A stretch of DNA of 64,000 bases from assembly GCA_038049695.1 (NCBI GenBank), contig CP142452.1:50178501-50242500 (forward strand), in the 5' to 3' direction. The DNA comes from Cinnamomum chago. Lineage: Eukaryota; Streptophyta; Magnoliopsida; Laurales; Lauraceae. Shown piece after piece: positions 1-64,000 of this stretch (positions within the stretch are counted from its first letter, which is position 1; every line of letters begins with the position of its first letter). The translations under genes and the position numbers were made by a program. The notes under the pieces are model-generated. The model was given only the letters and a program-made list of their open reading frames with translations. It was not told the DNA's origin and made no database searches.

Positions 1-325
1 ACGGAATTGACAATACAAACACAGTGATCACACAACTGTGACACTTACATAGCCCACGAAATACTGGGAGCATCTGAATCATGCCAGATTTCAGCTCGAA
101 TGTGGCATTGGTCTGAGGTAAGGTGATGCAGGACGGTTGAGTTGTCCTGGTGGGGTACATATAGTCCTTCAAAGTCATAGGTGGGTCCACTTGATCAGCC
201 ATCCTACTAATTTCTTCAAAGATGGAAGACTTTCCAACAATGGTTAAGGCTAATTCGGGCTCTATCCTTACTATCCTGTTACTCTTGCGTACCCACAGTT
301 TCTCTCTCTCAGGTCTAGAGCGCAT
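1..325 (-). CDS. gag: Gag N-terminus of Athila-like element (partial, runs off window)
   Basis: Open frame of 108 codons from an ATG at 325 to the window edge. Recognisable Gag residues are MADQVDPPMTLKDYMYPTR, TTQPSCI and FELKSGMIQMLP, typical of the N-terminal Gag region of plant Athila-like gypsy elements. Gag would form the virus-like particle in the cytoplasm. After FRGL (about position 50) the frame no longer looks like Gag, although it stays open. A strong 5' splice-site-like sequence, TGTAAGTG, lies exactly there (about 43-50), so either an intron begins there or the element has diverged. The start was chosen as the first ATG upstream of the conserved block. Confidence 0.6.
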   Translation of the reverse strand, partial: MRSRPEREKLWVRKSNRIVRIEPELALTIVGKSSIFEEISRMADQVDPPMTLKDYMYPTRTTQPSCITLPQTNATFELKSGMIQMLPVFRGLCKCHSCVITVFVLSIP

Positions 326-1190
326 GCATCGGGTTCAACCTTAAAGAAATGCAAGCCTAATCTATATGCGGGGCCCTAATGGTCTCATTAGATGATGCAC
401 AAGCAGTCAAGCACAAGAAATTATCCTAGGGTTAACCTAACTCACTAGACAGCTCCTAACTGGTTTGAAGAGTGCACTAAGGCCTCCAATCTGGTCTTAT
501 GAAGTCAAATCGACCAGGTAAGTCCCCAGGATGAGTGGTGGGGTCACAATGCACTTGGCAAGGGTCCCGCTTAAGAACCAAACTCCTAGAACAGAGACTG
601 CCACCTTTTTTGGTAGGGACAGGACTTACCTAGACATCGACTTAACCAAAGAGCGCAATTGGTGCAACCTTTTGTAGTCTTCATCCTAATGAGCTTGAGT
701 CCTATGGTCTCGTTTCTACTTGATTTTAATTAATGCTTAGGTTACTATGTGAGAGGTGGTTAAACCTAATTGGGCAAGGATCTGGTGATGAAATCCAGTC
801 CTTATCTAATTGAGGTAATTGCCCTTAACTAAGTGTGTGGGATCCAGTTTACTTGGTGTGTCAATCATACAATCATACTTGCTGAAATTTAAATCACCCA
901 AGCCCCACTTGTAAGTAAAAGATTCATGGGGTAAAGTTTAGAAACTCTTACAGCGGGCCAGCGCTTTTTTTTTTTGGCAAATTTTGCAATTCCGAGAGCA
1001 ATTTGTTATTAGCAATTCTGAGAGCAACTTGTTTGCTTAGAGCAAATCCACGCAGTTTCCTGTTTTTATGCAACTCTCCTCTTACCAAGGTAACGTATTC
1101 AAAAGAAACTCTTGTTAGTAAATCCTAAGTTCAAAAAAAAAAATCAACTCAAAATTCTATCTTATCCTAATTTAAAAAAATAAGAAAATT
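326..1190 (-). other. Leader of the Athila-like element (left part)
   Basis: No convincing reading frame on either strand. It lies between the gag ATG and the CACTA insertion point. It continues beyond the CACTA element at 18318, the two parts being joined by the ATT target duplication (1188-1190 and 18318-18320). A T-run at 966-975 and A-runs are the only notable features. Confidence 0.6.
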
Positions 1191-1735
1191 CACTACAACA
1201 AAACACAGTTTTGCCAACGCAGTTATTGCGTCCGGAAAGGTGGATTTTGCGTCGACAAAAGTTTTCCCAACGATTTCAGCACGTCGGCAATCACGTGTAG
1301 CCAAATCCATAGCCGACGCTATTTTAACTATGTCGGCATATCCCTGTACAATTGCCAACGCACTGCAACGTCGGCCAATACGTCGGCAAAGAGATGTGCG
1401 TCGGCAAAAAGTCAAACTTTCCTGATTCGACAACTATATTTGCCAACGCTGGTAGTGCGTTGGGAGTTCCTAGTAATTGTCGACGTTGGCAGCGCGTTGG
1501 GAATTCATAGTAATATCCAACGCTTGTAGTGCGTTGGGAATTCGTGGTAATGGCCGACGATGATTAAGCGTTGGGAATTCATGAAATAGCCGACGCTATC
1601 AATGTGTTGGGAATGCATGAAATAGCCGACGCTACCAATGCGTTGGGAATATATGAAATAGCCGACGCTACCAATGCGTTGGGAAATGCAACTTCGCCGA
1701 CGCGCAAATCACGTCGGGAAATGTTGTAATAAATT
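1191..1735 (+). repeat. CACTA left terminal inverted repeat and subterminal repeats
   Basis: Starts with the CACTA terminus. It is followed by about ten copies of GCCAACGC or GCCGACGC words in one orientation and GCGTTGGGAA words in the other. A 36-bp unit (AATAGCCGACGCT... GCGTTGGGAA...) repeats in tandem at about 1585, 1621 and 1657. In CACTA elements such arrays are bound by the DNA-binding transposase protein. Reading frames here are chance products of the repeats. Confidence 0.85.
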
Positions 1736-4700
1736 TTCTTTTTTGTAACGCACGCTGGTGGGTCGGGAAAGATTATTAATTTTTTTTTTAATTAAATTTT
1801 CATTTATCCCTGTATACCACAAAAAAAAATTTGAATACCTATTCAAACCACCAAACTTGATGCACAACCCAATTTAAAATAGATTCATTAACAAATCGAA
1901 AATAACATCCACAACCAAATATCCTACATCCATAGACCAAAATAAACCCACAAATCTCTAAAATACACAAATATTACTACTTGATAATTTCCAAAAATCT
2001 TTAACATATACAAATGTCTGTGATCAAAATAAAAAAAGTTATCCCTAAGAGCCCGCAGCCAGTACAATAATATCCAAAATCAATCTGCAAAACAAAAAAA
2101 GAACACCGTCAGAATACAAGTAGCAATAAACTAGCAACAACGCCCACGTACTTAGTCCGGGGCAAAAAGTAAGATATTACATTTTGAATTTATGAGATAC
2201 CAGAATTAATTATAAACATATAAGCATAAATTCATGCATATTTATATTTGGGCATCTTCCATATATTTGACAAACATATCAAATATGTCTGATTAGAAGA
2301 AGTTCCTCCCCACATCAATCTGCAATCTGTTTAGGTCAAAACACCTTACAACTCTCACAGTTTGAGAATAAAAAGTATTCCTCTACCCTAAACCCCAAAT
2401 CCTGAACCAAAAAAAAGATAAGAAAAAGTAATTGTAGATCAGTTAGATGTAAAATAGAGTTATTGTATTATTTTGTTACTCATAGTTATAATTTCTCAAA
2501 CTAATGATTGTAATTGACTTCCTTGTTGCAGTTACCATTACATTCCCACTTATGTATACATTCTTAACTGAATTACTATACATATCCATCTTAGCATGCG
2601 CAATGCAGTGAGATTGTACTGTCTATTTTATATGCTTAGCTTCTTTTCAATACCAATGCCCCAAATAACAATGCTTGTCTAACTGCCACCTTAATAAAAT
2701 TTCCTTTTAATAGAAGTGACACTATCTTATAATATATGTACTAGCTTGTCTCCCATTGGCCCACACTGCACTGATCTGATCCTTCTTATGATATCCTAAT
2801 CAAGCCTTTTTTTTAAGAACTTTGTAAGATTAATGATTTTAGAAGCACATTCAAACATAATTAATTAACTCATTTATGGGTTTATTCAAGATATACTTCA
2901 AAGAAATCAACATAAGAACTAATTTCAATACCTTTAATTTTGGGCGTAATCCCTTTACTACAGTTCTTGATTTCTGACCTGTACTCGCCCCTTGCTGTTC
3001 ATGACAAATTAAAACAGAAAAACATATTAGATACTGAAAAGATGTTAAAAGTTAATTTTTTGGTGCAAAAGATTTTCAGGATGGTTAGCAATAACAACCT
3101 GGCCCGTGGGCCCTCCTAAACCCTCACACTCACAAACCCCAACCAAAAAAATAAAAAGAGAATAAAAAAATAAGAGAAAGGAAAAGCCCTTCATCTAACA
3201 GCTAATAACTGTCAAACATTTTGGCTTTTAAATCAGAGGTTTAAAAGATAAATGGAAGATGCCCAAATAAACCAAACTAAGGGGCTGTTTGGAAACTATA
3301 GTGTAATTAATAAGAGTTAATTAGTTTAAGGTCAAGGATAGAAGTTATAATTTTTAAGTTCTTTTTTTTCTAATAAAGGATATATATTGACAAGAACAAA
3401 ACTACAAAACAACAGAAACTCCAGCCATCCTTATAAGAGGATTAGCCTGGATCAAGGTCTGAAGAGCTATCTAAGTATGTACACCCATTAGCCATATTTA
3501 CATCAGAAGAGTTGTTAAAAAAAAAAAACTTCCTATGGAGTGGTAGCTCTGGTTGAGAAAGTTCTTGCAGTCTGCTGCTGCTACTTGAAACCTGTTGGCC
3601 CACAAAAGTTACAAAAACAGGGGATACAGGGGATATTCCTTGCAACAGTCACTTCCAGATAATTGACTACTTCATAAGATCTATATCCTCAAAAGAATCT
3701 GACTGGAAGCATCGAAAAAGTCCCAGGGTGGCTTGCCCAGTGTCATTCTAAGCAATGGAGACAAAGTGGTGAAGGACATTTAGATAGTGGGTAGAGGGTC
3801 ACTACCTAAGCATAGATGGATAGCTTCATGAGAAATCTGAATAGGGGTGTGGAACAGCTTGGTTAAATTCCATGCAGGGATGGGTAAAGCTTCAATAATA
3901 ATGAATTGATTCAAGAGGAATTAAGTGTTATTAGACATACATGAAGACATCAAAGGAAATGTTCACTTGGGTGAAAGTTCAAAGTTTTGGTGTGATCAGG
4001 AACAAATAAATACAGTTAAGCAGTTGGTTCATTATAGTAAGTCGCAAGTTGCAACATTGCATACGGTTTTCCACACTTAACAATGAATATAAGTCCATTA
4101 CACTAATAAATATTCAATGATAACGCATAACTAGCTCCATGCATGTAAATTTAGGTGTTTCATCACCCACTCGTGAATATAGAGTTTTAAAAGCATATGT
4201 GGAACAATATCCTAGATATCCAGTAAGAGTTTATGAAGTTTGCAGTTACTGCAGTCTACAAAAGCTGGCATTACCTACAATCTAATGTATCTTAATTAGA
4301 TCCATGTCAAGACTTGAAACAACCAAGAAAGCACAAAAATGATTACTTGTATGCCCCTTCTGCATTTCTATCATTTAAGTTTTCATGAAAAAAAATATAT
4401 CATAAGAACATCTAATGCCAATCAAGATCAACACTACAAACATAATCTTGTCAGATGTCACTAGATAAATGCTAAGCTGAGAGTGAGATAACAGTCATTA
4501 AAGTTTTTCTGTAGAATCTAATATGATTAACTCATATTACATGATATTACTAAAATTAACATTTAGTTACTTTACTTCATTTTTCTCATATATATTATGA
4601 TACATATAATTTTAAGAGTAATAAATAATACATTTTTTCTTGTTTAGACTTTTCTTTCTAATAATATGTTTTCAATCTGGGCCTTTGTTGCTAGTTTATA

Positions 4701-7285
4701 AGCTAACTAAATATGATAGAAAACTAGACGTTATTATCAAAGAAAGCAAATAAAAGGACAAGTCAGTAACCATGAAAACAATGAAGACCAAATTCAATAA
4801 ATAAAAAGACCATTCGCACACAAAAATAAATAAAAGACAGAACAACTAATATTGTAAGGGTTCTTCCCAAGCAACACCTCAGAAGAGAACTCAGAGGCAG
4901 CGCTGAACAAAAAAAACCCCCAGCCAGTCCAGAAAAGACAGCTGAGCAATCTACTAGGAAGAGAACTAACTGAGGGACTAAGCTAGAATACAGGGGACTT
5001 GAATATTAGACTTGACAATAAGCTTTCGCTGCTTCTGAGAGGCCCATGACCGGCCTAACAGTAATCCACTCTCAAAACTTGATATCTGGGTAGAGGAATA
5101 AACTAAAGAGCTAAGTTCATCACTTGAACTGATTTGGGCCATATTTTATGCAGATCATGGGAAAATGCTAGTAGGCCTAACTGGGGTTCAATTGAAATCC
5201 GGTCACTGCCATTTTATTAATTAGGCCTATTCCACACCTCAAGGTTGTGGAAACTTACCCATTCAATCATAGGCTGGACCAGATAGCCAAATGGTCTGGA
5301 AGCCCATTTCACACTTCAATTTGTGCATTCAGCTTTCCATTCAACCCAAAAATTAGAACGATCCAAAGTACACTGCAAATGAAATTTCTCAGAAGGCCCA
5401 GGCCAAGTCCAAGGTTTTAGTTTATCATGTAATCATCATCATCATCAAAGCATTCTTGAATCAATCTTGATCAATTATTGGAGACTTTCTAACACCATCA
5501 ATGCATTCTTAAGCTATACTCTTGCACAGGACCCTCTCTAAAGTCTCTATTGCTTCTTTTTTGTTTGTCTGGACTTTGGACTGACATATGAGAAAATTAT
5601 GAAACACGGTGGAGTTGTTCTTTCTTCCATCTGGGTCCTAATTTTAAGTCCATTTTTTCAGCCTGGTGAAACAGCAGTCCATCTCAGGTCCATCAATTGA
5701 ACTAACAAATAAATTCCATTGTGTTATCTATGTTACGCTAAGCTGGGCCTTGTGTGTGGTCATGATGCAGATTCTATTTTTTTGTGTAGAATCTGATATG
5801 ATTAACTAATATTACATGATATTACTAAAATTAACATTCCATCGAGTCGAGTCGACTTGGCCAAGATAGGCTGAGTTGGTTCAGAGTTTCTAAATAATGG
5901 TGTCACCCAAACACTCTGGCACCAAAATATGTAACCGGGACTGGTACACGTCAGTCCATGTTGATCAAACTCATACATCAATTTGAGGTATATCCAAATA
6001 TATATACTAAGTTTATTTTCCACTCAACCTGTATTGACATCTGAATGGAAATGGTCTTATTTTCTGCTCTGAATCAGATTTATTTATTTTGAATGGTGTC
6101 TGCATCAGATTTGCCAACAGTATAACACTTGACATAAATACAGTGCTTCTTGCTTGTTGAGACTTGAGATCATGCATGGTGTGTTTTTTTCTTTCTTCTC
6201 TATTTAGTTATGATGAAGAAAACAGTGCCTAGTTTACAAAGTGTTAAAAAACATGGGGCTATCCTTGCATTTGTATTTCTTCCTCTTGCTAAATTCATTT
6301 ACGCAAGCCAAACAAGACATGGCGAGGCAAGAAATTGTTTCATATGTTAGTATCTTTTCATTTGTAAGACTTCTCCAAGATAATATAAGAAAATTAAAAT
6401 CATAAATATTATCAAAGACACAGGTGAAAGCAATGCTACTTGATCAATATCATTGGTTTGGTCTATTAAATATTCGGAGAAACAGTTGATGATCAAGTCC
6501 AAGCAATTGAGTATCAGAGGTAATTTACCTGAAAACGTTTCAGCGCAAGCGAATAGGATAAATAAATCACTTCAGGATTGTATAGTTCAAGATAATAAGC
6601 TGATGTGGTCAGCAAGCAGAGGACACAATAAGTCTTGCTCACAGGTGGAAGTGATTTGTAGTAACTGAATATATATCACATGTAATAACTGAATCAACAA
6701 GTGATCCAAATGGTCAAAATTACAAGAGAAGGAAGGACACAGCATGCAAATATGTTTAAGGAAACAGCATAGGAAAAAAATAAATAAATGAAGAGTATAG
6801 AGATTGGAGTTCTCACTCTCCTGGAGTAGACATTGAGATTTGAGGAGGGTGATGGAAAGGCCAATTGAGAACTGAAATGGGGTTTGTCCAAATTCATGAA
6901 ATTGAAGATTTAGAAGGAAGACTTTGGCTTCATTGACTCAGCTTGAAGTCTTCACTTCCTTGTAAAATCATGCTCAGCAATCAATGCTCACATAAGTGTC
7001 TTCCCACCCAAGTGTCATATTGTCCACCACAATTCATTTTGGAAGTAAGACTAGAATTCTTGGGGTTGTTAGTATGTAGGGAAAATGACTGAGAATACCA
7101 AGTTCAGCATTTGGAAGTAGGGAAAATGACTAGGTGGAGAATACCAAGTTGAGAAATGAGGAGAAACTGATATTGTTGGAGAATCCCTTTGGGCCACTTT
7201 ATTTTAATTTGAACGGAGAGACCCATGTGGCAGAAAACCATTTTATAAATGGGTGTACATACATATAAATGCAAGAAACCATTTT
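1736..7285. other. CACTA interior, no recognisable gene
   Basis: AT-rich sequence with short A and T runs and no long reading frame on either strand. Stretches such as 2700-2800 and 4860-5450 have the composition of plant introns or UTRs and could be captured host sequence, but no exon is recognisable. It contains a 54-bp direct repeat (4510-4563 and 5785-5838) and, just before the PEP carboxylase fragment, a region that may be intron of the captured gene. Confidence 0.5.
4510..5838 (+). repeat. 54-bp direct repeat pair inside the CACTA element
   Basis: TGTAGAATCTRATATGATTA... occurs at 4510-4563 and 5785-5838 with two mismatches, 1,275 bp apart. The interval has no reading frame. It could mark a small insertion with direct-repeat ends or a local duplication. 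No element end or target duplication could be recognised. Confidence 0.55.
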
Positions 7286-7684
7286 AAAGAAGACTTACAA
7301 GCCATGTACAAGGAGTGGCCATTCTTTCAATCCAATGTTGACCTTATAGAGATGGTGCTTGGGAAGGCTGACATTCACATCTCAAAGAGATACGATGATG
7401 TGCTCGTTTCAGAGGCCAGGAGGGGGCTCGGTGAAGAACTACGGGCCGAGCTCTTGAATGCTGAGAAGTACATTCTGGTTGCTAGTGGGCACGAGAAACA
7501 TTCAGAGAACAACCCAAGGCTGAGACGTTTGATTGAGAATAGGCTACCATATCTTAATCCAATCAACATATTACAGGTGGAGATACTAAGGAGGTTGAGG
7601 AGCGATGAGGATAATCATAAGCTTAGAGATGCATTGCTCATAACCATCAATGGGATAGCGGCAGGGATGAGGAACACTGGTTGA
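7286..7684 (+). pseudogene. ppc4-like: Bacterial-type PEP carboxylase C-terminal fragment captured by CACTA
   Basis: About 132 codons, open and ending in a natural stop, match the extreme C-terminus of phosphoenolpyruvate carboxylase (PEP + bicarbonate to oxaloacetate + phosphate, cytosol). Visible blocks are AMYKEWPFF, LIEMVLGKADI, LVSEARRGLGEELR, SGHEK, RLPYLNPINILQVEILRRL and ITINGIAAGMRNTG. The last four residues RNTG, rather than QNTG, are diagnostic of the plant bacterial-type isoform (PPC4 class). A full enzyme has about 1,000 residues or more, and no upstream exon (catalytic histidine or arginine motifs) is visible in the preceding 7 kb, so this is a gene fragment. Homology starts at KEDLQ (7286), probably an exon start. 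An ATG at 7253 gives a 143-codon frame but its first 11 residues look unrelated. It lies within the CACTA element, so transduplication is the likely origin. The frame being undamaged suggests recent capture. Confidence 0.85.
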
Positions 7685-8115
7685 TATTACTACTTTAAAT
7701 GAAAGAAGAGCTCCACATATAATGTTACGAGTTTGTATGGATTTTGTGCCGAATTCCACTGCCTATAACTATCGGTGGAAGACAGTTTCTCATGGAACAT
7801 GTAGAATTATTCATAGATTCATGGGATTTTTTTGGTCGATGAACTGATAACAGAGAACATTGAGATCACTGAAAAATTGAGCCATTGTTTCTGGTTGTCT
7901 TCATTCCATGCAATCAAAATAGAAAAATGAAGTTCCTTTATAACTTGTATAATAACTTCAATAAACATTAGAAGGAATGGTCTTGTTGCATTTTCTACAC
8001 TAGCTGGTGTACAGCTTGTTAAAAATAATGATTGCCCCATAATCAGGAGCATATTAACATTAAAATGTCGAGTTGTTAGTTTTATGTGGTATGAAGATTC
8101 ACCAGATGCCATGAG
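7685..8115. other. Downstream of the PEP carboxylase fragment
   Basis: AT-rich, without a supported reading frame. It may contain the 3' UTR of the captured gene directly after the TGA at 7682-7684. It ends at the target site (GCATG, 8116-8120) of the Sirevirus-like insertion and resumes at 16025. Confidence 0.5.
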
Positions 8116-8120
8116 GCATG

Positions 8121-10038
8121 TGAAAGTCCGCTATGGATCCTAACCCTAGAGGGGGGGGGGTGAATAGGGTGAGCTACTACTATGACCAATTTAAACCAAT
8201 TTTAACTTCTTAATAAAAACTAGTCACATGTGATGATTAACCATACAATATGCGGAAGCTAATACAAATACAATCACCACAAAGCATGCACCACAACACC
8301 AATGTTTATAGTGGTTCGGCCTCAATGCCTACATCCACTACCGGCTTGTGAATCCAATCACCCCACCGGATTTCCACTATGTATGCTTTTTCAAAGGCTA
8401 AGCAATAACCTATACAATGTTGTTTTTCTAGGCTCAACAACAACCTTACAATGTGCTTTTCTAGGCTAAGCAATAACCTTTACAAAATGCTTTTCTTAGG
8501 CTAAGCAATAACCTTACAAGATGCTTTTCTTAGGCTAAGCAATAACCTTTACAAATCAATAATTCTCTAAGGAAGTGTTTACTCAACACTCTAAGAGATT
8601 ACAATTTAAGCTCAAGTAAATTGCCTCTAAATAGGCAGATATGAAAGTGAATAACAAACTCACACAAACACTCTATGAATGCAAAGATGTATGCTTATGA
8701 GGTGTGTGTGTGATGACTTCAATCAAGTTTAAAATGAAGGCTCATTCATATGTATGCTCAAAGCAATTCAAAGTTTAAGACATATAAAAGATTTGAATGA
8801 AGTCTAATGCAAATCACATGTATGTTTTAATAACTTGTTTATGATATGAAAATCAAGAATTACAAGTTGTATGTAAAAGACTAACTTAGAACATGTGATG
8901 CATGTGCAATGTTGTTTTCAAAAACAAATAGATTTTACTAATGTTTAAATGAATGAAAACAACAAGCAAGTTTCAACCAAGACAAAGAATCATGCATGTA
9001 AAGAAAATCAAAGATTTAACCTAGGCATGATTAAGAAGGTTTTAAAGAAACAACTTGGATTGAAACAAAGTAAAGAATCCAATCTTAATTACATCAAAGA
9101 TTAAGAGAAGAATGGATTCATCACTTCATAGTTATCATGTACAAAAACATTTACCAATTACTTAAACAAGACATGAAAACTATGATTAACAAAAGGTAAA
9201 GCTTACTTGGTGGTTTAACTCATTAATCCAAGCTTTAGCTCTCCTAATGACCTCCTAGCCTTTCCAACTTCTTCCCCTTTGTTTGGCTCCAAAATGCTCT
9301 CAAAGGCTCATTTGTTCCAACACTTGAGAAGTTGGAAATGAATGGACTTTATAGGCAAAAAAAACAGTCCACGGGCTAGTTGTCTCGGTCGACCTAGAGG
9401 TCTCGGTCGACCGGGAAGGCATAACGGTCGGATTTTTGACCGTTGGAGGTTTCAGTTCAGAAACTGTAAAAAATACCTCCAGTTGTCTCGGTCGACCGAG
9501 ACCTGTGTCTCGGTCGACCGGCAACACTGCCGGGACACCCCATTTTGCAAAAATTCAATTTTTGCCTATTTGAAGGTATAACTATGGGGGACCTTTTGGG
9601 CCACTAAATCAAGCTAAAATACATGTTTTAGAGATATTCTAAGATGTTTAAAAACAAGGGAAACACAAAGCCTAAAATGATTTGAAACTTTAAACCAAAG
9701 GCTAGCTTGATTTGAAAAACTCCTTTTTCCAAAAACAATGCATACAAAAGTGATTCTTAAAGAGATGAATGTATGCAAGGCTTAAACCTAAATTCTAACA
9801 TGATTTTCCAAATGCAATGCACAATGAATTAGGTTTTCAAAAAGAGTTTGGGTTCTAAAACCAATGCATCCAAGTATAAAACCAAAACATGCATAAAACC
9901 AAAGCTTTTCCAAATCTTAAAAGCTATGTATGTATAAAACTAGATTTCAAGGGTTTTCTAAACCAATGCTAGTGTGTGAATACAAATGATGCCAATATGC
10001 AATGCATCCATCAAATTGCAAAAACAAAAGACCTAACA
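8121..10038 (-). repeat. 3' LTR of the Sirevirus-like element
   Basis: TG...CA ended, 1,918 bp; in sense orientation it runs from TGTTAGGTC (10038) to GGACTTTCA (8121). It contains a TATA box (9347-9353), palindromes upstream of it, the ACCACTATAAA motif (8305-8340) and a G10 run at 8151-8160. No coding potential: the reading frames at 9300-9581 arise from the palindromes. Confidence 0.93.
9347..9521 (-). promoter_or_regulatory. LTR promoter: TATA box with upstream SalI-type palindromes (3' LTR)
   Basis: The minus strand reads GCCTATAAAG at 9347-9356. Upstream in sense direction are four copies of a CTCGGTCGACCGAG-type word: 9384-9397, 9402-9415, 9487-9500 (perfect 14-bp palindrome) and 9509-9521. 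Between them is another inverted repeat, AACGGTC...GACCGTT (9423-9444). The arrangement suggests a cis-regulatory region just upstream of the transcription start. Confidence 0.7.
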
Positions 10039-10640
10039 ATCTCCCCCTTTGCAATTTGATGGCAACTTACTCATCATTGAAAAAACACACTTTGTCTTTA
10101 GCTCCCCCTAAGCTTGACAAGTCTTGAAATCTTCTTGGATGCTCCTTCTCTTAGCTTGGGCTCTTTGGCTCTTTACTTCACTCTTCTTGATGCTTGGAGC
10201 TTGATCATCCTTCAAGCTTTCTCTTCTCATCTTCCTCTTTATGGCCAAGCATCTTCTTTAGCTCCAAGCTTTCTTTCTTCTATTAGCTCTCCCCCTTTGA
10301 CCATGCCTCTTTCTCCCTTTGGCAAGGTATGTATTCTCTCCCCTTGTAGAAGATCATACACAACTCTCCCCTTTGGAAGCTTGGACTTTCTCTTCACCCT
10401 TTTGAGAACATGCATAATTTCTCCCCCTTTGCCATTAAATTGCAAAGGTACCTACACACATGAAACAATGAAAATACCATTAGTAGCACCTGTTAACAAA
10501 TGAAATCGAAAATGAAATTCATAACAGGTTATCATGTATGGAAGTTAGCTCTAAGGGCTCAAAAGCAATCCAAGGGTGAATTTGATCAACACTAATTCTT
10601 CCTATGAAGGTTTACACTCCCCCTCAATCCATTCTCTTCT
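10039..10640 (-). other. Multiple polypurine tracts next to the 3' LTR
   Basis: The functional PPT is at 10039-10052 (minus GCAAAGGGGGAGAT directly before the LTR). Further CAAAGGGGGAG-like tracts on the minus strand lie near 10102, 10286, 10310, 10338, 10365, 10421 and 10614. Repeated PPTs are a known Sirevirus trait. The same series is seen on the plus strand at 45770-46202 in the related element. The plus-strand frame 10114-10503 is the complement of these tracts. Confidence 0.75.
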
Positions 10641-12440
10641 TTTGTCAAACTTTTGACAAAGATTTAACTATTAGGTGCAAGAAGAAGATGGTTTAACCAA
10701 GTGAGGGTTAACTTCAAGGAAAGGATTAGATTCATTTAACTATTGAGCACAATATGATCAATTTACCAAAAGAAAGCAAGGACAAAAGAGAGAAGCAATC
10801 ATGGATATCAATTGAAACAAACATATCAATTGAGATTAAAGGATATGACTATTAACATAATCACTCTACAATGGATTTAAGAATATTACTATTAGGAGAA
10901 ATCCAAATTAGAGCTATCCATGATATGGGGTATTCTCAAACATAGCATCAATCAATATTACTTATGAAAATCATATGCTATGTAAGATTTTGAAAATCAT
11001 TTCATTCAATCAATAAATATGACTTATTCAAGTGCAAATTGAGTGAAATGAAATTCAAACATGAAGCCAACCTCTCCTAATAACTCTCCTAATAACCAAC
11101 CAATATTATGAACACATAAACATGGTGGTCATGAGATATAACTATATGATCAAAAAGAGGTGGCAATCATGAGCATTATGATGCTAATGGTGTGTGACAT
11201 GGAATGATCATATTACTTATCAAGTTTAGTCCAATGCACACAAAGTCTATCACATACACAAGATAAGATATCAATTGGATAGAAATCAATGGAAAGTTAT
11301 ACCAAATGAAACCAATTGAATGTGATAACATGAGTAAAAGCAAGGATGAGAAAAACTACCATCAAGCATCATTAATGCATATTCATCACTTTTAAGGATA
11401 TGACTATTGAGCATAGTGATGAACAAGGTAAATTGCAATGCAAAAGTATAAAGCTTTGTAATGCATGCAATTTCCAAAGTGTCTAGATCATATGAATTCA
11501 ACACTAAGAAATCCATCAAACAAGAGATATAACTATGAAATACAAGAAATGGATTTCAAATAGGTACATATGATCAAGAACACTACTATGAAGTTGAAAC
11601 ATGTATAAGGATGACTCCAAGAGAATCTACATGAATCAACATCATAACCATCCATAAAGATATGACTAGTGAGCATAGAGGATGGATTTAGGTTCTAGTA
11701 TGGTTTCTACAAATGTTACAAGTTCACAACCATACATGGAACCAATAGTCATTTGCATATGAAAAGAATGTAAACACATAAGCTAGAGATGCAAACAACA
11801 TACATTTCCATTTCTAAAGATAATGAAACCAAAAGAAAAAGGAAATGAGAATAATGGAACATGCTTAGATGAATATAACTAATGATGTTATAGGCATTTC
11901 CATTCAAACAATCTTCAAATCATTTTGAAAAACAAAATCCAACAATGAGCATAAAAAGTATGATTTTGAAGATCAATTTTCAACATTGTATTTTAAAAGA
12001 TATAACTTAAATGAAACACATACAAGTTGATTTTTCAAAACAATGTTCTCCATATAAAAGTATAACTTAGAAATCTATGGAAAAACTTGAATTGATTCAA
12101 ATCATTTGTTAAAAAAAATATTACTATGACATCTACACAAATGATTCAACAACAATTGATCATGAAAAAATTAGCTATGAAAGCTTTTAACAACACAATC
12201 AATTAATCATGTAGAAATGCAATGCAAGGCATATGAGTGCAAAAAGCAAATCAACATGATGAATTTATAATCAAGAGATTTTGAAAACCATGACATGTAA
12301 CTTAGAAAGGTGCATGAAAACAAAATCAAATGATCATAAATAAGCAATGCATTTTATGAAATGTAACTAAGAAAGAACCAAAATGCAAAGCAACATGACC
12401 AACTAAATGATTTAACTATAAAAAGAATAGGTTGGTCAAT
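10641..12440 (-). repeat. String of about 20 inverted repeats with a shared loop motif
   Basis: Non-coding. Arms of 6-15 bp enclose spacers mostly of 20-50 nt. Examples: 12396-12403/12431-12438, 12348-12355/12380-12387, 12100-12109/12137-12146, 11691-11705/11728-11743, 11509-11516/11549-11556 (nested in 11486-11494/11567-11575), 11382-11390/11415-11423, 11271-11278/11312-11319, 10940-10948/10975-10983, and 10798-10807/10915-10924 enclosing two inner hairpins. Most spacers contain an ATATRACTAT-like motif (minus sense ATAGTYATAT). Function unknown; see findings. Confidence 0.65.
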
Positions 12441-12454
12441 GTAGGTCCAAGACC

Positions 12455-13999
12455 CTAAGGTTTGTCAAAGTAGATGACTTTAGGAATCCACCTAAGGTCT
12501 TGGGAGGGTTGAACTTTGAGGTCTATTTTGGGGTTCTCACCAACTAAAGGAGATTTAACTTGATAAATTTTCAATTTGAACTTATCACCATGATATTTAG
12601 ATTTTATTAAATTTGGCTTAAAATGGTGATTAGTCTTTTGATGTTGGTGAGTTTGTTTCTTAGGGGATTGTTTCTCTTTTCTTTTCTTCTTATTTTCTCC
12701 CTTTCTTTGACTTTTGAATTTTGAATTTAACTTAGCTACTTTCTTCAAAAGTTCTTTCATGGGTTCATATGAGGGAGATAGATTGAGAAACCTTTTGTTA
12801 ATAGATTCTTTTAAACTTGGTTTAACTTGTTTAACCTTTTTAGAATCTATATTTGGAGACTCCATTTTAAATGGTTTAACTTGTTTAGTCTTTTTGGAGT
12901 TTTCCTTGGTTTTTAGTGTCTTACCCTTCAAGTTTGATTTTCCATTTTTGAGTTCAAAGATGGGTTTAGACACATGGCTTCTCTTTCTTAGTTTGCACTC
13001 AAATGTAAAGTGTCCTTCAATGCCACAATAATTACATTTAGACTTGGGCAAAGAAGTGTGAGTGCTAGAGAATGAGGACTCACCTTTCACAAATGTGTTG
13101 GTGAATTTAGGGTTATAAGACATATTCCTATTAAATCCAATACCCGTCCTATCTCCATGAGGTTTACCCAATTTATATAATTTTTCAAGTCTATCTTCTC
13201 TTTGGGTAAACTTGCACTCATACTTTTGTTTATAGTTTTCAAGTTGAGTGACTTTGGTTATAAGGATTGAATTTTCATGTTTGACTATTGAAAGTTCATT
13301 TTCAAGTTCCTTATATTTGATTAGCTCTTCATTGGCAAGTTTTAATTCATTAACAACTTTAGATCCAAGTTCTTGAGTTTTTAACTTACTTTTGATCAAC
13401 TTGGTTTCTAAATGGTCAATGTCTTCATCTTGTCTTTTAATTGTATCTCTTAGGTTCAAATTCTCATTTTTAAGCTCATCACAATTTATCTTAATCTCAT
13501 TTAATTCATTTTGAGTATTAGATAAATTTTCCTTAGAGATAGTCAATTTAGATTCAAGATTGTTGTCTTTACCTTGCCTTTGTAATTGATCTCTTAGATT
13601 TAGATTTTCCTTATTGACATTGTCATAATCCATCTTTAATTCTTTTAGTTCATCTTGAATGTTAGATAGATTATTTAAAGAGATCATGAACTTAGAGTCT
13701 AGACATTTTATTACTTCTTCTTTCTCTCTAAGTTCATCTTTTGAAGAGGCTAGCTCTTTGGTTAGATTCATAGATTCTTCTCTTAAGCTTTTGTTTCTTT
13801 TATCAAGCTTTGTAGATAATGTATATAATTCATTATAGGCTTGTTGAAGATCATCTTCATCATACTCATTTTCTTCCTCTTTTGAGTCAAATCGATATTC
13901 ATTTAATTGATGGTTTGAATCTCTAATAGAAGGAAGAGTGAGAGGTCTAGAAGAATCTACAAAGTCTAGCCTAGTGGAGTCCATTCTAAAGATTTTCAA
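12455..13999 (-). CDS. Gag C-terminal protein: coiled coil plus zinc knuckle
   Basis: An intact 514-codon ORF beginning about 100 bp after the 5' LTR, the only undamaged retrotransposon frame in the window. Residues about 40-270 are charged heptad-like sequence (LSTKLDKRNKSLREE, repeated NLSN.QDEL/NLRD blocks), predicted coiled coil. A zinc knuckle CNYCGIEGHFTFEC (CX2CX4HX4C) lies near residue 328. A Lys-rich tail ends in WIPKVIYFDKP. This matches the C-terminal half of Sirevirus Gag; the N-terminal Gag capsid domain and all pol domains are absent. It could bind element RNA and associate with an autonomous relative's Gag through the coiled coil (inference). The ATG at 13999 is used because the frame is continuous from it; MDSTRLDF (6 codons later) is an alternative start. 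Confidence 0.8.
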   Translation of the reverse strand: MKIFRMDSTRLDFVDSSRPLTLPSIRDSNHQLNEYRFDSKEEENEYDEDDLQQAYNELYTLSTKLDKRNKSLREESMNLTKELASSKDELREKEEVIKCLDSKFMISLNNLSNIQDELKELKMDYDNVNKENLNLRDQLQRQGKDNNLESKLTISKENLSNTQNELNEIKINCDELKNENLNLRDTIKRQDEDIDHLETKLIKSKLKTQELGSKVVNELKLANEELIKYKELENELSIVKHENSILITKVTQLENYKQKYECKFTQREDRLEKLYKLGKPHGDRTGIGFNRNMSYNPKFTNTFVKGESSFSSTHTSLPKSKCNYCGIEGHFTFECKLRKRSHVSKPIFELKNGKSNLKGKTLKTKENSKKTKQVKPFKMESPNIDSKKVKQVKPSLKESINKRFLNLSPSYEPMKELLKKVAKLNSKFKSQRKGENKKKRKEKQSPKKQTHQHQKTNHHFKPNLIKSKYHGDKFKLKIYQVKSPLVGENPKIDLKVQPSQDLRWIPKVIYFDKP

Positions 14000-14086
14000 A
14001 TAAGCACAACTCTAGGGTTTTAACTCTAGGTTTTTACACCTAATCAAGAGTTCCAAACACTTGATCCTAAGGGATTAGAGCACTTG

Positions 14087-14098
14087 GCTCTGATACCA
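14087..14098 (-). other. Primer-binding site, initiator tRNA-Met type
   Basis: The minus strand reads TGGTATCAGAGC, two bases from the 5' LTR end at 14101. It is complementary to the 3' end of plant initiator tRNA-Met, which primes minus-strand DNA synthesis. Confidence 0.93.
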
Positions 14099-14100
14099 AT

Positions 14101-16019
14101 TGAAAGTCCGCTATGGATCCTAACCCTAGAGGGGGGGGGGGTGAATAGGGTGAGCTACTACTATGACCAATTTAAACCAATTTTAACTTCTTAATAAAAA
14201 CTAGTCACATGTGATGATTAACCATACAATATGCGGAAGCTAATACAAATACAATCACCACAAAGCATGCACCACAACACCAATGTTTATAGTGGTTCGG
14301 CCTCAATGCCTACATCCACTACCGGCTTGTGAATCCAATCACCCCACCGGATTTCCACTATGTATGCTTTTTCAAAGGCTAAGCAATAACCTATACAATG
14401 TTGTTTTTCTAGGCTCAACAACAACCTTACAATGTGCTTTTCTAGGCTAAGCAATAACCTTTACAAAATGCTTTTCTTAGGCTAAGCAATAACCTTACAA
14501 GATGCTTTTCTTAGGCTAAGCAATAACCTTTACAAATCAATAATTCTCTAAGGAAGTGTTTACTCAACACTCTAAGAGATTACAATTTAAGCTCAAGTAA
14601 ATTGCCTCTAAATAGGCAGATATGAAAGTGAATAACAAACTCACACAAACACTCTATGAATGCAAAGATGTATGCTTATGAGGTGTGTGTGTGATGACTT
14701 CAATCAAGTTTAAAATGAAGGCTCATTCATATGTATGCTCAAAGCAATTCAAAGTTTAAGACATATAAAAGATTTGAATGAAGTCTAATGCAAATCACAT
14801 GTATGTTTTAATAACTTGTTTATGATATGAAAATCAAGAATTACAAGTTGTATGTAAAAGACTAACTTAGAACATGTGATGCATGTGCAATGTTGTTTTC
14901 AAAAACAAATAGATTTTACTAATGTTTAAATGAATGAAAACAACAAGCAAGTTTCAACCAAGACAAAGAATCATGCATGTAAAGAAAATCAAAGATTTAA
15001 CCTAGGCATGATTAAGAAGGTTTTAAAGAAACAACTTGGATTGAAACAAAGTAAAGAATCCAATCTTAATTACATCAAAGATTAAGAGAAGAATGGATTC
15101 ATCACTTCATAGTTATCATGTACAAAAACATTTACCAATTACTTAAACAAGACATGAAAACTATGATTAACAAAAGGTAAAGCTTACTTGGTGGTTTAAC
15201 TCATTAATCCAAGCTTTAGCTCTCCTAATGACCTCCTAGCCTTTCCAACTTCTTCCCCTTTGTTTGGCTCCAAAATGCTCTCAAAGGCTCATTTGTTCCA
15301 ACACTTGAGAAGTTGGAAATGAATGGACTTTATAGGCAAAAAAAACAGTCCACGGGCTAGTTGTCTCGGTCGACCTAGAGGTCTCGGTCGACCGGGAAGG
15401 CATAACGGTCGGATTTTTGACCGTTGGAGGTTTCAGTTCAGAAACTGTAAAAAATACCTCCAGTTGTCTCGGTCGACCGAGACCTGTGTCTCGGTCGACC
15501 GGCAACACTGCCGGGACACCCCATTTTGCAAAAATTCAATTTTTGCCTATTTGAAGGTATAACTATGGGGGACCTTTTGGGCCACTAAATCAAGCTAAAA
15601 TACATGTTTTAGAGATATTCTAAGATGTTTAAAAACAAGGGAAACACAAAGCCTAAAATGATTTGAAACTTTAAACCAAAGGCTAGCTTGATTTGAAAAA
15701 CTCCTTTTTCCAAAAACAATGCATACAAAAGTGATTCTTAAAGAGATGAATGTATGCAAGGCTTAAACCTAAATTCTAACATGATTTTCCAAATGCAATG
15801 CACAATGAATTAGGTTTTCAAAAAGAGTTTGGGTTCTAAAACCAATGCATCCAAGTATAAAACCAAAACATGCATAAAACCAAAGCTTTTCCAAATCTTA
15901 AAAGCTATGTATGTATAAAACTAGATTTCAAGGGTTTTCTAAACCAATGCTAGTGTGTGAATACAAATGATGCCAATATGCAATGCATCCATCAAATTGC
16001 AAAAACAAAAGACCTAACA
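14101..16019 (-). repeat. 5' LTR of the Sirevirus-like element
   Basis: Copy of 8121-10038 shifted by 5,980/5,981 bp. The only difference noticed is G11 instead of G10 in the run after CTAGA. It would drive transcription of the element on the minus strand, with its TATA box at 15328-15334. Confidence 0.93.
15328..15502 (-). promoter_or_regulatory. LTR promoter: TATA box with palindrome cluster (5' LTR)
   Basis: Identical to 9347-9521: TATAAAG on the minus strand at 15328-15334 and CTCGGTCGACCGAG-type palindromes at 15365-15502. This copy would be the active promoter for the 12455-13999 ORF. Confidence 0.7.
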
Positions 16020-16024
16020 GCATG

Positions 16025-17557
16025 GCCTTTAGTAGCATCTGCACTGACTATTTAGATTGCACCAGACTGCACATTGCCAGTGACGAAAAACTGTCTCCCC
16101 AGATGACTCTTAGCCATCAGTTCATTGGATGATTTAATTGGTCAGGGAAGTGTATATTTTGCATAATTCTTTTCCACTGTCCTTTTTGCAGGTTCTGCTT
16201 CAAATCACAAGGGCTTGAGTAGATTTTAGACCATCAAGCATTCAATTGTGGGGCCTGATTCATTCTTGCCATGGTATTGAGCAATTCAATGCTTGCCAAT
16301 CAATGGTGATAATGATTTCCTATGCATGTAAAAAGGCCTATGGTTTTTTTTATGTTTCTTTTTTTTAACTTATTTGAAAAAAAAATCTGTGTAAAAGATT
16401 TGGTATCTCCTATCTACAAAATCTAGTTCCTTACCCTCATCCAAAAAGAAAACATTTAGTTTCTTTTGCGTCTATTCCCCTACAAGTTCAAGTTAACATT
16501 TGCATCTAAACGACATCAATTAGATGTTAGAAGAGAAATGGCTATTTATTTTCTGCACCCTCCCAATAGCTATTAGGAGTTACAACAAAGAAAACGATCA
16601 ATTTCATCATATTATTATAAAGAAAGAGCAATCAGATCCTAAAACAAATAATACAAAAAGAAAAAAACCAAAATCAAAGAAGATTTATATTCCATTGTCG
16701 TGATTCCTTCTTTCCAATTAGGAATCTGGTTTAGAAATAGAAAAAAAACCAAAAAAAAAACAGAACAAAAGATGGTTGGTTTAGCAGAGTTCGTACCTTA
16801 CTGAGTGGAGGCTTGGAAAACAAGAGATGGCAAGGGGTGGAGGCTCGGTGGCTCAGGATTCTGAAATATGGTTTTGGTGACAAGATGACATGTTAAAGAT
16901 GAATGATACATAGCTACATGCTATAGAGACGAGATGAAAGATAGACTTCAAAATCCAAAACTGCCAAACCCTAAACTTCAAAGACCCAAACAGAGATTAT
17001 ACCTTGACGAGAAAAGAAGGATTGATTGCAGTGGAACGCTTTTCCAGTGGTGTGTTCTAATCGGGTCTCAGGCGGTTGTAGTGGAAGCACTTGCCAAACC
17101 GAGAGAAACTGCAGCGATGAGAAAAACGAGGGAAACAAAACATATATAGAGAGGAAAAACGAGGGAACAAAAGACTAATTTATAAATTTAGGGTTTTAAA
17201 AATATATGATTTTTACCTTTTAGTGGGGCTGCTTATGTTCGCTGCTATTAATAACTTTTAATAAGGGCTACATTCTGCCCGCCGTTAAAAGTGATTTTTA
17301 CCCTAAAAATTTTTATCTGCTATTAAAAGTTAGAAGGTAAAATGACAAAAATTTTCCGCCAAATGCTGGGGTTGTCGTTGAAACTTTTTTTTACCGGTGA
17401 CCTTTGTTATGGTCGTTGCTATAAGTTAATAAGAAATTAAATTTTAGTGGGGTCGCTTTGTCAGAGGGTTAGGAATAAATCAGAGAGTTGAAAACGGCAA
17501 AGGGTTGGGAATAAATAAAAAAGTTGAAAACGGTGTGCTCAGGTTATTTTGGCAAAA
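16025..17557. other. CACTA interior, right part
   Basis: Continues 8115 after the Sirevirus-like insertion. No gene recognised; the 71-codon frame at 16934-17149 is not supported. At 17200-17460 words such as CTGCTATTAATAACTTTTAATA and CGCCGTTAAAAGTG recur in both orientations, resembling subterminal repeats of a different transposon. No terminus or target duplication was found for it. Confidence 0.45.
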
Positions 17558-18317
17558 ATAAATAAATTACTAAATGGGGCTTTGCGGACGCAAATCGTGC
17601 GTTGCCAATGGTGCAGATAAGAAGTTGGAGCTTTCCCAACGCAGACATGTGCATCGCCAATGGAAAAAATAATTGCCAACGTGTTTTCCACAACTTTTGC
17701 CAACGCGGTCTTACTTGAGTCAGTAAAAATAGCAATCCTCTGTGACTTTTGCCAACGCAGTCTAAATATGCATCGAAAATAAGACTTTTACCAACGCAAA
17801 TTTTCAGTGCGTCGGCAAATAGTGTTGGGAAAGGTTTTCCACCGCTTTTGCCAACGCGGTCTTACTTGCATCGGTAAAAGTAGCAAATCTATGTGACTTT
17901 TGCCAACACAAATTTTCACTGCGTCGGAAAATAGTGTCGGGAAATGTAAGTTTGTCATAGATGGGGCTTTGCGGACGTACCTCATACGTCGGCAATGGTG
18001 CGAATAAAAACTCAAAGCTTTCCCAACGCACACCTGTGCGTCGCCAGTAGGTAAGATAATTGCCAACGCATTATCGCATCGGCTTTAGAAAAACACGCAT
18101 TGGCAAAACTTTCTCTCTTTTGGGGTTTTTTTTTTGTCGGCGCCAATATGGTTACCACAACTTTTGCCAACGCGGTATTACTTGCGTCGGTAAAAGTAGC
18201 AATTTCTGTGACTTTTGCCAACGCAGTGAAAATATGCGTTGGAAATAAGACTTTTGCCAATGCAAATTTTCACTGCGTCGGCAAATATTGTCGGCAAAAG
18301 TGCAGTTTGTTGTAGTG
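17558..18317 (-). repeat. CACTA right subterminal repeats and terminal inverted repeat
   Basis: Dense GCCAACGC and GCGTCGGYAAA words in both orientations, ending with TTTGTTGTAGTG at 18306-18317. Sub-blocks such as TTTTGCCAACGCGGTCTTACTTG recur around 17696, 17838 and 18164, showing internal duplication. The several short reading frames here are side products of the repeats. Confidence 0.85.
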
Positions 18318-18979
18318 ATTCAAAAGACACCAAGTTAATAAAAACTCTATCAAAGTGGATTCTAAGTTATTGAAACAAATCAAAAATTCTATCTACAAAA
18401 TAAAAAAAAATCAGAAATTCTAAATTATCCAAACAAGTGTCAAGATATGGTTAGAGTTTTCAAAAAGCTTTCAATTATATGAAATCCAATCTTATCCAAT
18501 TCAACTTTTAGATTTTAAGAATCTAACTAATCTAAACAACTTAAGAGATAGAATTTTAAAATTTCTAACTACCTTATTTCAGAATTCAAAAGTTAGCATA
18601 TTAATCAAAACAACTAATCCTAAAGATTTTAAACTTTATCTTACCAATCCTAATCTAATCAGGACACTAGTTAAAGCAATATAAAATATTTTTTTTTCTG
18701 TTTTTAATTACTGAAATTTGGAATTAAAAGAAATCCATCAAAAAAAAATTTGGTTTTTTATTAATTAATTAATTAATAAAAAAAATATCAGAAAAATCAG
18801 AAAAAATCACAAAAGTCTAAAAAACTAGCAAAGTGAAATACTAACTAATACTAACTGCAAAGAACACTACTAATGCAAATTAGATGACTAAACAACTAAT
18901 AAAACCTAAATATGAGCATGCATATGAATCTAATAAAAATAATAAAAAATCATATTTTTAATAAAAACTCAGATTTGGC
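18318..18979 (-). other. Leader of the Athila-like element (right part)
   Basis: A/T-rich non-coding sequence between the CACTA insertion and the PBS. It includes a TTAATTAATTAATTAATTAA run at 18757-18776 and no supported frame. It joins 1190 once the CACTA element and one ATT duplicate are removed. Confidence 0.6.
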
Positions 18980-18997
18980 TCCCCGACAACGGCGCCA
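18980..18997 (-). other. Primer-binding site of the Athila-like element
   Basis: The minus strand reads TGGCGCCGTTGTCGGGGA, the PBS type complementary to the 3' end of tRNA-Asp used by Athila-like gypsy elements. About 10 bp separate it from the probable LTR end at 19007. Confidence 0.8.
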
Positions 18998-20513
18998 AAA
19001 ATATTATGTGAATTTAAATTCAATCTTTTAATACTGCAAGTGCACAGCTGTCCTTTTGAGATAGTGGCAAGTACAGGTCGAATCCCACAAGGAACATTAC
19101 TAAGTTAAAATTTAAACTCTGATTTTTTTTAATCAAAGATTAATAAGTAATTCAGATCCAAGAAAAAAAAACTAGAAAAATTCAGAAACACAAACCAATC
19201 AAATATATAAAACAGATCAGAGCATCCAGAATCCACTAAGCAAGATAATTAATCCATCCATACAATTATTCTATTATTTGTCTAAAAACAATTAACTCAG
19301 ATCATAAACAAATCAATGTTTTCGATCCGGAGGATTTGTCTTTTGCAAAAGTCAATTTTTAATAAAAAGAATAAGGTTACAACCCAAGACCTCCTTCACC
19401 TCATAAAAGAATGAAAAATCATAAGCATGACTTATCAAATTAAGCATAAATTATCAAAGGATCTCAGCCCTAAGCATAATCTATCAAAACAAGTATAAAT
19501 CATCAAACTATTTTCATTAGAAATCAAAACAGAGGCTGCCTAAGGCATGAAGACAGATCTATTATTCTAATAGAGCATGCATTTAAAAGAGACAGGAAAG
19601 TAATAGAAAAATAATATAGATTAAATCAAAGATCTACTTAGCTTCATCTGTATGCTCCAATCCAGAAATCTAGCTAGCCATTGAAAAGAACTCCATAAGT
19701 AATTTCATTGATAGCATCTCCTTGTACAAAGATCTCTCAAAAATCTCTTTTCTAAAAATCCTAATTTCTGGAACAGGGCTCCAGAATACCCAAAAATAAT
19801 TCTTAAAATCTATTGATTAGAGAAAGAAGAAAAAGAGGAGAGAGAGTGATTATGGATGTCCAAGGGGAGGGAGTTACTCCCGTATACTACTTTTTGGTTC
19901 CTTTTATTTCTTCGGTTATCTTACAGATACATTGAATCTGGACACCTTCTTTGCAAATTTGATTTATCTTCATTGATAAGGTATATCTCTTATCCCTTTT
20001 GAATTTGAATGAGGTGGAAGCTTCTGGAAACCTCTGGGTGGATTGGCTAATCTTCAAATGGGGTCCCACAAGGGATGTGCAGCAATTGATTATCAACGGT
20101 GTGGATTTAATTTGCAATCCCGTCTAAAAATGAACATGAAAATCTCCAGACCCATAACTTTGTCAATATAGCTTTGATTTAGACTTTCTTGGGCTCCACG
20201 AGTATTTACTTTGAATAAGCTTTCCAACGGTAGGTAAGTTTCATCGATCCGACAGTCGGATTGAAAGTTATGGCCATTTGAAGATTAGTTGTCCTGAGAA
20301 AAACGAGATTAGCTTTTAAAATTTGATTTGCAATGGAATCTATCTCTGCACAACTTCCATTTTTGAAAGGACATCGGATGTGGATGATTCAAACTCTTCT
20401 TCTTTTATTCCAATCAGAATGATAATCTTTGAATTATCCATTAATAATTTCAAATTTGTAACCACTGTGGACCCAACCATGTGAGACATTTCATCTGTTT
20501 GAATAGTGGGCCC

Positions 20514-21027
20514 TGATGATGCCAAAAAAGGGTTTTCGGGCACCACCGGTCAAGTGATGAGTAATTAATGAGAGAGTTAAGAGAGAGAGAGAGAGAGAAT
20601 TTATAGTGGTTCGGTCAGTGTGACCTACGTCCACTTTAAACTGGTGATGATTTTACTTCTCCAAGGTAGGGGTTACAAGTAAGAAGAATACAATGATAGT
20701 GTAAATGCGGATAAGAATTGCTCCTCCCTTCGGTGTTGGTGGGGCTCCTTGTTTTATAGTCTTCCCCTAACAGATGGGGACGACTCCTCAGCAACGAATG
20801 CTCCATTCTGGCGGAGTCTTCGAACCGCCCCCAACAGACGGGGTAAGTAGGATCTCCTCCGCAGGACTTGGTAAAAGCAGGTAGATGGAACGACGCGCTG
20901 ACTTTGTCATTTAGTGGATCTGGACCTAGCCCTTAATGGGTGGATTTAGACCCGGGCTCATCACGGACTTGGGTCACTTAGACCTGACCCACCATCGTGG
21001 ACTAAGTTAGTTGGGCCTGACCCATCA
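20514..21027 (-). repeat. 3' LTR of the Tat-like element
   Basis: 514 bp, TG...CA. The minus strand carries a TATAAAAC box at 20751-20758. A (GA)n run at about 20579-20598 and the ACCACTATAAA motif (20600-20635) lie downstream in sense. Paired with 25283-30049. Confidence 0.92.
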
Positions 21028-21871
21028 TTTGCCCCCCAATGCCCATTGTCTAAGAAAACTTGGAGAAGGGGCATTAGCTTGAATTTTTGAGCTTTGGGTG
21101 GTGGAGACTCCTTCTGCTAGATGACTATTTCCCTTCATGATATATTTTTGCCTCGCTACACACCCCAAGTCTTTTCCATTTTTTGAATGATGGGCCGTTG
21201 TTGGGCTTGCAGCTGGAAGCGGGCACTGGGCGCGGGCGCGGGTACCTGCAGGTGGTGGGCGCCCAGCCGGTGCTGTTGGGCGAGCATCATATTATTATTA
21301 TTTTTTTGTTTTGGTGGGCGAGCACATAGAGAGGGCGCCCATGTTGCTGCTCGTGATGGAGTGGGCCACGTAGTTGTGTTGTGGTTACTAAAGGTCCTGG
21401 GTGCATGTGTGGTGTCTGCCTGAGAATGGCTCAGATAGTGACCATGCCTCTTTTTTTTTAAGTTTTGAAAAGTAACAGAAAGAATCTGACATAGACAGTT
21501 TTTGTGAAATTTGTCAGCCTGTTTTGTCCAAAGGAACTATAGAAAATGGCTGTGCTTTTGTGGCCTTTTCCCGTGCCCAGAATACCCCCTTACATAGTTG
21601 TCAATTCTGATGATAAGAGAGAGGAACTGGTAACCTCAGGTTGACCGGGGTTCCATTCATACGACTGGACTCACCATTTCAACCGCCCAAGCCCACTATC
21701 TCCATCTTCAGGCGGTGGGCGAGCACTTGGAAGGGGCGCTCATGTGGTACCCCTTTTATTTTTTATTTTTTTATTGGTGGGGGCAGGGGCGCCGAGGTGC
21801 TGGGCATGCTGCTGCTCGTGATGGAGTGGGCCGCGCCCCTGGCGCAAGCACAGCTGCAGCGATGGATGGGG
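21028..21871 (-). other. 3' non-coding part of the Tat-like element
   Basis: GC-rich, no pol homology. The words GGGCGAGCA and GGGCGCCC recur (21271, 21315, 21714). A block with GCTGCTCGTGATGGAGTGGGCC is present twice (about 21345 and 21815). Frames here are repeat by-products. It resumes at 23362 after the solo LTR. Confidence 0.6.
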
Positions 21872-23361
21872 TGTTAGTGCCACATTTTCATGTGCACTAT
21901 TTTTATTGTCAATTCCGTGCCAAAGAGTTCCGAAGACATTGTCTCTTAAGTACTTCAAAGAAGATTCAATTCAAGAGGACTATCAAAGCTTTTTGGAAAG
22001 GCCAGGATTCGTCAAAGATCAACATCAAGCCGTGCCAACCAAGATCAGGTAATTGGGACCGAATCCATGCCCCTAAGTCCACCTGTCCTAAGGCATCCAA
22101 CATGATCATAACACTAGGTCACATTGAGGCTTAGTAAACATGAGTATGTATTGAAACTTAACAATAAACAATGTTTTATATAAATTAATAAAGAAATGTA
22201 AAGTTGTCAAAACCGGTGTGCATTTGATTTCTTTAATAATTTTTCTACAAAAGTTCCATCATATTCATACTCATGATTCTTATAAGGCCTCACCAAAGCT
22301 TTGCTTATGTCAGGGTCTTTATCATATTTCAAACGTAGGAATAGTGTTCTTGTCAGGTGCACCCTACCATGTATTAAGTTACCGTTGGAACTATCCGTTG
22401 GATTTAATAGTGTTCCTGTCAGATGCACCCTACCATGTCTCAAGTTACTGTTGGAACTATCCGTTGGATTTAATAGTGTTCCTGTCAGATGCACCCTACC
22501 TTGTCTTAAGTTACCATTGAAACTATCCGTTGGATGTTTTCTATAAATGCCTGAAGCTCGTTTTCAACACAATTGAGTCCAATTTTGAAGAGCCTTTATT
22601 CCAAATTTTTGTAAATCTTTCTCAAGCTCTCAAAGCTTCTTCCAAACACACTTAGATCCTATATTGGCAAATCCAAGGGCTTACTTAACTCTAAGGAGTG
22701 TGCTTTGAGAAGCCAAATCTAGGGTATCCTAATCCTCAAAGGTATCCCTCATTTCTGCCCTAGAAATCAAACCTCTACAACTTGGTTATGCATCTCAAAG
22801 GAGTTTCATCATCAACACCAAGCTAGCTGGAAGAGGTAAAAAGCTTCAATCACGGTCAAAAGCTTCTTCGAACACTTTCGATCTTCATCAAAGGCAAGTG
22901 TTCGCCCTTCATTCAAATTTATATCTTTGTGACAGTGGATTGAATCTGTGTGTGTCAATCACTCTAAAAATTGTTTGTGGGGATTAGATCTGTGTGATCG
23001 AACCTCAGTAACAAAATTGAGTTAGAATTAGTACTTGTGTAGTTTGATTCTTTATAGTGGAACCAAGGGACTGTGTGACCCTTGAGAGTGGATGTAGGTT
23101 TGTGTGACTGAACCACTATAAATCTCTTGTGTCATTTTTATCTCTTGTGCTTATTATCTTGTTTCAAATTAGAGTTTCTCTGATTATTTAAGTACACACA
23201 CATTGAACTTATAATTCATACAAGTTATTTTGTTATGTGTGATTATTATTCCAAGTTGAGATAAAAAATTGGGCTAATAAGTTTAAGATTGGCATTAGAA
23301 TTCCTTTTGTCCTATTCACCCCCCCTCTAGGACTTATTCATTGAACCTAGTTGCACTTTCA
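21872..23361 (+). mobile_element. Solo LTR, Sirevirus-like copia family
   Basis: 1,490 bp from TGTTAGTGCC to GCACTTTCA with TSD TGGGG at 21867-21871 and 23362-23366, lying in the internal region of the Tat-like element. The end TATTCACCCCCCCTCTAGGA matches the style of the Sirevirus-like LTRs at 8121 and 46203. No internal domain is present, so it is the product of LTR-LTR recombination. Confidence 0.93.
22341..22548 (+). promoter_or_regulatory. Three 66-bp tandem repeats directly upstream of a TATA box
   Basis: Repeat units start at 22341, 22407 and 22473 (TGTTCCTGTCAGATGCACCC...). TATAAAT follows at 22542-22548. In this LTR the tandem array occupies the position where palindromes sit in the related LTR, suggesting an enhancer-type U3 array. 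The frames at 22207-22546 come from the repeats. Confidence 0.75.
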
Positions 23362-23911
23362 TGGGGCACCCAGGTTTCCACTTGCCTACAAAAATCAAAC
23401 GTAAAACAGGAACTGCAGCTGTGTCAATGTGGGCGAGCACGCGGGTGAGCAGGCTACTATAGTCCATCAGGCACCAAGGGATGTTGATCCAGGCGAGCAA
23501 AGAGGAAAAAGGAAAGGTTGTTTTGGGCGAGCAGACAGTGTCAGGCGCCCCTATATGCGCTGTTCCAACTGGTTCGGGCAAGCAGATCAGGCTAGGCGAG
23601 CAGATTTTTTTTTCTTTTTTTGGCGATCCCTGAGAGAGCCGCTAAGTTGGATATATAGGCTGCCTGTTTGAGAACAGTGCAGAGGCCAATCTTTTTGGCA
23701 ACCCGCGAGAGAGCCGCTAAGCTGGAGATAGACTGCCTGTTTAAGAACAATGCAGAGGTCAAGCTTTTTGGCGACCCCCAAGAGAGCCGCTAAGCTGGAT
23801 GTATAGGCTGCCTGTTTGAGAACAGTGCAGAGGCCAAGCTTTTTTGGCAACCCGCGAGAGAGCCGCTAAGCTGGAGATAGACTGCCTGTTTAAGAACAGT
23901 GCAGAGGCAGG
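23362..23911 (-). repeat. Non-coding DNA with a dimeric tandem repeat (Tat-like element)
   Basis: Units start at TGGC 23621, 23696, 23769, 23845 and 23921 (75, 73, 76, 76 bp). Units 1 and 3 share GGATRTATAGGCTGCC and units 2 and 4 share GGAGATAGACTGCC, so the true period is about a 150-bp dimer. The array borders the end of the gag remnant. 23362-23620 carries more GGGCGAGCA words. Confidence 0.75.
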
Positions 23912-25235
23912 TCAAGCTTTTGGCGATCCACGAGATGATTCACTTCGCTTGGACCTGTTGATTTCCTTTGCATTCATATATTTTTGAGCTTTTGCCAATA
24001 GTTCTGACATGCTCTTTGGTGGTCGCTTCGTTACTGAAAAGAGGAAACTGGATGAACGTAGGCCTCCCAGAAAGGCGGTCATGGTGACTTTGTCATTGGG
24101 CTCCTTGACTTGGAGGACCTCCTCGTTAAAACGAGTGAGGTAGCTCCTGAGGCTTTCATTTTTATCCTGCTTTATGCTGAGCAGGTGTGGCGGGCTTCTG
24201 GTGGCGGCGTCCTCCAATGAAGTGCGACACGAAGGACTTGCTTAGCTCTGCAAAGGTGGAGATAGAGGCTGGGGCTAGACTGGAGAACCATTGCCGTGTG
24301 GACCCCTTCAATGTGGTTGGGAATACTCTACACTTAATCTCATCGGAGATATTATGTAGTTGCATTAAGGTTTTGTAGGTTTCCAAGTGATCCAGTGGAT
24401 CCTTTGTCCCATCAGAGGTCTCCATGATTGGCATTTTGAACTTTTTAGGGAGTGGGTAGTTTACCACGGCGGGCTTGAATGGTGTGTCCGTTCGTTGTAC
24501 CAGGTAGTCAATTGTTTCTGGTACCTGTGCCTTTATGGCATTGAAGACATTGCCAATCTGATTTTGCATTTCCTTTATCTTCTCATCCCAACGATTGGGG
24601 GCTTCTCTGGACTGGCCTTGGAAATGACTCTCATCTTCCAGGCTATGGTTTTCACTTCCCCCCTCCTGGAAATAAGGATCTTCATCATTGGAGGCCGAGG
24701 GAGGAGGTGGAAGCCCGCCGCGACTCGACCCTCTAGGTGGGACTCCACCCGTGGGTGGAGGTACGTCGAGATGAGCGCGACCTTGGGGGTCGACCAGGAG
24801 TCTCTCATGCTGGGCGACACGGGGAGCTCCACCAGAGGCGCCCTGGGCGCCATGGGAATGGGCGCCCAGGTGTACTCCTCGACCCTGGGCGCCATGGGGA
24901 TGGGTGCCAAGGTGAGGATGTGGACGGGAGGCTCCCCGACCCCGGGCACCATGGGGTTGGGCGCCCGAGTGAGGTGCTCCTCTGCGTGGAGCAGTCCGAT
25001 GCCCTGGGCACGATACTTCTTGCGGTCCTGCACCAGCTAGTGCTCCTCTTTGCCCTGCCAACATGAGTTGCAATATCTGTTGGTTCTGGGTCACCAGCTG
25101 CTGCATGGTCTCCAGCATCTGTTGAGGAGAGGGAGCAGGAGCATTCGATGTAGGGTTAGTAGGTGGAGGATTACCCTCGCCCTCCCACGAGGGATTACCA
25201 TCTTGTCGCCTTGTTGACCTTGTGGTGATTATCAT
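23912..25235 (-). pseudogene. gag: Gag of the Tat/Retand-like element, frameshifted
   Basis: The ATG at 25235 (MIITTRSTRRQD) opens a frame to about 24190. It contains a QxLETMQQLVTQNQQ helix, then a GC-rich His/Gly/Pro low-complexity stretch (GAHSHGAQG-type words, encoded at 24690-25030), then the retrotransposon Gag core (DPLDHLETYKTLMQLH, FPTTLKGSTRQWFSSL, FAELSKSFVSHFIGGRRHQK). A 2-nt loss in a CA-rich stretch near 24190 shifts the frame, and Gag continues as LLSIKQDKNESLRSYLTRFN, VTMTAFLGGL to 23912. No zinc knuckle or pol follows. An upstream extension to 25403 would read through LTR and is not used. The plus-strand frame at 24387-25040 is its complement. Confidence 0.85.
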
Positions 25236-25260
25236 AGTTTGGAAAAAGGAAATTTTGTCA

Positions 25261-25279
25261 TTCCCCACAGACGGCGCCA
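25261..25279 (-). other. Primer-binding site of the Tat-like element
   Basis: The minus strand reads TGGCGCCGTCTGTGGGGAA, 3 bp from the LTR start at 25283. This PBS type is common in plant Tat-lineage gypsy elements. Confidence 0.85.
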
Positions 25280-27319
25280 AACTGATGATGCCAAAAAAGG
25301 GTTTTCGGGCACCACCGGTCAAGTGATGAGTAATTAATGAGAGAGTTAAGAGAGAGAGAGAGAGAGAATTTATAGTGGTTCGGTCAGTGTGACCTACGTC
25401 CACTTTAAACTGGTGATGATTTTACTTCTCCAACGTAGGGGTTACAAGTAAAAAGAATACAATGATAGTGTAAATGCGGATAAGAATTGCTCCTCCCTTC
25501 AGTGCTGGTGGGGCTCCTTATTTTATAGTCTTCCCCTAACAGATGGGGATGACTCTTCAGCAACGGACGCTCCATTCTGGCAGAGTCTTAGAACCGCCCC
25601 TGTGAGAACCCGACCCCTAATTTCCTGGATTAGTGTTGTTTTGTGGTGGATTAGTTTCTTTTAGTGGGTTTAGTATTTGTTGGGTTGAGTTTGAGAGCTA
25701 GAATGGTTTTCTCTAGTTTTGGGGAATTTTGAGGGCCTTTGTGATTAGTGGGACCCTTTGGGGGTTCTTTTAGTGACTTTGCGCGAGATTGGGAGATTAT
25801 TCGAAATTCCCGATAATTCTTGTTTTAGCCTCATTTGACTTATTTTGTTATTCTCTACAACTTTCGTGTTCACTCCGTGCCCATTCGAATTTCGAAAATC
25901 AGTTTTTCCAGCCCGGAGGGCAAAACAGTCTTTTCACACCAAATCTGGACCCAAATTTCGAGATCCCAGAACCATGCCAAAGTTATACTTTTTGAAAACT
26001 AGATTTTATGAGAAAAATTTTTCTCTTCTTCGTCGATCGCATCCGAGGCCCACAAATAGATGTTTTACCCTTGGCAAGCTTTGAGTGTAGTGGGGCCCAC
26101 ACCCACCCATTATATAAGTGACTCCACTCTCTCTTTCTCCCTCATTTTTCTCCATTCCATCGACTGAAACCTCCCAGCTACAGTGCCAGCAGCCCTTCTT
26201 CTCCATTTCTTCCATTTCTCTTACTCTTATGGAGCCTCCAAGCCACCAATCCGACGAGGAAACTCCGGCAACTTCCTCTCCTTCATCTCCTCTCTTGTTT
26301 GACGCCATTTTTGTGGGAAACCAAGGTGGGCAGCCCCTATTGCAAGCTTCTTCTTGTTGATTCATGACTCTAGAGGTAAAGACTCCTTCCCATTTCCCCT
26401 TTTTGTGCAATGGCTTCCCCTTAAGTTCTATTTCCTAGCTTGGTATGAGCCCATTCATTGTCTTCCTTTGTTTAACCCATTTTAGGGTTTGTTTTGGGGG
26501 TTTTTGTAGAGATTGTTGATCTTGAGCTTGAGAGGTGATTAGAGGCTTGATTTGCTAGCTTGGGACCCAAGGCAAGTGGATGAATGGATGGTTTGAATGT
26601 TATCAAAGTTTTATGAGAAAATCCTAAATTTTATTACTTGTCCTTGATCATTGGATACATGTTTTCACATGTGCTTCTTGCCATATATATATTGATTTCG
26701 AAATTGCATATCAATGGTTGTTTCTCTCTTGTTAATTTCTTGGAAAGATATGCTTTCAAATTGTCAAAGTTGCTCACATGGTCTTGAAATGAGTGGGGTT
26801 GGTTTCCCCACCCATGTTTATGTTTACTAGCTTGTATGGATTTGAAATAGAAGCTCATTTAAAGAGTTTGGCCAACTAATCTATTGTCTTGGAAATGGGA
26901 TCAATGGTTTTTAATTACCCCTTGATTATGGCAAATGGACCCTTGTATACAATGGGGATTCTTCCCTTTGGTTTGGTTTTAAGTGAGAAGAAAGGAGATG
27001 TTTAGTTTTACTTTTTCATTGGAGTTTTCATGAGGAATGTGGTTGGCTAAGTCATTAATGTTTTGTAAACATATTGGTTTAGCATGTATTGTCCTTTGGT
27101 TATATCCTAAATGAATGCTTGTGAAATGGTTTCCTTCCTTCTTGGTATGGATGGGATGTGGAGGAATGAAGTGATGAATGATCACAAGTTGGGTTTTTGG
27201 AGAAGTGTAAATAGTTGCATTGAAGGAGCTTTCAGCTCAGTTATGTGGCAAGGATTAAGTGGAAGTGAGGAGGATGGTTTTGAGGAGGAAAATGACTCAA
27301 ATATGAACACAGTGGGTGA

Positions 27320-27866
27320 TTCCCGCACTGGCGGTCAGCCTGCGGTCACCCGGCGGCTAGCCTCCTGGTGACTGGCAGCTAACCGCCAGGTAGCCGAAAG
27401 GTCACGGTTCCTTTTCCAGAGAACATCATTTTCCACCTGAAAACACGGTTAACTAGCGGCTAACCGCGGACCCCATCGGCGGCTAACCGCCAGCTAACTG
27501 CATTTGGCGGTCAGCTTTCCAGTAAGCTGCATTTCTGCAGCCCAGCCGCGGTCAGCCAGCGGCTAGCCGCCTGCCCCAGCGGCGGCTAACCGCCAGCTGA
27601 CCGCCAGGTAACCGAAATTCCCCAGATTTCGAAAAGGTCCCCGCTCGAACGAACTCTCCGGTTCGTTCGAGCGCTGAGCTTTGACGATCAAATGAGATTC
27701 ACTAGGCATTGTATGAGGCCATTCGAGAAAGAAACCATATCACAAGGATGTCATTCGAAGTTTTGAAAAGTGTAAAAGTGCATAAGGAGCCCGGAATGTC
27801 TTCAAACTCAAGGAGTACCAAGTCATATCAATAATCGACATACGGGACCCCTATTCACTTATATAG
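27320..27866 (+). promoter_or_regulatory. U3 inverted-repeat cluster and TATA box of the 4.2-kb LTR
   Basis: Repeated near-palindromes such as GGCGGCTAACCGCC (27478-27491) and GGCGGTCAGC variants run over 27320-27610. They are followed by a 13-bp-arm hairpin, CGCTCGAACGAAC...GTTCGTTCGAGCG (about 27651-27682). The likely TATA box TATATAG is at 27860-27866. The same order is found in the LTR at 36680-39852. Confidence 0.6.
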
Positions 27867-28659
27867 ATCTTGAAATCAATATTTTTCCCGAAATTGTTAT
27901 AGTTCATTGTTTCACCTCTTTTCCCGAGATTTGCATTACATGACTTGTTTTCCCGAAAGCATTGGAGTTACTCTAGTAACAGTTACTTGTCCCGAAGTGC
28001 ATTGCACCACATGATATGTCAGTGTGCCCTTGAGCACCCCCGTCTTGTCCGTTTGATTATGTATTTGTACTTGATTTACTTGCATATGTCTCGATTAAAT
28101 TTGACCTATGAGTCGGCACCACTAAGCTTGGATAACCTTGTTGGTCTGATCCACCGACTTGGAGATCCCCCTCTTGTCCCGCCAGCTGCAGCTTGGATCC
28201 CGCTACCCGGTTATTACCGTGGTCCCGTCCCGATACCCGGTTATTACCGTGGTCTTGTCCCGATACCGCAGATTGCTACTGTGGTCCCCGATGCCCGGCT
28301 CGCTACCGTGGTCATGTATAGTATATGTATATGCATTCATGAGATCCCCTGTTTCTCCTCACCTCGAGTGACTGAGATCAGGGCCTAGTATATGTATATG
28401 TATTTATGAGATCCCCTGTTTCTCCTCACCTCGAGTGACTGAGATCAGGGCCTAGTTAATGCTCTATCGCTTTAGTGATAGAGGACTTAGCTTCGTGTGG
28501 TTGCCATCTTGCCAGTTCCCGATTCCTTGGATACCCGACACGTTTTATATTGCTTACTTGCTTTCCGATAAATGATTCGTTTCCTTTATGAAAGTGTTAA
28601 TATTCTCCAATGTAAATTCAGTTATTATTATATTGCCTTCTGTTCTTTGTACCCGCACA

Positions 28660-29230
28660 TGTTTTAAATGGATGCCGGTTGGGCGAATACCCATGCTTTT
28701 ACATATGTTTCAAACGCTCGATGGTTTTACTAGATTTATGTGATTACACATGTTTTAAATGAATACCCGAATTGTTTAAATATCCATGCTTTGAAATATG
28801 TTTCAAATGACACTTGTTTGCCAGATCCCTACGTTTACACCTGTTTTAAATGATACCCGACTTGTTTAAATATCCATGCTTTGAAATACGTTTAAATGAA
28901 CATTAGCTTTGTCAGATTTCTTTGGTTACACCTGTTTAAATGAACACCCGGTTTGTTAAATATCCGTATTTCTACATAGGTTTCAAATGGACATTGGTTT
29001 TGCTAGACTGCTACGAATGCCTGGTTTGTTGTATACTTATGTTTTTACTTAAGTTTCAAATGAACGTTGTTTTGCCATACCACTAGATTTATTCATGTTT
29101 TAGGCGAACACCCGATTGTCAAATATCTATGATTATAGATGATGTAAACGAACGCATGTTTTATTAGATATTTATGTTTTACCCATGCTTGAAATGAATA
29201 CAGGTTTTCCCCGAGATTCCCGACTTTTGC
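28660..29230 (+). repeat. About 90-bp degenerate tandem repeats in the 4.2-kb LTR
   Basis: Recurring ATGTTTYAAATGAAYACCCG and TATCCATGCTTTGAAATA words, period about 90-120 bp. The minus-strand copy at 43930-44560 has three nearly identical 90/91-bp units starting at 44191, 44281 and 44372. Confidence 0.75.
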
Positions 29231-30545
29231 ACCCGTTTAATTATATGCAGCATTTGACCGAATAGCATGATTTATCATATGTTTTATTCTTCAGTATATT
29301 TGTTATCTTTTGATCCACCTGCCAGACCGTCGTGTCTGACCCACTACTTTTGGTACTCAGGTTCAGATTTCTTCGCCCCGAGTTGAGTGCTTTTGTTGGC
29401 TGTAGAGCCATGCTTTGCAGGTTAGTTTGTCAGCTATGTCATGTAGACATTGAGCTTGACATCGGAGCTACGTCACATTTGGGTAGTAGTTTATAGCTTA
29501 TTGTTGTATGGCTTTTATTAGCCGTTTTCTTGGGATTCTTAATTAATGTACATTGATAATTGTAACTTAAACATATTTGGGAATGTAATATCCTGTTACT
29601 GTCAGCTCTGTAATTTATTGTGATGGTTACTCCAGTCTGATATGATTCTCGATATAATAGCTATGTGCTAAAGGTTGAGTGCGACGCGGAATCCGATGGC
29701 CACGGACTTCGGGTCGCAACGCCACAAATGCTTCCGCAAAATATTCAGAATGTGTTGTCTTCACACATGCGGATCCTGGGAGAAGTAAAAATATATTTGA
29801 TGCTTAATCTCTTTCCCGCCCTCGAGGTTCTGGTTTGGGGGCGTGACAGCCCCCAACAGACGGGGTAGGTAGGATCTCCTCCGCAGGACTTGGTAAAAGC
29901 AGGTAGATGGAACGACGCGCTGACTTTGTCATTTAGTGGATCTGGACCTAGCCCTTAATGGGTGGATTTAGACCCGGGCTCATCACGGACTTGGGTCACT
30001 TAGACCTGACCCACCATCGTGGACTAAGTCATTTGGGCCTGACCCATCAGGCCCTATGAGAAGTCTTCTACTGTAGTTAGGATTCTTCAAGTGACATGAT
30101 GAGTGGACCCCTCCTTTGATTGATTTGCATATGGTTTGTGTGTGGGGTGGGTCCACGTGGTGAATTCTTCAATTTACTTCAATTCAGTCTTCAATTCAGC
30201 AATGCAGGGCCCAGGATAACTATGTGTGCTTGAAAGTGGGCTCCGTGACAGAGGTCTGCAATTCTCATTTTCTGCACATTCTAATTTAACACATTAAATA
30301 GTGAAGAGCCCATATTGAAGCGGGACCCATCCGGACTGAGTTCTACTCCAATTGGGACTCTTCGGAGAAAATTTGTAAAACAGTCTAAGTTAATGCAGAA
30401 AATGTATGAAAAGTATGAAAATTTAGATTCCTAGGTGAAAATGCATGAAATGATTAAATTAGATGAATAATGAGGCAAATCACCTAATTAAATCTCTAAT
30501 TCATCTTAATATGATGCGTAAATGTGCAAATTCATGAACTCAACA

Positions 30546-31996
30546 CACATGACTCATCCAGATTTTGACAAAACCAAATGACTTGATTGCCGGTCAAAAC
30601 GGATGTTCTAGCTTCGGGATGCCTACTTCAGTCCATAAATAGACTTCTGCAACTTGCAAACTCTTTGCTCTTGGTTTGTATAGCTACGAAACCGTCTGGC
30701 TGTACCATATAGATGTCTTCCTCAAGATGGTCGTTGAGAAACGCCGTCTTGACATCCATTTGCCAAATCTCGTAATCGAGATGAGCCGCAATGGAGAAGA
30801 GTATCCGGATGGACTTGAGCATGGCTACCGGCAAGAAGGTTTCCTCATAATCGATACCCTATTTCTGAGTATACCCTTTCGCAACAAGCCTGGCCTTAAA
30901 GGTCTCCCCTCTACCATCTGGTCCTCTTTTTCTCTTGTAGACCCACATGCACCCAATAGGTTTAATATTGGAAGGCAAGTCCATAAGTGTCCAGACCTGA
31001 TTAGAATACATAGACTCCATCTCAGATTTCATAGCATCATTCCAACGTCCCGAATCTATATCATTAATTGATTCATCATAGTTACAGGGATCCTGTTTCG
31101 GTTCTTCCAGGACTGCCTCGTAAGACTCCCCCAAGAACAAGAACCTGTCAGGGGGCTGACAATTCTCCCACTACAACGAGGCACTGGTGTAACTACTGGG
31201 TCCAGTATGGGCGGTTCTTCCTCAAGTTCGGTCATACTTGGATTTGGAATTGTTTGCTCTTGAATTCCTTCCAAGATCACCTTTTTTAAAGATTTCCGGT
31301 CCATCATATAATCTTCCTCCAGAAAAACCGCATTAGTGCTCACCAACACTTTATGCTCTCTGGGATTATAGAATAACCAACCTTTAGCTCCTTTAGGATA
31401 TCCTACAATCGTGCACACTTCCGACTTCGTTTCTAACTTAGCTGTCTTAACCTTTAGCACATGTGCCGGACAACCCCAAATGTGTAAATGTTGTAGACTA
31501 AGCTTTCGTCTGGACCATAACTCCTGGGGAGTCTTAGGTACAAACTTAGATGGTATGAGGTTTAGTATGTACATTGCAGTATCAAAGGCATATCCCCAAA
31601 AGGATATAGGTAATCCCGAGAAATTGAGAATAGACCTAATCATATCTAAAAGAGTCATGTTCCTTCTTTCTGCTACTCCATTCTGTTGAGACATATCAGG
31701 AGCAGACAACTGGGATAGAATCTCATTTTCTGACAAGTATCCCATAAAATCAGCAGAGAGATATTCCCCTCCTCGAACTGATCGAAGAGCTTTGATACTT
31801 TTACCTAATTGCTTTTCCGCTTCCGCTCAAAACTCTTTGAACTTTTCAAAAGCATCGGACTTACGGTGCATAAGGTATATGTATCCATATCTTGAGTAAT
31901 CATCTGAGAAAGTGATGAATTACTCATATCCTTCTCTGGCCCTGACATTAATGGGTCCACACACATCAGTATGCACTAATTCCAATAAATCTTTGG
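30546..31996 (-). pseudogene. pol: Copia integrase core and RT start (decayed)
   Basis: Reading leftwards from 31996: KDLLELVHTDVCGP (first Asp of the DDE core), FSDDYSRYGYIYL, QQNGVAERRNMTLLDM (catalytic Glu), FWGYAFDTAMYILNL, ELWSRRKLSLQHLHIWGCPAHV. Then the RT N-terminus WTLMDLPSNIKPIGCMWVYKRK, LVAKGYTQK, VKTAFLNDHLEEDIYMVQPDGF, and a shifted GLKQASRSWNIRF-like stretch up to about 30550. Broken by several stops (for example in the codons after REGYE and KEF) and at least two frameshifts. RT catalytic residues lie beyond the truncation. Not functional. Confidence 0.85.
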
Positions 31997-34900
31997 TGTC
32001 GAGACCCCGACCGGGTCCACGGCCTAATTCAGGATCGGGACTAAGTGGGTGATGTGATGTAATGTCAAAGTGTGGTGATAAGATGCACATATTTATTTAA
32101 TTTCCCACAGGTGTCCGCGGTGACGATATCACAACAACATAATACATTTTTGCTTAAGTGCGGAAGCGTGTAGCAAATCAAACATAATTCATTTCAAAAT
32201 CACATGACTAATAACATATCTATATAACTTGATTTCAGAGTTAACAATGATCATTATAACATTTTTCCAAAAGCAAAGTTAAATGTTTACACAAAAGATC
32301 AGTTAATTAATCACTCCCCAAAAATAAAGGCCAACAAAGGGCAGTACAACCAAATGAATGTGTCAGTCATAAACCCCAAAAGGTGTTTCGTATCTCATAG
32401 TCTGATTCAATGTCTACATGACATCATCAACTTGCCATTCGCCTAAGAGTTGCGGCTCTCTGGCCGCCTCCTCCGGCTCCTCCTCAAGGAAGGGGGCATC
32501 TGGACCTGATTACCAAAAGTAGTAGGTCAGACACAACGGTCTGGTTAGTGGGTGAAAAGATATAGCAATATGAGAATAATTAAATGTACCTTGGAAAACA
32601 TTGAAACCTATTAAAACAATAATTTCTATGAACAAGAATGCATTAATAGTTAGAAAGCATATATGCAATATAAAACATGAAAGGTACCAAGGAAACAGGA
32701 AACTGGCAAGATGGCAACCACACTGAGCTAAATCCTCCATCACTAATGTGATAAGAGCGCGCTAGAGGCGTTGGTCTCGGACACTCGAGGCGACGAGAAC
32801 CAACTAAATAAATATATATACATATAGCTAGACAAGACCACGGCCGCGGAACCGGGTAACGGGACATGCAGGATCCAGACTGCAGCTGGCAGGAAATAGA
32901 TGGGGATGCCAAGTCGGTGGATCAAACCGATAAGGTTGTCCAAACTTAGTGGTGCCGACTTATACGTTACAAAAAATAAATCATGACATATACATATATA
33001 TACAGGTAGGTGTGTAACACCTAAACAGGTGGGACATGGTGCACATAGGCACATAAGTCACATTCATGTCAGGTCATGCATATACAGGCTAGCAAGACAC
33101 TTAAAGTGTATAGTTCAGGGTTTCTCGAACAAGTTAGTTAAAATCACGTGAAAACGGGCGAATATATATGAAATCCAAGTACATAAAAGTACAAGAAGGA
33201 TTTCCATAAGATACCGGACTATGCATTGAGGATTCAAGATTTAAATCAAGGTGTATAAGATCCCGTATGTCAATTTGTTACTGGCTTGGTACTCATAAGA
33301 TTTAGGACATTCCAAGCAACCTATACACATTGATAATTCGAGAGTCCTCAACGTATTTTCGAGATGACATTTTTCCTCTAAAAGTTCCCGAACAATCCTT
33401 CCTAACCATCCCATAAACATAGGGTTGAAAACAAATTTTCTTTCTTTTCAATCTCCAAGAATTTCAGGGTGGTCGGTCAACAGGCGGCTAGCCGCCTGGG
33501 CCAGGTCGGCTAGCCGACTTGTCACCGCCTGGTGACCGCCCCTGCAGGAACCAGAATACCACCTTACTGATATGCCTACCGACCCTGAGCCGTCACTAGG
33601 TCGGCGACCAGTCGGCTAGTTTGCTGGCCGCCTAGTCAGCGGGCAATGCAGATTTTGAACAAATTTCAGCCCCTTTTTCCTCCATTACATTTCTCCTATA
33701 AACCTCTTCATTTCCTGTATTAAAATGAGCTCAACGGTCCTCCAATTCATCATTCAACACTTCCATTCTCTTCATTTCAAATTTCCCCCTTTCCATCCTT
33801 TCCATTCATAATCAATCTCAAAGTAAAGAAAACCCATTTGTATGAGAAATCATTTGCAACTTGATAACACAATACATGCATTTCCAAGATATGAACAAGA
33901 GAGAAACAAACTCATCAATATGCATTTTTAAGAGTAATGGAAACCATTGCAGAAGAATAGATAAATCACATTAAGAATTATTAGTGAAATATCAAGATTT
34001 CTCTATAAGACATGTAAATATTCAAAACAATCCATTCATCCACTTGCATTGGGTCCAAGCTAGCTACTCAAGCCTCTAATCACACTCTTAAGCTCAAATC
34101 ACCAATCTACACAAAAACTCCCAAATACAACCCATTAAAAACCCTAAAAGATCAAAAAATGAAATAGAAAGAGAGAGCTTTCAATAATGGAGAAGGAGCT
34201 TCTCAAGGGTCACAAGAATACATATCTAGAAGATTGGAGAGGGAACTTACTTGTAGAGTCTTCAAAAACGCAAAGTTAGCTAAAGGAGGGTCTTGACATG
34301 GGTGGTTTTCTCTCAAATTGACATCAAGAAGAAGCTTTAGTGGAGAGGAAGAGAATGGTGATCTCCATTTTGATGTTGGTGCAAGTTTGGTGGGGAGATT
34401 GAGATGAAGAGAACAAGAAGAAGAAGAGGAAAGCAAGAAAACCCTAGGCTAAGCTTTTTGTGCTGGAAATGGAGAATGAAGAAGAAGAGTCTTTTCTAAA
34501 GCAAGTGGGGAGTGGGCTCCACCAATTGAAATCTTGCAAGGTTGGAATCAAGGCTTTCAGGGCTTCGAATGAATTCGGCGAAGAGGAAGAAAGTGATCGT
34601 TGAAATTTCTAGTTTCCAAAAAGTTTATATTTCGCGGGTTTCGGAGCCATTGAAAATAGTGTCCAGATTTTCTTGTAAAAGACTCTTTTGCCCATAACAT
34701 AAGAGAAGTAGTGTTTCAGGGTCTCGAACGGGAACGAAGTCAACACAAAAGTTGTAGAGATTAATGAGATAAGTACCATGAGGCTAAAATAATAATTGTC
34801 AGAATTTTGAATAATCTCTCAATCACGTGCAAAGTCACTAAAAGAACCAGGTCCCACTAATCACAAAGGCATTAGAAATTCCCCAAAGCTATAACAAAAG

Positions 34901-35001
34901 CTATTCTAATCCCAACTTAAATCAAAATCCACTAATCACTCTTAGAACTAAAACACAACTTAATTAACACTTATTGAGGTCACCTGGGTCGGGGTCTTAC
35001 A
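31997..35001 (-). repeat. 3' LTR of the older Tekay element
   Basis: 3,005 bp, TGTAAGACCCCGACCC (at 35001) to GGGGTCTCGACA (at 31997) in sense. Contains perfect palindromes CAGGCGGCTAGCCGCCTG (33481-33498) and GTCGGCTAGCCGAC (33505-33518), and GTCACC...GGTGAC (33521-33536). Short frames such as 34203-34436 are not conserved. Confidence 0.92.
33481..33640 (-). promoter_or_regulatory. U3 palindrome cluster, 3' LTR of older Tekay element
   Basis: An 18-bp perfect palindrome (33481-33498), a 14-bp perfect palindrome (33505-33518) and degenerate copies to 33640, all built on GGCTAGCC. The equivalent stretch in the 5' LTR is 61643-61800. Confidence 0.6.
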
Positions 35002-35019
35002 TCCTCTACCCTTTAGGGC

Positions 35020-36679
35020 ATTTGGTCTTCCAAATGAAACATACAACTTACCTTAGGCAGTGGATGTGGATACTTCTTCTGGACTTGATCCAGTAGTTCC
35101 CACGTTGCTTCTTCCGGTCCATGGTTCTCCCAAAGCACTTTCACCCACTGAATTGTCCGTGTCCTCAACTCATGTTCCTTTGTATCGATGATTTGAACAG
35201 GCTTTTCTACATATGTAGCATCTTCTCGGATTTCCAAAGGTTTGTGCCGGAGTACATGTGATGGATCGGGGACGTACTTTTTCAACATAGACACATGAAA
35301 GACATTGTGTACACCGGAGAGTTCTGGTGGTAAGGCTAATCGATAAGCCACTTCACCAATCTTGCTCACAATGTCATACAGTCCAATGTATCTCCTCAAT
35401 AACTTGCCTTTCTGTCCAAATCTCAAAGTTCCCCTAATAGGTGACACCTTTAAAAAATCCTTATCTCCTTCTTTGAACTGTAAGTCCCTTCTGTGAGAGT
35501 CTGCGTAGCTTTTCTGTCTACTCCTGGCTACTTTCAGACATTCTTGGATCAACTTGGCTTTGTCGCTGGTTTCACTCACTGTGGCTGGTCCATGGAAACT
35601 GCGAACGCCTACTTCTTCCAAACAAACAGGTGTCCTACACCTTCTGCCATACAAAGCTTCGAAAGGCGCCATTCCAATGCTCGAATGGTAACTATTGTTA
35701 TAAGCAAACTCGCACAACGGTAAAGCTTCATCCCATTGATTCTTGAAATATAATACACAAGCGCGGAGCATATCCTCAAGGGTCTGAATTGTTCTCTCTG
35801 ATTGGCCATCTATTTGAGGGTGATAAGTCATCTTGAACTGTAGCTTCGTACCCATAGACTCGTGCAATGTCTTCTAAAACCTCGTAACAAATCTGCTGTC
35901 TCTGTCAGATGTGATAGAAACTGGTTGTCCATGCCAGCTGAAAATCTCATTGACAAACAACTCTGCCAAAGGTAACATGTGCATCTTCATCCCTGTCCTC
36001 ATAGGAATGAAATGAGTTGATTTGGTGAGTCTGTCTAAAATGACCCATATAGCAATGTTGCCTCTGCTGGTCCTCGGTAATCCCAAAATAAAATCCATGG
36101 TAATGTGCTCCCATTTCCATTCCGGGATCTCTAATGGTTGTAACAACCCTGGAGACTTCTGGTGCTCTGCCTTTATCAACTGACAAGTCATACAACGGGA
36201 GACAAATGCTGCAATCTCTCTCTTCATGTTGTTCTACCAAAACTACCCTTCAGGGTCTGATACATCTTGGTGCTGCCCTGATGCATGGAATACTTCGTAC
36301 TGTGAGCGTTGGTCATGATATCATTCATCAAATCATCAATGTTAGGCACACATAGACGGTCACGGTAATATAAAACTTCATCCACAAAATGAAAGTTAGG
36401 ACGTTCTACTACGTGCTCGGATATCTTGGCCAATTCTGGATCTTGCAACTGACTATTCTTGATCTTTTGAATTAAAGAAGGCTCGGACACTGACATGTTC
36501 GCTAATATTACACCCTTCTTCAATGGCTGTAGATCTATTCTCAGCTCTTCAAATTGCTCAAAGATACGAGTACCACTTAGATTTGCCAAGCCTATTGATT
36601 TTCTGCTCAAGGCATCGACAACTACATTAGCTTTCCTTGGGTGATACTTGATTGGGAAGTCATAATCCTTGATATATTC
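35020..36679 (-). pseudogene. pol: Integrase and chromodomain of the older Tekay element
   Basis: Reading leftwards from 36679: zinc-binding region (AHSTKYSMHQG ... CMTCQLIKAEH), core with MDFILGLP, TSDRDSRF and the Glu of GQSERTIQTLEDMLR, then the GPY/F-type region (RRYIGLYDIVSKIGEVAYRLALP) and a C-terminal chromodomain-like PVQIIDTKEHELRTRTIQ...VKVLWENHGPEEATWE to about 35040. Frames 36224-36610, 35874-36227 and 35013-35867 are offset by frameshifts and a stop near 35872. The site where the solo LTR entered (TATTC, 36675-36679) is between RNase H and integrase coding sequence. Confidence 0.9.
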
Positions 36680-39600
36680 TGTCGCGACCCCGGACCGGGA
36701 AATCCCCGAAGGACGGACGGATCCGGAGTCGGGACATTAATTGTGTGTCATGAACCAACAACATATACATTTTTATTTTAATTTCCCACAGGTGTCCGCG
36801 GTGAGGATATCACAACCTTGCATGAATGTTTCTTTTTAATGCGGAAGCGTGTAGCAAATCAAATAGTTAGACTATCTCTAGTCATGCAAGCATTTACATC
36901 AATATCAAACTGTATCAGAAAGAGCAATGATATATAGCATGTTTCCCAAAGGTTGTTAAAGTTAGACAAAAATATCATTTAGTTACATTCCCAAAATTAG
37001 AGGCCAACAAAGGCCAATATTACAAAATAATAACCCAAAGAATAGTTAACAAGTCCTTCCCAAAATGTTACGCCTCTTGGCAACCCGATGTCTACATGAC
37101 ATCGTCAGCACGCCACTCAACTAGAGGCTGCAGCTCACCTACCGCCTCCTCCGGCTCCTCCTCAAGGAAACCGGCAACGGGACCTGAGTACCAAAGCAAA
37201 GGATCAGACACGACGGTCTGGCAAGAGAGTGAGAAGATACAACAACATAAAATAGATGAAATATCTCGAAAAGCATGGAAATCTGTTTAAGCAAAAACTC
37301 TCATGAATAGATAAATCATTTGCTAGAAAACATGTAAACAAGATAAAACTCATAGGGTATCCAAGGAATCAGGAACAAGCAAGATGGTGACCACACGAAG
37401 CTAAGTCCTCTATCACTAAGGTGATAGAGTAATAACTAGGCCCTGGTCTCAGTCACTCGAGGTGAGGAGAAACAGGGGATCTCATAAAAATACATATGCA
37501 TATACAATACTATACATGACCACGGTAGCGAGCCGGGCATCGGGGACCACAGTAGCAATCTGCGGTATCGGGACAAGACCACGGTAATGACCGGGCATCG
37601 GGATCCAAACTGTAGCTGGCGGGACAAGAGGGGGATCTCCAAGTCAGTGGATCAAACCAACGAGGTTATCCAAGCTTAGTGGTGCCGACTCATGGGTCAA
37701 ATACAATCGAGACAATGCAAGTAAATCAGGTACAAGTATATATAATCAAGCGGGCAAGACGGGGGTGCTCAAGGGCACACTGTCATATCATGTGGTGCAA
37801 TGCACTTCGGGTCAAGTAACCATTTCAAGTGTACAACAATGCTTTCGGGGAAAACAAGTCATGTAATGTAAAATCTTGGAAATGAAGAATATAATGAACT
37901 ATACCAATCCGGGAAAGATAATGATTTTAAGATCTATTTGAGTGAATAGGGGTCCCGTATGTCGATTATTGAAATGACTTGGTACTCCTTGAGTTTGAAG
38001 ACATTCCGGGCTCCTTATGCACTTTTACACTTTTCAAAACTTCGAATGACATCCTTGTGATATGGTTTCTTTCTCAAATGGACTCATACAATGCCTAGTG
38101 AATCTCCTTTGATCGATAAAGTTCAACGCTCGAACGAACCGGAGAGTTCGTTCGAGCGGGGAGCTTTTCGAAATCTGGAGAATTTCGGTTACCTTGCGGT
38201 CAGCTGGCGGTTAGCCGCCGATGCATTCGGCGGTTAGCCGCTTGGTAACCGTGGAGCTGACCGAATTTCAGGTGAGAATTCTGATGCTCTCGGGAAAAGG
38301 AACCGTGATTGTGCGGTTGGCTGGCGGTTAGCCGCCGATGGGTTCGGCGGTTAGCCGCTGGATAACCGTGAGGCTGACCGCGTTTTCAGGTGGAAAATGA
38401 TGCTCTCTGGAAAAGTCACCGCGGTGCGCGGTTAGCTGGCGGTTAGCCGCCGATGCATTCGGCGGTTAGCCGCTGGCTAACCGTGAGCTGACCGCCAGTT
38501 ACGAAAATGCTCACTGAGTCCAGTTTTGAGTCATTTTCCTCCTCAAAACCATCTTCCTCACATCCACAAAGTCCTTACAATAACATTGAGCTAATAGTTC
38601 CTCCAATGCCTCTCTTTATACTTCTCCAAATCCTCATTAAGAGTTCTCTCCATCACTTCTTCCATGTCAAATCCAATGCAAATAAAAGAGAAGTAAACCA
38701 TTTCACCAACATTCATCTAAGCTATCACAAGAACAATAAATGCACTACCAACATGTTTATAAAACATTGAATGAAACTATCAAGATACATTATGAGCATT
38801 TATTTCAAACAAACCTCATTAAATGAAAGTATGGAAAATCCATGAAGACTACACCAAATCATTTCAAAATTAAAAACATCCAAACATTCACTTGCCTCTA
38901 TTCCAAGCTAGTTGAAAACAAGGCTTTAATCACCTCTATTGCTCAAAGCCAAGCTACACATCAAAAATCCCAAAAACAACCCTAAAATGGGTTACACAAA
39001 GAATGATAATGAATAAACCAACAAAAATGCAAATGTAGCTTCTCAAGGGCTAGAGGAACACTAATCTAGGAGATGGGAAGAATCACTTACTTGGATGGTC
39101 TTCAAATGAAGAGGACTAGTTCAAAGAAGATCTCTAGATTGATGGGTTCCTCCAAAAACGGTATCAATGGAATGCTTGCAAGATGAGGAAGGAGAAGATG
39201 ACCTTCATTGCTTGGTTGGTGGACTATTGGTGAGGCTTGGAGATGAAGAAGCAAGGAGAAGAAGAAAACCACAAGAACCCTAGGTTCAGTTGTGCTGGAG
39301 CAATGGAGAGTGAATGAGAAAGAAGAGGTGGGTTCTCTTTTGTTAACAATGAGGAGCTTGGGTCCCACAACTTAAGAAGCTAAATGGACTGAAATCATCT
39401 AATTCGGGACCTCGGATGAATTCGACGAAGAAGGAAGAAATGTTCGTCGAAATATCTAGTTTCCAAAAAGTACATGTTTCGCGGGTTTCGAGAATAATGA
39501 GTTTTGGTACAGATTTGGTGTGTAAAGACTGTTTTGCCCTCAAGGCCAAGAGTTCGGGTTTCGTGATCTCAAACGAGAACGGGATCAACATGAAAGTCGT

Positions 39601-39852
39601 TGGAATCCACAAGATGAATGCAACGGGCCAAAAACACAATTCACAACAAATCGGGAAATTTCTCGAGAAAATACCAAGCCGAAAAGGGAACCCCCAAAGG
39701 GCCCCACAAGAAATCCAAAACACACAAAGTAGCCCAAAACAAAAATCAAGGTTAAATCTAAACCCAACTTAACCAAGAATCACTAATCAAGCTTAGCACT
39801 AACACGCAACTTAATTAGCACTAATCGGGATCACTCGGGTCGGGGTCTTACA
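36680..39852 (-). mobile_element. Solo LTR of a Tekay-related family, in pol
   Basis: 3,173 bp with TSD TATTC at 36675-36679 and 39853-39857. The uninterrupted site GATATATTCCATCC exists in the younger Tekay copy at 53505-53518. No internal domain. Ends TGTAAGACCCCGACCC and GGTCGCGACA in sense. Confidence 0.95.
38127..38495 (-). promoter_or_regulatory. U3 hairpin and triple inverted-repeat block of the solo LTR
   Basis: Perfect 13-bp arms CGCTCGAACGAAC / GTTCGTTCGAGCG at 38127-38139 and 38146-38158. Then three about 67-bp blocks at about 38196, 38313 and 38428, each with GGCGGTTAGCCGCC and CGGCGGTTAGCCGC words, spaced about 115 bp. Confidence 0.65.
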
Positions 39853-39857
39853 TATTC

Positions 39858-41916
39858 CATCCATCTTCTTTGCCTCATGTTAAGTTCCTTCTGCGAAAAC
39901 AAATACTGTAAGCTGCGGTGATCGGAGTGGACTTTGAACTTCTCTTCGTAGAGGTAATGTCTCCACATTTTCAATGCGAAAACAACCGCTGCTAACTCAA
40001 GATAATGGGTGGCATAGTTCTTCTCGTGATCTTTCAACTGCCGGGATCCATAAGTAATCACTTTCCCGTCTTGCATCAACATACAACCAAGTCCAACATT
40101 TGAAGCGTCGGTAAATATGGTAAAACCGCTGCTTCCGGATGGCAAAGTAAGGCCCGGTGCTGTAGTCAATTTCTTTTTCAGCTCTTGGAAACTAACTTCA
40201 CACTGATATGTCCACACATACGACACATTCTTCCTTGTCAACTTTGTCAAAGGTGATACAATCTACGAAAATCCCTGCACAAACCTCCGGTAATATCCTG
40301 CCAATCCCAAAAAACTTCTGATTTCTGATGCATTTCTCGGTCTTTCCCAATTCATAACTGCTTCAATCTTGGACGAATCCACTGATAACCCTTCTTTGGA
40401 GATGATGTGTCCCAAAAATGCGACTTGTTCAAGCCAAAATTCGCACTTACTGAGCTTCGCATACAACTGGTTGTCTCTTAGAAGTTACAGTTCTATCCTC
40501 AAGTGCTCTTCATGCTCTTCCTTGGTCTTGGAGTACACCAAAATATCATCAATAAACACTACTACAAACTGATCCAGATACTGTGCAAATATCTTGTTCA
40601 TCAATGCCATGAACACTGTTGGTGCATTAGTCAACCCAAATGGCATCACTAGGAACTCATAATGGCCATATCTCGTCCGGAAAGCTGTCTTCAACGCATC
40701 TGATTCTCTGACTCTTAGCTGATGGTAACCGGATCTCAAATCAATCTTCGAAAAGTATGAAACACCTTGCAATTGATCAAACAATTCGTTTATCCTTGGT
40801 AATGGGTATTTGTTCTTGATGGTCACTTGATTCAATCTTCGATAATCAATGCACTTTCTCATGGAACCATCTTTCTTCTTGACAAACAAAATTGGAGCTC
40901 CCCATGGTGAAATGCTCGGTCTCACAAATCATTTGTCTAACAACTCTTGCAATTGTATCTTTAACTCTCCCAATTCTGTCGGAGCCATTCTATATGGTGC
41001 AATAGAAATCAGAGCGGTCCCTGGTAATAACTCAATAGTGAAATCAATCTCTCTTATGGGTGGCAATCTTGGAATCTCCTCCGGAAAAACATCCAGGAAT
41101 TCCCAAACAATTTGGACCTCCTCCACACCTTGGGACCGTTTATCCTCCGTGATAAACGCCAAATAGGCCTCACATCCACTTTTCAATGCTGAGATAAACC
41201 CTGTACGAGGATTCCTCCTCTCTCCCTGAAATAATACTCCTGCCGGTGTCTCATCTAATCTGAAGGTGAGGGTCTTATGGAAACAATTTATTGTTGCATG
41301 GTACCTTGCCAACCAATCCATCCCTAGGATGATATTAAAATCATGCATCTCCAATAAAATGAGATCTACGGTTAAAACCACTTCTCCTATCTAGTTTGTG
41401 CAACTAGGATAAAAGGTTCTGCATATAATTTGTTTACCTACTGGGGTTGCCATAGTCAAAATGAACTCAAGTTCTCTAGCATGCATATCAATTAACTCAG
41501 AAAATTCATGGGATAAAAATGAATGTGTAGAGCCAAGGTGAAATAAAATCCTAGCTTTAATCCCACAAACGAAGAGTGTACCTTCTACCACGTTGCCTGT
41601 TGCTTCTGCATCAGCTCTATTGACCGCATAGATTTGTCCTTGTAGTTGTGGCCTGTTCTGAGTTTGTTGTGGCCTGCCTTGTGGTGCATTCCTATTCTAC
41701 TATGGGGGACGGTGATTCTGATTTTGTCCCTGCTGACGAGCCTGTTGCTGTTGTTATGGTCTATACTGCTGCTGTGGTGGTCTTGCCTGGTTCTGGGCTA
41801 CTGGTGCATTTTGAGGTGGTGCTGGACATTGTACTCCTTGTTGCTGCTGATTCTGCCTGAGTCTAGGGCAATCCTTGAGTTGATGGTTCATGGCACCACA
41901 TCTGAAACATGCCCCA
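39858..41916 (-). pseudogene. gag-pol: RNase H, RT, protease and Gag knuckle of the older Tekay element
   Basis: From 41916 leftwards: Gag zinc knuckle CFRCGAMNHQLKDC, a Gln/Pro-rich linker with a stop at 41754-41756, protease region ARILFHLGSTHSFLSHEF (active-site Asp replaced by His), LGMDWLARYHATINC, RT ([59 protein letters not shown]) and RNase H ([22 protein letters not shown]). Interrupted by stops or frameshifts at about 41385, 40927, 40485 and 40260. The missing catalytic protease residue and stops show it is dead. Confidence 0.9.
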
Positions 41917-44190
41917 TGTCGCGACCCCGGACCGGGCCCCCACGAAGGAACCGATCCGGAGTCGGGACGTTGGTGGTGGTGATGATGCACGTCACATCTG
42001 TTTAATAGTAATATACATTTATTTAATTTCCCACAGGTGTCCGCGGTGAGGATATCACTACCATTAATGAACATTTCTTTTAAGTGCGGAAGCATGTAGC
42101 AAATCAAATACTCAGACTATCTCTAGTCATGAAAGCATTAACATCAAGTATAAATTACTGTATCAGAATGAGCAATGAACTATAGCATGTTTCCCAAAAG
42201 TAGTTAAAGTTTAACAAAAGATCACTTATTTACATTCTCCAAAATTAGAGGCCAACAAAGGCCAATATGAACAAACAATAACCCAATGAATGGTTAAATA
42301 GCCTTTCCCCAAAATGTTACGCTTCTCATAGCAACCCGATGTCTACATGACATCGTCGGCACGCCACTCGACTAGAGGTTGCGGCTCACCTACTGCCTCC
42401 TCCGGCTCCTCCTCAAGGAAACCGGCAAAGGGACCTGAGTACCAAAGCAAATGGGTCAAACACGACGGTCTGGTAAGAGAATGAAAGATACAACAACATA
42501 TAATAATAAAGGAAATACCTTGAAAAGCATAGAAATCTGTTTCAACAAGAACTCTCATAGAGTAGATAAATCATTGGTTAGAAAATAGGTAAATACGATA
42601 AGACATATCAGGTAACCAAGGAATCGAGAACTAACAAGATGGGAATCACATGAAGCTAAGTCCTCTGTCACGAAAGTGACAACAGTATAACGGGACATTA
42701 ATCTCAGTCACACAAGGTGAGGAGATTCAACGCAAATCATATATACAATATAAATATACGGGACGGGACCACGGTAGCGAACCGGGTATCGGGACGGGAC
42801 CACGGAAATAGACCGGGTATCGGGATCCAAACTGCAGCTGGCGGGATGGGAGAGGGATCTCCAAGTCGGTGGATCAAGCCGACAAGGTATCCAAGCTTAG
42901 TATGCCGACTCATAGGTCAAATGACAAATCGAGACATATGCAAGTAAATCAAGTACAATAAATAAACGAGCAAGACGGGGGTGCTCAAGGGCACATTGTC
43001 GTTTCAAGTCGGGTAATACATCTCGGGACAAATAACTGTTACTAGTGTAACTATCATGCTATCGGGAAAACAAATCATATAGTATCATCTTGGAATGAAG
43101 TGAAACACTGAACTACAACAATCTCGGATAAAATACTGGTTTCAAGATCTATTTAAATGAACAGGGGTCCCGTATGTCAATTATAAAAAAAGACTCGGTA
43201 CTCTTCGAGTTTGAAGACATTCCGGGCTCCTTATGCACCTTGAAGTTTCAAAACTTCCAATGAAATCTTTACGATATGGTTTTGTCACGCCCCCGAACCG
43301 AAACCTCGGGGGCGGGAGATGGGATTAAGCATAATTGTATTTTACTTCTCCCAAGATCTGCGTGTGTGAAGACAACACATTCTGAATATTTTGCGGAAGC
43401 ATTTGTGGCGTTGCGACCCGAAGTCCGTGGCCATCGGATTCCACGTCGCACTCAACCTTTAGCACATAGCTATTATATCAAGAATCATATCAGACTGGAG
43501 TAACCATCACAATAAATTACAGAGCTGACAGTAACAGGATATTACATTCCCAAATATGTTCAAGTTACAATTATCAATGTACATTAATTAAGAATCCCAA
43601 GAAAAAGGCTAATAAAAGCCATACAACAATAAGCTATAAACTACTACCCAAATGTGACGTAGCTCCGATGTCAAGCTCAATGTCTACATGACATAGCCGA
43701 CAAAACAACCTGCAAGGCATGGCTCCACAGCCAACAAAACACTCAACTCGGGACAAAGAAATCTGAACCTGAGTACCAAAAGTAGTGGGTCAGACACGAC
43801 GGTCTGGCAGGTGGATGAAAAGAACACAATATAGCGAATAATAATACAAATGATAAATCATGCTATTTGCTCAAAATGCTGCATATAATTAAATGGGTGC
43901 AAAGTCGGGAATCTCGGGGAAAACTTGTATTCATTTCAAGCACGGGTAAAACATGAACATCTAATAAAACATGTATTCATTTACATCATCTATAATCATA
44001 GATATTTGACAATCGGGTATTCGTCTAAAACATGTATAAATATAGTGGTTTGACAAAACAACGTTCATTTGAAACTTAAGTAAAACACAAGTATACAACA
44101 AATCAGGTATCCATAACAGTCTAGCAAAACCAATGTCCATATGAAACCTATGTAGAAATACAGATATTTAACAAACCGGATATCGTTTAA

Positions 44191-44460
44191 AACAGGTATA
44201 AACGTAGGGATCTGGCAAACAAGTGTCATTTGAAACATATTTCAAAGCATGGATATTTAACGAATCGGGTAATCATTTAAAACAGGTATAAACATAGGAA
44301 TCTGGCAAAACAAATGTCATTTGAAACATATTTCAAAGCATGGATATTTAACGAATCGGGTAATCATTTAAAACAGGTATAAACATAGGAATCTGGCAAA
44401 ACAAATGTCATTTGAAACATATTTCAAAGCATGGATATTTAACGAATCGGGTAATCATTT
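44191..44460 (-). repeat. Three nearly identical 90-bp tandem units
   Basis: AACAGGTATAAACRTAGGRA... begins at 44191, 44281 and 44372 (periods 90 and 91), part of a longer degenerate array 43930-44560. The last two units are almost identical, implying recent local expansion. Confidence 0.85.
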
Positions 44461-44889
44461 AAAACATGTGTAATCATATAAATCTAGTAAAACCATCGAT
44501 CGTGTGAAACATATGTAAAAGCATGGGTATTCGCCCTACCGGCATTCATTTAAAACATGTGCGGGTACAAAGAACAGAAAACAATATAATAATAACTTTC
44601 ATAAAGGAAACGAATCATTTATCGGAAAGCAAGTAAACAATATAAAACATGTCGGGTATCCAAGGAATCGGGAACTGGCAAGATGGCAACCACACGAAGC
44701 TAAGTCCTCTATCACTAAAGCGATAGAGCAATAACTAGGCCCTGATCTCAGTCACTCGAGGTGAGGAGAAACAGGGGATCTCATATCAATACATATACAT
44801 ATACTAGGCCCTGATCTCATATCAATTGAATATGCATTTATGATGCTTGATGGAATCTTGTGTTTGTCACATCCTTGCTTTTAATCATG

Positions 44890-45410
44890 TTATCATATTC
44901 AATTGGTTTCATTTGGTATAACTTTCCATTGATTTAATATCCAATTGATATCTTATCTTGTGTATGTGATAGACCATGTGTACATTGGATTGAGCTTGAT
45001 AGTTATATAATTGTTCCATGTCACACACCATTAACATCATGATGTTCATGATTGCCTCCTCACTTGCTCTTATAGGTATATCTCATGACCACCATGTTTA
45101 TGTGTTCATAATATTGGTTGGTTATTAGTTGAGGTTGGCTTCATGATTGAATTTCATTTCACTCATTCTTGCACTTTAATAGTCATATCTAGTAATTGAA
45201 TGAAATGAGTTCAAAACTTTCATAGCATATGATTTTCATAGTTATATTGATTGATGCTATGTTTGAGTAAACCCCATATCATGGATAGCTCTAATTTGGA
45301 TTTCTCATAATAGTTATACTTTTAAATCCATTTTAGAGTGATTGAGTTTATAGTCACATCCTTTAATCTCAATTGATATGTTTATTTCAATTGGTATCCA
45401 TGATCGTTTC
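44890..45410 (+). repeat. Hairpin string conserved with the other Sirevirus-like element
   Basis: Inverted repeats matching those of 10640-12440: 44899-44906/44941-44948, about 45155-45167/45195-45207, 45221-45228/45254-45261, 45289-45303/45324-45338, and outer 45278-45287/45395-45404. Loops carry ATAGTTATAT or ATAGTCATAT. Confidence 0.65.
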
Positions 45411-46202
45411 TCTCATTAGACCTTGCTCTCTTTTGGTAATTTGATCATATGAGCCTTATAGTTAAATGAATCTAATCCTTTCCTTGAAGTTGACCCTCAC
45501 TTGGTTAAACCATCTACTTCTTGAATCTAATAGTTAAATCTTTGTCAAGAGTTTGACAAAAGAAGAGAATGGATTGAGGGGGAGAGTAAACCTTCATAGG
45601 AAGTATTAGTTTTGATCAAATTCACCCTTGGATAGCCTTTGAGCCCTTAGAGATAACTTCCATACATGATAGCCTGTTATGAATTTCATTTACGATTCCA
45701 TTTGTTAACAGGTGCTACTAAAGGTATTCTTCTTGTCTCATGTGAGTAGGTACCTTTGCAATTTAATGTCAAAGGGGGAGAGAGAGTTCAAGTGTGACTC
45801 AAAGATCTCCTACTCTTCAAAGGGGGAGAGAGTTCGAGAGTTCAAGTACTCGAAGATCTCCTATCCATCAAAGGGGGAGAAAGAACTCAAGTTCTCAAAG
45901 GGAGAGAATGCATACCTTGCCAAAGGGAGAGAGAGGCATGGTCAAAGGGGGAGAGCAAATAGAAGAAAGAAAGCTTGGAGCTAAAGAAGATGCTTGGCTA
46001 AAGAGAGGAAGATGGAAAGAAAGCTTGAAGAATGATCAAGCTCCAAGCATCAAGAAGATTGAAGAAAAGAGCCCAAGAGCCCAAGCTAAGAGAAGGAGCA
46101 TCCAAGAAGATTTCAAGACTTGTCCAGCTTAGGGGGAGCTGAAGACTTGGTGTGTTAATTTCTATGATGAGTAAGTTGCCATCAAATTGCAAAGGGGGAG
46201 AT

Positions 46203-47926
46203 TGTTAGGGATTTTGTATTTGCAATTTGATGGATGTATTTGCACTTTAGCATCATTTGATATTTCACACTTGCATTGTTTTAGAAAACCTTGAAATCTA
46301 GTTTTATACATGCATAGCTTTTAAGATTTGGAAAAGTATTTGTTTTATGCATGTTTTGGTTCAAAATTTGGATGCATTGGTTTTGAAACCCAAACTCTTT
46401 TGAAAACCTATTTCCTTGTGCATTATACTTGGAAAATCTTGTTGAGTATTTAGGTTTGAGCCTTGCATACATTCATCACAAAAAGAATCATTTGTGTATG
46501 CAATTTCACTTGAAAAGAGTTTTTAAAAATCAAGCTAGTCTATGGTTTTAAAGTTTTCAAATCTTTTTAGGCTTTGTGTTTTTCATGTTTTTAAACATCT
46601 TAGATTGTCTTAAAACATGTTATTTAAGCTTGGTTTAGTGGCCCAAAGATCCCTCAAAGAAATACTTTGAAATGAGAAAAAGTTGGATTTTTTGCCCCAG
46701 GGACTCGCCCGGCACTGTCGCCGGTCGACCGAGACCACTGCAGGGCCAGTGGACAGTTTTCTGAACTGAAGCCCCAACGGTCAGAAATCTGACCGTTGTG
46801 CCTTCTCGGTCGACCGAGACCTCTTTGCCGGTCGACCGAGGACTAGCCGTTGGCAACTTTTTGGCTATAAAGTCCATTCATTTCCAACCTTTTTCAAGGC
46901 TTGATACTTGAACCTTTGAGACCATTTTGGAGCCAAAGAAAGGGAAAGAAGTTGGAAAGGCTAGAGGGCTATTTGGAAATCAAACTCATGTGTTTTTAAA
47001 AGGTACATCTTTATAGTTATTTTGATTTCCATTCAAATGAAATCCATGCATGTTCAAATCCTTTGTATTTTCATTTATGCATGATTTCAAGCCCTTAAAG
47101 AGTTGTTTTGCAAACTCAATATCTTTCTTGGTAAATTAGATTGGTTTGCAAACTCTCTTGTCCTAATCACATGTGTTCTTAGTCTTTATCATTCATACAA
47201 CTTGTTTGTCTCATTTCTTCAAAGTTGTTTGAAACTTTTATGTGATTAGTTTTCTCTTCAATCACCATTTTATAAGCCTTGATTTTAAAATGCATCAAGC
47301 ATTCATTTAAGAGCTTCTTTGTTGAAATTGATTGAAGATACACACTTTAGCTTAATTGAGTGTATGTTTGTAATTTGTATTAAACTTTCATATTAGCCTA
47401 TTCAAGAGGCAATTTCATTTGAGCTTAAATTGTAATCTCTTAGAGTGATCTTTTGGAAAGACACCTTCTTAGAGAAATCTATATTTGTAAAGGTTATTGC
47501 TTAGCCTAAGAAAAGCATCTTGTAAGGTTATTGCTTAGCCTAAGAAAAGCATTTTGTAAAGGTTATTGCTTAGCCTAGAAAAGCACATAGAGAGGTTGTT
47601 GTTTAGCCTTGAAAAGCAACATTGTATAGGTTATTGCTTAGCCTTTGAAAAAGCATAAATAGTGGAAATCCGGTGGGGTGTTGGATTCACAAGCCGGTAG
47701 TGGATGTAGGCACGTTGGCCGAACCACTATAAATATTGTGTTGTGGTGATTGCTATGTGGTGATTGTTTATTTGAGCTTCCGCATATTGATTGATTATTC
47801 ATCACATGTGACTAGTTTTTATTAAGAATTTAAATTTGGTTTAAATTGGTCATAGTTGTAGCACACCCTATTCAGCCCCCCCCCCCCCCCCCCCCCCTCT
47901 AGGGTTAGGATCCTCGTGGACTTTCA
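46203..47926 (+). repeat. 3' LTR of the truncated Sirevirus-like element
   Basis: 1,724 bp, TGTTAGGGAT to GGACTTTCA. TATAAAG at 46866-46872, palindromes upstream (46721-46841), the GTGGATGTAGG...ACCACTATAAA motif at 47698-47733, and a run of 22 C (47876-47897) where the other element has 10 or 11. Confidence 0.92.
46721..46872 (+). promoter_or_regulatory. SalI-type palindromes upstream of a TATA box
   Basis: CCGGTCGACCGAG at 46721-46733, CTCGGTCGACCGAG (perfect) at 46805-46818, CCGGTCGACCGAGG at 46828-46841, TATAAAG at 46866-46872. Same architecture as 9347-9521. Confidence 0.7.
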
Positions 47927-48637
47927 AAATACAATTGAGACATATGCAAGTAAATCAAGTACAAATACATAATCAAACGGGCAAGACGGGGGTGCTCAAG
48001 GGCACACTAACATATCATGTGGTGCAATGCACTTCGGGACAATAACTGTTACCAGAGTAACTTCAATGCTTTCAGGAAAACAAGTCATGTGATGCAAATC
48101 TCGGGAAATGAGGTGAAACAATGAACTATGACAATTCCGGGAAAAATATAAATTTCAGGATCTATTTAAGTGGATAGGGGTCCCGTATGTCGATTATAAT
48201 AATTACCTGGTACTCCTTGAGTTAGACGACATTCCGGGCTCCTTATGCACTTTTACTGTTTTCAAAACTTAACATGAGCTTATGGGTAGCACTAGATGTT
48301 ACAATAGCAAAAATCAAGATTATCAACGGTCCATCCTAGGCATGACATTAATCCGGAAACATCGAGCAACCTATTCAGTCACCGAAAGGAATAGAATTCG
48401 CGATAACCAATGGAAAGACTTGTGTTTAGATATAAAGAAGATATCGCGTCGTTCCATCCCGTTCAAGATTGAAATGGATTGAACTTCGATGCAACCGAAT
48501 CAACCTTGAGGAGTGTCGGCTCAAGACATCTCACACATAGTCCAATCAGTCCAAAAAGGGTAGCCAAGGTCCCACCTAGAACCAAGAAAAAATTAAAAAT
48601 CTCAAAATTCACCGGACTCAAAATTTCTGCACAGGGT

Positions 48638-48724
48638 CCGATCGATCGGTCGATCGATCGGCTGAAAAAGCCTTACATTTAAAAGTCAGTCCGATCGATC
48701 GGTCTGAACGTCCGATCGATCGGA
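48638..48724 (-). promoter_or_regulatory. ClaI-type palindrome cluster in the 4.2-kb family solo LTR
   Basis: CCGATCGATCGG at 48638-48649 and 48691-48702, CGATCGATCGGCTG at 48651-48664, TCCGATCGATCGGA (perfect) at 48711-48724. It lies where the other copy (27320-27680) has GGCGGCTAACCGCC words. Confidence 0.65.
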
Positions 48725-50228
48725 CCTGGGCGCAGTGCAGGTCCGGGAACTTGATTTTTTTCCTTTTTGTTTCCTTTCCTTCCAACATATAATCAATCAC
48801 ATAGAATTATACATAAGGAGACTTAAACACATGTTTCCAAGACATTAAAATGAGCTAAAGAGCTCCTCATTTCAAGTTCCTCCATTTCCATCCTTTCCAT
48901 TCACAATAAATCTCAAAAGTGGAGAAAACTCATTCATGTGAAACCATTTGAAATCTTGACACTATGATACATACATTTCCAAGAGATTAACAAGGGAGAA
49001 ATAACTCATCAATAAGCACATCTTGAAATCAATTTTAATCATATTAAAGACAACTATTAAGATCACCAAAACCATTAATGAATCAAGATTTTCTCACAAA
49101 ACATGTTAATAATCAAAACGATCCAATCAACCACTTGCCTTGGGTTCCAATCTCACAAACCAAGCTCCTAATCCCTTCTTAAGCTCACTTCCAAGCTACA
49201 ATCAAAACCCCCCAAAAACAACCCTAAAATGGGTTACACAAAGAATGAAAATGAAAGAGCTTTCAATAATACAAATGGAGCTTCTCAAGAGCTAGAGGAA
49301 CACTAATCTAGGAGATGGGAAGAATCACTTACTTGGAAGGTCCTCTAATGGCAAGAGTAAGCTCAATGGAAGCCTTGTGATGGAGGGTTCTCTACACAAA
49401 TGATACCAATGGAAAGCTTGTAAGATGAGGAAGAAGATGATGATCTCTATTGCTTGATTGATGAGCTCTAGGTGTGGCTTGGAGATGGAGAAGCAAGAAG
49501 AAGAGGAGAAAATACAAGAGCAAACCCTAGGCTCAGCTGGAACAATGGTGAAGAAATGAGCAATGAAGGAGATGGGTTCCTCTTATAAACAAGTGAGGTT
49601 TGGGTCCCACAACTTAAGGGACTTGGGTGGCTGAAATCATCTAATTCGGGACCTCGGATGGATTCGACGAAGAAGGAAGAAATGATCGTCGAAATATCTA
49701 GTTTCCAAAAAGTATATATTTTGCGGGTTTCGAGAATATCGAGTTTTGGGTACAGATTTGGTGTGAAAAGACTGTTTTGCCCTCAAGGCCAAGAAATCGG
49801 TTTTTGGGTTCTCAAATGGATACGGGATCAACATGAAAGTTGTAGGATTCCTCAAGATGAATGCAACGGGCCAAAAAAAAAATACGAAACCAATCGGGAA
49901 AATCTCACAAGAAAATGCAAAGCCGAAAAGGGAACCCCCAAAGGGCCCCACAAGCTACCAAAGCACTCAAAAGCCCAAAACTAGAAGAAAACCCATTCTA
50001 CCTCACAAACTCAACCCAACAAATACTAATCCCACTAAAAGAACTAATCCACAAATAAAACAACACTAATCCAAGAGATTAGGGGTCGGGTTCTCACAGG
50101 TTTCTTCCTCAAATGGCCTCATACAATGCTTAATAAATCTCCTTGACATAGAGGGGTTCCCAGAGAATCTACCCAACCATTAAAATAGTTAAACATTGTC
50201 CCAAACATAGCCTATGCCAGACGAACCG

Positions 50229-50482
50229 CATCGCTCGAGTGGACTGGAGGGTTCGCTCGAGCGAGTCGCTCGCTGGAATGGTTGTCTGGGTGGGTTCGCT
50301 CGAGCGAAGTTGAGGTCGCTCGAACGAACTCATTGGGTCTAGCGAATATTTAAATGCGTTCGAACGAACAACTCTCTGGAATGAGTTCTGGGATGTCCGC
50401 TCGAGCGACCAGGCTACTGGAATGCTCTGAACCCTTTCCTGGACAGGTCGCTCGAGCGAAGTGTCATGGTCGCTCGAGCGAA
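50229..50482 (-). promoter_or_regulatory. XhoI-type palindrome cluster, 3' LTR of younger Tekay
   Basis: Multiple TTCGCTCGAGCGAA-type words (for example 50295-50308 and around 50253-50265). Reading frames across this block (50169-50519) are by-products. Confidence 0.65.
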
Positions 50483-51835
50483 CTGTCCAGAACCTGAATT
50501 CGGACCAGTTCAGCTCCACAATAACTCTTCCTTTTTACAACCCCTTCTTCACTACTTTCATACATCAAATGAGGAGTATAAATCTCCATTCAAATGACCT
50601 CAAATCTCCAACCACATCCATCACATTCTCCTCCATCCATATCACATTCCATACAAGCAAAGAGAAGAAGGAAACCATTTCACACAATATACATATTCAA
50701 GACACAACAAGAAAACATTAATTGCTATGAGCTAACATGTCTTTATGACCATAAATGCATCCTTTAATACTCCATCAAGAACATTTATTTCAACCATAAA
50801 CATATTAATGAAAACATGAAAATCCATAAATGCTTCACCAACCATTTAAAACTTAAAACACCCAATCATTCACTTGCCTTATGTCCAAGCCAGCCAAAAA
50901 TCAAGCCTCTAACACTTCTTAAGCTCACTTCCAAGCTACAATAAAAAACCCCCAAAACAAACCCTAAAATGGGTTACACAAAGAATGAAAATGAAAGAAC
51001 TTTCAATAATGCAAATGGAGCTTATCAAGGGCTAGGAGACAACAAATCTAGAAGATGAAAGGAATTACTTACTTGCAAGGTCTTCTAATGGCAATGGCAA
51101 GCTCAAAGAAAGTCTTGTGATGAATGGTTTTCTCAAGCAATGGTGTCAATGGAGAGCTAGGGTGATGAGGAAGAAGGTGATGATCTCCACTACTCAAGTT
51201 GTGCAAGATTGGTGCTGAGTTAAGTGATTGCAAGCAAGAGTAAGAAGAAGAAGGTAATGAAACCCTAGGTTTTCACTCTCTTGTTGCTGGAAAAAGGAAA
51301 TGGAATGAATGAAGGGTTGAGTTCCCTTTTGTTAACAAATGGGGTTGGGTCCCACAACTAAAGAAGGTAGTTTGGCTGGAATCATCTCTTTCGGGACCTC
51401 GGATGGATTCGATGAAGAAGGAAGAAATGATCGTCGAAATATCTAGTTTGCAAAAAGTGTATGTTTCGCGGGTTCGGGAATATCAAGTTTTGGGGTAAAG
51501 ATTTTGTGTGCAATGACTGTTTTGCCCTCAAGGCTATGAAATCGGGTTTCGGGATCTCAAATGGACACAGGATCAACATGAAAGTTGTATGGAATAACAA
51601 TACCAATAAAACGAGATTAAAACCATGATTACAAAAATCTCCGATAAATCCTCGAGCACATGCAAAGTCATGAAGAGGAACCCCCAAAGGGCCCTACTAG
51701 CACAAAGCAATCAAAACAGCCCAAAACTAGAATCAAAGCTATTCCAAACCCAACTTAGTCAAAATCACTAATCAAGCTTAGCACTAACACAACTTAATTA
51801 GTACTAATTGGGTTCACTCGGGTCGGGGTCTTACA

Positions 51836-54800
51836 TCCTCCACCCCTTAGGGCATTTGGTCCTCCAAATGAAACATAAGACTCACCTCTGGTAGAAGATG
51901 TGGGTATTTCTTCTGCACTTGGTCTCGTAATTCCCACGTTGCCTCTTCCGGTCCATGATTCTCCCATAGCACCTTTACCTACTGAATAGTCCGAGTCCTC
52001 AACTGTTGTTCCTTTGTATCAATAATCTCAACGGGCTTCTCTACATAGGTAGCATCCTCTCTGATCTCTAATGGCTCATGCCGGAGTACATGCGACGGGT
52101 CGGGAACATATTTCTTCAACATAGACACATGGAAGACGTTGTGTACACCGGATAGCTCAGGTGGTAAGGCTAATCTGTAAGCCACATCTCCGATCTTGCT
52201 CACAATGTCATATGGTCCAATGTATCTCCGTGATAGCTTGCCCTTCTGTCCAAATCTCAAAGTTCCCCTTGTAGGTGACACTTTCAAGAAAACCTTGTCT
52301 CCTTCCTTGAACTGCAAATCTCTGCGGTGGGAATCTACATAGCTCTTCTGCCTACTCCTGGACACTTTCAGACGTTCTTGAATTAACTTGATCTTGTCGC
52401 TGGTCTCACTAACCATAGTCGGTCCATGGAAACTGCGAGTGCCGACTTCTTCCCAACAAACAGGTGTCCTACACCTTCTGCCATACAAAGCCTCAAAAGG
52501 AGCCATCCCAATGCTCGAATGGTAGCTGTTGTTGTAAGCGAATTCACACAACGGTAGAGTCTCATCCCATTAAGTCTTGAAGTCTAACACACAAGCACGG
52601 AGCATATCCTCAAGAGTATGTATTGTTCTCTCTGACTGGCCATCTGTCTGAGGGTGATAAGCCGTGCTGAACTGTAATCTCGTACCCATAGACTCATGCA
52701 ATGTCTTCCAGAACCTCGAGACGAATCTGTTGTCCCTGTCGGAAGTGATAGAAACTGGCTGCCCGTGACGACTGACAATCTCGTTGACAAACAACTCTGC
52801 CAAAGGTAGCATATGCATCTTCTTCCCTGTCTTCATAGCAAGGAAATGCGCTGACTTGGTGAGACGGTCCACAATGACCCATATCGCATCATTGCCTCTG
52901 CTAGTCCTCGGTAATCCCGAAATAAAGTCCATGGTAATGTGCTCCCACTTCCATTCCGGGATCTCTAATGGTTGTAACAATCCTGGAGGCCTCTGATGCT
53001 CTGCTTTAATCAACTGACAGGTCATACAACGAGAGACAAACGCTGCAATCTCTCTCTTCATGTTGTTCCACCAAAATCCGCCCTTCAAGTTCTGATACAT
53101 CTTTGTGCTGCCAGGATGCATGGAGTACTTCGTGCTGTGAGCCTCAGTCATGATGTCATTTCTCAAATCTTCGATGTTAGGCACGCACAGATGGTCACGG
53201 TAGTACAAGACTCCATCAACAATACGAAAGTCAGGACGTTCTGCTATATGTTCTGAAATCTTAGCCAACTCTGAATCTTGCAACTGACTATCCTTGATCT
53301 TCTGAATGAAAGAAGGTTCTGACACTGTCATGTTAGCTAACAAAACACCCTTCCTCAGTGGCTGTAGGTCTAAACTCAACTCCTCAAATTGCTCAAAGAT
53401 ACAAGTGCCACTAAGATTCGCCAAGCCTACCGATTTCCTGCTAAGGCATCGGCAACTACATTTGCTTTCCCCGGGTGGTACTTGATTGGAAAATCATAGT
53501 CCTTGATATATTCCATCCATCTTCTCTGCCTCATGTTCAAATCCTTCTGTGAAAATAGATATTGTAAGCTGCGGTGGTCGGAGTGGACTTCGAACTGCTC
53601 TCCATAGAGGTAATGTCTCCACATTTTCAATGCTAAAACAACCGTTGCTAACTCCAGATCATGGGTGGCATAGTTCTTCTCGTGATCTTTCAACTGTCGA
53701 TATCCATAAGCAATCACTTTTCCTTCTTGCATCAACACACAACCATGTCCAACATTCGAAGCATCGGTAAAAATGGTGAAGCTGCCGCTTCCGGATGGCA
53801 AAGTAAGGACTGGTGCTGCAGTCAATCTCTTCTTTAACTCTTGGAAACTCTCTTCACACTAATCTGTCCACACATATGGCACATTCTTCCTTGTCAACTT
53901 CGTCAAAGGTGACGCAATCGACGAAAATCCCTGCACAAACCTCCTGTAATAACCTGCTAAACCCAGAAAACTTCTGATCTCTATTGCATTCTTCGGTCTT
54001 TCCCAACTCATAACTGCTTCAACCTTGGATGGATCCACTGATAATCCTTCTCTTGAGATAATGTGCCCCAGAAATGCTACTTGGTCTAGCCAAAATTCAC
54101 ACTTGTTAAGCTTCGCATACAGCTGGTTCTCTCTCAAGAGTTGCAATGCTATCCTCAAATGCTCTTCATGCTCTTCCTTGGTCTTGGAGTACACCAAAAT
54201 GTCATCTATGAACACCACTACAAACTGATCTAGATATTCTGCAAATATCTTGTTCATCAAAGCCATGAACACTGCTGGCGCATTTGTCAATCCAAATGGC
54301 ATCACTAGAAACTCATAGTGGCCATATCTTGTCCGGAAAGCTGTTTTCAGCACGTCTGCTTCTCTAACTCTCAGCTGATGGTAACCGGATCTCAAGTCAA
54401 TCTTCGAAAAGTATGATGCACCCTGCAACTGATCAAACAATTCATCTATTCTTGGCAATGGGTATTTGTTCTTGATGGTCACTTGATTCAATCTCCTGTA
54501 ATCTATACACATTCTCATCGAACCATCCTTCTTCTTAACAAACAAAACTGGAGCTCCCCATGGTGAAACACTCGGTCTCACAAAACCTTTGTCCAATAAC
54601 TCTTGCAACTAAGTCTTCAACTCTCCCAACTCTGCTGGAGTCATTCTATATGGTGCAATAGATATCGGATCGGTCCCTGGTATCAACTCGATGGTGAAAT
54701 CAATCTCTCTCATGGGTGGCAAACTTGAAATCTCCTCCGGAAAAACATCCGGGAACTCCCAAACAATTGGGATCTCCTCCACCCCTTGGGACCGTTTATC

Positions 54801-56605
54801 CTCCGTGATAAACGCTAAATAAGCTTCACAACCACTTCTCAAAAGTATGTCAGCCTTCAACGCTGAAACAAACCCTGCACGAGGATTCCTCCTCTCTCCC
54901 TAAAACGACACTCCTGCTGGTGTCTTAACCAACTTGAAAGTGAGGGTCTTATGGAAACAATCCATTGTGGCATGGTACCCTGCCAGCCAATCCATCCCTA
55001 GGATGACATATAATCAAACATCTCCAAAGAAATGAGATCTGCGGTTAAAACCACTTCTCCTATCTGAACTGTGCAACTAGGGTAAAAGGTTCTACAAATA
55101 ACTTGTTTACCTACTGGGGTTGCCACAGTCAAAATGAACTCAAGTTCTCTAGCATGCATATCAATCAACTTAGAAAATTTATGTGATACGAAAGAATGCG
55201 TAGAGCCAGGGTCAAACAATATCATAGCTTTAATCCCACAAACAAGAAGTGTACCGTCCACTACATTTCCCACTGCCTCTGCAACAACTCTATTGACCCC
55301 GTAGATTTGGCCTCGAAGCTGTGGCCTGTTCTGAGCTTGTTGTGGCCTGCCATGTGGTGCATTCCTGTTCTGCTGCGGTGCACGCTGATGTCCCTGTTGC
55401 TGACGTGGCTGCTGCTGTCTAAACTGTTGTTGCTGTGGTGCTTGCTGTTGAAGTGGCCATGCCTGGTGTTGGACAACCAATGCATTCTGTGGTGGTGGTG
55501 GTGGACGTTGTGGCCCTTGCTACTGCTGCTGATTCTGTCTATTTGGCCTAGGGCAATCCCTCATCCTATGGTCCATCGAACCACACCTGAAGCACGCTCC
55601 CGTGATAGTATGACATTCAGCACTAGCATGGTTCTTCCCACAGTGGATGCAAACCACTGGATTCTGCACATTTGGCCCTGTCCTCTGTCTCTTATTCTGA
55701 TGGTTCCTCTGATGCTGATAGTTCTGCTGCTGAGCTGGGCTCTTGCCTTGCACTCTGAGGATCTTGTTGTGGAAGTTCTCAAACTTGTAGGCTCTCTTGA
55801 GTGCCTCATCGAAAGTAGCAGGTGGTACTACTTCGGTGGCATCTCTCTCAATGAAGGGATTGAGTCCCTCAAAGAACTTAGCAATTTTATTCTCCACCGT
55901 ATCTACCAACTCCGGGGCATATCTGGACAGTCTCTCAAACTTGGTGAGATATTCCAAGACTGTCATACTCCCCTGCACCAGCTGTTGAAACTCTATGGCC
56001 TTTTGTCTCTTGAAATGGGCAGGTACATATTTATCATGGAATTGTCTCTTGAAGTTTGCCCACACTTCTGCATCAGCCATGTTCCTATATTCTTCCCTAA
56101 CCGTTTTCCACCATCTGTCTGATGTACCGCTGAAAAGGGATGATGCTAGCTTTAACCTATCTCCTCCTGTACACTGGAAAATCTCGAAGATGTTCTCTGT
56201 GTGTTCTAACCAGTCATCTACAGCCAACGGGTCTTCTTCCCCAAGAAATTCTTTCGAGGCTCTCTTCCGAAACCGTTCAAACAATGCATTAGGGTCATGT
56301 TGCCTTTGGTTAATGACGATAGCTGGTTGAGGTTGAACTGGCTCCGGTCTTCTCTGTAGGACCTCAAGCAATTGCCTTTGCATCTCTGCCATTTCCCTAG
56401 CATGGTCTTCTTCTCTCTTGAGCATCTGTTCTTGCAATCTAGCTTGGTTCTCATTGACTTGACGTTGCTGGTCAAGCATTACTTGCATCATTTCCTGGAA
56501 CTGATTTGGTGGGTTATTCTCAACTATATCCTCTTCTACCGGTCCGGTGTGATCACTGTTACTTCCAAAAGGAATGATATTCACTGTTCTCTTACGGGGA
56601 GGCAT
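51836..56605 (-). pseudogene. gag-pol: Gag-Pol polyprotein of the younger Tekay element (all domains, disabled)
   Basis: Starts MPPRKRTVNI at 56605. Gag core (WKTVREEYRNMADAEVW, FKRQFHDKYVP), zinc knuckles CIHCGKNHASAEC and CFRCGSMDHRMRDC; protease FDPGSTHSF (about 55213); RT 54608-53859 with [12 protein letters not shown] (residues 133-136 FIDD); RNase [30 protein letters not shown]; integrase HHCC (AHSTKYSMHPG...CMTCQ), MDFISGLP, TSDRDNRF, GQSERTIHTLEDMLR; GPY/F-like RRYIGPYDIVSKIGDVAYRL; chromodomain PVEIIDTKEQQLRTRTIQ to EEATWEL. The protein would copy the RNA to DNA in particles and insert it in chromatin marked for the chromodomain. In-frame stops: 55520-55522, 54900-54902, 54609-54611, 53859-53861, 52570-52572, 51979-51981. 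Single-base frameshifts near 55012 and 53432. Plus-strand frames such as 55196-56122 are complements. Confidence 0.95.
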
Positions 56606-56747
56606 GATGCTGTAAAACAAATCGTTAGCACATAATAATATAAAGGGCCACACATTGCTCACACGATACTTGCTATCGAAAGATCTAACAAATCCTCGCC
56701 ACGTCCTTAGGATTTCTAATTTATTTTAATTGCTTGAAACACGTCTC

Positions 56748-56759
56748 GCTCTGATACCA
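56748..56759 (-). other. Primer-binding site of the younger Tekay element
   Basis: TGGTATCAGAGC on the minus strand, 3 bp from the 5' LTR at 56763; initiator tRNA-Met type. Confidence 0.95.
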
Positions 56760-56762
56760 GTC

Positions 56763-59700
56763 TGTCGCGACCCCGGACCGGGTCCCCACGAAGGAACCGA
56801 TCCGGAGTGATGATGCACGTCACATCTGTTTAATAGTAATATACATTTATTTAATTTCCCACAGGTGTCCGCGGTGAGGATATCACTACCATCAATGAAC
56901 ATTTCTTTTAAGTACGGAAGCATATAGCAAATCAAATAGTCAGATTATCTCTAGTCATGAAAGCATTAACATCAAGTATAAATTACTGTATCAGAATGAG
57001 CAATGAACTATAGCATGTTTCCCACGAGTAGTTAAAGTTTAACAAAAGATCACTTATTTACATTCTCCAAAATTAGAGGCCAACAAAGGCCAATATGAAC
57101 AAAACATAACCCAATGAATGGTTAAATAGCCTTTCCCCAAAATGTTACGCTTCTCATAGCAACCCGATGTCTACATGACATCGTCGGCACGCCACTCGAC
57201 TAGAGGTTGCGGCTCACCTACCGCCTCCTCCGGCTCCTCCTCAAGGAAACCGGCAACGGGACCTGAGTACCAAAGCAAATGGGTCAGACACGATGGTCTG
57301 GCAAGAGAATGTAAGATACAACAACATATAATAATAAAGGAAATACCTTGAAAAGCATAGAAATCTGTTTCAACAAGAACTCTCATAGAGTAGATAAATC
57401 ATTGGTTAGAAAACAGGTAAATACGATAAAACATATCAGGTAACCAAGGAATCGGGAACTAACAAGATGGCAATCACATAAAGCTAAGTTCTTTGTCACG
57501 AAAGTGACAACAGTATAACGGGACGTTAATCTCAGTCACACAAGGTGAGGAGATTCAACGCAAATCATATATACAATATAAATATACGGGACAGGACCAC
57601 GGTAGCGAACCGGGTATCGGGACGGGACCAAGGTAATTGACCGGGTATCGGGATCCAAACTGCAGCTGGCGGGATGGGAGAGGGATCTCCAAGTCGGTGG
57701 ATCAAGCCGACAAGGTATCCAAGCTTAGTGATGCCGACTCATAGGTCAAATGACAAATCGAGACATATGCAAGTAAATCAAGTACAATAAATAAACGAGC
57801 AAGATGGGGGTGTTCAAGGGCACATTGTCGTTTCAAGTCCGATAATACATCTTGGGACAAATAACTGTTACTAGTGTAACTATCATGCTTTCGGGAAAAC
57901 AAATCATATAGTATAATCTTGGAATGAAGTGAAACACTGAACTACAACAATCTCGGGTAAAATACTAGTTTCAAGATCTATTAAAGTGAATAGGGGTCCC
58001 GTATGTCAATTATAAAAAAAGACTCGGTACTCTTCGAGTTTGAAGACATTCCGGGCTCCTTATGCACCTTGAAGTTTCAAAATTTCCAACGAAATCATTG
58101 TGATATGGTTTCTTCCTCAAATGGCCTCATACAATGCTTAATAAATCTCCTTGACATAAAGGGGTTCCCAGAGAATCGACCCAACCATTAAAATAGTTAA
58201 ACATTGTCCCAAACATAGCCTATGCCAGACGAACCGCATCGCTCGCTGGAATGGTTGTCTGGGTGGGTTCGCTCGAGCGAAGTTGAGGTCGCTCGAACGA
58301 ACTCATTGGGTCGAGCGAATATTTAAATGCGTTCGAACGAACAACTCTCTGGAATGAGTTCTGGGATGTCCGCTCGAGCGACCAGGGGTCCGCTCGAGCG
58401 ACCAGGCTACTGGAATGCTCCGAACCCTTTCCTGGACAGGTCGCTCGAGCGAAGTGTCATGGTCGCTCGAGCGAACTGTCCAGAACCTGAATTCGGACCA
58501 GTTCAGCTCCACAATAACTCTTCCTTTTTACAACCCCTTCTTCACTACTTTCATACATCAAATGAGGAGTATAAATCTCCATTCAAATGACCTCAAATCT
58601 CCAACCACATCCATCACATTCTCCTCCATCCATATCACATTCCATACAAGCAAAGAGAAGAAGGAAACCATTTCACACAATATACATATTCAAGACACAA
58701 CAAGAAAACATTAATTGCTATGAGCTAACATGTCTTTATGACCATAAATGCATCCTTTAATACTCCATCAAGAACATTTATTTCAACCATAAACATATTA
58801 ATGAAAACATGAAAATCCATAAATGCTTCACCAACCATTTAAAACTTAAAACACCCAATCATTCACTTGCCTTATGTCCAAGCCAGCCAAAAATCAAGCC
58901 TCTAACACTTCTTAAGCTCACTTCCAAGCTACAATAAAAAACCCCCAAAACAAACCCTAAAATGGGTTACACAAAGAATGAAAATGAAAGAACTTTCAAT
59001 AATGCAAATGGAGCTTATCAAGGGCTAGGAGACAACAAATCTAGAAGATGAAAGGAATTACTTACTTGCAAGGTCTTCTATTGGCAATGGCAAGCTCAAA
59101 GAAAGTCTTGTGATGAATGGTTTTCTCAAGCAATGGTGTCAATGGAGAGCTAGGGTGATGAGGAAGAAGGTGATGATCTCCACTACTCAAGTTGTGCAAG
59201 ATTGGTGCTGAGTTAACTGATTGCAAGCAAGAGTAAGAAGAAGAAGGTAATGAAACCCTAGGTTTTCACTCTCTTGCTGCTGGAAAAAGGAAATGGAATG
59301 AATGAAGGGTTGAGTTCCCTTTTGTTAACAAATGGGGTTGGGTCCCACAACTAACGAAGGTAGTTTGGTTGGAATCATCTCTTTCGGGACCTCGGATCGA
59401 TTCGACAAAGAAGGAAGAAATGATCGTCGAAATATCTAGTTTTCAAAAGTGTATGTTTCGCGGGTTTCGGGAATATCAAGTTTTAGGGTACAGATTTTGT
59501 GTCCAATGACTGTTTTGCCCTCAAGGCTATGAAATCGGGTTTCGGGATCTCAAATGGACACGGGATCAACATGAAAGTTGTATGGAATAACAATACCAAT
59601 AAAACGAGATTAAAACCATGAATACAAAAATCTACGATAAATCCTCGAGCACATGCAAAGTCATGAAGAGGAACCCCCAAAGGGCCCTACTAGCACAAAG

Positions 59701-59830
59701 CAATCAAAACAGCCCAAAACTAGAATCAAAACTATTCCAAACCCAACTTAGTCAAAATCACTAATCAAGCTTAGCACTAACATGCAACTTAATTAGTACT
59801 AATCGGGTTCACTCGGGTCGGGGTCTTACA
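56763..59830 (-). repeat. 5' LTR of the younger Tekay element
   Basis: 3,068 bp, uninterrupted reference for the split 3' LTR. TGTAAGACCCCGACCCG at 59830 and GGTCGCGACA at 56763 in sense. Sequence is very close to the 3' LTR except in the palindrome block. No coding region. Confidence 0.95.
58239..58475 (-). promoter_or_regulatory. XhoI-type palindrome cluster, 5' LTR of younger Tekay
   Basis: TTCGCTCGAGCGAA at 58268-58281, a tandem pair of GTCCGCTCGAGCGACCAGG units (58368-58387 and 58388-58406), and further CGCTCGAGCGA copies to 58475. Copy number differs from the 3' LTR. Confidence 0.65.
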
Positions 59831-59835
59831 CCCCA

Positions 59836-60297
59836 GTCATGGTACAACATTCAACACTCGCATGATTCTTCCCGTAGTGGATGCAAACCACTGGACTCTG
59901 AACATTCTGCTCTAGCCTCTGCCTCTTGTTCTGCTGATTTCTCTGGGGTTGGTGGTTCTGTTCGTTAGTTGGACTCTTTCCCTGAACTCTGAGGATTTTG
60001 TTATGAAAGTTCTCAAATTTATAAGCCCTCTTGACAGCCTCATCGAAAGTTGCAGGTGGTACAACTCTGGTAGCATCTCTCAATGATGGGATTCAGTCCT
60101 TCAAGGAACTTCGTAATCTTCTTCTCAACTGTGTCCACTAACTCCCGAGCATATCTTGATAGTCTCTCAAACTTTGTGAGGTACTCTAGGACTATCAAGT
60201 TGCCTTGAACAAGTTGTTGGAATTCTATTGCTTTTCGTTTCTTGATGTGTGTGGGCACATATTTGTCATGGAACTGCCTCTTGAAGCTAACCCAAAC
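59836..60297 (-). pseudogene. gag: Gag fragment of the older Tekay element
   Basis: VWVSFKRQFHDKYVPTH, KAIEFQQLVQGNLIVLEYL, KFERLSRYARELVDTVE then, after a 2-nt loss near 60070, VVPPATFDEAVKRAYKFENFHN and first knuckle CIHYGKNHASVEC (second Cys replaced by Tyr). The remaining knuckle and pol are at 41916 and below. The N-terminal Gag part (about 170 residues in the younger copy) is deleted at 60297. Confidence 0.9.
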
Positions 60298-63172
60298 CAC
60301 ATGACTAATAACATATCTATATAACTTGACCAATTCATTTCAAAATCACATGACTAATAACATATCTATATAACTTGATTTCAGAGTGAGCAATGATCAT
60401 TATAACATTTTCCCAAAAGTAAAGTTAAATGTTTACACAAAAGATCAGTTAATTAATCACTCCCCAAAAACAAAGGCCAACAAAGGTCAGTACAACCAAA
60501 TGAATGTGTCAGACATAAACCCCAAAAAGTGTTTCGTATCTCAAAGTCTGATTCGATGTCTACATGACATCATTAGCTTGCCATTCAACCTAAGCGTTGT
60601 GGCTCTCCGGCCACCTCCTCCGGCTCCTCCTCGAGAAAGGGGGCATCTGGACCTGAGTACCAAAAGTAGTGGGTCAGATACGACAGTCTGGCAGGTGGGT
60701 GAAAAGATTTAGCAATATGACAATAATTAAATGTACCTTGGAAAACATTGAAGCCTGTTAAAACAATAATTTCTATGAACAAGAATGCATCAACAGTTAG
60801 AAGCATATATGCAATATAAAACATGAAAGGTACCATGCAAACAGGAAACTGGCATAATGGCAACCACACTAAGCTAAATCCTCCATCACTAAAGTGGTGA
60901 GAGCACACCAGGGGCGTTGGTCTCGGACACTCGAGGTGACGAGAACCAAGTAAATATATATATATATATACATATAGCTAGACAAGAACACGGCCGCGGA
61001 ACCGGGTAACGGGATAGGTAGGATCCAGACTACAGCTGGCAGGAACAAGATGGGGACGCCAAGTTGGTGGATCAAACCGACAAGGTTGTCCAAGCTTAGT
61101 GGTGCCGAGTTATAGGTTACAAATAAGAAATCATGACATATACATATACATACAGGTAGGTGTGTAACACCTAAACAAGCGGGACATGGTGCACATAGGC
61201 ACATAAGTCACATTCATGTCAGGTCATGCATATACAGGCTAGCAAGACACTTAAAGTGTATAGTTCAGGCTTTCTGGAACAAGTTAGTTAAAATGACGTG
61301 AAAAAGGGCGAATATATATGAAATCCAAGTACTTGAAAGTACAAGAAGAATTTTCACAAGATACCGGACTATGCATTGAGGATTTAAGATTTAAATCAAG
61401 GAGTGTAAGGTCCTGTATGTCAATTTGTTACTGGCTTGGTACCCATAAGATTTAGGACATTCCAAGCAACCTATACAAATTGATAATTCGAGAGTCCTCA
61501 ATGTATTTTCAAGATGAGATTTTTCCTCTAAAAGTTCCCAAACAGTCCTTCCTAACCATCCCATAAACATAGGGTTGAAAACGATTTTTCTTTCTCCTCA
61601 ATCTCCTAAAATTTCTGGGAGGTCAGTCACCCTGGCGATCAACAGGCGGCTAGCTGCCTGGGCCAGGTCGGCAAGCCAACTAGTCACCGCCTGGTGACCG
61701 CCTTTGCAGGAACCAGAATACCACCTTACTGATATGCTGACCAACCCTGAGCGGTCACCAGGTCGGCTAGCCGACTGATGACCGTCTGTTGATCGCCTAG
61801 TCAGCGGGCAATGCAGATTTTCAACAAATTTCAGCCCCTTTTTCCTCCAATACATTTCTCCTATAAACCTCTTCATTTCCTGTATTAAAATGAGCTCAAA
61901 GGTCCTCCAATTCATCATTCAACACTTCCATTCTCTTCATTTCAAATTCCCCCCTTTCCATCCTTTCCATTCATAATCAATCTCAAAGTAAAGAAAACCC
62001 ATTTATATGAGAAATCATTTGCAACTTGACAACACAATACATGCATTTCCAAGATATGAACAAGAGAGAATCAAACTCATCAATATGCATTTTTAAGAGT
62101 AATGGAAACCATTGCAAAAGAATAGATAAATCACATTAAGAATTATTAGTGAAATATCAAGATTTCTCTATAAAACATGTAAATATTCAAAACAATCCAT
62201 TCATCCACTTGCCTTGGGTCCAAGTAAGCTACTCAAGCCTCTAATCACACTCTTAAGCTCAAATCACCAATCTACACAAAAACCCCCAAATACAACCCAT
62301 TAAAAACCCTAAAAGATCAAAACAATGAAATAGAAAGAGAGAGCTTTAAATAATGGAGAAGGGGCTTCTCAAGGGTCACAAGAATACATATCTAGAAGAT
62401 TGGAGAGGGAACTTACTTGTAGAGTCTTCAAAAACACAAAGTTAGCTCAAGGAGGGTCTTGACATGGGTGGTTTTCTCTCAAAATGACATCAAGAAGAAG
62501 CTTTAGTAGAGAGGAAGAGAATGGTGATCTCCATTTTGATGTTGGTGCAAGTTTGGTGGGGAGATTGAGATGAAGAGAACAAGAAGAAGAAGAGGAGAGC
62601 AAGAAAACCCTAGACTAAGCTTTTTGTGCTGGAAATGGAGAATGAAGAAGAAGAGTCTTTTCTAAAGCAAGTGGGGAGTGGGCTCCACCACTTGAAATCT
62701 TGCAAGGCTGAAAGCATGGTTTTCGGGGCTTCGAATGAATTCGACGAAGACGAAGAAAGTGATCGTCGAAATTTCTAGTTTCTAAAAAGTATATATTTCA
62801 CGGGTTTCGGAGACATTGAAAATAGCATCCAGATTTTCATGTAAAAGACTGATTTGCCCCTAACATAAGAGAAGTAGGGTTTCGGGGTCTCGAACGGGAA
62901 CGAAGTCGACACGAAAGTTGTAGAGATTAATGAGATAAGTAAAACAAGGCTAAAATAAGAATTATAGTAATTTCGAATAATCTCCCAATCACGTGGAAAG
63001 TCAATAAAAGAACCCCCAAAGGGTCCCACTAATCACAAAGGCACAAAAACTCCCCAAAGCTATAACAAAAGCTATTCTAATCCCAACTTAAATCAAAATA
63101 CACTAATCACGCTTAGAATTAAAACACAACTTAATTAACGCTAATCGAGGTCACTCGGATCGGGGTCTTACA
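60298..63172 (-). repeat. Truncated 5' LTR of the older Tekay element
   Basis: From 60332 it matches the 3' LTR from 32186 onward; the last 189 bp (sense) are missing. 60298-60331 is filler: 60298-60329 duplicates 60347-60378 exactly (32 bp). Palindromes at 61643-61660 (one mismatch) and 61762-61775 (perfect GTCGGCTAGCCGAC). LTR end TTACA at 63168-63172. Confidence 0.9.
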
Positions 63173-64000
63173 TTTCACCCTATTGCCTTTAGATGAAAAT
63201 GGTCTTTTGGTCATTTTGCATTCCTGACAGGACTCGCAGACATGCATTGGTTCTACCACCAATAAAGGTAAGATACCATCTTTCACTAGCCTTTCAATCC
63301 CGTTTAGGTTTATATGACCTAGCTTCAAGTGCCAAAGTTTTGTTGGATTAGATGAAGGTGACTTCCTATTTAATGATGTTCTATTAATTATTTCAGCATC
63401 ATGTATCTCATACGTTGTAGGAGTTATCAAATAAAGCACATTGGTTACCATGCCATAACATATAAAAGCACCATTCCTCTTTATGAAAACTTCAGTACCA
63501 AAAGTAATGGAATAACTATTATTCACCAAACTAGAAATTGAAATTAAATGTTGTCGTAAAGACGGTACATGTAACGTGTCTGACAAAACCAATTTATTAT
63601 TTGAAAAACATAAAGTAATAACTCTCACTGAAACAGCCTCCGCCTTAGAATCAGATCCCAGGTTAACAATGATTTCTTCGTCACTATGCCTCTTGGTTTC
63701 CCTAAACCCTTGCAACGAATTATATATGTGATCAGTTTCCCCGTAGTCCATACACCAAGATTCTGAAGTACCGGTTGTTAAACTAACTTAAAAAATAAGT
63801 GACTCAATTATACCTGAGGTCTTATTCTTAGTCAGATATTCTGGACAATTCCTTTTCCAATGTCCTGTCTTACCACAATTGAAACACTTTCCCTTTGACC
63901 CTGAACCCTTAACCTTGGCCACGCCACTATTAGGACCATTCTCCACCTTAGGACCTTTCGAAACTTATTTCTTTTTGCCTTTCTGCCCTTTGCCTTTCGG
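63173..64000 (-). pseudogene. gag-pol: Copia Gag zinc knuckle, protease and integrase N-terminus (decayed)
   Basis: A zinc knuckle CFNCGKTGHWKRNC (about 63843-63888) is followed by a degraded protease site where DSGATDH has become DYGETDH with SLQGFRETKR after it. Then VLSDTLHVPSLRQHLISISSL and the integrase zinc-binding region WHLKLGHINLNGIERL...CESCQECKMTKRPFSSKGNR. A stop after ESLIF separates the knuckle from the protease frame (63131-63751). The sequence is cut at 63172/63173 by the Tekay 5' LTR; the missing continuation is at 31996. Confidence 0.85.

Follow-up and report, generated by a model that had tools for sequence, protein, structure and literature searches.

The transcript of an LTR retrotransposon in a 64,000-nt stretch of Cinnamomum chago DNA (the window, to which all positions refer) contains a serial array of about 20 stem-loops with 18 copies of a degenerate loop word (10640..12440, minus strand). 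The array, the word, its centring between arms, selection on the sense-strand RNA within family A, sharing by related families and retention in elements without an ORF are all well supported. We propose that the array is a multivalent cis-acting RNA, that is, a multi-site packaging or recruitment signal read by a Gag-type protein, and we give this reading a probability of slightly under one half (about 0.48). A protein that reads the word, its Gag-type identity and packaging as the outcome are what we infer. The family labels A, B, C and D were coined in this analysis, and REF denotes the copy in the window, which belongs to family A.

The host element (8121..16019, minus strand), identified by self-BLAST and by its PBS and PPT, is a Sirevirus-like, non-autonomous, pol-less LTR retrotransposon with one gag-like ORF. 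The sequence-only reading had placed the hairpins in the non-coding domain of a retrotransposon transcribed from the minus strand, and this setting was borne out. The LTRs are 99.95% identical over 1919 nt (self-BLAST). All parts lie on the minus strand: the 5' LTR (14101..16019), which contains tandem repeats of 34 nt as well as palindromic CGGTCGACCG boxes; the PBS TGGTATCAGAGC (14087..14098), which we take to be of the initiator-Met tRNA type; the gag-like ORF (12455..13999; 514 aa counted from TTG); the array; five AGGGGGAG polypurine tracts (10041..10624, first bases at 10624, 10428, 10296, 10109 and 10048); and the 3' LTR (8121..10038). A second, 5'-truncated copy of family A was found by BLAST in the opposite orientation (44827..47927, plus strand), and comprises part of the array, the PPT region and the LTR, with 84-87% identity in BLAST blocks.

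No pol was found, the gag-like ORF being the sole ORF of at least 150 aa between the LTRs. Its product has a CX2CX4HX4C zinc knuckle near residues 321-336, with a weak match to the CCHC zinc-knuckle family (E 0.0028, below the Pfam cut-off). The N-terminal part appeared by eye to be Lys/Glu-rich and coil-like. The frame was free of stops in 82 of 84 copies, these being the best 84 of 8570 candidates and thus biased to intact copies, and pairwise dN/dS among three diverged lineages was 0.50-0.63. Among the matches listed for the gag-like query (best 84 of 8570 and 150 of 7909 candidates scored), no autonomous partner with a frame of gag-pol length was found, the longest open frame reaching 568 aa. 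The array domain itself was also considered as coding sequence or a decayed gene, and this was rejected: its longest open frame in all six frames is 89 codons, and its variability lacks a period-3 pattern (0.059/0.052/0.059, 47 rows).

All 21 arm pairs reported by the sequence-only reading exist, and 16 are perfect exactly as given; those starting at 11911, 11691, 11593, 11430 and 10998 do pair, but with bulges or mismatches, their longest perfect runs being 9, 8, 6, 8 and 7 bp. Along the minus strand, hairpins enclosing the word were found at 12396..12438 (8-bp arms, TAGTTAAAT), 12348..12387 (8 bp, TAGTTACAT), 12277..12327 (7 bp, AAGTTACAT), 12100..12146 (10 bp, TAGTAATAT), 12049..12081 (6 bp, AAGTTATAC), 11841..11901 (7 bp, TAGTTATAT), 11650..11687 (6 bp, TAGTCATAT), 11382..11423 (9 bp, TAGTCATAT), 10997..11051 (8 bp, AAGTCATAT) and 10940..10983 (9 bp, AAGTAATAT). 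A nested hairpin at 11486..11575 has 9-bp outer arms and inner arms at 11508-11516/11549-11557 around TAGTTATAT, and 10-bp arms at 10798..10924 surround two hairpins (10834-10862 and 10872-10905) and two words. The loop at 12154..12204 (7-bp arms) carries what by eye is a variant of the word. Hairpins without the word lie on the same strand at 11911..11973 (9-bp perfect run), 11691..11743 (some 15 bp interrupted by a gap, longest perfect run 8 bp), 11593..11640 (11 of 13 pairs) and 11271..11319 (8-bp arms), and the one at 11430..11473 (8-bp arms) lacks an exact word that is present in the same loop of a family B row (L093).

Inverted repeats with arms of at least 8 bp within 60 nt numbered 16 in the segment, against 3.69±2.12 in 200 dinucleotide shuffles (maximum 12), upholding the earlier argument that chance alone does not explain them. 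With arms of at least 9 bp there were 6, against a mean of 1.11 (maximum 5, 200 shuffles). Perfect arms of at least 10 bp (1 against a mean of 0.29) were reached in 51 of the 200 shuffles, and very long perfect arms alone are therefore unremarkable. This last figure is what a chance origin, from inverted repeats of AT-rich DNA and a coincidental word, has in its favour; that origin was rejected by the shuffled controls and the word statistics, and with RNAalifold, the G-U bias and the tree-based null (see below) also against it, its probability is negligible. The inverted-repeat count was likewise rejected as a unique mark of the array, an excess being found in the window segments starting at 37801, 57601, 18001 and 48601 and in the LTR segments (20 shuffles each). 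What distinguishes the array from these other repeats is its word-centred arrangement.

The shared loop motif had been written ATATRACTAT, a form that proved too narrow because it occurs only four times in the segment (10843, 11136, 11398 and 11527); a degenerate form is present in 15 of the 21 spacers and missing from 6. This word, [UA]AGUHAHA[UC] (in DNA, [TA]AGT[TCA]A[TCA]A[TC]), occurs 18 times in sense and once in antisense, with a mean of 0.34 and a maximum of 3 in shuffles. Its centring between the arms, also part of the initial description, was confirmed: 7 words lie within 6 nt of the centre of a repeat with arms of at least 8 bp, against 1.85 by circular shift and a number that no shift reached, and 10 lie equally close to the centre of a repeat with arms of at least 7 bp, against 3.13 (P = 0.0017). 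Counting words at any place in the loops of the latter repeats gave 11 of 18 against 7.2 (P = 0.07), which is not significant on its own. Perfect arms of at least 7 bp flank 10 of the 18 words in REF, compared with 8.5% for shuffled flanks and 8.9% for other positions; the arms of another 4 are only 3-5 bp. Pooling REF with L093 (family B), L096 and L098 (C) and L095 (D) gave 40 of 89 word-anchored stems where 6.7 were expected. Outside this pool, L097 has 3 of 13 (43 of 102 if added), and the B rows L088, L091 and L092 have 7 of 13, 7 of 14 and 10 of 15. A triple-word pattern was found at 2013 places genome-wide, against 32 for the reversed pattern. A second spaced-word pattern was negative as a statistic (6 places against 13 for the control); two of its places were the entry to families C and D.

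Conservation within family A follows the predicted structure. Variability in 66 aligned rows was 0.015 in the arms, 0.095 in the rest of the same loops (P = 2e-22) and 0.048 between hairpins (P = 3e-9 against the arms), and the arms at 12154..12204 are unchanged in 444 of 444 cells. The word (0.049) is less variable than the remainder of the loops (P = 1e-4), resembles the between-hairpin sequence and has the highest gap share (0.056); being no more conserved than between-hairpin sequence, it draws its support from recurrence and position. RNAalifold gave -611 for the alignment (36 of 48 rows, less than 97% identical) and -369±9 for 12 class-preserving column shuffles. A first covariation count among A copies yielded 13 paired and 7 unpaired double-change cells (47 rows beside REF, 32 raw inverted repeats) because true stems hardly vary, and conservation and G-U tests were therefore used. 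Among single stem changes in the 66 rows, 20 events (88 cells) lead to G-U and 4 events (4 cells) to A-C, with a background of 12.1:13.4 (binomial P = 0.0003, which assumes independent events, related copies being not quite independent). By helix, G-U cells outnumber A-C cells in 11, are fewer in none, tie in 1 and are both lacking in 5 (P = 0.0005). In family A this bias indicates that the stems are under selection in the sense RNA, and the mutation pattern suggests that selection kept the folded RNA itself. The A alignments exclude L014, which is nearly identical to the window, the partial row L050, and L057, which belongs to family B and is the element also labelled L087; L070 and L080 were further omitted from the G-U analysis, and L056 and L061 in addition from the first A/B count.

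The same asymmetry bears on the idea that the repeats act in DNA, as cruciforms or paired protein sites, or are recombination scars. Inverted repeats exist in DNA too, and other repeats are in excess in the window; against this, the word is strand-specific (18:1), and the tolerance of G-U over A-C is a strand asymmetry unexpected of DNA, so a DNA-level feature is disfavoured and appears highly improbable.

Arrays of this type, in which some of the arms differ, also occur in three related families (B, C and D). Sense and antisense counts of the word were 19/1, 14/1, 9/1, 19/0, 14/0, 15/0 and 19/0 in the B loci L087 to L093, 25/1, 17/1, 15/0 and 7/2 in the C loci L096 to L099, and 16/0 in the D locus L095. 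In family B, the array is retained at 67-86% identity, together with about 350 nt of new word-bearing hairpins, and the longest stop-free sense frame is 85 codons in 7 of 7 loci, which are shorter than the whole element; antisense stop-free frames reach 172 codons. Helices were compared using 6 of 70 domains as A rows, 6 of the 7 B loci (all but L089) and 7 C/D loci, with L101 grouped with C/D despite its tree position between B and C/D.

The anticipated compensatory stem changes are clear between families A and B: in helices defined in A, 30 of 30 double changes in the six B rows pair (7 distinct events), against a background of 1105:1062. A first A/B count with 7 B rows had been mixed because raw repeats include chance ones. 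In the C/D rows, which are old copies, no excess was found when they were taken alone (11 paired and 11 unpaired, background 1119:1352). Among individual hairpins, 12396..12438 has undergone a compensatory change from T-A to A-T in family B, 10940..10983 shows G-C to A-U and A-U to U-A, and 11382..11423 has one C-G to U-A change in C/D rows. Hairpins 12277..12327 and 12100..12146 are paired in 42 of 42 and 60 of 60 family B cells; 11911..11973 has two compensatory pair changes in family B, yet 20 of 54 cells are unpaired. At 12348..12387 the family-majority register is shifted by one, and in the window register only 28 of the 48 cells of six A rows pair. In a tree-based null with 19 rows beside REF, the paired share of cells was 0.917 against 0.873±0.016 (0 of 500 nulls as high) and compensatory events numbered 13 against 7.5±2.3 (9 of 500); there was no reduction in unpaired double events (11 against 8.8), nor was the proportion of double events that pair unusual (108 of 500). 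The significance of the G-U bias is limited to family A: the B rows gave P = 0.17 (14:5 cells against a background of 2884:2225), the C/D rows stood at 20:19, and in the whole tree set 132 of 500 nulls were as large.

The packaging or protein-binding role first suggested for the array is compatible with these data, and receives indirect support from retention in family B and sense-RNA selection in family A. As we envisage it, the element transcript would fold into a row of about 20 hairpins whose short stems are unrelated to one another, with most hairpins exposing a single-stranded [UA]AGUHAHA[UC] near the centre of a 20-40-nt loop. Each loop would bind the same RNA-binding protein weakly, and the large number of sites could, by avidity, load that protein on element RNA rather than on cellular RNA. 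A Gag-type protein with a CCHC zinc knuckle would be the most likely reader, either the family's own 514-aa protein, the Gag of an autonomous Sirevirus partner, or both. With such a signal, pol-less (A) and ORF-less (B) elements could be packaged and replicated in trans. Most known packaging signals of retroelements are located close to the 5' end. The family A array lies 3' of the ORF, a position counted against packaging.

The structural and selection evidence would fit equally well an element whose loop word is recognised by a plant RNA-binding protein and which controls nuclear export, localisation, stability or translation, with packaging not its direct task; none of the present results argues directly against this. 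Retention in ORF-less family B is equally expected in that case, and host RBP sites commonly include short U-rich words; about 20 sites are, however, many for an export element, and we regard this alternative as credible but unlikely. Stretches of the array match different stretches of related arrays at 58-63%, and one unit may thus have given rise to another. It is on this, and on a word no more conserved in family A than between-hairpin sequence, that a reader-free architecture could build, in which the array serves compaction of a 2-kb RNA, its dimerisation, its resistance to decay or dicing, or reverse-transcriptase pausing, and the word is a by-product of growth by duplication. We consider this improbable, as the stems differ among units while the word recurs near loop centres and is less variable than the remaining loop sequence. 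A source of small RNAs or miRNA-like hairpins, also initially suggested, fits poorly: perfect arms in the window copy are 5-10 bp, short for canonical dicing, and no Rfam family matched at E<=1 over 8000-16100. Local secondary structures do correlate with small RNAs in maize genes and transposable elements, according to the part of that report available here (PMC10760457), yet such a source seems very unlikely for this array.

The selection of plant LTR-retrotransposon RNA for packaging is poorly known, as is the way in which helpers carry elements that lack genes, and packaged RNA outside BARE is described, in a discussion section, as fairly little known (PMC3735527). If the packaging reading is correct, a compact testable code of one word and many stems would exist in an abundant family, trans-packaging specificity would be directly measurable, and the multi-site packaging idea of RNA viruses would extend to retroelements. 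The related families, in which stems changed and the word recurs, offer a natural set. More doubtfully, though quite conceivably, the array could represent a new class of retroelement cis-element, a 'barcode' with replaceable stems, one loop word and a Gag-type reader, which would be a packaging code common to coding and non-coding lineages, genes being dispensable while the array remains. No description of such an array was found in the open-licence PMC literature, represented mostly by titles and the start of abstracts, which does not prove absence.

The host element shares several conserved non-coding motifs with Sirevirus, a Ty1/copia genus (Bousios et al., 2010; PMC2829016, main text): a AGGGGGAG PPT that precedes the 3' LTR by exactly 10 nt (10048 against an LTR start of 10038), multiple PPT copies near the 3' LTR (five here), an inverted repeat at the PPT/3' LTR junction (CCATCAAATTGCAAA before the PPT, TTTGCAATTTGATGG inside the LTR) and palindromic CGG-CCG LTR motifs, here three CGGTCGACCG boxes per LTR and a further box limited to the GGTCGACC core, which is below the 8-18 copies in the table rows considered. 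Copia-type pol/RT is absent, and the element is therefore at most a Sirevirus derivative. Neither a hairpin array nor a shared loop word is described in that main text, where 'hairpin' and 'stem-loop' do not occur and 'stem loop' is used for the PPT inverted repeat (PMC2829016). TR-GAG retrotransposons, one of which is reported to transpose, also combine LTRs and a single gag-like ORF without pol; the available part of that report does not mention a hairpin array (PMC8704663). Gag identity in the present element rests on the weak zinc-knuckle match. Family B resembles LARDs, LTR elements whose long internal domain lacks coding capacity (7 of 7 B loci, partial span), in having LTRs, no long ORF and a conserved structured internal domain. 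Some 20 serial hairpins that share one loop word are a more specific feature than the generally conserved fold of non-coding LTR elements. From miRNA precursors, with their long, nearly perfect stems of about 20 bp or more, the array differs in its perfect arms of only 5-10 bp. BARE2 differs in retaining most of its coding region. Like the present elements as we read them, BARE2, parasitic on BARE1, is Gag-deficient, keeps conserved dimerisation and packaging signals and is packed in trans, an array of this kind being unmentioned in the part of the source considered (PMC3735527). The dispersed packaging signals of RNA viruses, as outlined in the portions of the reports used (PMC7793301, PMC3593212, PMC7612645), consist of multiple stem-loops in which the capsid protein recognises a common loop motif. 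The array differs from them in being serial within one retroelement non-coding domain and in having a reader protein that is only proposed, and resembles them in its many stem-loops with a common loop motif and in stems that are under selection.

The array at window 10640-12440 consists of word-centred hairpins. When all 21 arm pairs proposed in the sequence-only reading were re-read, 16 were found to be perfect as written; in the remaining five, pairing is interrupted by a bulge or by mismatches. An excess over chance was also confirmed, with 16 arms of at least 8 bp vs 3.7 in dinucleotide shuffles, and 6 arms of at least 9 bp vs 1.1. The loop word proposed for the spacers had to be loosened: the literal ATATRACTAT occurs only four times, but a degenerate form, [UA]AGUHAHA[UC] in the sense of the minus-strand transcript, is present in 15 of the 21 spacers. 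This word was found 18 times in sense and once in antisense (0.34 expected). Since an excess of inverted repeats was also detected in other repeats of the window, a stronger test is the word-anchored one, in which positions were picked by the word alone and perfect arms of at least 7 bp were then scored around them. Such arms flank 10 of the 18 words in the window copy, vs 8.5% for shuffled flanks and 8.9% for other positions of the same domain. Other window segments rich in 8-bp inverted repeats within 60 nt are 18001-19800, 37801-39600, 48601-50400, and 57601-59400; 38196-38495 is a 117-nt tandem repeat. Inside the array, a 12-nt tandem duplication (11085-11096) is absent from all 47 aligned copies, the near-identical copy L014 being outside the alignment, and is therefore private to the window copy, perhaps with closest kin sharing it.

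Self-comparison delimits the host element by two LTRs of 1.9 kb each (16019-14101 and 10038-8121), whose 99.95% identity indicates that the insertion is young. Between them lie a PBS at 14098, a single ORF of 514 aa with a CCHC knuckle match under the Pfam cut-off, the hairpin array, and five AGGGGGAG PPTs; no other ORF of at least 150 aa was found there. The element shows the Sirevirus marks given in PMC2829016: the PPT distance, multiple PPTs, an inverted repeat at the junction, and CGG-CCG boxes. Of the 84 best-scoring matches scored among 8570 candidates, 82 have an ORF free of stops; the scored set includes tandem copies and leans towards intact ones. Pairwise dN/dS was 0.50-0.63 among three diverged lineages (window-like, L004/L006, and L007) and 0.12, on three changes, in one near-identical pair, indicating weak purifying selection on the ORF. 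Each LTR of this family (family A) contains about five copies of a 34-nt tandem repeat (window 8382-8554, 14363-14535, and 47485-47644). Fragments from other elements, namely Gypsy-type gag, integrase, and RT, occur in separate ORFs at 24162-25403 and 52570-56662.

In the 1.06-Gb genome, first-look family A candidates number thousands (4891, 5122, and 8570 in separate searches), nearly all unscored. Among the 50 + 20 domains fetched, one of which (L057) belongs to the related family B, most were 85-94% identical to the window in one comparison and 81-91% in another. Long family A tandem runs were also observed at C6:38699937-38749295 and similar places, with about 5.98-kb spacing and, in the C6 run, nine consecutive ORF matches of equal scores, as if LTR-internal units had been multiplied head to tail. 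Shorter runs occur on C9, C10, and C12, and another on C5 at 5.83 kb.

The array is shared by related families. Family B (seven loci, L087-L093) is 67-86% identical in array blocks and 73-75% in LTR stretches of about 0.8 kb (L088). None of the seven loci has a stop-free sense frame of more than 85 codons, and L088 misses the gag region, its array directly following LTR and leader; the array is thus retained in ORF-less elements. On the antisense strand, L089 has a stop-free frame of 172 codons and L088 one of 145. The family B array is about 350 nt longer, and its added hairpins display the same word, as in the 10-bp stem CAATTTGCAT/ATGCAAATTG of L093. Families C and D, reached via a spaced-word pattern search, are 57-75% identical in BLAST blocks and have their own stems, such as GTTTTTCAAAA/TTTTGAAAAAC flanking the word in L096; family C occurs both with gag (L097, broken) and without it (L098). 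Word-anchored arms were found in 7/13 (L088), 7/14 (L091), 10/15 (L092), and 9/19 (L093) words of family B (shuffled 5-7%), and in 10/22 (L096), 3/13 (L097), and 6/15 (L098) of family C and 5/15 (L095) of family D (shuffled 5-9%). A triple-word pattern matched 2013 places vs 32 for its reversed form; the first-listed places are mostly family B-like by eye, plus three rows of an unrelated repeat (AGTTACATTAGGAGTCAGTGG...; C1:44395112, 52566323, and 55775316) counted within the 2013.

Column variability in 66 family A rows was lowest in the arms of 16 hairpins (0.0153), followed by sequence between hairpins (0.048), the word (0.049), and the remainder of those loops (0.095). Hence, constraint on the stems is clear; for the word, it is seen against the surrounding loop sequence, not against the domain as a whole. 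RNAalifold gave -611 vs -369±9 (36 rows; 12 column shuffles preserving conservation classes). In 17 majority-defined family A stems, changes to G-U (88 cells, 20 events) far exceeded those to A-C (4 cells, 4 events; P 0.0003), vs 154:175 cells and 12:13 events of these types at unpaired background positions. As G-U on the sense strand is A-C on the other, this imbalance suggests that selection acts on the sense RNA. Six family B rows showed the same direction without significance (14:5, P 0.17), and the bias was absent in C/D rows (20:19). For A-defined helices, compensatory change was seen in the six B rows, where 30/30 double changes (7 distinct) pair, but not in the seven C/D rows alone (11 vs 11). 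Against a tree-based null (500 simulations keeping per-column change counts), paired cells in the whole set exceeded all simulations and compensatory events numbered 13 vs 7.5±2.3 (9 of 500); unpaired double events were not reduced, and the G-U bias was not significant. Our reading is that the structure is strongly maintained in the young family and detectable, though diluted, in old lone copies, where alignment of AT-rich sequence hampers detection.

ORF-less family B retains mainly LTRs, PBS leader, array, and downstream region. Because these are the needs of a trans-mobilised passenger, packaging or recruitment would be the most economical function for the array; the main rival makes it an export or localisation element read by the host. 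Under the packaging reading, the word would be the read-out and the stems its display devices, many weak sites may provide avidity, and the reader could be a Gag-like protein. The 88 distinct word instances compared, from five rows of families A-D, were picked with the word minus its final base, a choice that in itself fixes the core A-G-U-x-A-x-A; the unselected flanks carry U at 91% after the core, C/U at 81% next, and G at 2-5% in positions -5 to -2. The one G of the word therefore stands in a G-poor stretch. By analogy with retroviral nucleocapsid work, a lone invariant G left unpaired in a pyrimidine-rich loop would suit a CCHC knuckle, which gives a weak hint at such a reader.

Conserved RNA structure is described in LARD/TRIM elements (PMC7215508), a Gag-deficient parasite retains conserved packaging signals (PMC3735527), transposition is reported for a TR-GAG element (PMC8704663), and packaging signals can be multi-site (PMC7793301). 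At C10:6675830-6729483, 11 family B matches follow one another with about 5.27-kb spacing, resembling tandem arrays of Cassandra elements (PMC7215508). Among published titles and abstracts as listed, none describes a retrotransposon whose hairpins form a serial array with a common loop word. We rate the array as falling under cis-acting structured retroelement RNA, which is already known, with a real chance that it represents a new class.
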